From: Pseudo-nitzschia pungens
Taxonomy: Eukaryota > Bacillariophyta > Bacillariophyceae > Bacillariales > Bacillariaceae
Assembly (NCBI GenBank): GCA_037355855.1
Contig: CM074758.1
Span: forward strand, 3,693,001-3,757,000
Length of the DNA stretch: 64,000 nucleotides
Reading direction: 5' to 3'
The translations under genes and the position numbers were made by a program. How positions within the stretch are numbered: position 1 is the first letter of the stretch; every line of letters starts with the position of its first letter. Shown one piece after another: positions 1 through 64,000 of the stretch. The notes beneath the pieces were generated by a model. That model worked only from the letters and a program-made list of their open reading frames with translations, was not told the DNA's origin and made no database searches.

Positions 1-280
1 TTGCCCATGCATAGGATGAGGAATATTCACACTGGAATCATACAAACATTGGACAGATTTGCTCAGATATTTGATTTGGTACTTTTTCTATTGAATTCCG
101 CAGTAGTGGACCAAATATTAATTATTCAGTGGTGACATCCAAATTATAGGTGATTTTTGAATACTTCTTTTTGCATACTCTTGCCCATGCATAGGATGAG
201 GAATATTCACACTAGAATCATACAAACATTGGCCAGATTTGTTCAGATATTTGATTTGATGGTATATTCACTGAGGTAGT
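1..280 (-). repeat. 181-bp satellite, about 1.5 copies
   Basis: The phrase TTGCCCATGCATAGGATGAG recurs at 1 and 181. The same unit, reverse-complemented, forms arrays at 15,597-16,725 and 53,095-54,130. It ends near 280 in sequence that also borders the array in T. Confidence 0.85.
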
Positions 281-884
281 ACTATTCTTGCTGCTTGTAA
301 GAGTAGTACAGTTATACACTGCTGCTACATACTACTGCAGTGCGTAGGTAGTAGTACATAAGAGGTAGTCAAAAATTATGGCGCAGCGGGGCAGGCTCTC
401 TTTGGTTTAGGTGGCGCGCAATACCACCATCAGGTTTCTACTGGTTTCTACTATTACTTCAGTACGGTACATACTACTAGTAGTAACTCTACTGCTATCA
501 TGTAGAAGAAATCAATTCTCAGCAAATAAATGCATGACAGAAAATGCATGTGTCGGTCGTAAATCTTACTTCACATAATTTTGGGTCGGAATGGAACAAG
601 AAAGACGGCAACTGGAAATGGTAAGTGAACCACATCAAGGTTGGAGGAGGTATTAATAATGGATTTTGATTCGTCTAACTGTGCATCATTGACTTGCCTG
701 CTTGCTCCTGATAGGGAGGCGACTGCAACTGCTGATGAAATAGGATGCAATGGCAAATGAAATACAATGCGACGGTGAGTAAACCGCATCAAGATCTGGG
801 GTATTGATAATGGATTTCAATTGTTCTCATTCTGTATTGAGTTGCCTGCTTGCTACTGATAGGGAAGAATCAACTTTAATGCGA

Positions 885-1012
885 CGGGGCAACTGAAAAA
901 TGATGCGACGGGGCAACTGACACATCTTGCGATCGCAAGACAAATATGATGGGATCGCAACTGACAAAATGATGCGATTGCAACTGATGAAATATGATGC
1001 GATGTGAGGAGA
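885..1012. repeat. Short repeats of about 20 bp (GATGCGATCGCAACTG type)
   Basis: Four to five degenerate units built on ATGATGCGATCGCAACTGA. This is the same module that is expanded in Y (10,565-11,050) and present in T (52,305-52,455). Confidence 0.7.
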
Positions 1013-1094
1013 CCTTTACTGGCAGTACAGATACCGGTATGGATGAAATTATCACGATGACCATTATTTAAAAATCGTTTGAACCAAAATTTGT

Positions 1095-1415
1095 GTGGTG
1101 TGCATGAGGACGAAGACGATCGGAGCAAAGAGCAACGACGATTTCAAGGACGACGAAGACGATCGAAGCGAAGAGCAACGACGATTTCAGAGAGGACGAC
1201 GAAGACGATCGAAGCGAAGAGCAACGACAATTTCAGAGAGGACGACGATTTCAGGGAGGACGACGAAGAGGAAGGCAATTTGGAGCGAAGAGCAACGACG
1301 ACTTCAGGGAGGACGAAGACGATCGAAGCGAGAAGCAACGACGACTTCAAGGACGACGAAGACAAGGACGATCGAAATGAAGAGCGACGACGATTTCAAG
1401 GACGACGACTTCTTT
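1095..1415 (+). repeat. GACGA-rich imperfect repeat block
   Basis: Units resembling AGAGCAACGACGATTTCAAGGACGACGAAGACGATCGAAGCG are repeated with most spacings a multiple of three, so several frames stay open. The same block recurs near 9,470-9,545, 12,155-12,650, 51,895-52,205 and 54,905-55,395. The repeats make long reading frames by composition; I do not call a gene. Confidence 0.75.
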
Positions 1416-1917
1416 TAACGAACCAAAATTTGTGTGTGCGTGTGTGAGAAAATTGAACAGAGAATAAACAATTATTAGAGTAATATCAATATTTATCAAA
1501 AGAAAGACTTATATTTTGCATCATAGTGTTTCAAAATTTTTTTTCATGGGGGTCGCGATTCCTGGGCTTCGGGTAATAATTGTGATTTTTGTGATGAATT
1601 TCTTGAGGGGTGTGATGGGAAATACTTTGTGTCGGGATGAGAAATCAATTTTTGGGAGTGAATTTCTGCAACAGTCTCATAATATATAATGATGGTAGGG
1701 TCGGTAATAATGAGTCAGATTGAAAAAAAATTTGGGTCGAGTATGAATTTTATTTTATTTTTTTCGTAATTTTCGTAATTGAGGTAGTTACTGGGTCGCG
1801 ATTGGGGTTGCGAATCACGAGAGAGCTAGGAATCGAGCTACGTCAAAATGAGCCAGGAATAAATCGCGACCCCCCTAAATAAATTCTTGGGAGGGGTCGC
1901 GAAACAGTTTTCGGACG
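1416..1917 (-). repeat. Conserved terminal and subterminal block of the TIR family (W)
   Basis: This stretch matches 51,396-51,885 in reverse, also 9,560-10,135 and, more diverged, 11,060-11,476. It carries several TCGCGA motifs and ends in the TIR CGTCCGAAAAC (reverse complement), here with CTGTTTCGCGACC where T has CTGGTTCGCGACC. Confidence 0.85.
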
Positions 1918-2669
1918 AGCTTCTTTGCTGTTATTCCTGATTCTGCTATCTGACGTGCAAGCTCATATCCCACCACAAAGTGTTTCACTCCTGGCAGTTC
2001 AGGTTCCTTGCCCAATCCATGGCAGTCAACAATGTTTTCTGAATTGAAAGGAGTGTCAATCAGCAAGTCATACTCTGGTAGGACAAGGTACCCATCATAC
2101 TTTAATCTAACTGCGCGACTCGCAACATCAATGAAGTGCCGATGGGACCTCACCACTTGCTCCTTTTGGGCATAGTAGATACATCCATGACAAGTGGATA
2201 CTACCCCGATATTGTTTTGTAGCGATTGTTTCATCTGCTGTAGCACCGAGGGCAGTGTAGTCTTCTCCTTGTCCATTCGGTTGAACAGTAGTTGCAGACA
2301 TCTTCTGCAAGCAAAATTGCCACAGGACGTGCATGTTATGCCGTCGTCCGTCATCGGACAGCTTGTGGTTCCTTTTGCAGTTCGTTTTCGTTTCTGTGTC
2401 AGTGTTGTGACCGAACCCAGAACACATTGGCTCGGTTTGCACAAGGTGCTCTCGCTCAAGATTTTCTGTTGGATCCTTCTGTTGCATCTACCACCCCTTA
2501 TTTCTGGGTTGGTCGCCTCCGTGTCACCAAGGGTTCGCCTGCTGGAACGTGTCATTGTGGTGATCCTTTCCGCAACAACCTTGGCTTCGTTCGATCCGTC
2601 GCTCCTGTTCTCAACAACCGAAAATTGTAGGGGGTATTTCGTTCGTTCCGTCGCTCCTGTACTCAACAA
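1875..2669 (-). pseudogene. Cys-rich putative zinc-binding protein, 3' end cut by W
   Basis: A frame of 264 codons, of which the last 13 or so come from the TIR of W, so the true C-terminus is lost. The N-terminus (LSTGATERTKYP) lies in the adjoining minisatellite and its start is uncertain. The core has a cluster CPMTDDGITCTSCGNFACRR followed by C, i.e. C-x8-C-x2-C-x4-C-x2-C, and a later CHGC, which looks like a structural zinc site. The C-terminal part (VRLKYDGYLVLPEYDLLIDTPF) reads like a folded domain. I do not recognise the family. It lies on the strand opposite to the other two X genes and could be an accessory or DNA-binding protein of the element, but this is inference. Confidence 0.45.
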
Positions 2670-3230
2670 CCAAAAATCGTAGGCGTCGCTCCTGTACTCA
2701 ACAACCGAAAATCGTACCCGTCGCTCCTGTACTCAACAAACGTAACTCGTAGGGGTATTTCGTTCGTTCCGTCGCTCCTGTACTCAACAACCGAAAATCG
2801 TAGGGGGTATTTCGTTCGATCCGTCGCTTTCGGTAGGGGTATTTCGTTGGATCCGTCGCTCCTGTACTCAACAACCGAAAATCGTAGGAGTATTTCGTTC
2901 GTTCCGTCGCTCCTGTACTCAACAACCGAAAATCGTAGGGGTATTTCGTTCGTTCCGTCGCTCCTGTACTCAACAACCGGAAATCGTAGGCGTCGCTCCT
3001 GTACTCAACAACCGGAAATCGTAGGCGTCGCTTCTGTACTCAACAACCGAAACTCGTAGGGGTATTTCGTTGCATCCGTCGCTCGTATTTCGTTGCATCC
3101 GTCGCTCTTGTACTCAACAACCGAAAATCGTAGGGGGTATTTCGTTCGTTCCGTCGCTCCTGTACTCAACAACCAAAAATCGTAGGCGTCGCTCCTGTAG
3201 GCGTCGCTCCTGTAATCAACAACCGAATGA
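2578..3230. repeat. Minisatellite of roughly 50 bp (TCGCTCCTGTACTCAACAAC type)
   Basis: About a dozen units of variable length built on GTATTTCGTTCGTTCCGTCG followed by CTCCTGTACTCAACAACCGA, with short (about 29 bp) and long versions. It occupies the position in X that a different C-rich minisatellite holds in Z and T. Confidence 0.8.
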
Positions 3231-4240
3231 AAAAATTTTGGTGTTAGTTATGATTCTAGAGGAAACAGACAGCAGTACTTGATAAAAGAAAAAAGAAGAA
3301 AGTATTTGTATTAAACTATGTCCCGTCGTTCGTCTGTGAAGCGATCGCACCGTGCGTCGTCGTCGTCCCTCTCAGCACCAATCGATCGATCGTACCCGGC
3401 GTCGTTCCTGTCCGAAGCGATCGTACCCGCCGTTGTCCCTGTCCGAAGCGATCGTACCTTCCTCTTTATCGTCGCCGTCGCTCCCCTATGGAAAGACGAA
3501 AGTAAAAACAAGAACAAACATCCTGTTAGAAGCGATGGTAGCAATCGTACCCCCGTCATCACTCTCTGGAGCGATCGTACCTTCGCCGTCGTCGTCCCTC
3601 TCCACACCAATCTGTCCAAATTAAAAAAAAAAAGACAAACTGTTAGTACCCTTGTCGTCCCCGTCCGAAGCGATCGTAGCGATCGTACCCCCATCGTCCC
3701 TCTCTGGAGCGATTGTACCCCCGTCGTCCCCCTCTGGAGCGATTGTACCTTCGTCGTCCTCGTCGTCCCTCTCTGCACTGATCGGTTGTGATTTTCGTCT
3801 TCCTTTTCGTTGTTTTCAATATCAGTACGTCGTATATCTGGGTAAGCCAGGTAGTTCCAGGACTTCAACACACCCGACCTCCGTGATATGAATCTGACAA
3901 CAGAGCAGGAAGCAAGAGCGGCCGTTCTCAAGCTCCCCACAGCGTGTGTCTTCTTCAAAGGAGATGGTCCCGGTGCCTGATGGCTAGGTTAAACTGGACC
4001 GGCCAGAATATTCCGATGCAAGAATTGAAACGAAAATGAAAATGAAAATTATGACACATCCCATGAGGGAGATGTGGGGCGGAAAATTCACCGAAGAAAA
4101 TGACGTAAGAAAAAAAGACAGAAATGTATGTACGATGCGGTACTAAGTATACATGCTGGAAAAAAAAAATGACATGGCGCTGTACACCGTACGCGTATTT
4201 TACTAGTACAAAATACTAGTACAAAATTTTTGGCGCGAAG
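3231..4240. repeat. CGTC-rich repeats and family-conserved segment in X
   Basis: From 3,310 to 3,790 lie CGTCGTCCCTCTC/GAAGCGATCGTACC repeats, the counterpart of the GACGA block in T (54,905-55,395) in reverse. From about 3,830 to 4,240 the sequence aligns with T 54,390-54,930 in reverse (shared words include CTGGGTAAGCCAG, AAACTGG(A/T)CCGGCCAGAA, AAAATGACAT and TTGGCGCGAAGT). A short plus-strand frame at 3,860-3,980 (RAAVLKLPTACVFFKGDG) may be a coding remnant. Confidence 0.6.
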
Positions 4241-4794
4241 TAGCATCATACACATCCTACTATACTGTACTACTAGTGTCTTCCCCACAATGAGCCAATC
4301 AAAAAATTCCTTATGAATGAGCCAATCAAAAAATTAGAAAATAATTTTAAGTGGAAGGAGTAAGGTTAGCGTCGTTTGAATTTGAAGTGGAAGGAGTAGC
4401 TTCGTTTACGGTTTAAAACTGATGTCAATGTGTAAAGACAGTTTCACGTTGTTTTTTTTCGAAATTGTTCGTTTCGAGCAAAGGCCCGTTTCGAGCAAAG
4501 GCCCACGGTGGGGGAAATGGAAGTTCATTTCATCACACGATCGTGACAACAAGTGAACAGTTGGGGATGAGCTCAACCAGTTGAACCACCATTGCCTATT
4601 GCATTTTGAAAGGTTTTCAGATGAATCATCGTTTCGAAAGGTTTTAAGATGAATCATCACAATTCAATCAGCTTGGGGACGGTCGAATGTATTTTTCACA
4701 CATTGTTCGACGCATCGTTCCCTTCCACAACAATCGAATCGGTCTCTATCTTTAACAATCAATTCAACAGTCAGGGAATACCTGCAGATACATC
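4241..4794. other. AT-rich spacer upstream of the 4,795 gene, possible promoter
   Basis: Two direct copies of TGAGCCAATCAAAAAATT (4,291 and 4,314) each carry a CCAAT core, and GAAGTGGAAGGAGTA and GATGAATCATC are also duplicated. CCAAT boxes are common eukaryotic promoter motifs; a promoter role here is only inferred from position. Confidence 0.3.
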
Positions 4795-6168
4795 ATGGCA
4801 AGGCACAAAAAGAAAAAAGGCACTACATTTCCTGCGTCAGGACGCCCCACCAATAGAAGAAGATCTACCTGTTCTGCACCAGAGGAGGAACCTGAAAGCC
4901 CAAAGTCCACACCAGCACCACCATCCGATAGCGAGTCTGAGTCCTCAGCAAATGGATGGCCTACACCTCCAAGTCTGCCATCCAAAAATCCCTTACCAGA
5001 CTGGCCCCCAGCTGTGCTTCAGATCTACGAACAGGAGCAACAACATGGATATTCTAGCAATTTGGAGCATTCGACTGCCACTCCCGTCGGTTCCAACAAT
5101 TCGGACCATTCCACTGCCCCAACCATGGACGACACTACCAACAGTGATGGTGCCAATAACAACAGTTCAAATAACTCGGATCGTTCCACTGCCCCAACCA
5201 TGGGTGACAATTCGAACAATACTAATGGTACCAATGGGGACTATAATGATCCCAAGTTCCGAAAGCAGCAGAGGTTGAACCGGAAAATAAATCAAAGGGC
5301 CGAATCTGTCATTGAGATGAAAGACAGTACTTCCATGAAGAAGTTTAAAATGGTGGCGGCAAACGTAAAAGTACTGCAGACACTCACCACCTTTGAGGAT
5401 GAAAAACAACACCTCGAATGTCCTGGCTCTATGCATGGTTTATTCTGCTACGACGAAGTTGTTGAGAAACCACATTTAAAAAAGACTGCCACAACAGAGA
5501 ATGAGGACTACAAGAGAAAGGATGAGCCAAAACTAACATTCCTTGTGGGTCCAGGTTTTAATGCCTATCGGCGGTCCTTTGGAGAACGCTTGATCGATGC
5601 TGGCAATTGGTTCGTGAACAATTCATTTGATCCTAACAAACCAGAAACCCAGGTCGATTGGTTCTTGAAAAATTCATTTGATCCTAACAAACCAGAAACC
5701 CACGTCGGACCTTATCACACAGAAAGTGTATGACACCATTTCAGGGCAGTTTTTGGTGCTAGAGGGCGAGGTTCAGATGAGCAAGTGGAAGAAGCGCATG
5801 CAAGAATTGAGGAGGCAGATCAGCTTTTGACAGAGGAACAAATCGAAACCATTATTAGTGGTGAAACTAATGGTATGACAATGCAACAAAGATTCCACTT
5901 CCGTGGTATGGTATACACTCAGATCACAGATGACGACCCGACCGCTACTACTGTGTCACAAAGGAGTTTGGAAAAGTACATCCGAAACGTGAAACAAGCC
6001 ATCAAAGGGAAGAAGAAGAAGAAAAAAAAAGGGGGGGGGAAGAAGGGCAAGAAGAGGTCAACATCAAGCCTTCCGTTCGACCAGAGGAAAAAGCCACCAC
6101 CAGGATCGGATCCGGGAAAAAAGCCACCACCAGGATCGAATCCGGGAAAGAAGCCACCACCTAAGTAA
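4795..6168 (+). CDS. Unknown Lys/Pro-rich protein of element X, with in-frame TGA or unrecognised intron
   Basis: From the ATG at 4,795 the frame runs 312 codons to TGA at 5,731-5,733 and then stays open in the same frame to TAA at 6,166-6,168. The N-terminus is basic (MARHKKKK), then Ser/Pro/Glu-rich and NNSD/NST-rich, so probably disordered. A tandem duplication of about 50 bp (NSFDPNKPET twice) precedes the TGA. The part after the TGA has a helical stretch (EEAHARIEEADQLLTEEQIE), a Lys run and three GKKPPPGS-type repeats. An intron from GT at 5,610 or 5,661 to TTTCAG at 5,744 would remove the TGA and keep frame, joining W to AVFGARG, but both donor sites are weak. Otherwise it is a nonsense-mutated gene. 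Family not recognised. Confidence 0.5.
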
Positions 6169-7600
6169 GACACAGGATGGGTATCAAAACATTGTAAAAA
6201 TGGATCAAATAATTTAGGAATTAGTAGTAACAATTATGATAATATTATAATAAATCAATAAAAATGTACTCTTACAACCCAAAAAAAACAATAAACTTCT
6301 TACTAGTACCAGGAGTTATAGTATGATGGATGTAAGTTCTGCTTTCTCAGTAACATTCCCAGCACCAGAGTTTACACAACAGACTGTGCATATTTCCTGT
6401 GTATGGGTCAGCACACTGTCACAAATTTTTTTGTATTCCACACTGAATAATGGTGTGTACTATATGCATCTATTAGAAAAGTAAATAGGAATAAACTTCT
6501 TGCTACCAATTATACTATTATGAATGTAAGAAGTTCTGATTTGTCAGAAAAATTCTCAGGAACCGAGTTTACACCACAGAAAAGGCATATTTGCTGTGTA
6601 GGGGTCGCGCTAACTATCATTTGTTGTATTCCACACTGAATAATGGTGACTATATGCATCTATTAGAATATTAAAAATGAATAAACTTGCTATCAATTAT
6701 ATTATGGATGTAAGTTCTGCTTTCTCAGTGAAATTCCCAGCACCGGAGTTATCACAACAGAATGTGCATATTTCCTGTGTTTGGGTCACACTGTCACAAA
6801 TTTTTTTTGTATTCCACACTGAATAATGGTGAGTATATGCATCTATTAGAATAGTAAATAGGAGAAAAAAACTTCTGGCTACCAATTATATTATGAATGT
6901 AAGTTCTGATTTGTCAGAAAAATTCACAGTTTCCGAGTTTACACCACAGAAAATGCATATTTGCTGTGTAGGGGTCGCACTAACTATCATTTGTTGTATT
7001 CCAAGCTGAAAATGGTCAGTAGCTATATGCATCTATTAGAATAGTAAAAAGGAATAAACTTGCTGCCAATTATATTTTGGATGTGACACCTGGTGTCTGG
7101 GGACCATACCCAGTACACAAAAGAATGTGCATTTTCCCTGTCTATGGGTCACAGGTTCCGGCATTTTTTTGGGGTTCTATTGTTAAAAATGCACAGAATC
7201 ACAAGTGGCTATGTAAGATAATGGTGATTATTTGGTGACTAGTATGTCCAAGAATATGAAATAGAATAAACCAGGATGAAAAATTTGACAAAAAAAGTAG
7301 TAGTCCAGTCCCTTGGCAAACAAAAATATAATTCTTGTGAAGGATTCCATCCTGCCACATCTGACCCTTATGGTCATAAGGGTACCACAGAGGCTATACG
7401 ATCCTTTTGATATCTATGGAGATTGTCATTATATATGTGAATCTATCACTGCCAGTACTACTGCATGTACGCGTCGTGGTTGAACTGGTGGTGCTGCTGG
7501 TATACTTGTGTAGTAGTACTACTGCTGGTAATTTTTTCCTACTGTACAGTAGGGAATGGTAGAGCCAAAAATACAATCAGTAGTGAATATGGGTACAGTA
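6169..7600. repeat. Tandem repeats of 184-200 bp with alternating A/B units, inside X
   Basis: The phrase ATAAACTTCT/ATAAACTTGC recurs at 6,291, 6,491, 6,681, about 6,869 and 7,053. Units 1 and 3 share GCTTTCTCAGT and TTTCCTGTGT, units 2 and 4 share GATTTGTCAGAAAAATTC and TTTGCTGTGTAGGGGTCGC, so the higher-order unit is about 385 bp. From 7,240 to 7,600 I see only AT-rich unique sequence. Confidence 0.7.
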
Positions 7601-7848
7601 GAGAATGAACAGAGATGTGCACAGGTGGATGGAAAAAAAATTATGGCGCGGGTGGGAATCCTCTTAAACATTTGGCCACGTCACCTACAATTTCCATAGT
7701 GAAGTGTATGCCATTACAAGTCACGTGGATGGTGAAAGGAAAATGATTAACAGGTTTTTTGTTAGTAGTGAAAAAACTGTGTTCACAACTTTATGGCTTC
7801 ACATATTTTTTTTACTTCGTATTTTTTTTACTTCCGACGCCCGAAAAA
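7601..7848 (+). promoter_or_regulatory. Upstream region of the 7,849 gene
   Basis: A CACGTG hexamer lies at 7,722-7,727, about 120 nt before the ATG, followed by T-rich tracts directly upstream of the start. This fits a promoter and leader but nothing here is diagnostic. Confidence 0.25.
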
Positions 7849-9443
7849 ATGCCTACCGTATATGATGAGTATCAGCAAATAGAAAAGAAAGCAGATTGCA
7901 ATGCACCAAGAAAGAATCGAAGTGGAAAAATTGTATCCAATGCTAATACAGGTGAGGATACTACTGCTAGTATTACCCATACGAAATCGAACCCAAAGAC
8001 AAGTAGAAAACTACCACCCACCTCAGGTGGTGCTGATGAAAAAAATAAAAGAACCAAGAACAACCCGACCGCGGTTTTCGTTGGTACCACACCACCAACC
8101 AACAAACCCCCCGCCGCCCCGGGTGTTGTTACACCAAGACCGATTGCGACCGGTACCAAAACAACACCAAGACCCACATACGAAGCATTGCTACAACAGC
8201 TAAAAGAGAGCCAGCAGAAAGTAGCTTCTTTAGAGAGGGATGTGACAACACTGCAGAAGGATACAAAAAAAGAAGAACCCACGCTGGAGGCAACTACAAC
8301 AGGGAAGAAGCCAAAGCCACAGATGGTACGAACCGTAAGTGAAGCAAAATTAGAGATAACTAAGGCGCAATCGGATAAACTTAAGAAACATCAAAAAGAC
8401 GCGGGTTTGGAAGCACAGTTGACACGGCACATAAGAAATAGTTGGTTTCGTGGCTTGAAGTTTATTGTGGATGAGAATAAGGTCAAATCAATTTTGAAGA
8501 AAGCGATTGCGTCCCGAGCTGTGGTTCCACCCCATGGTATTTCATTTGAAATTTTTTATGGTTTTAACAGAAGGTTGGTGTACAAGGGTGTTTCAAATCT
8601 GCGGCACAATGCTCAAACTTTGGCTAGAAAACACTATCTCGGTACGTGCTTACTAAGTGAATACATTGGTTGCTATTACTGCTTGGTGGAGATTGATGGT
8701 ATATCCCCTGCTACTCTAACACTTTCTACTGCTGCTGTGTAATCCTACTAGAGGACACACTCGATCGCGAAGGCATTGTGCCCGATTCGTTCCCGGGTAA
8801 AGTGGAGATTGTGATGCAGGAGAGTACTAGTAGTAATGGAACTAGTAGAAAGAAGCTGGGACTGAACCCAGAGTACAGAAGGTATGACAATAACAGTGAA
8901 AATGATGATTTTTATTACTTTGTGACTCGGATTCTATCAAGCGTCTCTCCAATAGAGAGGGGCTACAATAAAAGAAAGACGACATGTTTGATGAGTGAAA
9001 TATTCACAGAAAGCGATGAAGCATTTGCATTGATGATGATTCATAATGAGTATGATGTTTGGGTGAATCATGTTGAGCAAAAAAGGAACGGTGGTGGCAG
9101 GATTGTGAGAAGGAGGAAGAAAAAGAAATTTTGTGACCAATACAGTGGAGAGGAGCAATCATGGTCGAAGGAAGGTCTAGCACTGTTCAATAACTTGTGC
9201 AGGGAGATTGTGGTGCTGAGGAAAGATCCGAGAACGGGTAGAGAGTGTGAGGAAAGATTGAGAGAGAGGCTCCGTCGCGAGAGTGAAAACAATGACAACA
9301 ACAACAGTGCGTTCGGTGAGGACTGGGTGCAGGAGGAAGAAGTTACTGAATACATTAGTCCAGAGCTACAAGCTTTGCTAGATGTAAATGAAGATGAGGA
9401 GGACTTTACTGGCAGTAACGAGAACGGGTTGGAAAGTCTTTAA
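7849..9443 (+). CDS. Spliced 494-residue protein of element X, unknown function
   Basis: Exon 1 is 7,849-8,641 and exon 2 is 8,752-9,443, with a phase-1 intron of 110 nt (GTACGT...CTACTAG). The join gives ...ARKHYL-E-DTLDREG, removing the stop at 8,740-8,742 and making one open frame. The first 110 residues are low complexity (Lys, Thr, Pro), residues of about 113-150 look like a coiled coil (LLQQLKESQQKVASLERD), then a conserved-looking region (RHIRNSWFRGLKFIVDENK...FEIFYGFNRR), a motif FTESDEAFALMMIHNEYDVW, a basic patch RRRKKKK (possible nuclear signal), EGLALFNNLCREI, and an acidic tail (VNEDEEDF). No catalytic DDE or YR motif is evident, so I do not call it the transposase. The last 16 or so codons overlap sequence shared with W and T, tying the gene to the TIR family. 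Confidence 0.65.
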
Positions 9444-10135
9444 AAATCTTTTGAAACAAAATTTGTGTGTTGTGCATGAGGACGAAGACAATCGAAGCGA
9501 AGAGCAACGACGACTTCAGGGAGGATGACGAGGGCGGTCGGAGCGACTTCTTAATTTGTGTGTGAGTGTGTGAGAAAATTGAACAGAGAATAAACAATTA
9601 TTAGAGTAGTATCAATATTTATCAAAAGAAAGACTTATATTTTGCATCATAGTGTTTCAAAAATTTTTTCATTGGGGTCGCGATTCCTGTAATTCGGGTA
9701 ATAATTGTGATTTTCCTGATGAATTTCTTGAGGGGTGTGATGGGAAATACTTTGTGTCGGGATGAGAAATCAATTTTTGAGAGTGAATTTCTGCAACAGT
9801 CTCATATTATATAATGTTGGTAGGGTCGGTAATAATGAGTCAGATTGAAAAAAAATTGGGGGAAGGGGGGGATTATTTTGAGAAAACAAATATTTTTTTT
9901 TTTAATGTTGATTAATTTGATTAAGTGACTGAAGAAAAAAAATTGAGTCTTAAAAAAAATTGGGTCGAGTATGAATTTTATTTTTTTTTCTCGTAATTGA
10001 GGTAGTATCTGGGTCGCGATTGGGGTTGCGAATCGCGAGAGAGCTAGGAATCGAGCTACGTCAGAATGAGCCAGGAATAAATCACGACCCCCCTAAATAA
10101 ATTCTTGGGAGGGGTCGCGAAACAGTTTTCGGACG
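9395..10135 (-). repeat. Right terminal block of X with GACGA remnant and TIR
   Basis: The sequence resumes the W pattern at ACTTTACTGGCAGTA, passes a short GACGA block (9,470-9,545) and the AT-rich subterminal region, and ends in the TIR at 10,135. A polyA/T-rich stretch near 9,860-9,960 is an insertion compared with W. Confidence 0.8.
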
Positions 10136-11476
10136 TATTACTTCGGTACGGTACATACTACTAGTAGTAACTCTACTGCTATCATGTAGAAGAAATCAAT
10201 TCTCAGCAAATAAATGCATGACAGAAAATGCATGTGTCGGTCGTAAATTTTACTTCACATAATTTTGGGTCGGAATGGAACAAGAAAGACGGCAACTGAA
10301 ATATAATGAGATGGAAATGGTAAGTGAAACACATCAAGGTTGGAGGAGGTATTAATAATGGATTTTGATTCGTCTAACTGTGCATCATTGACTTGCCTGC
10401 TTGCTCCTGATAGGGAGGCGACCGCAACTGCTGATGAAATAGGATGCAACGGCAAATGAAATATAACGCAACGGTGAGTGAAGCACATCAAGATCTGGGG
10501 TATTGATAATGGATTTCAATTGTTCTAATTCTGAATTGAGTTGCCTGCTTGCTACTGATAGGGAAGAATCAACTTTAATGCGACAGGGCAACTGAAAAAT
10601 GATGCGACGGGGCAACTGACACATATCGCAACTCAAAAATGATAAAATGATGCAATTGCAACTGATGAAATATGATGCGATGTGATCGCAACTCAAATAT
10701 GATGCGATCGCAACTCAAATATGATGCGATCGCAACTCAAACAATCTGATGTGATCCCAACTGAAATATGATGCAATTGCAACTGATGAAATATGATGAT
10801 GCGATTGCAACTCAAATATGATGCGATCGCAACTGAGGAAATATGATGGGATCGCAACTGAGGAAATATGATGGGATCGCAACTGACATATGATCTGGTC
10901 GCAACTGAAATATGATGCGATCACAACTCAAATATGATGGGATCGCAACTGAGGAAATATGATGGGATCGCAACTGAAATATGATGCGATTGCAACTGAA
11001 ATATGATGCGATCACAACTGAAATATGATGCGATCACAACTCAAATATGATATAGGAAGTAAATTTGTGTGGTGGTGGGAACAAGAAAAAACGAATTGAG
11101 AATAAAATTATTACTATAAATTCTAAATTTTTTTTGAAAGATTGACTGGTTTTGCATCACAGTAATTCAAAATTTCTTAGGTGAGGGTCGCAATTTGTGT
11201 GAGGAGAGGGGTCGCGATTTCTGGAATAGTCCATAATTTTTGTGAAGAATTTTTTGAATGTATGCTGGAATTTCTTGAGGGGTGTGCCGGGAAATAATTT
11301 GTGTCGTGTTCAAAAAAAAAGAATCTTTTTCTCGGAATTGAGGTAGTTATGAGGTCGCAATTGGGGTTGCGAATCGGGAGAGAGCTAGGAATCGAGCTAC
11401 GTCAAAATGAGCCAGGAATAAATCGCGACCCCCCTAAATAAATTGTTGGGAGGGGTCGCGAAACAGTTTTCGGACG
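10136..11476 (-). mobile_element. TIR element Y, terminal part interrupted by X
   Basis: It begins mid-element with the sequence that in T lies at about 52,890 and in W at about 454, and runs to a family TIR end at 11,476. The terminal block (11,060-11,476) is more diverged than in W, X and T, which fits an older copy. Bases after 11,476 (AAAATATTGCTATCG) continue the tRNA-like module of element Z. Confidence 0.75.
10565..11050. repeat. Expanded array of 20-22 bp repeats (GATGCGATCGCAACTG)
   Basis: About 20 units of AAATATGATGCGATCGCAACT with variants GATGGGATCGC and GATGCGATCACAAC. Each full unit carries the palindrome GCGATCGC. The array is much longer than in W or T. Confidence 0.85.
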
Positions 11477-11690
11477 AAAATATTGCTATCGAATTGTGAT
11501 GTAGCAAAAGACATTCCCATGATGGGACTTGAACTGGCAACACCACATTCTGTGCACCAAATGGTGCCACTATAACTATCTACTACTGCCAGAAGGGTTT
11601 TCTCTCTATGTTATAATGCTACTACAATCTCGGGGAAGGCTCATCGTGTATAATATGTACCAACAGTAAGGTACTGTACCTCCACCGCTT
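11477..11690 (-). repeat. tRNA-like (SINE-like) module in Z
   Basis: On the minus strand a B-box match GTTCAAGTC (11,526-11,534 as its complement) lies downstream of AGTGGCACCATTTGG, which resembles an A box. Homologous modules occupy the same place in V (16,745-16,959) and T (54,155-54,360). No complete cloverleaf can be drawn by eye. Confidence 0.45.
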
Positions 11691-12154
11691 CGTGCCAAAA
11701 GATTTGGACCAGTATCATACATACAGTATACACAGTACTGGAAACCTACACATCCCCTGCCTATACATAGTACATACGTACTACTAGGCACTATGTATGC
11801 AGACATGTCATTTTTTCTTTTACTAAGACTGTAGACTTAGTACTGTAATCTACGTACATTGCTGTCATTTTTTCCAGTCAGCCTGTACAAACAGTACTGT
11901 TACCTACGTACATTGCATCATCACCATCACGGTGAATCGTGGAGGATGTGTCATAATTTTCGTTTCAGCGTTGGAAATTTTCTGTCAGGCCCAGTTTAAA
12001 GTGAGATCAAGGCGCCTGGTACCATCTTGGAGAGACTAATGGCAAAGAAAGTAAAGAACTGATCACTCTTGAAATCCTTCCTGTTATCTTTTGTTATCAA
12101 GGTAGGGTGGGTTGCAGACCTTGAGTCATCTGGCTTATCCAGATATCTACGAGT

Positions 12155-12650
12155 ACGACGCGCGAACGAACCTGCAGGGGACGACAAAGACGATCGGAAC
12201 AACGAAGACCGAAGACACTAAAAGGTACGACGAAGGTACGATCGTAGAAGAGGGGGACGACAATGACGAGCGAGCTGACGATGACGACCGGGACAACGAC
12301 GACGACCGGGACGACGACGACGACCGGGACGACGATGACGACTAACCGCCCGTTGTTTATTTTGTACAACCACACACAGATCGTAGCAAAGAGCAACGAC
12401 GGAGACAATCAGAAGAAAGAGGAAACAACACTAAAAGGTACTGTAATTGAATACCGATTTCAAGGACGACGACGATGATGACGATCAAAGCGAAGAGCAA
12501 CGACGACTTCAAGGACGACAAACACGATCGAAACGAAGAGCAACAACGATTTCAAGGACGACAACGACGACGATCAAAACGAAGAGCAATGACGATTTCA
12601 AGGACGACGACGACGAGGGGAACGATGAACGACCGATACGATTGTTGAAG
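12155..12650 (+). repeat. GACGA/GACCGG-rich repeats in Z
   Basis: A tract of GACGACGACCGG repeats (12,260-12,345) and AGAGCAACGACGATTTCAAGG units. Compositionally open in several frames; not called as a gene. Confidence 0.7.
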
Positions 12651-12699
12651 AGGGGAACGACGAACGACCGATACGGCGATAGTTCTTTAAAAATATTCT

Positions 12700-13445
12700 C
12701 GTGTATTATCCCCCTGTATTATCGACGCGTTGCTGCTTGCTGTCCCCCCCTGTATTATCGACGCGTTGGTTGCTGCTTGCTGTCCCCCCTGTATTATCGA
12801 CGCGTTGCTGCTTGCTGTCCCCCCTGTATTTTCGACGCGTTTCTGCTTGCTGTCCCCCCTGTATTTTCGACGCGTTTCTGCTTGCTGTCCCCCCTGTATT
12901 ATCGACGCGTTGCTGCTTGCTGTCCCCCCTGTATTATCGACGCGTTTCTGCTTGCTGTCCCCCCTGTATTATCAACGCGTTGCTGCTGCTTGCTGTCCCC
13001 CCCCTGTATTATCGACGCGTTGCTGCTGCTTGCTGTCCCCCCTGTATTATCGACGCGTTGCTGCTTGCTGTCCCCCCTGTATTATCGACGCGTTGCTGCT
13101 GCTTGCTGTCCCCCCCCTGTATTATCAACGTTGTTGCTCACTGTCCACCCTGTGTCAAATTTTTTTTCTACATAAATCCCTGTACAATTTGTACTGGAAA
13201 ATCGAATTTTTTGATTGGCTCAATCACTCAGCACCTCTATCTGCTTGCTGTCCCCCCTGTATTATCGACACGTCGACACGTCGCTGCTTGCTGCTGCTTG
13301 CTGTCCCCCCACCTGTATTATCAACGCGTTGCTGCTTGCTGCTGCTTGCTGTCTCCCCTGGTGTATTATCGACGCGTTGCTGCTTGCTGTCCCCCCTGTA
13401 TTATCGACGCGTTCCTGCTGCTTGCTGCTTGCTGTCCCCCCTGTA
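12700..13445. repeat. C-rich 35-38 bp minisatellite in Z
   Basis: About 17 units of TGTATTATCGACGCGTTGCT followed by GCTTGCTGTCCCCCC, with an optional extra GCT and a variable C run. Unit length is not a multiple of three, so the long open frames across it are artefacts of absent stops. Confidence 0.9.
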
Positions 13446-13843
13446 GGATTGAGTGAGGTATGGATAGAAGTTGTTGCGGCGGTGTCATTTGGGGCAAGGG
13501 AGGGGGGGATTTGTGGTCCATTCTGTGTCATTGTCAGTCCATACTGTGATGGTGTGTGTCGGACCAAAGGGAGGGTGACTTCTGCTTTCGCAGAAGAAAT
13601 AAAATCCATAAGATTGTTCGCACGATAATAAGTTTGGCAATCATTGTTGGAATAGAGATGCCTAGAGAGGCCTTGAGATACGTATCGGTAGGTGTGAAAG
13701 TGGCTCGATTCTTGTTTGTATCCCTTGAAGGATTGCTGTGTTTTTCTTTTTCTTCCGGAGGCAATGCAGTTGCGACAATGGAATGTCTTGGGTATTCTGG
13801 GCTCATTGGCAAAGTGCCTTGGGTCGGAGGAAGCTTTCGGCAT
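13445..13843 (-). CDS. Zinc-finger-like N-terminal frame in Z (partial, unknown)
   Basis: From the ATG at 13,843 the frame contains CRNC, then a basic linker, HFHTYRYVSQGLSRHLYSNN and DC. The arrangement C-x2-C ... H-x-H ... GLSRHL ... C resembles C2H2/C2HC fingers found at the start of transposon proteins. The frame then passes into the minisatellite and loses sense. T holds the homolog at 56,501-57,022. The two copies differ by substitutions and a 3-nt indel that keeps frame, hinting at past coding constraint. Function not recognised; perhaps a DNA-binding exon of the element. Confidence 0.45.
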
Positions 13844-13845
13844 GG

Positions 13846-14254
13846 TGGTGTGTGTTTTTGTGATGCGATTCTTAGCTGGGGTACTGGTATTTGATGTGAC
13901 ACCACTGAAAAAAAAAGTTCACAAAGGTGCACGACGTAACCCTTTGGTGTGATTGAAGTAAATTGGATTAAAAATTATTTGTTGTGTTGAGTCAAGTGTG
14001 TCAAATGTGTAAAATGGAATGAAAATGTGAAGAGGGACTGAATGCCAGGGTCTAGAACAGAACATTTCCGTCGACACGTTGGGGGAGTTGAGAAAAGGGA
14101 GAAATGTGGTTGAGAATAATGGAAAAAAGTTGAGAATAATGGAAAAAAGGTTGTGAAATAAAAAATTGGGGTTGTGTTTTTTTTAGACAAGTCGCGATCC
14201 GGTCGCGATCTGGTCGCGATTGGTCGCGATGGGTCGCAAAACAGTTTTCGGACG
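13846..14254 (+). repeat. Right subterminal block and TIR of Z
   Basis: AT-rich block ending in clustered GGTCGCGAT motifs (14,190-14,235) and the TIR at 14,254. Nearly the same as 57,025-57,433. Confidence 0.8.
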
Positions 14255-15596
14255 GTGGTGTTCTGTCTCCACGAGAGTCCTTTTCCAGTGTGGTTCCATC
14301 CGTGGCAAACGCCCCCTTGAATCCTGTAAAATAACAGGGAATCATGGACGCTGCTTTCTCCACGTCTGTCTTGCTCGCTCCTTCCCCACCGGACCGAGCC
14401 TCCATGGTGCCACCATGACGCTCAGCTACTGTACTCTGTATCAATAGGCCCCAGAGGTGGATGTGTGGGCTCTGGTCGGTTTGCGCGTTGTCTGTCTGCT
14501 GGGGAAGGGCTCCCCATTAACATCAGGGATCTCACGATGTCAGCTGCTGGTCCAGTTACAGCTGAGGTTTTACATCCAAGTGTAGGCATGGATGCCAGTG
14601 GTGATCAGCCAGCTGGGTTTCTTCACGCGCTCTAGCCGGCGTCCCGGTTCGTAGTGGGTCGAGCGGTGGGTCTGATAAACTGCGTTGATATTGCTCGTCA
14701 GCAATCTTCGTAGAACTTGTTGAATCGGTAGATAAATCGTCTGGTTCTGCGTACTGAAAAAATAGGGGAAAGCCCTAACAATAATAACACATAAGGTCCT
14801 GGCAAATCGTGAGGCTACAGTGGACTGTTCAAGGTCTATTGCATACACTTAGTTACTACAAGGTACTTCCCTAGAGGTACATCGGAATCGATCGAAAGGG
14901 AGGGCATGATAGGTGTGTTTATTTTAGAGCATCAAGAAAAGAGTGAATACAGGGAGCTGAGCGCAGCTCAGCTCTGTATCATATCGTGACAGCGTTCGAT
15001 AACTCATATAATAACAGAGCCCTGTAGCTCTGGTACTGTATTCTACGGAGTATTGAACCATACCGGAGTATCGTATCTCCGATTAATTATTAGATCGAAT
15101 CGTGTGCTAGCTCACTTATGCTAGCACGTTTGGTAACTGTTTGGGCCGGGTATCCGGTCATGGTACATATTATACACCAATGACCCGACCCCGGCGGTAG
15201 CATAGTATCTTAGCATGGTATCATGGTAGGTTAGCATCTTTCAGTATCTCGTAGCCTTAGCAACCCTAACCCTGTAGCATTTAGCTACACCATAACAGGT
15301 GCTTTACTCGGGGTACGTACAATTGGTACAAATCGTACGCAACGGCCCTAGTAATTTCTGCTAGCATCCATACTAAGCAGGATATAGGTCTGTTGCTAAG
15401 CCTGTTGCTAAGCCTGTTGCTAAGCCTGCTGCTAAGCCTGTTGCTAAGCCTGTATGCTACCAATTAGCACACAGCTCAGCACTCAGCTCAGCACCTGTTA
15501 GTCAGCTAGTACTGGAGGCTGCTGCCTGTAGCCCCAGTACACTCTCCTACACAGGAGCCTTAGCACAGATCATAGCACCCACCCTGAATATCTTCA
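14255..15596 (-). mobile_element. Copia element C0: leader and LTR (partial)
   Basis: The 14,255-14,682 stretch is the reverse of the C1 leader (42,828-43,250), including the PBS-like GTTTATCAGACCCACCGCTC. The LTR is 14,683-15,596 (914 bp), reverse of the 947-bp LTR of C1, with 12-bp AGGCTTAGCARC repeats at 15,390-15,450. The gag-pol part would lie beyond the left window edge, displaced by Z. The right boundary abuts the 181-bp satellite of V. Confidence 0.75.
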
Positions 15597-16725
15597 TAGA
15601 ATCGCCCCAGACTGAATAATTAGTAGTTGGCCCAGCAGTACCGCAGCATTTAGTAGAAAATACTGTAAAATCAAATATCTGAATGAATCTGGCCAATATT
15701 TGTGTGATTCCAGTGTGAATATTCCTCATACTGTGCATGGGCAAGAGTATTCAAAAAGAAGTACTTCGTATTCTATAATCATTGGAAGTTTGGATGTCAC
15801 CAGCACTTAAAAATTAATATTTGGCCCAGTACTATGGAATTTACTAGAAAATACTGTACAATCACATACTTGAATGAATGTGGCCAATAGTTGTGTGATT
15901 CCAGTGTGAATATTCCTCATCCCATGCATGGGCAAGAGTATGCAAAAAGAAGTATTCAACAATCACCTATAATTTGGGTGTCACCACTGAATAATTAATA
16001 TTTGTTCCACTACTGCAGAATGTACTAGAAAAAAGTACCAAATCAAATATCTGAATGAATCTGGTCAGTGTTTGTGTGATTCCAGTGTGAATATTCCTGA
16101 TCCTATGCATGGGCAAGAGTATGCAAAAAGAAGTATTCAAAAATCATTGAAAGTTTGGATGTCACCACTGAATAATTAATATTTGTTCCACTACTGGAAA
16201 ATTTACCACTAGAAAATACTGTAAAATCAAATATCTGAGCAAATCTGGCCAATCTTTGTGTGATTCCAGTGTGAATATTCCTGATCCTATGCATGGGCAA
16301 GAGTATGCAAAAAGAAGTATTCAAAAATCACCTATAATTTGGGTGTCACCACTGAATAATTAATATTTGGTCAACTACTGCGGAATTTACTAGAAAAAAG
16401 TACCAAATCAAATATCTGAATGAATCTGGTCAGTGTTTGTGTGATTCCAGTGTGAATACTCCTGATCCTATGCATGGGCAAGAGTATGCAAAAAGAAGTA
16501 TTCAAAAATCATTGAAAGTTTGGATGTCACCACTGAATAATTAATATTTGGTCCACTACTGGAAAATTTACCACTAGAAAATACTGTAAAATCAAATATC
16601 TGAATGAATGTGGCCAATCTTTGTGTGATTCCAGAGTGAATATTCCTGATCCTATGCATGGGCAAGAGTATTCAAAAAGAAGTATTCCAAAAGCACCAAT
16701 AATTTGGGTGTCACCATTGAATAAC
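15597..16725 (+). repeat. 181-bp satellite array, six copies
   Basis: The landmark GCAAGAGTA recurs at 15,741, 15,932, 16,113, 16,297, 16,478 and 16,662, giving periods of 191, 181, 184, 181 and 184 bp. Confidence 0.9.
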
Positions 16726-16744
16726 TGAATAGCTCACTTATCGT

Positions 16745-16959
16745 GACATGTGCTTCGCAGCAAAAATATTGCTATCGCATCGTGATGTAGCAAAAGACAT
16801 TCCCATAGCAGGACTTGAACGAAGAACACCAACCTGATTGCATCCATTGGTGCCACTATTACTGTCTACTACTACTACTACTGAAAGGATGTTCTCTCTA
16901 TCTTATAATGCTCTTACCATCTCAGGTAAGGCTCATCCTGTATAATATGTACCAACAGT
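16745..16959 (-). repeat. tRNA-like (SINE-like) module in V
   Basis: B-box match GTTCAAGTC on the minus strand (16,812-16,820) with AGTGGCACCAATGG upstream of it. The module is cut at 16,959 by the gypsy LTR; in T the same sequence runs on (ACCAACAGT then AAGG). Confidence 0.45.
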
Positions 16960-17283
16960 TGTTATGGTCTAGAGTAGAAATTTTGGAGTAGTGTGAAATT
17001 GTGAATGTTTAGATACTTTACGAGATATTGTTACGTGAATTGAGAATGGAGACATATCAAATTTGAGGTCGCCAGCATAGCCACACTTTGGCATGCTCTG
17101 CCATAAATGTTGATTAATTGTCGGTTCCCACGATTAGGCATATATTACCTTCTGGGACTCGACCATAATAGTTAGAACACATATCGAAATGTATTCATGA
17201 CTGAAGATACAATATTCGATTCCCATATGGGATTCAGTTAATTATTCAGTCGTGGCTTGAGCTAGCTACGCTAGCTCGTCACA
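16960..17283 (-). repeat. G1 LTR (3' LTR in coding sense)
   Basis: It starts TGTTATGGTCTAGAGTAGAA and ends CGTCACA, matching the ends of the G2 LTR but with a longer, diverged middle. Confidence 0.8.
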
Positions 17284-17313
17284 TAGTGCCCCATGATTGA
17301 ACGAATCCTATAT

Positions 17314-20099
17314 CTAAGCCGACCAATGGATTATCGAAGATTCTGATTGGTTGATTGGATCCTTGTAAGGCGTCAGCTTGCGAATGTTAACTGTTTCGAC
17401 AATCGATGGCGTCTTCTGAATCTTAACAGTGCCATTGTCATGAGCTTGGGCAATAGTGAATGGTCCTGTCTTCCGCGGCTGCAGCTTGTCCGGATCTGGC
17501 TCTTGCATCCATACCTTGTCGTTGGGTTGAAAGGTATGTTCCTTGCATTTGGCATTATCTCTGACGAGCAGAGCCTTGTTAATACCTTGCTGTCGAAGCT
17601 GCTGTAGAGCTAACAGATTCGATGTTAATGGTAGATCAACCAGCATGTCCCGGCTATATACTAGGGACCCTGGAGATGCCTGTAGAGCGGCGTTAACAGC
17701 ACATCTGGAAGCATGCATGCAGGTGGATAGTGCATTATCCATGAGTTGACTTGCTCTGGTGTTAACCTGAGGGGGGTTAACATGTACCACCAGGACGCGA
17801 AGGATATCAGCCACTGTATGATGGACGCGCTCGCATATGGCATTTGACTGGGGGTTCTTTACTGTTGTTGGGACCGATTGGATTCCATACTGCTTGAGGG
17901 TAGTCTGGAATTCAGCCCCTAGGAATTCACCACCATTGTCATGGACACATCTGATAGGTCTTGGGTATCTCAAGAGCCAGCAGTTCTTGAATTGATCTGA
18001 TACATGCTGCGAGGACTTATCTCTGATTCTGATGATTTCAAGGAGGTTAGTAACCGGATCAATACAGGTTAGGGCTTTGAAGTTGTAGTTCTTGCCTTGG
18101 GCTGTAATCTTCCATGGTCCTATGAGATCCATGTGTACCTCATAGAATGGGGATAATGGCGCTTCTTTTGGTGGTAGTTTGCCATATTGGGAGTTCTGGT
18201 TCTTGTATTTGATGCAATGGTCTGGGCATACATAGGACTTGCATAAGCTGGTTAGATTATCAGCGTAGAACCGGGCTGATATAGTCTGTTGTAATCTGGT
18301 GGATCCACAATGGCCCAACAGGAGATGCACCATTTGATGGTATCATTAATAAGAGATGCTGGTATGTAGATTCTCCAGCATTCAGGGTTGACTTGATTCG
18401 CGTAACAAAGTATCTTGTTGCCCTCTAATTCTTGGTAGAAGAAGGCTTTTGATTGAGTCTTGAACTTGATGGTTGGATCCTTCTGCTGATGAAGGTAGAT
18501 GTTGGAGTAGTTCACCGGGCATTCTACCTCTTGACTGTTAGGTAGGTTGATAAGACACTCATTGTTCAGCAGACAAGTTTGGAGTTCTTGGTCTGCGTCA
18601 TTGCATAAGTGCTGGAATAAGTTGGGGAACTCCGATAGGAACAGTTCTTCATCTTGCTTGGGGACTTCAAGTTTCAGAAAATCAATAAGAGTGCCTTTAT
18701 TAAGGGCTTCTTTCTAGCCTGGAGAAGGCATCAGCAAGAACATTCTTCTTGCCTTCAACGTAGGTGAGGTTGACACCGAATTCTTCTAGGAATAGTCTCC
18801 ACCGGAGGACTCGTTGGACTGAAAGGGTTCTGAAGGTGAGGTTCTTATGGTCAGTGTATACGTTGATGACTCCACCGAGGAGCATCTTTCTGTACTCTTT
18901 GCAGCAGAGTACAATAGCTAGGAGTTCTTTCTCCATGGTTGTATAATTCTTTTGGGCATCAGATAGTTTCTTGGACCAATAAGCGATTGGTTTGCCATCT
19001 TGTATGATAGCAGCACCTAGTTGTAGGTCTGAGGCATCAGTGTACAGTTCAAAGGGCTTGTTAAGGTCTGGATAGGTGTTCAGCGCATCTGCTGCTACCA
19101 TTGCTTTCATCTCTTGAAAGGCTTTATCCTGAGCAGGTCCCCAAGTGAAGGCCAAAGGGGCTTTTCTTTGCTTGCCTTTGATGGCAGCTGCTTGAGGAGT
19201 TTTCTTGGGGGTTCCGGTGATATCAAAGAGAGGAGCCAGGACATGAGATCTGCGAGGCCACATATCTCTGTAGTATCCAACTGCTCCAAGGAAGGATTTG
19301 ACTTGGGTTATAGTCCGAGGCCTATCCATCTGCAGGATGGCTTCAACCTTCTTTCGCCATGGCTTAACTGCTGTAGGAGTCATCCAATATCCAAGGAAGT
19401 CAGTCTCTTGTACAGCCCAATCACACTTGAGTGGGTTGCATTTAAGTCCATTTTGGTTGAGCCGGTCCAGGATCTTGTCAATGGTCTTCATGTGTAGATC
19501 AAAGGAGCCATTGGTCCAGATGCCAATATCATCAATATAAACAGTGCAGTCGGTGTCTTGTAGGATATCTTCCATTAGTTGCTGGGCAACATCTAGAGAG
19601 ACTTTGACACCCATTGGTAGTCTTTGGTATTCATAGCAGCCATATGGCGTCACTAGTATGGTACAGAGTTTCTTGCTTGCATCATCCAGTTCAAAGCAGT
19701 AGTATTGCATGGACAAGTCAATCTTGGTGAAGTGAGTGTACTTGCCTCTTTTGTTCATGATATCCTGTATCCGGGGGATTGGATAAGGACGTCGCTCAAG
19801 GAGTTCATTGAGTTCCCTGAAGTCTGATACCCATCTAACTCTGTTGTCCTTCTTTGGAACAATAAAGGTAGGGAATGCCCATTCAGCCGGTCCAGTGCAT
19901 CTTTTGAGTACTCCATCATTACAAAGATTCTGGAGCTCCCTTTTGAATAGGTCTTCTCTTTTGTATGCAACTGGGTAAGGCTTCTTGTGTATGGGTTTGG
20001 ATCCAGGCTTCAGTCTTAGAGAGATCTTCTTGTGAGGGTACTTGCCAAGTTCTCCATTGAAGACATTTGGATACTTGTTCAGTGTTGCTTGGAATTGCT
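17314..20099 (-). pseudogene. pol: G1 pol: RT, RNase H, integrase (frameshifted)
   Basis: Gypsy-order pol read leftwards. RT has SDFRELNELLERRPYPIPRI and YIDDIGIW, RNase H has ELYTDASD and YTDHKN, integrase has the zinc region (CPDHC), HDNGGEF and ICERVH, and a C-terminal GPF module. Frame breaks occur near 18,280-18,330, 18,700, 19,650 and in the integrase (extra residue in LRVLVVHVN). It is close in sequence to G2 but no longer able to encode a whole polyprotein. Confidence 0.85.
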
Positions 20100-20634
20100 T
20101 CCATCTCCTCTGAATTGGCCATTGGTGCAGCTGGTGCACTTCCCCAGTCACACTCCCTGTTACAAACCTCTTTCCAAGTCCTACAAGGTTACACCCTGAC
20201 TGCCAAGAGGCAGTGGCTTGCAACCATCCACCTTGCCAGGAAGCAGTATGCAGCGCCTGTCCAACCTGTGCAGCCCTACCAACGAGAGGCTGCTCTCCTC
20301 AGAGCCTGGCTTACTGGACCTCAGGGTTGATTACACTTTGTAACTTGGTTTTGTCTTCTGTTCCTGCTTCTTATCCTGTCCCCTACCTTTTGATACTGGA
20401 TCCTATCCCACTATCTTCCTTCCCATCTCATTTTCTCTCAAGTCCCTTTTTTGTGGGACTTGTTTTGTTCCTTTCCCTGTCTGATGTTCAAGGTTTGTTT
20501 GAAAAATTTGTCGTTCTACCACTTGGGGTCCTGACTCTATGATGGAGGCGACGTTAAAGTCTGGTCACAGACTGAGTAATTTCGTTTCACCTTTGGTGAT
20601 TAAAGTTATTTAAATACGTATATTATTATTATTA
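20100..20634 (+). mobile_element. LINE 3' end fragment inserted in G1 pol
   Basis: 535 bp carrying the last codons of a LINE ORF (KRQWLATIHLARKQYAAP, ending RAWLTGPQG stop at 20,330), a 3' UTR and a (ATT)n tail. It is flanked by a 15-bp direct repeat TTGCTTGGAAYTGCT (20,085-20,099 and 20,635-20,649), as expected for target-primed insertion with 5' truncation. The ORF end matches the minus-strand LINE at 31,617. Confidence 0.85.
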
Positions 20635-20649
20635 TTGCTTGGAACTGCT

Positions 20650-21894
20650 GCTGCTCTGCTGTGGACATGTGGCTCTGCTGTTGCTGTGCGACTGTAGATG
20701 GATCTGTTTCTTGGTAGGCTCTGTCAAGGATCACCTTGGACTTGTATGGATTGGCAAAGGAGGGATCATCAGCAAAGAGTTCAGCATCCTCGAGTTCTTC
20801 CATGAACATGGTGTAGTCGGACTCGTGGTATAGAGATGTATCCTTCATAGGAATAGTTCTATCCATCCACTGAACTGCTCCTTCTTTGAATAGGAGATTG
20901 ATCTTTGCTAGGTGGAGGAAGTCTCTGCCTAGTATCAAATCGTATTTGCAGTTCGGGGAATGGAAGAGCCTTGCCTCGTGTCGGTCGATGGTATAGTTGC
21001 CAAACTCTTGTAGCTTGAGGTTCTTCATGATGATGTATTCTGTAGTATCGAAGCTTCCATTTGCTGTTGTGGTTAGGACTTGATGCTTGCTTCTTATTTG
21101 TAGTATGGTGCCAAATGGTAGGGCTCGTTTGTTAATTAGAGTTCCGGACGATCCACTATCGAGTAGTGCGAGTAGTGGTCTTGATTTCGTTGATATGCCT
21201 TGTATATACTGTACTGTGGTTAGTAGAATAGGAGCCACGTTGCTCGTATTCTGAATAGGAGCCACGTTGCTCTTATTCATGTATGCCTGTTCTGCTGTAT
21301 TTGCAGCAGTTGACAGCAGCTTTAAATAATTTTGCTCCAGCGCACCTCCTCTGGTGTAGTCTTTGGAGTTTCCGGGATTGCAATAGAGATTTTTTGCTGT
21401 ACCGGTAGACCAATTTCTTGCCAGGGACAAGGTTGGTCTATTTATTGCTGCTGTACTATCTTTCGTGTCTGTACCCTTGGATCGATTCGGTTGGTTTCGA
21501 TTCGTATCCTGTAGGTTCCTTCCCCTCTTTATCTGGGAGATCTCCTCCATGCGTCATCCCAGACAGCAGGGCTGTGCTGGCATCCAGTTCCTGGGGAGCT
21601 GGAGGCAAGGTGATTGCTGGTTTTGGTGAAGCCCAGGGCTTCTTAGGCTTGGAGCCATTGGAGATTCAGGGGAGCCATAGGAGTTCCCCATCGATACTCC
21701 GTTCAGTTCTTCCACCATGATTGGCATGGTATTCTTCAATAGCTGCTTCACGAGCTGCGTTGATATGGGCTTGGAAGGTCTCGTTGCTCCCTGGTATCAT
21801 GAGCGCTTGAGTATGAGTATGAGTATGGAAGGACTCAGTTTGGTTGTTACTGGTGCCCTTGTAGTTCTTGGAGTACTTGTTCTTCAAGCACTCG
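20650..21894 (-). pseudogene. G1 pol 5' part (protease) and gag 3' part
   Basis: The protease carries LLALLDSGSSGTLINKRALP (DSG catalytic motif) near 21,140-21,200. Upstream, the gag end (SIDGELLWLP) is followed by TGA at about 21,684-21,686, with pol continuing in the same frame. The gag zinc-knuckle part is cut at 21,894 by G2. A frame break lies near 21,480-21,530. Confidence 0.75.
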
Positions 21895-22153
21895 TGTTAC
21901 GGTCTAGAGTAGAATTTCGGAGTAGTATGAAAATTGTGACTGATATTTTTAACTCTTAAGAGAGTGATTCGGTTTTCGTGTGAACGTTTGAATATATACA
22001 AGCGCGCCGTGCTTATATTTGAATACCGGCGCACATGCATTGCTGGAGCGTCCGGCGTACAGTTTGAATATTTGTATTCAAACACCGGTCAGCTCGTATG
22101 TGGGATTCGGTTAATTATTTAATCGTGACTGCTAGTTACACTAGCCCGTCACA
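21895..22153 (-). repeat. G2 3' LTR
   Basis: TG...CA ends. The coding-strand sequence just before it, CATGAGGCACTA, is the likely polypurine tract. Confidence 0.9.
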
Positions 22154-22184
22154 TAGTGCCTCATGATTAGACGAAGCCTGCTTA

Positions 22185-25100
22185 CTAAGTTGACCAGTGA
22201 ATAGCCGTTGATTCCGACTCCGGTTCCTTATAGGGGGTCAGCTTCCGGATGTTCACTGTTTCCACTATTGAGGGGGCTTTCTGCAATTTAACTGTGCCAT
22301 TCTCGTTGACTTGCTGGATCAAGAAGGGTCCAGTTTGTCTTGGCTGTAGCTTGTCCGGGTCCGGTTCTTGCATCCATACCTTGTCGTTGGGTTGAAAGAT
22401 ATGTTCCTTGCGCTTGGCATTGTCTCTGAGTAGAGCCTTATTAATCCCCTGCTGTCTTAGCTGTTGTAGTGCCATTAGATTGGAGGTTAAGGGCAAATCT
22501 ATCAGCATGTCTCGATTGAATACAAGGGATCCAGGGGATGCCTGTAAGGCAGCATTAACAGCGCATCTGGAAGCATGCATGCAAGTCGCGAGAGCATTAT
22601 CCATGAGCTGACTGGCTCTGGTATTTGCTTGTGGAGGATTAACATGCACAAGGACTCGTAGGATATCAGCCACTGTATGATGGACGCGCTCGCATATGGC
22701 ATTTGACTGGGGGTTCTTTACTGTTGTAGGAACTGAGTGAATTCCATACTGCTTGAGGGTAGTTTGAAATTCAGCTCCTAAGAACTCACCACCATTATCA
22801 TGGATACACTTGATAGGTCTTGGGTATCTTGATAGCCAGCAGTTTTTGAATTGGTCTGATATATGCTGGGAGGACTTGTCTCTGATCCGGATAATTTCTA
22901 GGAGGTTAGTTACCGGATCAATGCAGGTTAGGGCTTTGAAGTTGTAGTTCTTGCCCTGCGCTGTTATTTTCCATGGGCCTATCAAATCCACATGTACCTC
23001 GTTGAATGGTGCTAGAGGGGCTTCTTTCGGTGGTAGCTTGCCATACTTAGATTGCTGGTTCTTGTATTTGATGCAGTGGTCTGGGCATATGTAGGACTTG
23101 CATAGGCTGGTTAAGTTGTCAGCGTAGAAGCGGGCCGATATAGTTTGATGTAATCTGGTGGATCCACAATGACCCAACAGGAGGTGATACCATTTGATGG
23201 TATCATTGGTGAGGGATGCTGGGATGTAGATTCTCCAGCATTCGGGATTGGATTGGTTTGCGTAGCAGAGTATACTATTGCCTTCTAGTTCTTGGTAGAA
23301 GAAGGCTTTGGATTGAATCTTGAACTTGATGGTTGGATCCTTTTGTTGATGGAGATAGATGTTGGAGTAGTTAACCGGGCATTGTAGATCCTGGTTGTTT
23401 GGTAGGTTAATAAGACACTCATTGTTCAGCAGGCAGGAGTGTAATTCCTGATCTGCGTCATTGCATAAGTGCTGGAAGAGATTCGGGAACTCTGTTAGAA
23501 ACAGTTCTTCATCTTGTTTAGGAACTTCAAGTTTCAAGAAATCGATTAAGGTGCCCTTTGAGAGGGCTTTCTTCCCTTCAGTAGGTGGATCCATCCGGGG
23601 GAGTCTGGAGAAGGCATCAGCAAGAACATTCTTCTTGCCTTCCACATAGGTGAGGTTGACACCGAATTCTTCTAGGAATAGTCTCCACCGGAGGACTCGT
23701 TGGACTGAGAGGGTTCTGAAGGTAAGGTTCTTATGGTCAGTGTATACATTGATGACTCCACCGAGGAGCATCTTTCTGTACTCTTTGCAGCAGAGTACTA
23801 TGGCTAGGAGTTCTTTCTCCATTGTAGTATAGTTCTTTTGGGCATCAGTTAGTTTCTTGGACCAGTATGCAATGGGCTTGCCATCTTGTAGTATGGCAGC
23901 ACCTAGATGCAGGTCGGAGGCGTCCGTGTACAGTTCAAAGGGCTTGTTAAGGTCTGGATAGGTGTTCAGCGCATCTGCTGCCACCATGGCTTTCATTTCT
24001 TGAAAGGCTTTGTCTTGAGCAGGGCCCCAAGTGAAAGCTGAAGGGGCTTTCCTTTGCTTGCCTTTGATGGCGGCTGCTTGAGGAGTTTTCTTGGGGGTCC
24101 CTGTTATGTTAAATAGAGGAGCCAGGACATGAGATCTGCGAGGCCACATATCTCTGTAATATCCTACTGCTCCTAGAAAGGACTTGACTTGGGTCACAGT
24201 TCTGGGCCGGTCCATGTGTAGGATGGCTTCTATCTTCTTGCGCCATGGCTTGACTGCAGTAGGAGTCATCCAGTATCCAAGGAAGTCAGTTTCCTGTACA
24301 GCCCAGTCACATTTGAGTGGATTGCATTTAAGTCCATTTTGGTTGAGCCGGTCTAAGACCTTGTCAATGGTTTTCATGTGGAGGTCAAAGGATCCATTGG
24401 TCCAGATGCCAATGTCATCAATATAAACAGTGCAATCAGTGTCTTGTAGGATATCTTCCATTAGTTGCTGGGCAACATCTGGAGAGACTTTGACACCCAT
24501 TGGTAGTCTTTGATATTCATAGCAACCATATGGAGTTACTATGGTACAGAGCTTCTTGCTTGCGTCATCCAGTTCAAAGCAGTAGTATTGCATGGACAAG
24601 TCAATCTTGGTGAAGTGGGTGTACTTGCCTCTCTTGTTCATGATATCCTGTATCCGGGGGATTGGATAAGGACGTCTTTCAAGTAGTTCATTTAGTTCTC
24701 TGAAGTCTGATACCCATCTGACTCTGTTGTCTTTTTTTGGTACTATGAAGGTTGGGAACGCCCATTCAGCTGGTCCGGTGCATCTTTTGAGTACTCCATC
24801 ATTACAAAGATTCTGGAGCTCCCTTTTGAATAGGTCTTCTCTTTTGTATGCAACTGGATAAGGCTTCTTGTGTATGGGCTTGGATCCGGGCTTGAGTCTG
24901 AGAGAGATTTGCTTGTGTGGGTACTTGCCGAGTTCCCCATTGAAGACGTTCGGGTACTTGTTTAGTATTGCTTGGAACTGCTGCTGCTCTTGTTTAGACA
25001 TGTGGGACTGCTGCTGTGCCACTGTGGATGGATCTGTTTCTTGGTAGGCTCTATCGAGGATGACCTTGGACTTGTATGGATTGGCAAATGAGAGATCATC

Positions 25101-26081
25101 AGCAAAGAGTTCGGCATCTTCGAGTTCTTCCATGAGCATGGTGTAGTCGGTTTCATGGTATAAGGATGTATCCTTCATGGGAATGGTTCTGTCCATCCAC
25201 TGAACTGCTCCTTCTTTGAATAGGAGATTGATCTGTGCCAGGTGGAGGAAGTCTCTGCCTAGTATGAGATCGTATCTGCAGTTGGGGGAGTGGAAGAGCC
25301 TTGCATCTTGTAGGTCGATGGTGTAGTTGCCAAACTCTTGTAACTTGATGTTCTTCATGGTGATGTATTCTGTAGTATCGAAGGTTCCATTTGCTGTAGT
25401 GGTTAGAACCTGATGGTTGCTTCTGGTTGGTATGGTTCCGAATGGTAGTGCTCTCTTGTTGATTAGTGTTCCGGAGGACCCACTGTCTAGCAGCGCTAGT
25501 AGTGGTCTTGCTTTGAGAGGGATGCCTTGTATGTACTGTACGTTGGTTAGAAGAATAGGAGCCACGTTGCTCTTACTCGATGCCTGTTCTGCTGTATTTT
25601 TGGTTGTATTTCCAGCAGTCGACAGCAGCTTTAAATAATTTTGCTCCAGCGCACCTCCTTTGGTGTAGTCTTTGGAGTTTCCGGGATTGCAATAGAGATT
25701 TTTTGCTGTACCGGTAGACCAATTTCTTGTCAGGGACAAGGTTGGTCCTTTTGTTGCTACTGCTGTTCTATTTCGATCGATCGCGTTGATCGATGCTGAT
25801 GCGTCTGTTGTACCCTTGGATCGATTCAGATCCGCGTTCGATATATCCTGTAGGATGGTCCGAACAATTGTTTTTGCTGCGTTTGCAGGCTTTGCTGAGC
25901 TTTCAACAGGAATACTCCATCCTGTAGGTTCCTTCCCCTCTTTATCTGGGAGATCTCCTCCATGCGTCATCCCAGACAGCAGGGCTGTGCTGGCATCCAG
26001 TTCCTGGGGAGCCGGAGGCAGCAAGGTGATTGCTGGTTTTGTTGAAGCCCGGGGCTTCTTCGAAGGCTTGGAGCCTTGGAG
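22185..26081 (-). CDS. pol: G2 Pol: protease, RT, RNase H, integrase
   Basis: About 1,298 codons read from just after the gag TGA with no further stop. In order: protease (LLALLDSGSSGTLINKRALP), RT (VSDFRELNELLERRPYPIPR, then YIDDIGIW), RNase H (FELYTDASDLHLGAAI, MEKELLAIV, YTDHKNLTF), integrase zinc region (HLLLGHCG ... CPDHC), integrase core (DLIGPW, IHDNGGEF, ICERVHH as the D, D, E residues), and a GPF-type C-terminal module (TGPFLIQQVNENGTVKLQ). The order PR-RT-RH-IN is that of Ty3/gypsy. No chromodomain is seen. All catalytic motifs are present. There is no ATG at the start of the frame, so it is probably made as Gag-Pol by reading through the TGA. Confidence 0.93.
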   Translation of the reverse strand, partial: LQGSKPSKKPRASTKPAITLLPPAPQELDASTALLSGMTHGGDLPDKEGKEPTGWSIPVESSAKPANAAKTIVRTILQDISNADLNRSKGTTDASASINAIDRNRTAVATKGPTLSLTRNWSTGTAKNLYCNPGNSKDYTKGGALEQNYLKLLSTAGNTTKNTAEQASSKSNVAPILLTNVQYIQGIPLKARPLLALLDSGSSGTLINKRALPFGTIPTRSNHQVLTTTANGTFDTTEYITMKNIKLQEFGNYTIDLQDARLFHSPNCRYDLILGRDFLHLAQINLLFKEGAVQWMDRTIPMKDTSLYHETDYTMLMEELEDAELFADDLSFANPYKSKVILDRAYQETDPSTVAQQQSHMSKQEQQQFQAILNKYPNVFNGELGKYPHKQISLRLKPGSKPIHKKPYPVAYKREDLFKRELQNLCNDGVLKRCTGPAEWAFPTFIVPKKDNRVRWVSDFRELNELLERRPYPIPRIQDIMNKRGKYTHFTKIDLSMQYYCFELDDASKKLCTIVTPYGCYEYQRLPMGVKVSPDVAQQLMEDILQDTDCTVYIDDIGIWTNGSFDLHMKTIDKVLDRLNQNGLKCNPLKCDWAVQETDFLGYWMTPTAVKPWRKKIEAILHMDRPRTVTQVKSFLGAVGYYRDMWPRRSHVLAPLFNITGTPKKTPQAAAIKGKQRKAPSAFTWGPAQDKAFQEMKAMVAADALNTYPDLNKPFELYTDASDLHLGAAILQDGKPIAYWSKKLTDAQKNYTTMEKELLAIVLCCKEYRKMLLGGVINVYTDHKNLTFRTLSVQRVLRWRLFLEEFGVNLTYVEGKKNVLADAFSRLPRMDPPTEGKKALSKGTLIDFLKLEVPKQDEELFLTEFPNLFQHLCNDADQELHSCLLNNECLINLPNNQDLQCPVNYSNIYLHQQKDPTIKFKIQSKAFFYQELEGNSILCYANQSNPECWRIYIPASLTNDTIKWYHLLLGHCGSTRLHQTISARFYADNLTSLCKSYICPDHCIKYKNQQSKYGKLPPKEAPLAPFNEVHVDLIGPWKITAQGKNYNFKALTCIDPVTNLLEIIRIRDKSSQHISDQFKNCWLSRYPRPIKCIHDNGGEFLGAEFQTTLKQYGIHSVPTTVKNPQSNAICERVHHTVADILRVLVHVNPPQANTRASQLMDNALATCMHASRCAVNAALQASPGSLVFNRDMLIDLPLTSNLMALQQLRQQGINKALLRDNAKRKEHIFQPNDKVWMQEPDPDKLQPRQTGPFLIQQVNENGTVKLQKAPSIVETVNIRKLTPYKEPESESTAIHWST

Positions 26082-27119
26082 TCAGGGGAGCCATACGAGT
26101 TCCCCATCGATATTTCTTTCGGTCCGGCCTCCATGAGCGGTGTGGTATGATTCCATGGCTGCTCTCATATGGGCTTGGAAGGCTTCATTGCTTCCGGAGA
26201 TAAGGTGAGCTTGGGTGTGAAAGGTCTCAGTTTGTTTGGAGTGAGGAGGCTTGTTGTAGTTCTTGGAGTACTTGTTCTTCGAGCACTCCGACCAATCATG
26301 GTTGTGACCGGGGATCCTACAAGGGTTGGATTTCTTCTTGTTGTTGTTGCCCTTGTGGTTATGCGAGTTGCGTTTGCGCGAGTTGCTGTTGTTATCGCTG
26401 TTGGAATTGTTCGAGCGCTTCTGCTGTTTGTTGTTATTTTTGTTGCTCTTTTTGTTGGCTTGGCGCTCGTGGCAGCTCATGTGATCGACGATGTGCTGTA
26501 CTGTGGTGTCTTCTTGAATTCCACTGTGGATGATTCCATAGCTCTCTATCCATGAGGATGGGAAGGAGTGGAGGAGAATGGTGAGTTTCTCCACTCTTGA
26601 GAGGGGAGCGCTGCTCCCATCTAATTTCTGAGTATATTTCATGAGGATAAGGATCCGATCTGCGTGTTCTTTGCAGGTGACTGATGGCGTCTTCCTGCAT
26701 TCGGGGCTTCTGAGATAAGTATGCATGATGTCTCTGGCGTCTCTGGCATTGCAGTAGAGCTTGGTGAAGTCAAGGAAGGCCTGTTCGTATCCTCCTATCT
26801 CTTCTTGTTCGTATTGGTATTCTTCTGGATCCAGTGGGTCCTTTATCATGTCATTCCACTTGCTCTGCGCGTCTGTAGTGAGGCATCGGCTGAAGTGGGT
26901 TAGATATATCTCAGTGGGAAGTCTTAGGAGCTTAGCGGCGTTTCGAAAGGACTCCTCCACAAAGAGCAGTTCTTCGAGTCCTCCTGTCTCCGTAAACAGA
27001 GGGACCTTCATGCTGTCGGTTCGATCATCGTCGACGTTATACAGGGTGAAGAGCTTAGGCTTGGTTCGATCGAAGGAGCTCTTATAGGTGATGGGGGGAT
27101 CTCTGTAGATACCTGCCAT
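26082..27119 (-). CDS. gag: G2 Gag
   Basis: I chose the ATG at 27,119 (MAGIYRDPP) because G3 and G4 start with the same residues, although the frame is open 33 codons upstream. The first two thirds look like a helical capsid region (AAKLLRLPTEIYLTHFSRC). A basic Asn/Lys-rich stretch follows, then a single knuckle CRIPGHNHDWSEC, that is C-x4-H-x-H-x4-C instead of the usual C-x2-C-x4-H-x4-C. It ends VWLP then TGA. Structural protein of the intracellular particle, binding element RNA. Confidence 0.9.
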   Translation of the reverse strand: MAGIYRDPPITYKSSFDRTKPKLFTLYNVDDDRTDSMKVPLFTETGGLEELLFVEESFRNAAKLLRLPTEIYLTHFSRCLTTDAQSKWNDMIKDPLDPEEYQYEQEEIGGYEQAFLDFTKLYCNARDARDIMHTYLRSPECRKTPSVTCKEHADRILILMKYTQKLDGSSAPLSRVEKLTILLHSFPSSWIESYGIIHSGIQEDTTVQHIVDHMSCHERQANKKSNKNNNKQQKRSNNSNSDNNSNSRKRNSHNHKGNNNKKKSNPCRIPGHNHDWSECSKNKYSKNYNKPPHSKQTETFHTQAHLISGSNEAFQAHMRAAMESYHTAHGGRTERNIDGELVWLP

Positions 27120-27231
27120 GTTGCTTGTTGGAGATACAAGGTGCTTGTTTTGTTGAGGATAAGGGGGGTTTGGCTTGAATTCAGTACTGAGTTCTACTGT
27201 TTCTACTGTAAAGCACAAACAGTAATTACTG
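27120..27231 (-). other. G2 leader with palindrome at the primer-binding position
   Basis: Next to the 5' LTR the leader begins with the 12-nt palindrome CAGTAATTACTG and then ACAGTAGAACTCAGTACTGA. G3 and G4 share both. There is no TGG start as in a usual tRNA primer site. Confidence 0.6.
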
Positions 27232-27490
27232 TGTTACGGTCTAGAGTAGAATTTCGGAGTAGTATGAAAATTGTGACTAATATTTTTAACTCTTAAGAGA
27301 GTGATTCGGTTTTCGTGTGAACGTTTGAATATATACAAGCGCGCCGTGCTTATATTTGAATACCGGCGCACATGCATTGCTGGAGCGTCCGGCGTACAGT
27401 TTGAATATTTGTATTCAAACACCGGTCAGCTCGTATGTGGGATTCGGTTAATTATTTAATCGTGACTGCTAGTTACACTAGCCCGTCACA
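27232..27490 (-). repeat. G2 5' LTR
   Basis: 259 bp, one noticed difference from the 3' LTR (GACTAATATTTT versus GACTGATATTTT). Confidence 0.9.
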
Positions 27491-27663
27491 ACTCGGACCA
27501 ATCATGGTTGTGGCCGGGGATTCTGCAGGGGTTCAACTTCTTCTTATTGTTGTTGCCCTTGTTGAAGTTTGAGTTTCGTTTGCGAGAGTTGCTGTTGTTG
27601 TTGTTGTTGTTCGGGCGCCTTTGCTGCTTGTTGTTGTTCTTGTTGCTCTTCTTGTTGGCTTGT
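27491..27663 (-). pseudogene. G1 gag fragment right of G2
   Basis: It continues the G1 gag zinc-knuckle region (CRIPGHNHDW side) and the Asn-rich stretch, and matches G2 gag until GTTGGCTTG. The remaining gag, leader and LTR are missing. Confidence 0.8.
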
Positions 27664-27746
27664 CTAGATACTAACCTTACTGTATGTACTCTATGAACCC
27701 GTGTACTTCGCTATGGAAGTAGCGTATGGAAGCATTGTTTCTTCCA
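27664..27746. other. Short unique spacer
   Basis: No feature recognised between the G1 breakpoint and the fold-back element. Confidence 0.4.
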
Positions 27747-28732
27747 GGGCCCTCCGGAACTAAATAATTTGCGCGCGCATGCAATTTTGTGTCAACTCGG
27801 GACTGATTTGTTTTGCGTGAACTTACATTCATTCTCCGTGACCGCCCCCTTTATTTTTTCCTCCCCCTAAAATACGTGGGTTTTTCACGGTGAAAAAAAA
27901 CCCACGTTGCATTCGTGGGTTATTCACGGTGAAAAAGAACCCACAAATGAACCCACATTAACCCACGTTAACCCACGTTAACCCACAAAAATAACCCACG
28001 AAAACCCACTAAAACCCACGAAAACCCACGAAAACCCACGAAATAACCCATGATAACCCACGACTTTTTTCCGTGAACCCACGAACCCATATTTGTTTTT
28101 AAAATCGTTCGATCGATATCAATCTTGTTGCTCACGTTGTCACCAAGCGCTCGAATTCAAAAACACCCGGATGTACGGATCGAATTCAAAAACACCCGGA
28201 TGTACGGATCGATGGACGCAGATCGATCGAACGATTTCAAAAACACCCGGATGTACGGATCGATGGACGCAGATGGGTTGTTGGAAAAGTTGTGGATGGG
28301 ACATTCACGGAGGTCAGTAGTCAACTGGTTGTCGGTATAACATTCACGTTGAATTGTGGGTTCGTGGGTTCACGGAAAAAAGTCGTGGGTTATCATGGGT
28401 TATTTTGTGGGTTTTCGTAGGTTTTCGTGGGTTATCCTGGGTTATTGTGGGTTATTTTTGTGGGTTAACGTGGGTTCATATGAACCCACAATTATTCCAT
28501 TCGTGGGTTCATGGAGTCACGTGGGTTCAAGTGGGTTTTTCACGGTGAAAAAAACCCCACGTTGCAACTCGTGGGTTATTGATGGTGAAAAAAAAACCAC
28601 GTTTTTAACCCCTTAAAAAATTATTTTCCCCCTTTTATATTAGGGAACCGCACGGTTGTAAAAATTGATTTTTTTAAACGGGACTCGACACAAAGTGCGG
28701 TACGCGCGATTTTTTTCAGTTCCGGAGGGCCC
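27747..28732. mobile_element. Fold-back/MITE-like element with GGGCCCTCCGGAACT TIRs
   Basis: The 15-bp inverted termini GGGCCCTCCGGAACT lie at 27,747-27,761 and 28,718-28,732, and weaker inverted similarity continues inward (TTTGTGTC, ACTCGGGAC). The left arm (27,870-28,080) is full of AACCCACG and the right arm (28,345-28,600) of CGTGGGTT, so the two arms can pair. TTCACGGTGAA palindromes flank each arm. The centre (28,150-28,285) has 30-60 bp direct repeats of CACCCGGATGTACGGATCGA. No coding capacity and no clear target duplication. Confidence 0.7.
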
Positions 28733-29212
28733 AGATCACGTTTCACAATTCTCAAAATACGGAGTAACTTTACACTTTACAGTACAAGTAATTACGAAGT
28801 TAGGCTAAGGTTACTCGTATTCTCTCAATTCTCTCAAAAAAATCAAAAATGGAGAGCGGCGTCACATTAGCTGCGTTTGGCATCAACAACCTTCTTTTTG
28901 ATGATTGAGAGTAGTGGGTAAGGTTTACCGTATGGCTACCTGGATTACGGTACGTATTGCCTCGTTCCAAACAAAATACGTCAGAAAACCATCCGATTTG
29001 GATTTGCATTTGCATTTGCATTTGCGTTTATTCGGAGTCGGAGTCGGAATCGGAATCGGAATCGGATTCCGGCAAGAATGAAAATGAAAATGAAATCCAA
29101 ATCCAAATCACTCCACTTTCCTACACAAAAAAGTGACCATCGGGAACGATTCGAAGCATTGTTAACATTTGCACGCACGGAGAAAGAACAACCGTTACAA
29201 CGCGTGCTTTCA
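28733..29212. other. Non-TE spacer with hexanucleotide microsatellites
   Basis: Contains (ATTTGC)n at about 28,995-29,025 and (GGAATC)n at about 29,035-29,070, plus TAAGGTTACTCGTA-like words. It may hold the 3' UTR of the minus-strand gene; no gene seen. Confidence 0.5.
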
Positions 29213-29815
29213 CTACACCGCCTTGGGAGAGTAAATATCGATGCCTCCCGTGCCGGAGGGTGGCGTCCACGCCCGGGTTTTGTAGTTGGCGGCCCATCCA
29301 CGAACGAGCTTTTCTCCGCGTCGCATGCTCGCGGGGTCCATGTCGTACGCGTCCATGGCGCAATGGATCATCTCTTGCACGCCCCACACCTGTCCCCTCG
29401 ACAACAAATACCGACCCTCGTCACAAACGACGTAGGCCTTGCCCGTCACCAGTCGATCGGCCAGGCCCGTATCGGGTTGCATCGTCAGAAACGTCGCGGC
29501 TCCGTTGTTCTCGGCCAACAGACCGCTGTTTCCGCGGATCGCGTCAAAGACGCCCGCTTCTCCTCCCTCCCTCCAGAAGGCACCCAATCCGGGCCGGCAG
29601 AGCGACTTCTTGACGTACACAGCCAGGCCTCGAAAGCCGCAAAGGTCGGCCACCGGGCACCCGAGGCGCTCGACCCCCGGGTTGTCCACGATGTTCGTTT
29701 TCCAATAGGTCGCGTCGCACGCCGTTTCTTTGTAACCCGGCCAATGCGAGCTCGTTCCTCCCTTTCTCGTATCGACCTCGACGACGTGAACGACGGATTG
29801 ATTGGTGCTGGTCAT
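29213..29815 (-). CDS. GC-rich single-exon gene, unknown function (200 aa)
   Basis: I chose the ATG at 29,815 (MTSTNQSV) because the 32 codons upstream come from a low-complexity (GGAT)n/(GTTGTTG)n tract that looks like a leader. The protein has no signal peptide or membrane segment. It has several Cys and Trp residues (SSHWPGYKETACDATYWKTN, ERLGCPVADLCGF) and a C-terminal part KAYVVCDEGRYLLSRGQVWG followed by an Ala/Met-rich helix. Base composition is clearly richer in G+C than the repeats on either side, as expected for a resident gene. It resembles no family I can name. It is probably one of only two non-mobile genes in the window. Confidence 0.65.
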   Translation of the reverse strand: MTSTNQSVVHVVEVDTRKGGTSSHWPGYKETACDATYWKTNIVDNPGVERLGCPVADLCGFRGLAVYVKKSLCRPGLGAFWREGGEAGVFDAIRGNSGLLAENNGAATFLTMQPDTGLADRLVTGKAYVVCDEGRYLLSRGQVWGVQEMIHCAMDAYDMDPASMRRGEKLVRGWAANYKTRAWTPPSGTGGIDIYSPKAV

Positions 29816-30520
29816 GGTGGAAAGATAGATGGATGGATGGATGGATTGTTGTATTGTTGGTTGTTGTTGGTTGTTGCTTGCCGGTTCTTTCACCCCGTGT
29901 CGACGACCCAAAACTATTGTTGTGTGATACGGATGTCGGCGTCTGGGGAACGAATTTTTGTCTCGTCGCTATCTCGAGAAGAAACTACGAACCGTACGGT
30001 AAGGTTTTAATATTACTTTCCTTTGTAATGCTTTCTTTGCTCGTGCTTCGATCGATCAATCCATGGGTCGGTTGCCACTGTTTTGGTTGTATCGCCTCGC
30101 GATTATTTTCATTGGAGACGGCCAAAATTTCAGAGCCAGCACGATGGCACCTACGGTACGGTAACCTTAACTTACGTAACTTACTGTTGGAACACTCTGA
30201 TTTGGTTGTATCGCGTCGCGAGTAAGGTTAAGGTTACCGTACAAATCTCAGAACAAAAAGAAAAAGTTTGTATGCGCGCCAAGAAGAACTTTCGCAAACA
30301 CAAAACCGAGGCAATTGTACCCGGTACTAAGATTACAGTAAGGTTACTCGTACCGGTACGTAATTCTTCTCAGCTGATATCCCCCATTTTCAAAAATCAG
30401 AAAAACTCCCGGAGTCTGTATGGAAACACAGATTTTTTTCATTCTTTTGACAACACCTTCTTGTTTCGATTCGGACCATAGTGGTTGCCCAAATCCTGTT
30501 GCAACACACCTACAGAACAA
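29816..30520. other. Spacer between gene and DUF4116 remnant
   Basis: Contains repeated GGTAACCTTA/TAAGGTTACCGTA words (30,155-30,175, 30,220-30,240, 30,335-30,360) and the simple tract at 29,825-29,880. No gene seen. Confidence 0.4.
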
Positions 30521-30900
30521 TACCGTTTAGTTGCCGAAGCGGATGAGGTCGTCTTAGCCACAGTGAATACTACTAATGCATTTGCCTTGAAATATGCATC
30601 ATCTGAAGAGATGCAAAATTAGAAAGACGTTGTCTTAGCTGCAGTGAATAGTAATTATGGATGCGCCTTGGAATATGCATCCAAAGAGTCGCAAAAGGAC
30701 AAAGACGTCATCTTAGCTGCAGTGGATTATGATGGATTGGTCATGAAATATGTATCTGAAGAGATGCAAAATGACAAGACGTCGTCTTAGCCACAGTGAA
30801 TCATACTACTACTAGTACTAATGCATTTGCCTTGGAATTTGCACATGAATCCTTGAAGGGTGATGTAAAGATTGTGTTCAAGGCTTTGCTATGTTGATAT
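30521..30900 (+). pseudogene. DUF4116-type repeat gene remnant
   Basis: Four repeats of about 47 residues of the type DVVLAAVNxNxxALEYAS are visible (EVVLATVNTTNAFALKYAS; DVVLAAVNSNYGCALEYASK; DVILAAVDYDGLVMKYVSEE; a fourth after a frame change). This is the pattern of DUF4116 proteins, which are numerous in some diatoms and other protists. The frame has a TAG at 30,620-30,622 and a one-base loss near 30,777, and ends at a stop after ALLC. It is therefore a dead fragment. Confidence 0.75.
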
Positions 30901-30920
30901 TCAAGGTGATGCTACAGGCC

Positions 30921-31513
30921 TTGGTGCTAGGGTTCCTGTGTAGGGGAATGTACTGGGGCTACAGTGAGTAGCACCTGCGGGTAGCTCCCCACTACTAGGA
31001 GCTGAGCTGAGCTGAGTGCGAGGAGCTGTGTGCTAAGTGGTTAGCATACAGGATTAGCAGCAGGCTTAGCAGCAGGCTTAGCAACAGGCTTATTCTATTT
31101 GGAATGGGGTGCTAACTCCGTATATACCAGGGTTGTTGCGTACAATGTGTACCAGTTGTACATACCCTGGGTATAGCATCCGCACTAATACAGTGTAGCT
31201 GAGTGCTACAAGGTTAGGGTTGCTAATGCTACGAGATACTGGAGATGCTAACCTACCATGCTACCATGCTAAGATACTATGCTACCGCCGGGGTCGGGTC
31301 ATTGGTGTAGGATTGATACTATGACCAGATACCTGACCCAGACAGTTGAAGTTAGCACACGCGCTAGCATACGATTGGATCTAATTAAGCGCTAACGCTA
31401 CTCCGTGCGCTACGCTACTCCGTAGAATACAGTACTGGAGCTACAGAGCTCTGTTATTCTACGAGATAGCAAAGCACTGTCACGATACGATAGAGCTGAG
31501 CGCCATCAGCTCA
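30921..31513 (+). mobile_element. Copia LTR remnant
   Basis: Diverged match to 41,930-42,566 of the C1 LTR, including CTGTGTAGG, the AGGCTTAGCARC repeats, GTTAGGGTTGCTAA and the GAGCTGAGCG block. It ends where LINE sequence begins. Both junction partners are incomplete, so this looks like a deletion or recombination join. Confidence 0.7.
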
Positions 31514-31616
31514 AGTGGGAAGGAAGATAGTGGGAGAAGACCCAGTATCAAAAGGTATGGGACAATATGAGAAGCAGGAACAGAAGACAAAACCAAGGTA
31601 CAAAGTGGAATCAACC

Positions 31617-33735
31617 CTAAGGTCCAGTAAGCCAGGCACGTAGGAGAGCAGCCTCATGTTGGTATGGCTGCACCGGGGGTGCAGGTGCGGCATACTGCTT
31701 CCTGGCAAGGTGGATGGTTGCAAGCCACTGCCGCTTGGCAGTCAGGGTGTAACCTTGTAGGACTTGGAAAGAGGTTTGTAACAGGGAGTGTGACTGGGGA
31801 AGTGCACCAGCTGCACCAATGGCCAATTCAGAGGAAATGCTGGAAGCATCAAGAGATTGGTATTGTTCAGCATCAAGGGTGCCCCCAGGACCATGGAGCC
31901 GTTCATTCCTATAGGTCCAAAGATCCCAGGAGGTAAGAAAGAACTGATGGATGATAGCTGTAGCCCAACGTCTGGGAGAGCGCTTGCTTCCAATGTGGGA
32001 GTAGTAATCAGCCTGGATTTGATACCAGCGAGGAGACCACCTACCAAGGAGCCAGTTGTGCCAACCAATTGTCCTCTGTGCCCTGACAGCAGAAGCTATT
32101 GCAGGGGAGTTGGATGAGGGATAAATGGTCTGGCCCTTCCGAACTCTGGTGAGAAGATCCACAATGGCAGCAACCAATGATGGATCAGTCTGCTCAACTT
32201 CAAGCCTCTTCTGCAGGGGTCCCTTGAAGGCAGACAAACTATGCGTGAGAGCCCCAGGGTCCTTGCAGGAGAGCACATGAGAAACCTTCTCGTTGTCTGC
32301 ATCACACAAGGGGCACCTGGAGTGATCCTGATGCTGGTAGTGAAGGAGTTGGTTGCCAACACCAATGCAGCCAGAAGCAAACTTGACGAACCACCTTTGC
32401 ATGCCAGGAGGGAGGCGTTTGAAGGCAGACTGATGGACACACCAATGGATGGAACTCAAAACAGGTTGGGGAATGGGGATATCATGGTGGGTCTGCCAGT
32501 ATTGGAGAAGAGGAGGACCAGAAATAGCAACATGCAAAGCCTGCTGATCAAACCTTGAGCACTTGCAACCATTGAGAGAAAATGCCCAGGGCTCAAACAC
32601 AAGTCTGGGATAGTGATAGGCAGAAGCTCTATGGACAGAGAGAAATGCCTTGGCCATGCCATCAACCTGATGATTGCGAAGGGCCCACCAATCAAGAAAG
32701 AATCCAGATTGATGGCCCTGAACCCACTGAAAGTGCACAGAGATTGGCAGGGCAGAAAGCATGTTTCTGATGACATAGATGTAATCAACAGACTTCTGGG
32801 AAATAACCAATGGCCAGGATCCCTGAGCCTGTTTGAGAGCTGTGTTGCCATCAAGGGCAATGGTGATAGAGCCAGAGGCAATATCAAACAGGCTCACCAG
32901 AGCAGTGCAACAGGTGAGAACCCCAATGATGCCTGCCAGTTCACTCCTGTAGGATGACTGATCCTCAGGGGATCCACTCACAAAATTACAGCCAGTGAGG
33001 AATAAAGAGGTAGTCTTTGTCGAGGTGTTGGGTGACAGGATGAAGGCAGAAGTTCTTCTGAGAAGATCCGGATCATATGAACCATCACAGACAGCACTGG
33101 CAGTACCGCTCTGAATGGCAGCAACAAGGGCCTGACAGCCAACCTGAGGCAGGGAATACTTGTGGAGAAGTACTCTTGGAGTGCATCAAAGGCATCAGCA
33201 GGAGAAGCTGGAAGGGACTCAAATGGATTGTACTCCAGAGGATCCATGTCAGGGGGCTCAGAAACAAAGGCTGAGGACCCAACCACGCGTACAACTTGGC
33301 CTCGGATCACAGGGGAGACAAGCACATCAGCACAGGCTGGTTTATCAGAAATGATTTCAGAAGTGAACCTGTATCTGCCCCTGCATTGGGAGGTGCCCAC
33401 AATCCAACCAGTAGAAGTTTTGGAGAATATCCTATTGGTAGATGGAGACAAAAACCAAGGCCAACGAGAAGCTGTCTGGGGAGAGAGCCAATGCCCAAGG
33501 TGAAAGGAAGGAGCCAGTGCCCTGGCTGCAGGGGGTGGACAGGGGGGTAGAAAACAGGTCTGAAGAGCCTTGGTCCAAAGGCGCTGTGCTGCTGGAGGCC
33601 AAGGGGGAGGACATCGCGGCCAGTCAAGATGATCTCTCAAGTGGTTGGAGGATGTCAACTGGAAAGCCATGGGAGCAAGTCTTGTCCCATCTGGGGTACA
33701 AATATCAGCAAGGGACACAGCCTTGAGGGACATCC
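31617..33735 (-). pseudogene. LINE ORF C-terminal part: RNase H and zinc knuckle
   Basis: The RNase H domain starts near 33,100 (VCDGSYDP with the first catalytic Asp) and continues through SSYRSELAGI (Glu), ALDGNTAL (Asp) and VQGHQ. A C-terminal CPLCDADNEKVSHVLSC motif matches the zf-RVT type that follows RT in many LINEs. The frame shifts near 33,105 between the upstream region (ADICTPDGTRLAP, typical of the post-RT region) and the RNase H, so the protein is broken. Stop at 31,617-31,619. Confidence 0.82.
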
Positions 33736-34016
33736 TGTAACACTTTAGAGTAGAAAATTCGAGTGAATGAAAAATTGTGTGTTCATTAATATTTTACAAC
33801 GTGGGAATGGAAATTCTAAAGAGGGGGAAATGAGCGATGAGTCTCGCCTTGCGCCCTTGCGCGATCATCGCTCATACATATATTATCCATCCGCGATTAA
33901 CATATAATCCACCTGACGTCCGTTCAGTATGCAAGCACATACGGGATACAATTAATTATCAGTCGTGACTGGCCGTACGTCCGTCGTAGGTTAGTCGTGC
34001 GCGTCACCATGTGACA
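33736..34016 (-). repeat. G3 3' LTR
   Basis: 281 bp, TG...CA ends. The coding-strand sequence just before it, TTATGGGGAACTA, is the likely polypurine tract. Confidence 0.9.
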
Positions 34017-34029
34017 TAGTTCCCCATAA

Positions 34030-37000
34030 TTAAATGGAGATGGTAAGTGTGCAGAAATGATCGGCGGACTCGTTGGAAACTTCTTCAGTGTCTTCGGAAT
34101 TTTCTTCGGCGTTTACGTCGGACCTCTGTGGTTCTTTGTATGGCGTTAGTTTTCGGATGTTCACTGTTTCGGTGGTCGAAGGCGTCGTTTGTAATTTCAC
34201 GGTACCGTTTGAGTGTACTTGTACAATTTCGAAGGGACCTTTCTTGCGAGGCTGCAGCTTGTCCGGGTCTGGTTCTTGCATCCATACTCGATCATTGATT
34301 CTGAATACATGCTCGATTCGGCTTCGATTGTGTCTAATTAGGTTGGTATCGATGCCTTGTTGGCGCAGTTGTTGCAAGGCTAGCAGATTGGCTGTAAGAG
34401 GTATATCCACGAGCATATCACGATTGAATACCAGGGCTCCGGGAGATGCCTTGAGAGATGCGTTCATAGCACACCTGGAGGCATGCATACAGGTCGATAA
34501 AGCATTGTCCATCAGTTGCGTCATCCTGGTGTTCGGTTGAGGTGGATTGACATGTACTAGGATTCTTAAGACGTCGGCAATGGTGTGGTGAACTCTTTCG
34601 CAAATCGCGTTGGACTGGGGGTTCTTCACAGTGGTTGGTACTGCTTGAATGCCATACTTCGAGAGGGTTGCTTGGAATTCAGGTCCTAGGAATTCCCCTC
34701 CATTGTCGTGGACACATCTGAGGGGTCTTGGATATCTGGAGAGCCAACAATTCTTGAACTGGTCTGAAACATGTTGGGAGGACTTGTCTCTGATCCGGAT
34801 GATTTCTAGTAGGTTGGTGACTGGATCAATGCATGTAAGCGCTCTGAAGGTGTAGGTCTTATTCTGGGCTGTTATTTTCCAGGGGCCGATGAGGTCAACA
34901 TGTACTTCACTAAATGGCGTCAGGGGCGCTTCTTTGGCCGGTAGTTTGCCATATTGAAACTGCCTATTCTTGTATTTGAGGCAATGGTCGGGGCATACAT
35001 ATTCGCGGCATAATTTGTCTAGATCTTCAGCAAAGAAGCGTTCGGAGATCGTTTGATATAGCCTGGTGGATCCACAATGACCCAGCAAGAGGTGGTACCA
35101 TTTGATCGTGTCGGGCACTAGAGAAGGTGGGATGTATATCTTCCACTTGTCGGGCTTCGTGATATTGGCATAGCATAGAATGTTATGTCCTTCAATTTCT
35201 TGGTAGAAGAATGTTTTGGAGTTTGCCTTGAAAGAGAGCTTGTTGTCCTTGGCTTGATGGTTGTAGATGGTATTGTAATTTACAGGGCATTCCATGTCTT
35301 GAATCGTGGGTAGATTGACCAGGCACTCATTGTTCAGCAGACACGATTGGAGTTCATAATCTGCGTCATGGCACAAGTGTTGGAAGACGCTTGGAAGTTC
35401 TGTAAGAAACAGTTCTTCTTCTTGCTCTGGGACTTCCAGTTTCAGGAAATCAATCAAAGTTCCCTTACCAAGGGCTTCTTTCTTCCCCACAGTAGGTGGA
35501 TCCATCCGGGGGAGCCGGGAGAAGGCATCAGCTAAGACATTAGATTTGCCTTCGACATAGGTGAGATTAACACCAAATTCTTCTAGGAAGAGTCTCCATC
35601 GGAGGACTCGTTGGACCGACAGGGTCCTGAAGGTTAGGTTCTTATGGTCGGTGTATACGTTGATAACACCACCAAGGAGCATTTTTCGGTACTCCTTGCA
35701 ACACAGAACTATTGCGAGGAGTTCTTTTTCCATAGTAGTATAGTTCTTTTGGGCTTCAGTTAGTTTCTTTGACCAATAGGCAATGGGCTTGCCATCTTGT
35801 AGAATAGCAGCGCCCAGTTGTAGGTCGGAGGCATCAGTGTACAGTTCAAAGGGCTTGTTAAGGTCCGGATAGGTATTCAGCGCATCCGCTGCTACCATGG
35901 CTTTCATTTCTTGAAAGGCTTTATCTTGAGCAGGGCCCCAAGTGAAGGCTGTTGATGAAGGTGCTTTGCGTTGCTTGCCTTTCATGACAGCTGCTTGAGG
36001 GGTTTTCTTGGGGCCACCGGTGATATCAAAGAGAGGAGCTAGGATATGAGATCTGCGAGGCCACATATCTCTGTAGTATCCCACTGCTCCTAGGAAGGAC
36101 TTGACTTGAGTGACAGTTCGGGGCCGATCCATTCGTAGGATGGCTTCAATTTTCTTCTTCCACGGCTTAACAGCTGTAGGCGTCATCCAGTAACCAAGGA
36201 AATCGGTTTCTTGTACAGCCCAATCACACTTGAGTGGGTTGCACTTTAGCCCATTTTGGTTGAGCCTGTCAAGGATCTTGTCAATAGTCTTCATGTGGTG
36301 GTCGAAGGATCCATCAGTCCATATTCCTATATCATCGATGTATACCGTGCAGTCGGTGTCTTGTAGGATATCTTCCATGAGCTGTTGGGCTACATCTGGG
36401 GAGACTTTGACACCCATTGGTAGTCTCTGGTATTCATAGCAACCATATGGCGTTACAATGGTACAGAGCTTCTTGCTTGCGTCATCTAGTTCAAAGCAGT
36501 AGTATTGCATGGACAAGTCAATCTTGGTGAAGTGCGTGTATTTGCCCCGCTTGTTCATGATGTCTTGTATCCTTGGGATTGGATAAGGACGTCTTTCAAG
36601 CAGTTGATTCAGTTCTCTGAAGTCTGATACCCATCGAACTCTGTTGTCCTTCTTTGGAACAATGAATGTAGGAAACGCCCATTCGGCTGGTCCCGTGCAC
36701 CTTTTGAGTACTCCATCATTACAAAGATTCTGGAGCTCCCTTTTGAATAGGTCTTCTCTCTTGTATGCAACTGGATAAGGCTTCTTGTGGATGGGCTTTG
36801 CTCCGGATTTGAGTCTTAGAGAGATCTTCTTGTGTGGATATCTTCCGAGTTCTCCGTTAAACACGTTGGGATACTTGTTGAGGACTGCTTGGAATTGTTT
36901 TTGCTCTGCTTTGGACATGTGGGCTTGTTGACCCGCGACTGTAGATGGGTCGACTTCTTGGTAGGCTCGGTCTAGGATGACCTTGGACTTGTATGGATTG

Positions 37001-38004
37001 GCAAAGGTGAGGTCGTCAGCAAAGAGTTCAGCATCTTCAAGCTCTTCCATTAGACCTTGGTAGTCTCTGTTGGATTGGTAGATGGATAGATCTTTCATTG
37101 GGACTGTTCTGTTCATCCACTGGACTGTAGCCGATTCGAATAGCAGATTAATCTTTGCTAGGTGGAGGAAGTCTCTCCCTAGTATCAGATCATATCGACA
37201 GTCCGGGGAATTGAAGAGTCGTGCTTGTTGCTTGATGATAGTGGTGCTGCCAAACTCCTGTAGCTTGATGTTCTTCATGGTAACATACTCTGTAGTATCG
37301 AAGGAACCACTAGCTGTCGTGGTTATCACCTTGTGTTGGGACATGGTTGGTATGGTGCCGAATGGTAGTGCTCGTTTGTTGATTAGTGTCGTGGTTGATC
37401 CACTATCGAGTAGTGCGAGTAGTGGTCTTGCTTTGAGAGGTATGCCTTGTATAAACTGTACGTTGGTTAATAGAATAGGAGCCACGTTGCTCATCTTCGT
37501 ATTCGATGCCGGTTGATTTTGGGATGATTTTTCTGCTGTATTTCCAGCAGTTGACAGCAGTTTCGAATAATTTTGCTCCAGCGCACCTCCATGGGTGTTG
37601 TCTTTAGTTTTGCTGGGATTGCTTTGGAATATTTTGGCTGATCCGGTGGACCAGGTCCTTGTCAGGAGACATGATTGTCCTGATATTGCTGCTGCTGCCG
37701 TTTTATCGATCGATTTTTCTGTCGATTCGTTGTTTGCGTCTGTACCCTTGGATCTCCGGGGATCCATTGTCGATTCGGTTTCCTTTTCGGAGTCGGATCG
37801 ACTTCTTTTGTTATTAATATTATTTGCTGAGCGCTCAACAGGACTCCATCCTGTAGGTTCCTTCCCCTCTTTTTCCGGGAGATCTCCTCCATGCGACTTC
37901 CCAGTCAGCTGTGCTGAGCTGGCATCCAGGGCCTGTGGCGCCGGAGGCAAGGTGATTGCTGGTTGAATAGGGCGCTTGGCCCGGGGTGGCTTGTGCTTGG
38001 TGAC
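34030..38004 (-). CDS. pol: G3 Pol: protease, RT, RNase H, integrase
   Basis: About 1,324 codons follow the gag TGA in the same frame. Domains in order: Pro/Lys linker, protease (LLALLDSGSTTTLINKRALP), RT (VSDFRELNQLLERRPYPIPR, YIDDIGIW), RNase H (YTDASD, YTDHKN), integrase zinc region (HLLLGHCG, CPDHC), catalytic core (DLIGPW, VHDNGGEF, ICERVHH) and a GPFEIVQVHSNGTVKLQ module. Against G2 it carries small in-frame differences (for example SSTAFTWG), so it is a related but distinct subfamily. The acidic tail (EENSEDTEEVSNES) is longer than in G2. No ATG opens the frame; expression is probably as Gag-Pol by readthrough. Confidence 0.93.
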   Translation of the reverse strand, partial: VTKHKPPRAKRPIQPAITLPPAPQALDASSAQLTGKSHGGDLPEKEGKEPTGWSPVERSANNINNKRSRSDSEKETESTMDPRRSKGTDANNESTEKSIDKTAAAAISGQSCLLTRTWSTGSAKIFQSNPSKTKDNTHGGALEQNYSKLLSTAGNTAEKSSQNQPASNTKMSNVAPILLTNVQFIQGIPLKARPLLALLDSGSTTTLINKRALPFGTIPTMSQHKVITTTASGSFDTTEYVTMKNIKLQEFGSTTIIKQQARLFNSPDCRYDLILGRDFLHLAKINLLFESATVQWMNRTVPMKDLSIYQSNRDYQGLMEELEDAELFADDLTFANPYKSKVILDRAYQEVDPSTVAGQQAHMSKAEQKQFQAVLNKYPNVFNGELGRYPHKKISLRLKSGAKPIHKKPYPVAYKREDLFKRELQNLCNDGVLKRCTGPAEWAFPTFIVPKKDNRVRWVSDFRELNQLLERRPYPIPRIQDIMNKRGKYTHFTKIDLSMQYYCFELDDASKKLCTIVTPYGCYEYQRLPMGVKVSPDVAQQLMEDILQDTDCTVYIDDIGIWTDGSFDHHMKTIDKILDRLNQNGLKCNPLKCDWAVQETDFLGYWMTPTAVKPWKKKIEAILRMDRPRTVTQVKSFLGAVGYYRDMWPRRSHILAPLFDITGGPKKTPQAAVMKGKQRKAPSSTAFTWGPAQDKAFQEMKAMVAADALNTYPDLNKPFELYTDASDLQLGAAILQDGKPIAYWSKKLTEAQKNYTTMEKELLAIVLCCKEYRKMLLGGVINVYTDHKNLTFRTLSVQRVLRWRLFLEEFGVNLTYVEGKSNVLADAFSRLPRMDPPTVGKKEALGKGTLIDFLKLEVPEQEEELFLTELPSVFQHLCHDADYELQSCLLNNECLVNLPTIQDMECPVNYNTIYNHQAKDNKLSFKANSKTFFYQEIEGHNILCYANITKPDKWKIYIPPSLVPDTIKWYHLLLGHCGSTRLYQTISERFFAEDLDKLCREYVCPDHCLKYKNRQFQYGKLPAKEAPLTPFSEVHVDLIGPWKITAQNKTYTFRALTCIDPVTNLLEIIRIRDKSSQHVSDQFKNCWLSRYPRPLRCVHDNGGEFLGPEFQATLSKYGIQAVPTTVKNPQSNAICERVHHTIADVLRILVHVNPPQPNTRMTQLMDNALSTCMHASRCAMNASLKASPGALVFNRDMLVDIPLTANLLALQQLRQQGIDTNLIRHNRSRIEHVFRINDRVWMQEPDPDKLQPRKKGPFEIVQVHSNGTVKLQTTPSTTETVNIRKLTPYKEPQRSDVNAEENSEDTEEVSNESADHFCTLTISI

Positions 38005-39009
38005 TCAGGGGAGCCACACCAGCTCGCCGTCGATGCTTCTCTCGCATCGACCACCATAATCGGTGTGATAGGACTCTATGGCTGCTTGGAGGTGAGCCTG
38101 GAAGGTCTCGTTGCTCCCAGTTTTAGGTCCTTTAGTTTGATTTTTGCCCTTGTTGTAATTCTTGGAGTATCTGTTATTTGGGCACTCGGACCAGTCATGG
38201 TCGTGTCCCGAGATACGGCAAGGGTTGGATTTCTTTTTGTTGGAGGAGTTGTTCCCCTTGTTGTTGTTGTTTCGTTTGCGATTAGATGAATTCGGGTTAT
38301 TAGAAGCATTAGGACGTCTCCCGTTGCTCTTGTTGCCCTTGTTCTTTCGAGATTGTCTTTCGAGACAGCTCATATGGTCCACGATGAATTGGATCGTGGT
38401 GGTCTCCTGCACTCCACTGTGGATGCGTCCGAAGTCTTCGATCCATGCTGTCGGGAAGGTGTGCAGCAGGATGGTGAGCTTTTCAGTTCTGGATAGCGGA
38501 GAGGCTGTGCCGTGGAGCTTAGTGGTGTATTTGAGGAGCATGACAATTCTGTCGGCGTGTGTCTTGCAGGTCGAATCCAGCTTCTTCTTGCAGTCTGGCC
38601 CTCTGAGGTAGGCATGCATGATATCTCGAGCGTCGTTGGCATTGCAGTAGAGCTTGACAAAATCTGTAATTGCCAAGGTATATCCTTCAATCACCTCTTG
38701 ATCGTATTCAATCTTGTCGTTTTCGTCCCGGATGAGGTCATTCCATTGTGTTTGTGCGTCGGTATTGAGGCACCGAGCAAAATGGGTGATATATCTGTGC
38801 ATGGGTAGCTGCAGTTCTCTTGCCGCGTTGCGAAATGACTCTTCTACGTACAGGAGCTCTTCTAGGCCTCCTTTGTCCGTGAACAAGGGGACCTTCAGGC
38901 TATCGGTGTTGCCCTCAGCGTCGTTGTGATAGAGGGTCACAAGCTTCGGCTTGCTGCGATCGAAGGAGCTCTTGTAGCTGATTGGGGGGTCTCTGTAGAT
39001 TCCGGACAT
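38005..39009 (-). CDS. gag: G3 Gag
   Basis: 334 residues from the ATG at 39,009 (MSGIYRDPPISYKSSFDRSK), in line with the start of G2 and G4. A capsid-like helical region is followed by an Asn/Lys-rich basic stretch and the knuckle CRISGHDHDWSEC (C-x4-H-x-H-x4-C). It ends VWLP then TGA, with pol downstream in the same frame. Particle-forming, RNA-binding protein. Confidence 0.9.
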   Translation of the reverse strand: MSGIYRDPPISYKSSFDRSKPKLVTLYHNDAEGNTDSLKVPLFTDKGGLEELLYVEESFRNAARELQLPMHRYITHFARCLNTDAQTQWNDLIRDENDKIEYDQEVIEGYTLAITDFVKLYCNANDARDIMHAYLRGPDCKKKLDSTCKTHADRIVMLLKYTTKLHGTASPLSRTEKLTILLHTFPTAWIEDFGRIHSGVQETTTIQFIVDHMSCLERQSRKNKGNKSNGRRPNASNNPNSSNRKRNNNNKGNNSSNKKKSNPCRISGHDHDWSECPNNRYSKNYNKGKNQTKGPKTGSNETFQAHLQAAIESYHTDYGGRCERSIDGELVWLP

Positions 39010-39148
39010 CGTGGCTGGTTGAAGGTTGGATAGTTGCTTGTCAGGGATAGAAGGTACCCCTGTTGTTGAGGATAAGGATGTTTATTATTTGGTGATGAAT
39101 TCAGTACTGAGTTCTACTGTTCCTACTTAAGGCGGACAGTAATTACTG
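39010..39148 (-). other. G3 leader with LTR-adjacent palindrome
   Basis: Directly after the 5' LTR the coding strand reads CAGTAATTACTGTCCGCC; the first 12 nt are a perfect palindrome shared with G2 and G4. Confidence 0.6.
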
Positions 39149-39429
39149 TGTAACACTTTAGAGTAGAAAATTCGAGTGAATGAAAAATTGTGTGTTCATT
39201 AATATTTTACAACGTGGGAATGGAAATTCTAAAGAGGGGGAAATGAGCGATGAGTCTCGCCTTGCGCCCTTGCGCGATCATCGCTCATACATATATTATC
39301 CATCCGCGATTAACATATAATCCACCTGACGTCCGTTCAGTATGCAAGCACATACGGGATACAATTAATTATCAGTCGTGACTGGCCGTACGTCCGTCGT
39401 AGGTTAGTCGTGCGCGTCACCATGTGACA
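39149..39429 (-). repeat. G3 5' LTR
   Basis: 281 bp and apparently identical to the copy at 33,736. Confidence 0.9.
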
Positions 39430-40091
39430 CATCCGAATGTGATTCAAGAGGGACAAGTCAGCACCTCTAAAGCCAGCTTTGACAAAGGCTTGCATGAGAT
39501 AACAGTCATTGGAACGAAGCAGAGGAAGGTCTGGGAAGTCTTCAACCAAGCTCACAGGGTGATCAGAAAAGAACTTCCACATGTGCCGGTACCAGCAGGG
39601 AGTAACGTATGAAGCAAAGGGATGATAGGGTGTGACACCAAGATGAAGAGGGAACCCAAGTTCAAGCCTAAGAGCTTCAGCAGTTAGCCTGAGAATCCTG
39701 CCAGTTTGAGAGGACCAAACAGATTCCTGAAAGAGAGTAGCAATATGGCTAAACTCTTGGAGAAGATATGGATGGATGAAACCAAAGCCTTGATAAAGGG
39801 AGGGACCAAAGAATACATGTCTAGGAAATGTTCGGGACATCCCTGCTTTATCCAGCACTGGAACAAGGGCTGGGTGAAGAATCTTTGTCCAAGTACCCTC
39901 ATCAATTTGGGTGACAGGCATGGGGTATTCAACAGACTTCATGAAAGAATACTTGAAGGTATAGAGGGAAGCCCTCTTCTCACACTTGGAAGCCTTGAGT
40001 TGAGTCCCAAAAGACTGAGACTGGGACTTCATGTGAGCAATCTGGGCGTCCTCATTGCCATCCATGGAGATAAAACCCCAAGGGTTTTGTC
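39430..40091 (-). pseudogene. LINE ORF fragment, post-RT region
   Basis: The frame from about 40,065 to 39,430 includes MSRTFPRHVFFGPSLYQGFG, the conserved stretch found downstream of the RT core in LINEs of this type, and would continue across G3 into 33,735 leftwards (LNHIRM to SLKAVSLADIC). The RT core itself is lost. Confidence 0.75.
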
Positions 40092-40132
40092 AGCATGTTA
40101 CATAGTGCCTCATGATTGAACGAATCCCACAG

Positions 40133-41879
40133 TTAAGCCAACCAGTGACTCATCGAACAATCTGAGTCATTTGATTGACTTAATTCGATATCTGCGGATT
40201 CAGTTGGCGAAGGCTCCGACTGATTCGATTCCCGATATGGAGTCAGCTTCCGAATATTCACTGTTTCTACTACCGAAGGAGCTCGTTGTAACTTTACGGT
40301 TCCGTTCGTATTGACTTGCGTGATTGGAAAGGGACCAAGCTTCCTGGGTTGTAGCTTGTCCGGATCTGGCTCCTGGATCCATACTTTGTCATTGACTTGG
40401 AAGGTGTGGTTGATACGCTTGGCATTATCTCTGAGTAGATTCTTGTTAATCCCTTGTTGCCGGAGCTGTTGCAAAGCTAACAGGTTGGATGTTAGTGGCA
40501 GATCAATCAGCATGTCCCGGTTGAATACTAGGGACCCTGGGGATGCTTGTAAGGCAGCATTAACAGCACATCGAGAGGCATGCATGCAAGTTGCCAGGGC
40601 ATTGTCCATGAGCTGACTGGCTCTGGTGTTGACTTGAGGGGGATTTACATGAACTAAAACTCTGAGAATATCAGTGACGGTGTGATGGACTCTTTCACAG
40701 ATGGCATTAGACTGGGGATTCTTCACTGTGGTAGGAATGGACTGAATCCCATACTGCTTGAGTGTAGTTTGGAATTCAGCTCCTAGGAATTCACCACCAT
40801 TGTCATGGATGCATCTGATAGGTCTTGGGTATCTTGAGAGCCAACAGTTCCTGAATTGGTCTGAGACGTGTTGCGAAGACTTGTCTCTGATTCGGATGAT
40901 CTCCAGTAGGTTGGTGACTGGATCAATACAGGTTAGGGCTTTGAAGTTATAGTTCTTGCCCTGGGCTGTGATCTTCCATGGGCCTATGAGGTCCACATGT
41001 ATCTCGTTAAATGGGGCTAGTGGAGCTTCTTTTGGTGGTAGCTTCCCATACTTGGAGTGCTGGTTCTTGTACTTAATGCAGCTGTCGGGGCAGATGTAAG
41101 TCTTGCAAAGATTGGATAGATTGTCAATGTAGAATCTTGCGGAGATAGTTTGATATAACCTGGTGGATCCACAATGACCCAACAGAAGATGGTACCATTT
41201 GATGGTATCATTGGAAAGAGAACTTGGTATGTATATGCGCCAGTTGTCTGGGTTCGATTGGTTGGCATAGCAGAGGATGTTATTGCCTTCTAGTTCTTGG
41301 TAGAAGAAGGCCTTGGATTGGATCTTGAACTTGATGGTAGGATCTTTCTGTTGATGGAGATAGATATTGGAATAGTTCACCGGGCATTCCAGGTCTTGGT
41401 TATTTGGTAGGTTAACTAGGCACTCATTATTCAGCAAGCAGGCTTGTAGTTCGCTGTCTGCGTCATTGCATAAGTGCTGAAATAGGTTCGGGAACTCTGT
41501 TAAAAACAGTTCTTCATCTTGTTTGGGGACTTCAAGTTTCAAGAAATCGATTAAGGTGCCCTTTGTGAGGGCTTTCTTCCCTTCAGTAGGTGGATCCATC
41601 CTGGGGAGTCTGGAGAATGCGTCAGCAAGAACATTCTTCTTGCCTTCCACATAAGTGAGGTTGACACCAAATTCTTCAAGGAATAGTCTCCACCGGAGGA
41701 CTCGTTGAACCGATAGGGTTCTGAAGGTGAGGTTCTTATGGTCGGTGTATACATTGATGACACCACCAAGTAGCATTTTTCTGTACTCTTTGCAGCAGAG
41801 TACTATTGCGAGGAGTTCTTTCTCCATAGTAGTGTAATTCTTCTGGGCATCAGATAGTTTCTTGGACCAATAGGCTATT
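40133..41879 (-). pseudogene. pol: G4 pol, 3' half (RNase H end, integrase)
   Basis: Starts at the C1 junction within IAYWSKK and runs through MEKELLAIV, YTDHKNLTF, integrase zinc region (HLLLGHCG, CPDSC), DLIGPW, IHDNGGEF, ICERVHH and GPFPITQVNTNGTVKLQ to a stop at 40,133-40,135. All integrase catalytic residues are present. It is separated from its 5' half by nearly 16 kb of C1. Confidence 0.88.
41875..41879. repeat. C1 target-site duplication CTATT (left copy)
   Basis: CTATT here and at 57,696-57,700. The uninterrupted gypsy frame (..PIAYW..) needs only one copy. Confidence 0.85.
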
Positions 41880-41880
41880 A

Positions 41881-42827
41881 TGAAGATATCCAGTGTGCTA
41901 CCATCTGTGCTAAGGCTCCTGTGTAGGAGAGTGTACTGGGACTACAGGCAGCAGCCTCCAGTAACTGACTAACAGGTGCTGAGCTGAGTGCTAGAGCTGT
42001 GTGCTAATTGCTAGCATACAGGCTCAGCAACAGGCTTAGCAACAGGCTTAGCAGCAGGCTTAGCAGCAGGCTTAGCAACAGGCTTAGCAGCAGACCTATA
42101 TCCTACTATCCTGTTTAGTATGGATGCTAGCAGAGTTTACTAGGGTCGCCGCGTACGATTTGTACCAATCGTACGTACCCCGAGTAAAGCACCTGTTATG
42201 GTGTAGCTAAATGCTACAGGGTTAGGGTTGCTAAGGCTACGAGATACTGAAAGATGCTAGCCTACCATGGTACCATGCTAAGATACCATGCTACCGCCGG
42301 GGCCAGGTCATTGGTGTATAATATGTACCATGACTGGATGCCCGGCCCAAACAGTTACCCAACGCGCTAGCATACGTGAGTTATTATCGCTAGCACACGA
42401 TTGGATATAATTAAGCGAAGCTTAATTAAGCAAAGCTACGCTACGATACTCCGATACGCTACCCGTAGAATACAGTACCAGAGCTACAGAGCTCTGTTAT
42501 TATACGAGTTATCGGAGCGCTGTCACGATACGATACAGAGCTGAGCGCTTTGGCTCAGCTCCCCTTTATTCACTCTTTCTTTTATACTCTAAAATAAACA
42601 CACCTATCATGCCCTCCTTTACGACCGATTCCGATGTACCTCTAGGGAAGTGCCTTGTATTGCTTGAGCGTATGCAATAGACCTTGAACAGTCCACTGTA
42701 GACTCACGATTTGCCAGGACTTTACGTGTTATTATTGTTAGGGCTTTCCCCTATTTTTAGACCAGTACGAGATAGTTCATATCTACGATTAAGTTCCCCG
42801 AAGACCGCTGACGAGCGGATATCAACA
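41881..42827 (+). repeat. C1 5' LTR (also the empty site for T)
   Basis: 947 bp with five to six AGGCTTAGCARC repeats (42,028-42,090). The uninterrupted word CCCCTTTATTCACTC at 42,561-42,575 is the empty site of T. Confidence 0.93.
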
Positions 42828-43733
42828 TAGTTTATCAGACCCACCGCTCGACCCACTACGAACCGGGACGCCGGCTAGAGCGCGTGATGAAACCCAGCTG
42901 GCTGATCACCACTGGCATCCATGCCTACACTTGGATGTAAAACCTCAGCTGAAACTGGACCAGCAGCTGACATCGCGACATCCCTGATGTTAATGGGGAG
43001 CCCTTCCCCAGCAAACGCGCAATACGACTGGAGTCCGCACATCCACCTCTGCGGACCTATTGGTATTCAAATCCAGTAGCTGAGCGCCATGGTGGCTCCA
43101 TGGAGGCTCAGTCCGGTGGGGAAGGAGCAGGACGTGGAGAAAGCAGCGTCCATGATTCCCTGTTATTTTACAGGATTCAAGGGGACGTTTGCCGGGGATG
43201 GAACAACGCTGGAAAAGAATTTTCGTGGAGACAGACCACCACGTACTTTCCAGTGAAGACAGTGTCCAGCAGACCAAGGACATGACGTCAGTCCCATCCG
43301 AAACATTGAGGCGCAGACAACCTCGAACCTGCTATACCATCGATTTTGATTTTAGCCAAGGGAATTTGGAATCAGACAAGCCAAGAACCCTGAGATCTGT
43401 CATATCTCAGAATCAAATCGATTGGTCCAGAGCAGAAAGACCGATAGAATTCTTCTCTTTTGGTCGTAACCAACCATCAAATCGGAACCATCGATGTGGA
43501 TACCTTTCTTCGAAGACGTCGGCACGAAACTGTTGACACGAAAGTGTTGACACCAAAACGCTGACGCAATACGTGATACCTTTTCTTTTGATTGTCGACG
43601 CGTGACCTCCGATCGACACGGACCATCGATTCGGATGTTCGATCGACAAATTGGATGGAAACAGTCCCCACCACAAAAGAATTTGGTTTAGAAACTGAAG
43701 CAAGTTAGTTACTCAGAGCAAGTCAAGTTAACC
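42828..43733 (+). other. C1 leader with PBS-like site
   Basis: Directly after the LTR comes TAGTTTATCAGACCC, which resembles the initiator-tRNA-Met primer sites (TGGTATCAGAGC) of copia elements. The first 430 nt recur in C0. No ORF is called in this 0.9 kb. Confidence 0.6.
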
Positions 43734-45742
43734 ATGGCCAAGCAAACTAGAAGCCAAGCCGCCGCCGCTGCAGCCGCCGCCGGAGACGGCGCCCCTGGAG
43801 CTGTCCCTGGAGGTGGCGCTGCCCCTGGAGGCGGCGCTGTCCCTGGAGGCGACGCTCCTCTGCCTGGAGTTGCCCCTGGAGCTGGAGCCGGCGCCACTGG
43901 AGCTGTCCCTGGAATCGCCGATGGAGCCGGTGTTCCCCCTGTCGGAACGCCTGGGGTCCCCCCTGTCGGAGCGCCTGGAGTCCCTCCCGCTGCTCCTGCT
44001 GGAGCCTCCAGAGTCCAACAAGAACCAAACCTTGACATCCAACCCCGATCTGAGATGATCTTACTTGCTGCTGTTCAAGAACTGAGAGCAATGCGCAATG
44101 AGAACGCAGCCCGAGCGGCTGCTGAAGCCGCCGCACGAGTGGCTGCTGAAGCCACTGCTGCTCAAAACGCAGCCCGGATTGCTGCTGACGCTGCTGCTGC
44201 CGCCGCTGCTGCTGCCACCGTTCGTGCCCCTGCTCCTGCTCCTGCACCTGCAGGGGCTAGTCCTGATATCCTCCAAGCCCATGCCACAGCCCAAGCTAAT
44301 GGTGGAATCTCTGGATACAAGAATGGAGCAAAGCTCAGCTCAAAGGAGTTAGACCTCCACAAGATCCTCTCTGGTTTCAGCAACAGTGATACGGCGGATG
44401 AACTATTCCGGAACGGCCTCAACAGCATCAAGGCGATCCAACAACTCTCTGCCAAGGAACTCCCCAAGTACCTCCGTGACTTCAATGGGGGTCGTCATCC
44501 GATGTGCCCCTACCATGAACGAGTATTCATCGGACTATCCTTCCGACAATCCTTTCAGCTTCTTTCGGAATGGATCCGCTACCAACCTCTCATTGGTATC
44601 AAGCCTACAGCCCATACTTGGCTTAGTGATCCCCTCGCAGCCGACCGAACTCGCCAACGCCTACATGAAATGCAGACCGCCGACAAGGAGGCCGTCTCCT
44701 CGTCCATTACTCCGCCGAAGCTCACCAACCTTGACAACTTCCGTCAATGGGAAGAAAGTTTCCATCAGTTCCTCCGCTTCCAGTACAATGAACAAGGGTT
44801 CCCCCTATCATACGTCATCCGTCCGAAGGAGCAAGAGACGGTGACTGCAGCAGAGAGATCCGCCACTGTTGGGAAGGACGGGACTTTTTCCAACTGGATG
44901 GATTATAATGTTCGATGCGCCTTGAAGGCCCGCAATTTGTCACTGACAACCACGACGTTTGGGTGTTGCTCTGCAACGCAGTTCGTGATGGCCCTGCCTG
45001 GGCCTACACTCGAAGGTACAAAGACGCGAAGAATCCGACTGGGGACGCCCGAGCGGCTTTCCTACATCTCTACGAGAATGCCTTCTCCACAACCAACGTC
45101 GCGGCTATTCTTGACAAGGTCCGTACCGGCATGTACACCTCCCGCTACACAGGAGACTCTCGAACATACGACTTTGAGAAGCACTGCAGAACTTGGTTGA
45201 ATTTCCAGACTACGCTCTCCAACCACAACAAGTTGCACGACGAAGAGGACTTCACCATGCGTTTCATCCACAGCATCCAAGATGATCGGTTTGAGAACCC
45301 CAAGATCCAGATCTTTGAAACCGATAAGTACACCAAGGACTTCAACAAGTGCGTCTCGTACTTCAAGAGGTGCCTTGGCATACGAAAGATGGGTGCGGTT
45401 GCAACCAAGCGCGCGCGAAGTATCTCCTCTGTACACCAAGGTGGTGGTGGCAACCAAGGAAGCAACAAGGGTGGATCGTACAGCGGCAAGATTCAGGACA
45501 AGCCTTATCCCTATGAAGTCTACAAGACCTTCTCCAAGGAACAACGAAAGCAGTTGTATGACCTCCGCCAGCAGAAGAAAGCTCGAACTATTCAGTCCAC
45601 TAGTTCTACCACGCCTGCTGCCTCCGCGACCGCGAACGCGAACGCGACCCAAGGCGCAGGGAACAGTTTTGGGCCCAAGGGGCGCAAGAAGGGCAAGAAG
45701 AAGGGCAACGGCTCGAACCAAGGACAGACCCCCAAGAACTGA
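43734..45742 (+). pseudogene. gag: C1 Gag, one frameshift
   Basis: From ATG at 43,734 the protein begins with an Ala run and about ten Gly/Pro-rich repeats (PGGGAAPGGGAVPGG), then an Ala-rich helix and a capsid-like part (LTNLDNFRQWEESFHQFLRF). Near 44,920-44,932 the frame must shift to continue into GPQFVTDNHDVW ... RTWLNFQTTLSNHNKLHDEE and the basic C-terminus (GPKGRKKGKKKGNG). I see no CCHC knuckle. The frame ends at TGA 45,740-45,742 and pol follows in the same frame. Since the LTRs are almost identical, the frameshift is either very recent or a sequence error. Confidence 0.8.
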
Positions 45743-48700
45743 AATGACGGCCGGTGCCCGAAATTAAGTAAGGTTGGCCGGCTATTGTACCAGATGGATC
45801 TGCCGCGCGCGCGCCCGAGTCCTGAGGGACAGTGCGAGCTGGACAGCCACGCTGATACGACTGCCGCCGGTTCCAATATGATCTTGCTTGAAGACCAAGT
45901 CGTCAGCCACGTCGATGTTCATCCTTTTTCGCCTGAGCTCGAGCCTATCAAGAACATTCCTATTGGGACCTGTGTTACGGCCTACACAGATACCGACGGG
46001 AAAGTTTGGTTGATTTATTTCCACGAAGCCCTGTATTTTGGCGACAAGTTGTCCCACAGCTTGATTTGTCCGAATCAGATACGGGACTGCCATCCCAATC
46101 GTGTCAGTGAAGCGCCCCGTCAGTATGATGAACAGTCCAGTCACTCCATCCATATTGACAATACCGATCCTGAAGATCCCCATGCGGGCCACACCCTCGA
46201 CATCAAGCTCCTGCTTGATGGGGTCGTGTCCTATTTCCCTTCCCGCAAGCCAACCAAGCATGAGATGGCTACATGCGATCATGTCATTGCTACCCGAGAC
46301 TTCCCTTGGGATCCGAAGAGCAAGAAGTTCGAGCAAGCCGAAGAAGCCATCGACGGATCCCATCCTTTGAATCCGACGTTGTCTGTCCTTCGCGCGGGGA
46401 CGCCCCATGCGTCCGCGCCGACCACGAAGCACTCCAAGAAGTCCAACAAGCGCAAGTTGGAGCCCGTCGAAACACGGTCCAATTTCAGTCCCCATTTGTA
46501 CGACGATCCTCTTCGGAGCGACGAGCTGATCCTGCCACAGCATGATTGCTATGAGAAGTACAAGCTGCAGAGCCTTCAGCAACTCTGTACCCGCCGTGAT
46601 CTGACCCCATGTGCGATCGCATCCGACTCGCGTCTGGATGCGCGGCTATCTTCTCGCTTGTTCGATGGGACGACGATGCAGTCGAACCAGTCGATCCCAA
46701 GCTCGACACTATCGCCAGACGAGCCAAGTGGGGTCCGACAATTGACACCGAACGATACTGCAAGATCGACTCCAACCGTCTGTCCAAGATTTGGGATGTA
46801 TCTCCAAGAAAGGCTGCGGATACCCTTCGAGTCACGACGCAGAAAGGGTTCCGCAACCCTATGCATCCCCTTGTCCGCCGATTGCCAACGCAGAGCTTCA
46901 GAAACAAGCGCATCGCGGCTGGCAAATGGTACACCGACACCTGGATGGCAAAGGTCCCGAGCATCATGCGACAAGATTCAGCCGCCCAAGTGTTCAGTAA
47001 TGGTAAGGGCTATGACGAGTTCATACCTATACAGGGCAAGAAGCAAGCGTATGAAGGACTGAAGATTTTCATCCACGACGTCGGCATTCCCGAGCATTTG
47101 ATATCTGATGGCGCTCGAGAGCAAGGAGCCCCTGGTACCTACAAGACTCCATGGAATAAGGTCGTCAGCAAAAACCATATCCACCAGACCTTTATCCAGC
47201 CAAGATGTCCCTTCCAGAATCGCGCGGAGCTCAGCATCGGCCATATCAGCAGAAGCATCCGCAAGAAGACGGCTCGGAAGCGATCCCCCAAGCGCCTGTG
47301 GGCTTTCTGCGGCGAGCTTGTTGCCGCAATCCGCCAACGCACAGCTTCCAGTGATCCTACGACGATGGGTCGAACGCCATTCGAAATCGTGCATGGGTAC
47401 ATGCCTGATATATCTCTTTACCAAGCCCATGAATGGTATGATTTTGTCTATTGGGTTGATCTCTCTGACGGGACCGAGAAGCTGGGACGATGGCTTGGCC
47501 CGTGCGGTGACCGATTCGGAGGCGGAGACTGCCACTGGATCCTGAACGAGGCGGCCATGCCGGTAAGCACTAACACAGTCCGTGCTGTTACTGAAGAAGA
47601 ATGGCGTTCCCATGACGTCAAGCGCTATATGGACTCATTTGACCAAGCAGTTGAATCCAAGATCGGGGACAAGGTTGAGGATAACGACGCAAAGTTCCAA
47701 GCTACGTACCCTGATCCCCCTGCTGAGTTATTTGAAGGTCACCAAGAACGGTGGGAGCTCGCCGAGCCTGAAGCCTCTATTCCAGATATCGACGACCTCA
47801 TACCTGATGGGGATGACTATGATGAGTATATTGGTAATAATGTCATGATCCAGAAGGGCGATGAACGACTACGGTGTGTCGTGAAGAATCGTTCTGCTGA
47901 CCTTAATGGCAATCCGATTGGTAAGAGGAATGATAACCCTATCCTTGATACCAGAATGTATGATCTGCAGTTTCCAGATGGTTCCGTCGAGCAGTACACC
48001 GCCAATATCGTTGCTGAGAGCATGTACAGCGAAATCGACGACGACGGACGCATGTTTTCTCTACTGGACGAGATTATCGATCACGAGAAGGACGGATCCG
48101 CCGTTAGGAAGCAAGATGCGACGATCACCAACAAGCATGGTCGCAAAGTCCCCAAGACTACAACGAAGGGATGGCGATTGCTCGTCAGTTGGGAAGACGG
48201 AACCGAATCCTGGTGTAAGTTGAGCGATCTGAAAGAGTCCTTTCCTGTGCAGACCGCAGAATACGCCATATCTGCCAAGATCTCGGATCAGCCAGCATTC
48301 CGATGGTGGATTCACCACGTACTACGAAGGAAGAAGCGAATCCTCAAGGCTACCAAGCGAAACAAGTACTGGGATCGGACCCACAAGTTCGGAGTGGAGT
48401 TACCACATTCTATCCCTGAAGCCCTCGCCATCGACCGAAAGACGGGAACGGACTATTGGGAGAAGGCGATTGCGAAGGAGATGAGAAACAACGAGATGGC
48501 GTTCGAGTTTGACCCCAGCTACACCGTCGAAGGTCTCAAGGCCGAAGGATTCAGCAAGATCACGACGCACATGATCTTTGATGTGAAGTTGGGGTCCTTG
48601 ACGCGGAAAGCACGGCTCGTCGCCGATGGCCATAAGGTACAAGCAACAGCTAAGGAACATACCTTCAGCAGTGTACCAAGCAGGGATTCAGTCCGTATCT

Positions 48701-50109
48701 TCTTCCTGTTGGCAGCGCTGAACAATCTGGACGTGCTGTCTGCGGATATCCAGAATGCCTACCTTACAGCGCCGATCAAGAAGAAGTATTATTTGGTTGC
48801 ACGAGCTGAAGATGGTTTTCCCCCACACTTGGTAGGACAGGTATGTAAGATCGTTCGAGCACTGTATGGACTCCCTGTTGCAGGCGCGTCGTTCCGATCC
48901 TATTTGACCAAACACCTACGAACGCTAGGATATCAACCCTGTAAAGCTGATCCTGACGTTCATATGCGAGTGGAGACACGAAAAGACGGCTCTAGGTACT
49001 GGGCCTACCTGATTGCATACGTCGACGATATTATCTGTTGCAGTGAGGACCCTCGACGGCAGTTGGAAAGTATCGAGCAGCGCTTCACGCTGAAGGACGG
49101 GACTATAGAAGTTCCAACCCTGTATCTGGGCGCTGATGTCCATTCGCATGTGGTCGAAGACGACCCAATTCCCAAGTGGGCGATGTCCTCCGAGAAATAT
49201 GCTAAGAAAGCCATCGACGCAGTAGAGAAGGAGCTTGGCACCGAGCAGTATGGTTACAAGCACCTTCCGAACAAGGTGTCTACCCCGTTGACATCCAATT
49301 ATCGTCCAGAAGTTGATGTAACCACCGAGCTGGATCCAAGCAAGCAGAACTACTACCAAGGATTGATTGGCGTCTTGAGATGGTTGTGTGAACTTGGAAG
49401 ACTAGATTTGGTCATGCCTGTATCTCTCATGTCTAGATACCTAGCACAAGCAAGAACAGGGCATTTGAATCAAGTATTGCATATGTTCGCTTATCTCAAG
49501 GCGCATGCCCGATCCAAGTTAGTATTTGACGAGACGCGTCCTGAAGTGGACGAGTCCAGATTTCCCAACTGCGACTGGAGCGAGTTTTATCCAGATGCCA
49601 AGGAGGTGTTGCCACCAGATGCCCCCGAAGCGCTTGGAAAAGCAGTTATTATGAGCTGTTTTGTTGATGCGGACCATGCTGGATGCAAAGCCACGAGGAG
49701 ATCCCATACCGGAATCATCATCTTTGTGAACAGGGCTCCAATCCTGTGGTTCAGCAAGAGGCAAACCACTGTAGAGACCTCCACCTTTGGATCCGAGATT
49801 GTCGCGCTTCGAATTGCCATTGAACTGATTGAAGGGCTCAGATACAAGCTCCGGATGATGGGCGTTCCTATTGAAGGTCCTACCAATGTGTACTGTGATA
49901 ACGAGTCTGTTGTCAAAAATACTACCAGACCAGAGAGCCCTTGCAACAAGAAGCACAACAGCGTCGCATACCACAAGGCGCGCGAGTCTATTGCTGCTGG
50001 GACAATTCGCATTGCAAAGGAGCCTGGCGAGACCAATATTGCTGATTTATTCACCAAGTTGCTGAATGGTCCGGCTCTGAAAGAACACTGTGCTCGATGC
50101 ATGTGGTAA
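45743..50109 (+). pseudogene. pol: C1 Pol: protease, integrase, RT, RNase H, one frameshift
   Basis: The region after the gag TGA is open in the gag frame. Protease has CELDSHADTTAAGSN. Near 46,620-46,670 the frame must shift to reach RWDDDAVEPVDPKLD. The integrase follows (PRKAADTLRVTTQKGFRNPM, catalytic D in WYTDTW, D in LISDGAREQ, E in QNRAELSIGHI), then RT (VLSADIQNAYLTAPI, AYVDDIICC) and RNase H (CFVDADHAG, VYCDNESVV, NIADLFTKLL), stop TAA at 50,107. The order is that of Ty1/copia, and the DSHAD protease and QNRAE integrase fit the diatom copia group. The second part alone spans 1,166 codons. Confidence 0.88.
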
Positions 50110-50706
50110 AGAGAAAATTGCTCTAGCTGCATTATTTGGGATACCTTTGGTCCCTGACAAGCAGCTCGGACGCAGCAGATATCGATTTCGATTTTCGGAA
50201 GCAATCGATTTCGTTTTTCGGAAGCAATCGATTGCGATTTTCGGAAGCAATCGAACGCAGCTGATTTCGATATGAGCTCCCTGACTACTTCGATGTTCAT
50301 TCCGATTCCGGATTCGATCTGATCTTATGATCCTATGTTATATGTTATATTGGGAGTCTCCGGTACACCGGTTCCGGGGACTATAAACTTGAAATACAAT
50401 AGGCCGATTGATATGTCCTTATATGTGTTAAGGAATCGGACCAAGGGCAAAATGCCCTCCGGTCCAACCCCCTTTTTTTTCTACCATAAATCGGCCGGGC
50501 CTCTGATAGAAGAACTGCAATATTTGGTGCAGTTTGATCCCTGACAAGTTATATGGAAGCATCCCTAAATTCTGTTATGATCCATCCAAGTGTCCTGGTA
50601 CAACAAGCAGGAGTATTGGTGTTCCCCTGGGAGTATCTGTTTCCGGGGACTGGTATAGTTGCTCAGTTGCTCAATACAGGACCACTGGCATGAATCACGG
50701 GGACTA
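50110..50706 (+). other. C1 region between pol and 3' LTR
   Basis: Contains three to four copies of TTTTCGGAAGCAATCGATT (50,190-50,260) and two related segments with TCCGGGGACT (50,375 and 50,650). The last bases before the LTR, ATCACGGGGACTA, are a plausible polypurine tract. No gene. Confidence 0.6.
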
Positions 50707-51395
50707 TGAAGATATCCAGTGTGCTACCATCTGTGCTAAGGCTCCTGTGTAGGAGAGTGTACTGGGACTACAGGCAGCAGCCTCCAGTAACTGACTAACA
50801 GGTGCTGAGCTGAGTGCTAGAGCTGTGTGCTAATTGCTAGCATACAGGCTCAGCAACAGGCTTAGCAACAGGCTTAGCAGCAGGCTTAGCAGCAGGCTTA
50901 GCAACAGGCTTAGCAGCAGACCTATATCCTACTATCCTGTTTAGTATGGATGCTAGCAGAGTTTACTAGGGTCGCCGCGTACGATTTGTACCAATCGTAC
51001 GTACCCCGAGTAAAGCACCTGTTATGGTGTAGCTAAATGCTACAGGGTTAGGGTTGCTAAGGCTACGAGATACTGAAAGATGCTAGCCTACCATGGTACC
51101 ATGCTAAGATACCATGCTACCGCCGGGGCCAGGTCATTGGTGTATAATATGTACCATGACTGGATGCCCGGCCCAAACAGTTACCCAACGCGCTAGCATA
51201 CGCGAGTTATTATCGCTAGCACACGATTGGATATAATTAAGCGAAGCTTAATTAAGCAAAGCTACGCTACGATACTCCGATACGCTACCCGTAGAATACA
51301 GTACCAGAGCTACAGAGCTCTGTTATTATACGAGTTATCGGAGCGCTGTCACGATACGATACAGAGCTGAGCGCTTTGGCTCAGCTCCCCTTTAT

Positions 51396-51419
51396 CGTCC
51401 GAAAACTGGTTCGCGACCC
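51396..51419 (+). repeat. T left TIR
   Basis: 24 bp, perfect inverse of 57,410-57,433. Confidence 0.95.
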
Positions 51420-51894
51420 CTCCCAAGAATTTATTTAGGGGGGTCGCGATTTATTCCTGGCTCATTTTGACGTAGCTCGATTCCTAGCTCTCTCGCGATT
51501 CGCAACCCCAATCGCGACCCAGTAACTACCTCAATTACGAAAATTACGAAAAAAATAAAATAAAATTCATACTCGACCCGATTTTTTTTCAATCTGACTC
51601 ATTATTACCGACCCTACCATCATTATATATTATGAGACTGTTGCAGAAATTCACTCCCAAAAATTTATTTCTCATCCCGACACAAAGTATTTCCCATCAC
51701 ACCCCTCAAGAAATTCATCACAAAAATCACAATTATTACCCGAAGCCCAGGAATCGCGACCCCCATGAAAAAAAATTTTGAAACACTATGATGCAAAATA
51801 TAAGTCTTTCTTTTGATAAATATTGATATTACTCTAATAATTGTTTATTCTCTGTTCAATTTTCTCACACACGCACACACAAATTTTGGTTTGT

Positions 51895-52205
51895 TAAAAG
51901 AAGTCGTCGTCCTTGAAATCGTCGTCGCTCTTCGTTTCGATCGTCCTTGTCTTCGTCGTCCTTGAAGTCGTCGTTGCTTCTCGCTTCGATCGTCTTCGTC
52001 CTCCCTGAAGTCGTCGTTGCTCTTCGCTCCAAATTGCCTTCCTCTTCGTCGTCCTCCCTGAAATCGTCGTCCTCTCTGAAATTGTTGTTGCTCTTTGCTT
52101 CGATTGGCTTCGTCGTCCTCTCTGAAATTGTCGTTGCTCTTCGCTTCGATCGTCTTCGTCGTCCTTGAAATCGTCGTTGCTCTTTGCTCCGATCGTCTTC
52201 GTCCT
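51895..52205 (-). repeat. GACGA-rich repeat block in T (left)
   Basis: Reverse complement of 1,095-1,415 with few differences. Open frames on both strands are composition effects. Confidence 0.8.
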
Positions 52206-53094
52206 CATGCACACCACACAAATTTTGGTTCAAACGATTTTTAAATAATGGTCATCGTGATAATTTCATCCATACCGGTATCTGTACTGCCAGTAAAGGT
52301 CTCCTCACATCGCATCATATTTCATCAGTTGCAATCGCATCATTTTGTCAGTTGCGATCCCATCATATTTGTCTTGCGATCGCAATATGTGTCAGTTGCC
52401 CCGTCGCATCATTTTTCGCATCATTTTTCACATCATTTTTCAGTTGTCCCGTCGAATTAAAGTTGATTCTTCCCTATCAGTAGCAAGCAGGCAACTCAAT
52501 GCAGAATTAGAACAATTGAAATCCATTATCAATACCCCAGATCTTGATGTGCTTCACTCACCGTTGCATTATATTTCATTTGCCATTGCATCCTATTTCA
52601 TCAGCAGTTGCGGTCGCCTCCCTATCAGGAGCAAGCAGGCAAGTCAATGATGCACAGTTAGACGAATCAAAATCCATTATTAATACCTCCTCCAACCTTG
52701 ATGTGGTTCACTTACCATTTCCATCTCATTATATTTCAGTTGCCGTCTTTCTTGTTCCGTTCCGACCCAAAATTATGTGAAGTAAGATTTACTACGACAC
52801 ATGCATTTTCTGTCATGCATGTGTTTGCCGAGAATTGATTTCTTCTACATGATAGCAGTAGAGTTACTACTAGTAGTATGTACCGTACTGAAGTAATAGT
52901 AGAAACCAGTAGAAAGCTGATGATGGTGATATCGCGCGCCACCTAAACCACAGAGAGCCAGCCCCGCTGCGCCATAATTTTGGACTACCTCTTATGTACT
53001 ACTACCTACGCACTGCAGTAGTATGTAGCAGCAGTGTATAACTGTACTACTACTACAAGCAGCAAGAATAGTACTACCTCAGTGAATATACCAT
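52206..53094. repeat. 20-bp repeats and AT-rich spacer in T
   Basis: 52,305-52,455 holds the ATGATGCGATCGCAACTG units in reverse. 52,456-53,094 matches W 300-885 in reverse. The words GCCAGTAAAGGTCTCCTC at 52,289 correspond to the 3' end of the spliced X gene (ACTTTACTGGCAGTA at 9,404). Confidence 0.7.
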
Positions 53095-54130
53095 CAAATG
53101 ACATATCTGAATGAATCTGGCCAATCTTTGTGTGATTCCAGTGTGTATATTCCTCATACTGTGCATGGGCAAGAGTATTCAAAAAGAAGTATTCAAAAAT
53201 CACCAATAGTTTGGATGTCACCACTGAATAATTAATATTTGGCCCAGTACCGCAGCATTTACTAGAAAATACTGTAAAATCACATATCTGAATGAATCTG
53301 GCCAATATTTGTGTGATTCCAGTGTGTATATTCCTCATACTGTGCATGGGCAAGAGTATGCAAAAAGAAGTATTCAAAAATCACCAATAGTTTGGATGTC
53401 ACCACTGAATAATTAATATTTGGCCCAGTACCGCAGCATTTACTAGAAAATACTGTAAAATCACATATCTGAATGAATCTGGCCAATCTTTGTGTGATTC
53501 CACTGTGAATATTCCTCATCCTATCCATGGGCAAGACTATGCAAAAAGAAGTATTCAAAAATCACCATTAGTTTGGATGTCACCACTGAATAATTAATAT
53601 TTGGCCCAGTACCGCAGCATTTACTAGAAAATACTGTAAAATCACATATCTGAATGAATCTGGCCAATCTTTGTGTGATTCCACTGTGAATATTCCTCAT
53701 CCTATCCATGGGCAAGAGTATGCAAAAAGAAGTATTCAAAAATCACCATTAGTTTGGATGTCACCACTGAATAATTAATATTTGTTCCAGTACTGCGGAA
53801 TTTACTAGAAAAAAGTACCAAATCAAATATCTGAACAAATCTGGCCAATATTTGTATGATTCCAGTGTGCATATTCATCATACTGTGCATGGGCAAGAGT
53901 ATGCAAAAAGAAGTATTCAAAAATCACCAACAGTTTGGATATCACCACTGAATAATTAATATTTGGTTGACTACTGGAAAATTTACTAGAAAAAAGTACC
54001 AGATCACATATCTGAATGAATCTGGCCAATCTTTGTGTGATTCCAGTGTGTATATTCCTCATCCTATGCATGGGCAAGAGTATGCAAAAAGAAGTATTCA
54101 AAAATCACCAATGGTATGGATGTCACCATT
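53095..54130 (+). repeat. 181-bp satellite array, six copies, in T
   Basis: GCAAGAG/GCAAGAC landmarks at 53,169, 53,350, 53,531, 53,712, 53,893 and 54,074: every spacing is exactly 181 bp. Confidence 0.95.
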
Positions 54131-54154
54131 GAATAACTGAATAGATCACCTGAT

Positions 54155-54360
54155 GACATGTGCTTCGCAGCAAAAATATTGCTATTGCATCGCGAAAAAG
54201 GCAATGCTACAACAGGATTCGAACCAACAACCTTCCATCAGTTGCATCCAACAGTGCCACTATTACTGTCTACTGCTGCTGGAAGGGTGTTCTCTCTAAC
54301 TTTAAATCGTACTACCATCTCGGGGAAGGCTCATCCTGTATAATATGTACCAACAGTAAG
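54155..54360 (-). repeat. tRNA-like (SINE-like) module in T
   Basis: On the minus strand GGTTCGAATCC (54,215-54,225) is a full B box/T-loop match, preceded by TGGCACTGTTGG (54,248-54,259), an A-box/D-arm-like word. The gap of 22 nt between them is about 10 nt shorter than in a normal tRNA, so the anticodon arm is degenerate. Confidence 0.5.
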
Positions 54361-54904
54361 GTAAGGTTTACCGTATCTCCACCTCCACCACTTCGCGCCA
54401 AAAGATTTGTACCAGTACCGTACGTACAGAATACACAGTACTGGAAACCTACACATCCCCTGCCTATACATAATACATACATACATACTACTAGGTATGT
54501 ATGCAGACATGTCATTTTTTCTTTTACTAAGACTGTAGACTTAGTACTGTAATCTACGTACATTGCTGTCATTTTTTCCAGTCAGCCTGTACAAACAGTA
54601 CTGTTACCTACGTACATTATGTGCATCATCGCATACATTATGTGCATCATCGCAGTGAATTTTGTTGTTCGATTTTCCGCCCCACATCTCCCTCGTGGAG
54701 GATGTGTCATAATTTTCATTTTCGTTTCGGTGTTGGAATTTTCTGGCCGGACCAGTTTAAAGTGAGAGCAAGGCGCCTGGTACCATCTTGGAGAGACTAA
54801 TGGCAAAGAAAGTAAAGAACTGATCACTCTTGAAATCCTTCCTGTTATCTTTTGTTATCAAGGTAGGGTGGGCTGCAGACCTTGAGTCATCTGGCTTACC
54901 CAGA
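54361..54904. other. Family-conserved spacer in T
   Basis: Matches Z 11,690-12,150 and, in reverse, X 3,830-4,240. A short minus-strand frame (TKDNRKDFKSDQFFTFFAIS) lies where X has RAAVLKLPTACVFFKGDG; it may be a coding relic. Confidence 0.5.
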
Positions 54905-55395
54905 TATCTACGAGTACGACGCGCGAACGAACCTGCAGAGGACGACGAAGACGATCGGGGAGGGATGACGACACTAAAAGGTACGACGAAGGTACGATCG
55001 TAGAAGAGGGGGACGACGACGACGACCGGGATGACGACAACCGGGACGACGACGACTGACACGACGACGACGACCGGGATGACGACGACAACGGGAACGA
55101 TAATGACGACTAACCGCCTTTTGTTTATTTTGTACATTCACACAGGAGAGATGGGAGCAAAGAGAAACGACGACGACGATTGAAACAAATAGGGACGACG
55201 ACAATAAAAGGTACCGTAATTGAAAACCGATCGAGACAGAGAGAGACGACGATGACGACCGGAACGATAATGACGACTAACCGCCTGTTGTTTATTTTAT
55301 ACATTCACACAGGAGATATCGGAGCCAAGAGGGACGACGACGAATAGGGACGACGACGACAACCGGAACGATCGGAAAAGGTAATAAGGCGACAA
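54905..55395 (+). repeat. GACGA/GACCGG repeats in T (right)
   Basis: Degenerate GACGACGACCGGGAT units, with a duplicated AACCGCCTNTTGTTTATTTT segment at about 55,110 and 55,280. Confidence 0.7.
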
Positions 55396-55429
55396 AGGCG
55401 ATAGTTCTTTAAAAATATTCTCGTGTATT

Positions 55430-56705
55430 ATCCCCCCTGTATTTTCAATGCGTTGCTGCTTGCTGCTGCTTGCTGTCCTCCCCCCTTGTATTGTCGACGC
55501 ATTGGTTGCTGCTTGCTGTATTATCGACGCGTTGCTGCTTGCTGTCCCCCCCTGTATTATCGACGCTGCTTGCTGTATTATCGACGCGTTGCTGCTGCTT
55601 GCTGTCCCCCCCTGTATTATCGACGCGTTGCTGCTGCTTGCTGTCCCCCCTGTATTATCAACGCGTTGCTGCTTGCTGGGGGGTATTATCGACGCGTTGC
55701 TGTTTGTATTATCGACGCGTTGGTTGCTGCTTGTTGTCCCCACTGTATTATCGACGCGTTTGTACTATCAACGCGTTGCTGCTTGCTGTCCCCCCTGTAT
55801 TATCGACGCGTTGCTGTTTGTATTATCGACGCGTTGCTGTTTGTATTATGGACGCGTTGGTTGCTGCTTGTTGTCCCCCCTGTATTATCGACGCGTTGCT
55901 GTTTGTATTATCGACGCGTTGCTGCTGCTTGCTGTCCCCCCCCTGTATTATCAACGCGTTGCTGCTGCTCGCTGCTGCTTGCTGTCCCCCCTGTATTATC
56001 AACGCGTTGCTGCTGCTCGCTGCTGCTTGCCGTCTCCCCTGTATTATCGACGCGTTGTCCCCCCTGTATTATCGACGCGTTGCTGCTTGCTGCTTGCTGC
56101 TTGCTGTCCCCCCTGCTGTATTATCGACGCGTTGCTGCTTGCTGTCCCCCCTGTATTATCGACGCGTTGCTGTTTGTATTATCGACGCGTTGGTTGCTGC
56201 TTGTTGTCCCCACTGTATTATCGACACGTTTGTATTATCGACGCGTTGCTGCTGCTTGCTGTCCCCCCCTGTATTATCGACGCGTTGCTGCTGCTTGCTG
56301 TCCCCCCCTGTATTATCAACGCGTTGCTGCTGCTTGCTGTCCCCCCCTGTATTATCAACGCGTTGCTGCTGCTTGCTGTTTTATCGACGCGTTGCTGCTT
56401 GCTGGGGGGTATTATCGACGCGTTGCTGCTGCTTGCTGTCCCCCCCTGTATTATCGACGCGTTGCTGCTGCTTGCTGTCCCCCCCTTTATTATCGACGCG
56501 TTACTGCTGCTTGCTGTCCCCCCCCTGTATTATCAACGCGTTGCTGCTGCTTGCTGTTTTATCGACGCGCGACTGCTTGCTGGTCCCCCCCTGTACTATT
56601 ATCGACGCGTTGCTGCTGCTGCTTGCTGTCCCCCCCTGTATTATCGACGCGTTGCTGCTGCTTGCTGTCCCCCCTGTATTATCGACGTGTTGCTGCTTGC
56701 TGCTT
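55430..56705. repeat. C-rich 35-38 bp minisatellite in T
   Basis: More than 30 units of the type also seen at 12,700-13,445, with deletion variants that skip the C run. The long open frames in all three registers are not genes. Confidence 0.9.
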
Positions 56706-57022
56706 GGTGTCATTGTCAGTCCATACTGTGATGGTGTGTGTCGGACCAAAGGGAGGGTGACTTCGGCTTTCGCAGAAGAAATAAAATCCATAAGATCGTT
56801 CTTAACATAATAAGTTCGGCAATCACTGTTGGAATAGAGATGCCTGGAGAGGCCTTGAGATACGTATCGGTAGGTGTGAAAGTGGCTCGATTCTTGTTTG
56901 TATCCCTTGAAGGATTTTGATTTTCTTCTTCTTCCGGAGGCAATGCAGTTGCGACATTGGAATGTCTTGGGTATTCTGGGCTCATTGGCAAAGTGCCTTG
57001 GGTCGGAGGAAGCTTTCGGCAT
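56706..57022 (-). CDS. Zinc-finger-like N-terminal frame in T (partial, unknown)
   Basis: Homolog of 13,445-13,843. ATG at 57,022, CRNC, basic linker (SGRRRKSKSFKGYKQ), SSHFHTYRYVSQGLSRHLYS and NSDC, then SAKAEVTLPLVRHTPSQYGL before the frame enters the minisatellite. A finger of the C-x2-C...H...C kind is likely. It reads inward from the right TIR about 410 nt away. It may be the first exon of a transposon protein whose remainder was lost. Confidence 0.45.
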
Positions 57023-57433
57023 GGTGGTGTGTGTTTTTGTGATGCGATTCTTAGCTGGGGTACCGGTATGTGATGTGACACCACTGAAAAAAAAAGTTCA
57101 CAAAGGTGCACGACGTAACACTTTGGTGTGATTGAAGTAAATTGGATTAAAAATTATTTGTTGTGTTGAGTCAAGTGTGTCAAATGTGTAAAATGGAATG
57201 AAAGTGTGAAGAGGGACTGAATGTCAGGGTCTAGAACAGAACATTTCCGTCGACACGTTGGGGGAGTTGAGAAAAGGGAGAAATGTGGTTGAGAATAATG
57301 GAAAAAAGTTGAGAATAATAGAAAAGAGGTTGTGAAATAAAAAATTGGGGTTGAATTTTTTTTAGACAAGTGGCGATTGGGTCGCGATCGGGTCGCGATT
57401 GGTCGCGATGGGTCGCGAACCAGTTTTCGGACG
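57023..57433 (+). repeat. Right subterminal block and TIR of T
   Basis: Contains GTCGCGA four times at 57,380-57,417 and the TIR at 57,410-57,433. Confidence 0.85.
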
Positions 57434-57695
57434 ATTCACTCTTTCTTTTATACTCTAAAATAAACACACCTATCATGCCCTCCTTTACGACCGATTCCGA
57501 TGTACCTCTAGGGAAGTGCCTTGTATTGCTTGAGCGTATGCAATAGACCTTGAACAGTCCACTGTAGACTCACGATTTGCCAGGACTTTACGTGTTATTA
57601 TTGTTAGGGCTTTCCCCTATTTTTAGACCAGTACGAGATAGTTCATATCTACGATTAAGTTCCCCGAAGACCGCTGACGAGCGGATATCAACACA

Positions 57696-59880
57696 CTATT
57701 GGCTTGCCATCTTGGAGGATAGCAGCGCTGAGCTGTAGGTCTGAGGCATCAGTGTACAGTTCAAAGGGCTTGTTAAGGTCTGGATAGGTGTTCAGGGCAT
57801 CTGCTGCCACCATTGCCTTCATCTCTTGAAAGGCTTTATCTTGAGCAGGTCCCCAAGTGAAGGCTGAAGGGGCTTTCCTTTGTTTGGCTTTGATGGTAGC
57901 TGCTTGAGGGGACTGCTTCTTGGGAGTTCCAGTAATATCAAAGAGAGGCGCTAGGACATGAGATCTTCGGGGCCACATGTCTCTGTAGTATCCTACTGCT
58001 CCAAGGAAGGACTTGACTTGAGTGACAGTGCGCGGCCGATCCATGTGTAGGATGGCTTCAATCTTTTTGCGCCATGGCTTGACTGCTGTGGGAGTCATCC
58101 AATAGCCTAAGAAGTCAGTCTCTTGTACAGCCCAGTCACACTTGAGTGGGTTGCATTTAAGTCCATTTTGGTTGAGCCGGTCTAGGATCTTGTCAATGGT
58201 CTTCATGTGTAGATCGAAGGAGCCATTGGTCCAGATGCCAATATCATCAATATAAACAGTGCAGTCAGTGTCTTGTAGGATATCTTCCATTAGTTGTTGA
58301 GCAACGTCTGGAGAGACTTTGACACCCATTGGTAGTCGTTGGTATTCATAGCAACAATAGGGAGTGACTATGGTACAAAGTTTCTTGCTTGCGTCGTCCA
58401 GTTCAAAGCAGTAGTATTGCATGGACAAGTCAATCTTAGTGAAGTGTGTATACTTGCCACGCTTGTTCATGATGTCTTGTATCCTTGGTATGGGATAAGG
58501 TCTTCTTTCAAGGAGTTCGTTGAGTTCCCTGAAGTCTGATACCCATCGTACCCTGTTATCTTTCTTTGGTACTATGAAGGTTGGAAACGCCCATTCGGCC
58601 GGTCCAGTGCATCTCTTGAGTACTCCATCATTACAAAGATTCTGGAGCTCCCTTTTGAATAGGTCTTCTCTTTTGTATGCAACTGGATAAGGCTTCTTGT
58701 GGATAGGCTTGGATCCGGGCTTCAGTCTTAGAGAGATCTTCTTGTGAGGATACTTGCCAAGTTGTCCATTAAAGACGTTTGGATACTTGGTTAGGATAGC
58801 TTGGAACTGTTGTTGCTCTGCTTTGGACATGTGCGATTGTTGCTGTGCGACTGTGGATGGATCTGTTTCTTGGTAGGCTCTGTCTAGGATCACCTTGGAC
58901 TTGTATGGATTAGCAAAGGAGAGGTCATCAGCAAAGAGTTCGGCGTCTTCGAGTTCTTCCATGAGCATGGTATGGTTGTCATGGTATAGGGAGGTATCTT
59001 TCATGGGAATGGTTCTATCCATCCACTGGACTGCTCCTTCTTTGAATAGGAGATTGATTTTTGCTAGGTGGAGGAAGTCTCTGCCTAGTATTAGATCATA
59101 TTTGCAGTTGGGTGAATGGAAGAGCCTTGCCTCTTGTCTGTCGATGGTGTAGTTGCCAAACTCTTGTAACTTGGTGTTTTTCATGACAATATACTCGGTC
59201 GTGTCAAAGGTTCCATTTGCTGTGGTTGTTAGGACTTGGTGTTTGCTTCGTATTGGCATGGTGCCAAATGGTAGTGCTCTTTTGTTGATTAGAGTTCCGG
59301 AGGATCCACTATCTAGTAAGGCGAGTAGTGGTCTTGATTTTGTGGGGATGCCTTGTATGTACTGTATGGTGATTAGAAGAATAGGAGCCACGTTGCTCTT
59401 ATTCGGGGATGCCTGTTCTGCTGGATTTCCAGCAGTCGACAGCAGCTTTAAATAATTTTGCTCCAGCGCACCTCCCTTGGTGTAGTCTTTGGAGTTTTGG
59501 GTATTGCAATAGAGATTTTTGGCTGTACCCGTGGACCAATTCCTTGCTAAGGACAAGAGTGGTCTATTTATTGCTGCTGTTCTACTATCTTTCGCGTCTG
59601 TTGTACCCTTGGATCGATTCGATTGTGTTCGATTCGTATCCATTGTATCGTTCGTTCCGAAGAATCGAACTGTTTTTGTTGCTGCTGTTGCAGTCTTTGC
59701 TACGCGCTCAACAGGAATACTCCATCCTGTAGGTTCCTTCCCCTTTTTCTCCGGGAGATCTCCTCCTTGCGTCATCCCAGTCAGCTGTGCTGTACTGGCA
59801 TCCAGGGCCTGTGGCGCCGGAGGCAAGGTGATTGCTGGTTTTGGTGGACCCTTGGGTCTCGGGGAGGATTGCTTGCGCAA
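57696..59880 (-). pseudogene. pol: G4 pol, 5' half (protease, RT, RNase H start)
   Basis: Open from just after the gag TGA (59,881-59,883) with no ATG. Linker, protease (LLALLDSGSSGTLINKRALP), RT (VSDFRELNELLERRPYPIPR; VTPYCCYEYQ where the others have PYGCYE; YIDDIGIW) and the start of RNase H (ELYTDASD) up to DGKPI, where C1 begins. Gly to Cys in PYGCYE is a change at a conserved RT position. Confidence 0.88.
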
Positions 59881-60921
59881 TCATGGGAGCCAAACTAGGT
59901 CCCCATCGATGCTCCTTTCTGTTCTTCCACCATGATTGGCATGGTATTCTTCAATTGCGGCCTCGCGGGCTGCATTGATGTGGGCTTGGAAGGATTCGTT
60001 GCTGCCGGGGATCTCTTGGCACTGTGAGTAGAAGGTTTCAGTGTTAGAGGTGTTGTGATTGTTCTTGTTGCCCTTGGCGTAATTCTTGGAGAATTTGTTC
60101 TTCGGGCATTTGGACCAATCGTGGTTGTGTCCCTGGATTCGACACGGGTTGGATTTCTTTTTGTTTTGGTTAGCTTTGTTGGGTGGACCGGAGCGTTTGC
60201 GAGTGTTGGAGTTAGAATTGTTCAAGCGTTTCCCATTCTTGTTGCTCTTGTTCTGTTTGCTGAGGCGATCGAGACTGCTCATGTGGTCTACGATGAACTG
60301 CGACGTTGTCTCCGGGGTAAGTCTGAGGTGGATTCGGACATAATCTTCAATCCAGCTGTTGGGATAACTGTGGAGGAGGATTGTTAGTGTCTGTAGATGG
60401 TCTAGGTTGGACGCAAATCCATGTAGCTTGGAGGAATACTTGACTAGAGTCATGATTCGATCGGTGTGGTCCTTGCACGTGGATTCGATCTTTTTCTTGC
60501 AGGAACCACCTCTTAAGTAAACGTGCATGATGTCTCTAGCATCTTCGGCATTGCAGTAGAGCTTGATAAAGGCCTGGAAGGCTGAGGTATATCCTTGTCT
60601 GGTCAATGGATACACACGTTGGTTGTTGGCGCGAGTTGCTCGCGTTAGTGTTCTCCACTTGGTCTGCGCATCGACACAGAGGCATCGACCGAAGTATCGC
60701 ATGAGGTCTGCGTCCGGAATCGATAGATCTTCTGCAGCATTTAGGAACGCTTCTTCGGTATGGAGCAGTTCTTCTAAGCCCCCTTTATCAGTGAAGAGAG
60801 GGACCTTGACGCTATCCGAGTGATCCTCGGCATTGTAGACCGATAAGGTGACTAGCTTGGGTTTGGTGCTGTCGAAGGAGCTCTTATAGGAGATTGGTGG
60901 GTCTCTGTAGATGCCGGCCAT
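59881..60921 (-). CDS. gag: G4 Gag
   Basis: Start MAGIYRDPPISYKSSFDS at 60,921, matching G2 and G3; the frame is open 17 codons upstream. Capsid-like region (AAEDLSIPDADLMRYFGRC), Asn/Lys-rich stretch, knuckle CRIQGHNHDWSKC of the C-x4-H-x-H-x4-C form, end VWLP then TGA. It diverges more from G2 than G3 pol does from G2 pol, as usual for gag. Confidence 0.9.
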   Translation of the reverse strand: MAGIYRDPPISYKSSFDSTKPKLVTLSVYNAEDHSDSVKVPLFTDKGGLEELLHTEEAFLNAAEDLSIPDADLMRYFGRCLCVDAQTKWRTLTRATRANNQRVYPLTRQGYTSAFQAFIKLYCNAEDARDIMHVYLRGGSCKKKIESTCKDHTDRIMTLVKYSSKLHGFASNLDHLQTLTILLHSYPNSWIEDYVRIHLRLTPETTSQFIVDHMSSLDRLSKQNKSNKNGKRLNNSNSNTRKRSGPPNKANQNKKKSNPCRIQGHNHDWSKCPKNKFSKNYAKGNKNNHNTSNTETFYSQCQEIPGSNESFQAHINAAREAAIEEYHANHGGRTERSIDGDLVWLP

Positions 60922-61071
60922 GTTGCTTCTTAGGGAAGTTGGCTGAAGAGTTGCTCCTTGTCGGGGGTACAAGTTGCCTCTGTTATTGAGGCTGTTGTTG
61001 TTTCGGTTTTCTTGAGAGTTCAGTACTGAATTCTACTACTGTTCCTACGTGAAAGCGGACAGTAATTACTG
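60922..61071 (-). other. G4 leader
   Basis: Coding strand after the LTR begins CAGTAATTACTGTCCGCTTT, with the shared palindrome. Confidence 0.55.
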
Positions 61072-61382
61072 TGTAACACTCTAAGGTAGAAATGGGAGTA
61101 GTATTGAATAATTGTGTGTTATTTTACTTTTACGAGATGGGATTGAAATTAAAGAGAGGAAATAATGAGCGATGAGGTCATCGCGACCTCCTCGTATAAT
61201 AACCATCCCTGTATATAACATATATTCCGTATGTAACCTTAATCGTATAATCGCTCTCTTCTGCATGTCTGTTCATACATACCGGATATCCATACATGGA
61301 TATCATATATATATTTGAATCCCATGTGGGATTCGGTTAATTATTAATTCGTAACAATACTAGCCTACGCTAGCATGTTACA
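61072..61382 (-). repeat. G4 5' LTR
   Basis: 311 bp, TGTAACACTC...CATGTTACA. Followed by AAAGC of a decayed transposase gene. Confidence 0.85.
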
Positions 61383-62836
61383 AAAGCAATCCAGGGTAGC
61401 ACGATTGCCATGCTTGTCAGCAACAGAGAAGTCACCAGGCATGTCAGCAATGGAGCGATAGTCCCAACCAGAGCCAGTCCAAACCGATGATCGTGCGGGG
61501 GACTGCAAAGGAATATGGGGCTTCAGATGCATCACTAAATGCCCGCACACAGCTAATTGTAACGCCGACGCTGGTATGGACAGCACAGAGTTTTGTAAGT
61601 ACATTCTGACAAGTCTTGTTCCGTTGTACCCAGACATACAACCAGAAAATGGTAAATGGGTCTTGTTAATTGTGGATTCAGGTCCTGGACGTCTTGATAA
61701 AGAGCTCCTGCAGGAACTGAGCCAAAAGGGTGTGCTACTATTGCCAGGAGTGCCGAACACAACTCGCGTCACACAAGTTACGGACTGGAGCTACAGTCCC
61801 TTCAAGACTGCCTACCGCAAGAACAGGAAGAAACTACATGTAGTCTGCTGTTTAGAATGGAAATTGCTGCAAGCGAGCGACTATCCAGTGATGGTGTTTG
61901 GAAAACAAGAGATGAGCATAGGTATGCTATTAGAGTCTGTGTTTGATGCGGCCTTTGCTCCGGTGAGATCAAAATCTTTTTGGGAGAAGGTTGGAATTAG
62001 TGCCTTTACAAGAAAGTGCCTCGGAGATCGTAACATCGTTCACGAGCTCATGATTTTGCCAAACGGAGATATTGACAAAGCTACGGATCCAGCGACAGTG
62101 GAGCTATTGGAGCTCGAATGTCAAAACGCCATAGCTGTCACCAAAACACTGATTGATGTTGGTTTCAACGGGGAAGTATTTTGGAAGGAAGCATCACGGA
62201 ATTCCCAACAGGGAGTTACGAGATTGGAAGCAACTACAGCACGTCAGATCCAAGATGTGATTGCAAAGGCAAACACTGCAGGGAAGAAGTACATTGTTCT
62301 AGGCGGTAGACCATACAACTATCATGATCAGCACATCACAGATGAAAGATTGCATCGCACAAAAGAGATCAAAGCAATGAAATCCGCAAAGGCTCGGGCA
62401 GAGGTGTATGCGTATGCGACAAAGGAAACCAACTGTAAAGCGCTAATTCAGTCATGCAATGGCAATTTCCCAAAGCTATGGGTGAATGACATGAAAAAAA
62501 AATTATGAGTGGAAGCTCAGGAAAAAGGCTACAGGTCTGAAGAAAGAGGAGGAGATACTGACTGCAGTAGTAGTAGCAGTCAAGGATGATGCTCCACTTG
62601 GTGCAGTACCCTGGACTGCAGAGGATGATGCTGTACTGGAGGAATTACAGCAACAGGATATCACACTTAAAGATACAGAGGTTGGAAAGAAGATTGCAGA
62701 GGATCTTAGAAGTGCAATGAACACAGCAAAGACTATCACCAACAAGAAGCGGATGGAGATTGCCAGGGAGCATCTATCCCCTGAAGTAATCAAAATGCTG
62801 GAGGAGGTGCGAGCACAGTGGCCTTGTGAGGAGTAG
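61383..62836 (+). pseudogene. DDE superfamily (pogo/DDE_1-like) transposase remnant
   Basis: The frame from about 61,576 to 62,508 has MDSTEFCKYILTSLVPLYPD, VLLIVDSGPGRLD (a catalytic-Asp context resembling the second D of DDE_1) and LPGVPNTTRVTQVTDWSYSP (like the LPPNT...QPLD segment with the third D). Upstream, codons SKPMIVRGTAKEYGASDASL lie in another frame, so a shift occurred near 61,560. After the A9 run at 62,492-62,500 another shift leads to a C-terminal part (NYEWKLRKKATGLKKEEEIL ... LEEVRAQWPCEE) ending TAG at 62,834. The 5' part is missing left of 61,383, where G4 inserted or joined. Dead copy. Confidence 0.65.
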
Positions 62837-63924
62837 CGCGAGCGCTTGTAGTTAATATTGTTAGTGGTTTAAAGTTTAAAGTGGTTTATTTGTTACAGAG
62901 AGTTGTGCCTTTGTTATTGTTGCAAATACATGATAGCAGAGAAAAAAAAGTGATCGAAATTTCACATGCAGAGTTTTTAGCGCGAAAGGCATTTGCTGAC
63001 GCACATGTACAAAATGTACTGTGTTCTACGGTGTCACAACGAGTTTATTTACTGAACTCTTACTACTACTAGTAATATACTACCGTACTACTAGTAGTTT
63101 TAAGGTAAGATTACCAGCGTAACCTTACCGGTAATACCAAGCACGAAGTTGTTGTAAACACAAAGGAAGAGTTGTTCGTTTGTTTTTGATGGATGATTGG
63201 AGATTGATTGATTCATTCATTCATTCGGTCCGAGTGAGTGATGTGAATCCCTAGTTGCATTTGCAAAAACTCCGATCAGTTTGGGATTTCCGTCCGAGGG
63301 GTGGGAGGGCCCGTACCGGTAACCCTTGGGGAGAGGGCAATAATTACGGTATCGCATTCAACACAGTGTAGGAATTACCGTAACTTACCGGTAGTTACCG
63401 CAATCTACGGTAAACCTTACCGTAATTTTCTTCATGATACGAGTAACTTCCTCGAACCAGTACTGCCGTACCGGTAACGTTCAACGTACTACGAAATTCG
63501 TAATTCGTAACAGCTGTCCTCCGGTTCACGTACAAATTAGTACTTCGTACATTTGGTACGTAGAAAAAACGGACAGCTATTAGGAATTTTTTAGTAACCT
63601 TTATTTTTTTCAATTTCTGAGTGTCATCGTCGTTCGATCGAGCATTGGACGAAAACTCATCTTCAAAAATCGCTTTTGAAACACAACGTAATCTCAAGCA
63701 CGAACCAATCACTTCTCGTGCGTTTGGTGGTTGATCGTGCGAGTACTTGCAACTTCCGACGCAACAACACATTACAACAGTAATCTTACCTTGGTAGCGG
63801 TAACGGTTGTCCTTGAAGTGAACAGCCGTTCGTCATTGTTTGATCGATTCATTTTGATTCCTTGATCGCCAACAAAAGAAAAACAACAAATACACACCAC
63901 AACACAACACAACACCCAACAACC
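62837..63924. promoter_or_regulatory. Intergenic region upstream of the 63,925 gene
   Basis: No gene or TE recognised. Words such as AACCTTACCGGTAA (63,122), TTACCGTAACTTACCGGTAG (63,373) and CCGTACCGGTAACG (63,466) cluster here, and a CAACACAACACAAC leader precedes the ATG. Confidence 0.45.
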
Positions 63925-64000
63925 ATGCCGACACCGACGCTGAACTCCTCCGCCCTGACAGAGGGATCCATCGAAGCCCGATTCCTGTCCCTCGTCCAGA
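63925..64000 (+). CDS. Start of a gene, cut by the window end
   Basis: ATG at 63,925 opens MPTPTLNSSALTEGSIEARF to the last base, with GC-rich codon use unlike the AT-rich upstream region and a CA-repeat leader typical of a eukaryotic 5' UTR. Too short to identify. Confidence 0.6.
   Translation, partial: MPTPTLNSSALTEGSIEARFLSLVQ

Follow-up and report, generated by a model that had tools for sequence, protein, structure and literature searches.

A Probable Non-autonomous Plavaka-Lineage Transposon and Its Full-Length Relatives in the Diatom Pseudo-nitzschia pungens

Results

Element T and Its Empty Site

The window analyzed here is a 64,000-bp stretch of contig CM074758.1 from the diatom Pseudo-nitzschia pungens. 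At positions 51396 to 57433 on its plus strand lies element T, which we read as a non-autonomous terminal inverted repeat (TIR) element of the Plavaka lineage, with its A end on the left and its B end on the right. The left TIR (51396 to 51419, plus strand) and the right TIR (57410 to 57433, minus strand) are exact inverse copies of each other, and a copy of the dinucleotide AT stands directly outside each (51394 to 51395 and 57434 to 57435). T interrupts a long terminal repeat (LTR), whose left and right parts run from 50705 to 51395 and from 57434 to 57693, and an intact LTR at 41879 to 42827 retains the empty site at 42561 to 42575 (all three delimited on the plus strand by LTR comparison): the left flank of T ends CCCCTTTAT, its right flank starts ATTCACTC, and the site in this 5′ LTR reads CCCCTTTATTCACTC, with one AT at 42568 to 42569. 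Read directly, these coordinates and flanks confirm what a first-pass annotation of the window had claimed, namely a 6,038-bp element with perfect 24-bp TIRs and an AT/AT duplication, whose exact pre-insertion sequence survives undisturbed in the 5′ LTR.

Because the LTR copies are nearly identical, differing at 1 of 691 bp to the left of the insertion and 0 of 260 bp to the right, the insertion of T looks recent. A frame with a match to copia-type reverse transcriptase (RVT_2) lies between the two LTRs. No clean 5-bp duplication was seen at the outer LTR ends, and we therefore make no claim that the two LTRs began as the pair flanking a single retrotransposon; the argument from the empty site holds either way.

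Judged from its sequence, T is non-autonomous, and most of its transposase gene is gone. It shares with a 15.4-kb full copy, described below, an A-end region containing TCGCGA repeats (51396 to 51891, plus strand; T positions 1 to 194 and 187 to 496, 92–95% identical) and a B-end region (56707 to 57188, minus strand; T positions 5312 to 5793, 91% identical). It also retains an N-terminal transposase remnant at 56639 to 57025 on the minus strand, covering residues 5 to 141 of 1,069 at 77% identity. A tblastn search of the window with the full transposase gave matches at this remnant and at 13445 to 13846 only, and the catalytic part is absent from T. Much of the interior is repetitive, with a tandem array of a 181-bp unit (5.8 copies, 53096 to 54136) and overlapping arrays of a unit of about 39 bp (55552 to 56711), both on the plus strand, and a subterminal TCGCGA cluster lies at the B end (57373 to 57418, minus strand). 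The longest frames of T (447–465 aa) fall inside the 39-bp arrays, where each of the three forward frames is open, and we therefore take these long frames as repeat artefacts and not as coding. The 181-bp unit of T was also compared with a 181-bp unit of the full copy, and homology was rejected (the best score, 25, fell below the maximum of 30 reached in shuffles).

A TIR Family across the Genome

The first-pass annotation had proposed searching the genome with the 24-bp TIR and tabulating the flanking dinucleotides. With up to 3 mismatches, the TIR matches 6 places in the window (mean of 0.00 in shuffles) and 473 in the genome (233 + 240; 66.9 Mb in 28 contigs), against 2 (1 + 1) for a reversed-pattern control in the same genome; a variant with GTTTCGCG replacing GGTTCGCG has 143 exact matches. 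Exact matching to IMG/VR contigs found no copy of the TIR. The genome also has 11 silicon-transporter match rows above the cut-off, in keeping with a diatom, as are the diatom names among the transposase homologues described below. From the first 100 listed TIR places we picked, by spacing, 20 regions bounded by inverted TIR pairs, which together with T make 22 elements, one region (L057) contributing two. The 181-bp and 39-bp arrays are both present in 20 of the 22; neither occurs in L050 or L058, nor in the 15,452-bp full copy. L050 has ends as in T, a TA/TA duplication and most of the transposase gene; it was considered as an autonomous copy and rejected, since it lacks AUTO 3131–12391 and the transposase C terminus, and both L050 and L058 are deletion derivatives of the full form.

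The subterminal TCGCGA clusters noted earlier in T recur across 23 elements, with 3–4 copies in the outer 300 bp of the A end (1 in the inner L057 element, L057i) and 3–5 in that of the B end, compared with 0–4 in the interiors but 7 in the outer L057 element. The latter contains another element.

Matching 2-bp flanks are found at 32 of 34 inverted TIR pairs (22 of 23 in a first set and 10 of 11 in a further set), where the chance of a match, estimated from window dinucleotides, is 0.064 per pair. Ten different dinucleotides occur (TA 7, AA 5, AT 5, TT 4, TG 3, CA 2, CT 2, AG 2, GG 1, TC 1), and the third base outward matches in 0 of 22 pairs, the duplication never being longer than 2 bp. The earlier suggestion of an unfixed 2-bp target holds up, and the longer or TA-only duplications named as evidence against it were not what the tabulation returned. 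The two mismatching pairs are the outer L057 element (TG/TA) and C1:3683215-3703135 (GT/TA). In the first set, 37 of 44 duplicated bases are A or T, compared with 54% in the window (p = 2.5e-5). Genome-wide, TA directly follows the TIR at 58 ends, 44 of which form, by position, 22 inward-facing neighbouring pairs. Palindromic target sites were considered and set aside as too weak a signal (at the duplication centre 47 of 132 cells are complementary, where 33 are expected, and the 12 other centres have 22–41).

The window also holds a nest of related copies at 1 to 14254, with ends at 1917, 10135, 11476, and 14254, and inside it part of a full-type copy, namely its A-end half (about 6328 to 10135). 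The first-pass annotation had listed window ends followed by AG, TA, AA, and GT; all four are present and AG is paired as AG/AG, whereas TA faces GT at the flank of its colinear partner. These flanks alone showed no duplications because they belong to nested copies whose partner ends are missing from the window.

Full Copies and Their Transposase

The full copy at C1:5372472-5387923 spans 15,452 bp between TT/TT duplications. It carries a transposase gene on the minus strand close to the B end and, facing it on the plus strand, a second gene that we call gene B, as well as an acidic frame of 760 aa and two paired frames, one with weak coiled-coil-type matches. TIR positions place other full-type copies at about 13.6–16.6 kb, and the duplication matches in 9 of 10 further full-type pairs; some TIR spans of 20–27 kb probably contain further insertions.

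The transposase in this copy is 1,069 aa long from its ATG, and of the 56 transposase match rows in the genome, 30 sit in frames that run for 1,079 aa or more without interruption. We found 137 homologous proteins, many of them with a precomputed PF18759 (Plavaka) assignment among the best 120 listed; by their source names, the listed matches include proteins of Cylindrotheca fusiformis and of “Psemu1”, which we take to be Pseudo-nitzschia multiseries. PF18759 matches 19 of 20 aligned family members at E ≤ 0.01. Scores reach 42.7 bits (P0094). The match is nevertheless weak: the trimmed 841-aa protein of L050, at 26.7 bits, is barely over the cut-off of 26.3, P0002 falls under it at 24.5, and the untrimmed 866-aa frame and the 1,101-aa full frame give no match to the profile. 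Across 73 relatives, the DDE, C(2)C, and H(3)H residues are preserved (the E in 72), and the family's own transposase has these motifs at 377–776. A profile of the 73 relatives searched against PDB chains returned 4 matches, none convincing (best E of 1.3). The PF18759 domain has been used to define autonomous Plavaka elements (PMC8290104), and the same three motifs are given for Plavaka and its clade in the portion of PMC12730594 used here.

An Accessory Gene with Diverged Classes

Gene B has 65 match rows in the genome. None of 7,996 candidates scored was a homologue at E ≤ 1e-3, and no Pfam family exceeded the cut-off. The eight copies compared contain no stop, and dN/dS is 0.13–0.25 between classes, with synonymous sites near saturation in the most distant ones, and 0.33–1.49 within classes, on few changes; gene B is under purifying selection. 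Pairing of neighbours used 40 of 56 transposase rows and 37 of 65 gene B rows and gave 28 transposase–gene B pairs. The transposase is 94–99% identical to its query in 26 of these, and for gene B the identity to its own query extends from 55 to 100%. In the one element pair compared, the transposase has a pS of 0.078 and gene B one of 0.672, 8.6 times as high. Gene B falls into classes near 98, 82, and 59% identity, each found with both TIR variants (C1:5372472 and C5:4262230; C1:3117222 and C3:5828586; C8:1678037 and C4:6161446, respectively).

Discussion

We consider, with a probability of about 0.9, that T is non-autonomous and belongs to a Plavaka-lineage family of cut-and-paste DNA transposons in a diatom, within the CMCT (CACTA/EnSpm-Mirage-Chapaev-Transib) clade. 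T and the full copies of about 14–16 kb have in common their TIRs, their end regions, the TCGCGA clusters next to the ends, and a duplication of 2 bp, and from these shared ends T was probably moved by the full-copy transposase. This enzyme would bind the subterminal repeats of T, by analogy with En/Spm, whose transposase binds such repeats; it would then cut at CGTCCG/CGGACG and join the ends with a 2-bp stagger to a site with a weak preference for A/T, host repair leaving the 2-bp duplication.

The first-pass annotation could name no superfamily for T, implying a new one unrelated to any named; on that reading the Plavaka match would be incidental. Its impression of the TIR as outside known termini stands, CGTCCG..CGGACG matching none of those quoted in the portion of PMC12730594 used here, and Plavaka scores close to the cut-off, with no match for the full frame, also lean that way. 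We nevertheless regard a new superfamily as very improbable: full copies with the ends of T encode a transposase whose relatives match one Pfam family in 19 of 20 cases, by up to 42.7 bits, 73 relatives retain the pattern of DDE, C(2)C, and H(3)H residues, and the 2-bp duplication agrees with that given for Plavaka in the same portion of PMC12730594. Slimmer still is the chance that another transposase moved T and that the Plavaka-coding copies share its ends by coincidence or capture. T encodes no complete enzyme, so its mobilizer is not directly visible, but TIRs, end regions at 91–95% identity, and duplication are common to T and the full copies, and T itself retains the N terminus of a Plavaka-type enzyme. 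On the sequence evidence, T is an ordinary non-autonomous passenger, and its family is a variant of Plavaka with unusual ends and an extra gene.

For gene B, the synonymous divergence in one pair, far above that of the neighbouring transposase, suggests that module exchange between copies accounts for its divergence. Gene B might instead simply evolve faster, without any exchange, and the similar spacing in the 28 neighbour pairs is compatible with this; we think it unlikely, because the synonymous divergence itself differs between the two genes of that pair, between-class dN/dS is low (the higher within-class values resting on few changes), and each identity class occurs with both TIR variants. 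A broader reading, which we offer tentatively and hold to be somewhat less probable than not, is that these elements form a third Plavaka sublineage in diatoms, with CG..CG ends and modular full copies of 14–16 kb, in which a near-uniform transposase has recombined both with two TIR variants and with several strongly diverged classes of gene B, an orphan under selective constraint; the family would evolve by module exchange among co-resident copies, and gene B diversification may answer the host or rival copies.

EnSpm/CACTA elements carry subterminal repeats, and the diatom family resembles them in its clustered subterminal repeats and in catalytic motifs at the level of the clade. The duplication of Tc1/mariner elements is TA only, whereas TA makes up just 7 of the 32 matching pairs here. 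According to the portion of PMC12730594 used here, fungal EnSpm elements have CAC..GTG termini and 3-bp duplications, in contrast to CG..CG and 2 bp in the diatom, and CMCT termini are CA..TG “in most cases”, a rule from which the diatom ends depart. The same source gives Kyakuja-Dileera-Zisupton elements duplications of 7–8 bp (Kyakuja 7, Zisupton 8), far from the 2 bp found here with the third base matching in none of 22 pairs. Fungal PlavakaA and PlavakaB (PF18759) are alike to the diatom family in the Plavaka domain and the short duplication, 2 bp for PlavakaA and 2–3 bp for PlavakaB, but their termini are TGT..ACA and CATCA..TGATG, respectively (PMC12730594, in the same portion); CGTCCG..CGGACG fits neither set, and we therefore file the family under neither. 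Its diatom host and its accessory genes of unknown kind also set it apart, and the frames scanned gave no TET/JBP-like Pfam match.

Outside fungi, excerpted accounts describe Plavaka-type elements (EnSpm-Plavaka) in the green alga Auxenochlorella, called potentially active (PMC12636532), and Plavaka “giant repeats” in the protist Amoebidium, which are similar in forming very large units with a flanking Plavaka transposase and different in their gene clusters, which include tyrosine recombinases and reach 50 kb (PMC11244446), the diatom copies measuring about 14–16 kb and carrying other genes. EnSpm is listed among the superfamilies of another diatom in the part of PMC7466962 drawn on here. Open-licence literature on diatoms, Plavaka, CACTA, or EnSpm, searched by title or start of abstract, contained no description of this family.

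End-to-end structures and target duplications are now given for a Plavaka-type transposon in a diatom, and its termini lie outside the CA..TG rule for most of the CMCT clade. The chemistry is testable: the genome has thirty long transposase frames free of interruptions, the 24-bp TIR is defined, and a simple non-autonomous substrate is at hand. If the gene B mosaic is true, transposon copies would exchange an accessory gene of unknown function.

Nested Copies and Insertion Sites

Related copies form a nest at the left edge of the window (1-14254), reaching leftward to C1:3683215. Here, a T-type copy with an AG/AG duplication (C1:3689077-3694917), ending at window 1917, is inserted beside gene B fragments of the full-type copy, i.e., one of the longer elements that encode the transposase and this orphan gene, and apparently splits the gene. 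The colinear full-type copy (C1:3683215-3703135) has differing flanks, GT on the left vs. TA on the right, and GT also follows a separate TIR end, located at window 14254. The two GT-flanked ends both look like B ends, corresponding to the right end of T, and ectopic recombination is a possible origin of the unmatched flanks in this nest.

Sequence of the 181-bp tandem-array unit directly borders several TIR ends in three fetched genomic regions, L003, L004, and L057 (e.g., AATCTGGCCAAT), indicating that family copies insert into each other's arrays. The units of T (array at window 53096-54136) and of the full copy (L059 3297-3912) show no significant sequence similarity to each other despite their equal period of 181 bp. 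The palindrome signal around the duplication is weak across 22 insertion sites. Empty sites in L040, L043, L046, and L053 (e.g., GAACCTGTTC in L053) are palindromic-looking and centered on the duplication.

Searching the genome with the transposase of the Plavaka-type family, we identified a 925-aa open frame (G000:C8:1661108-1663477) whose encoded transposase shares 58% identity with the query and possibly represents a sister family within the same genome.
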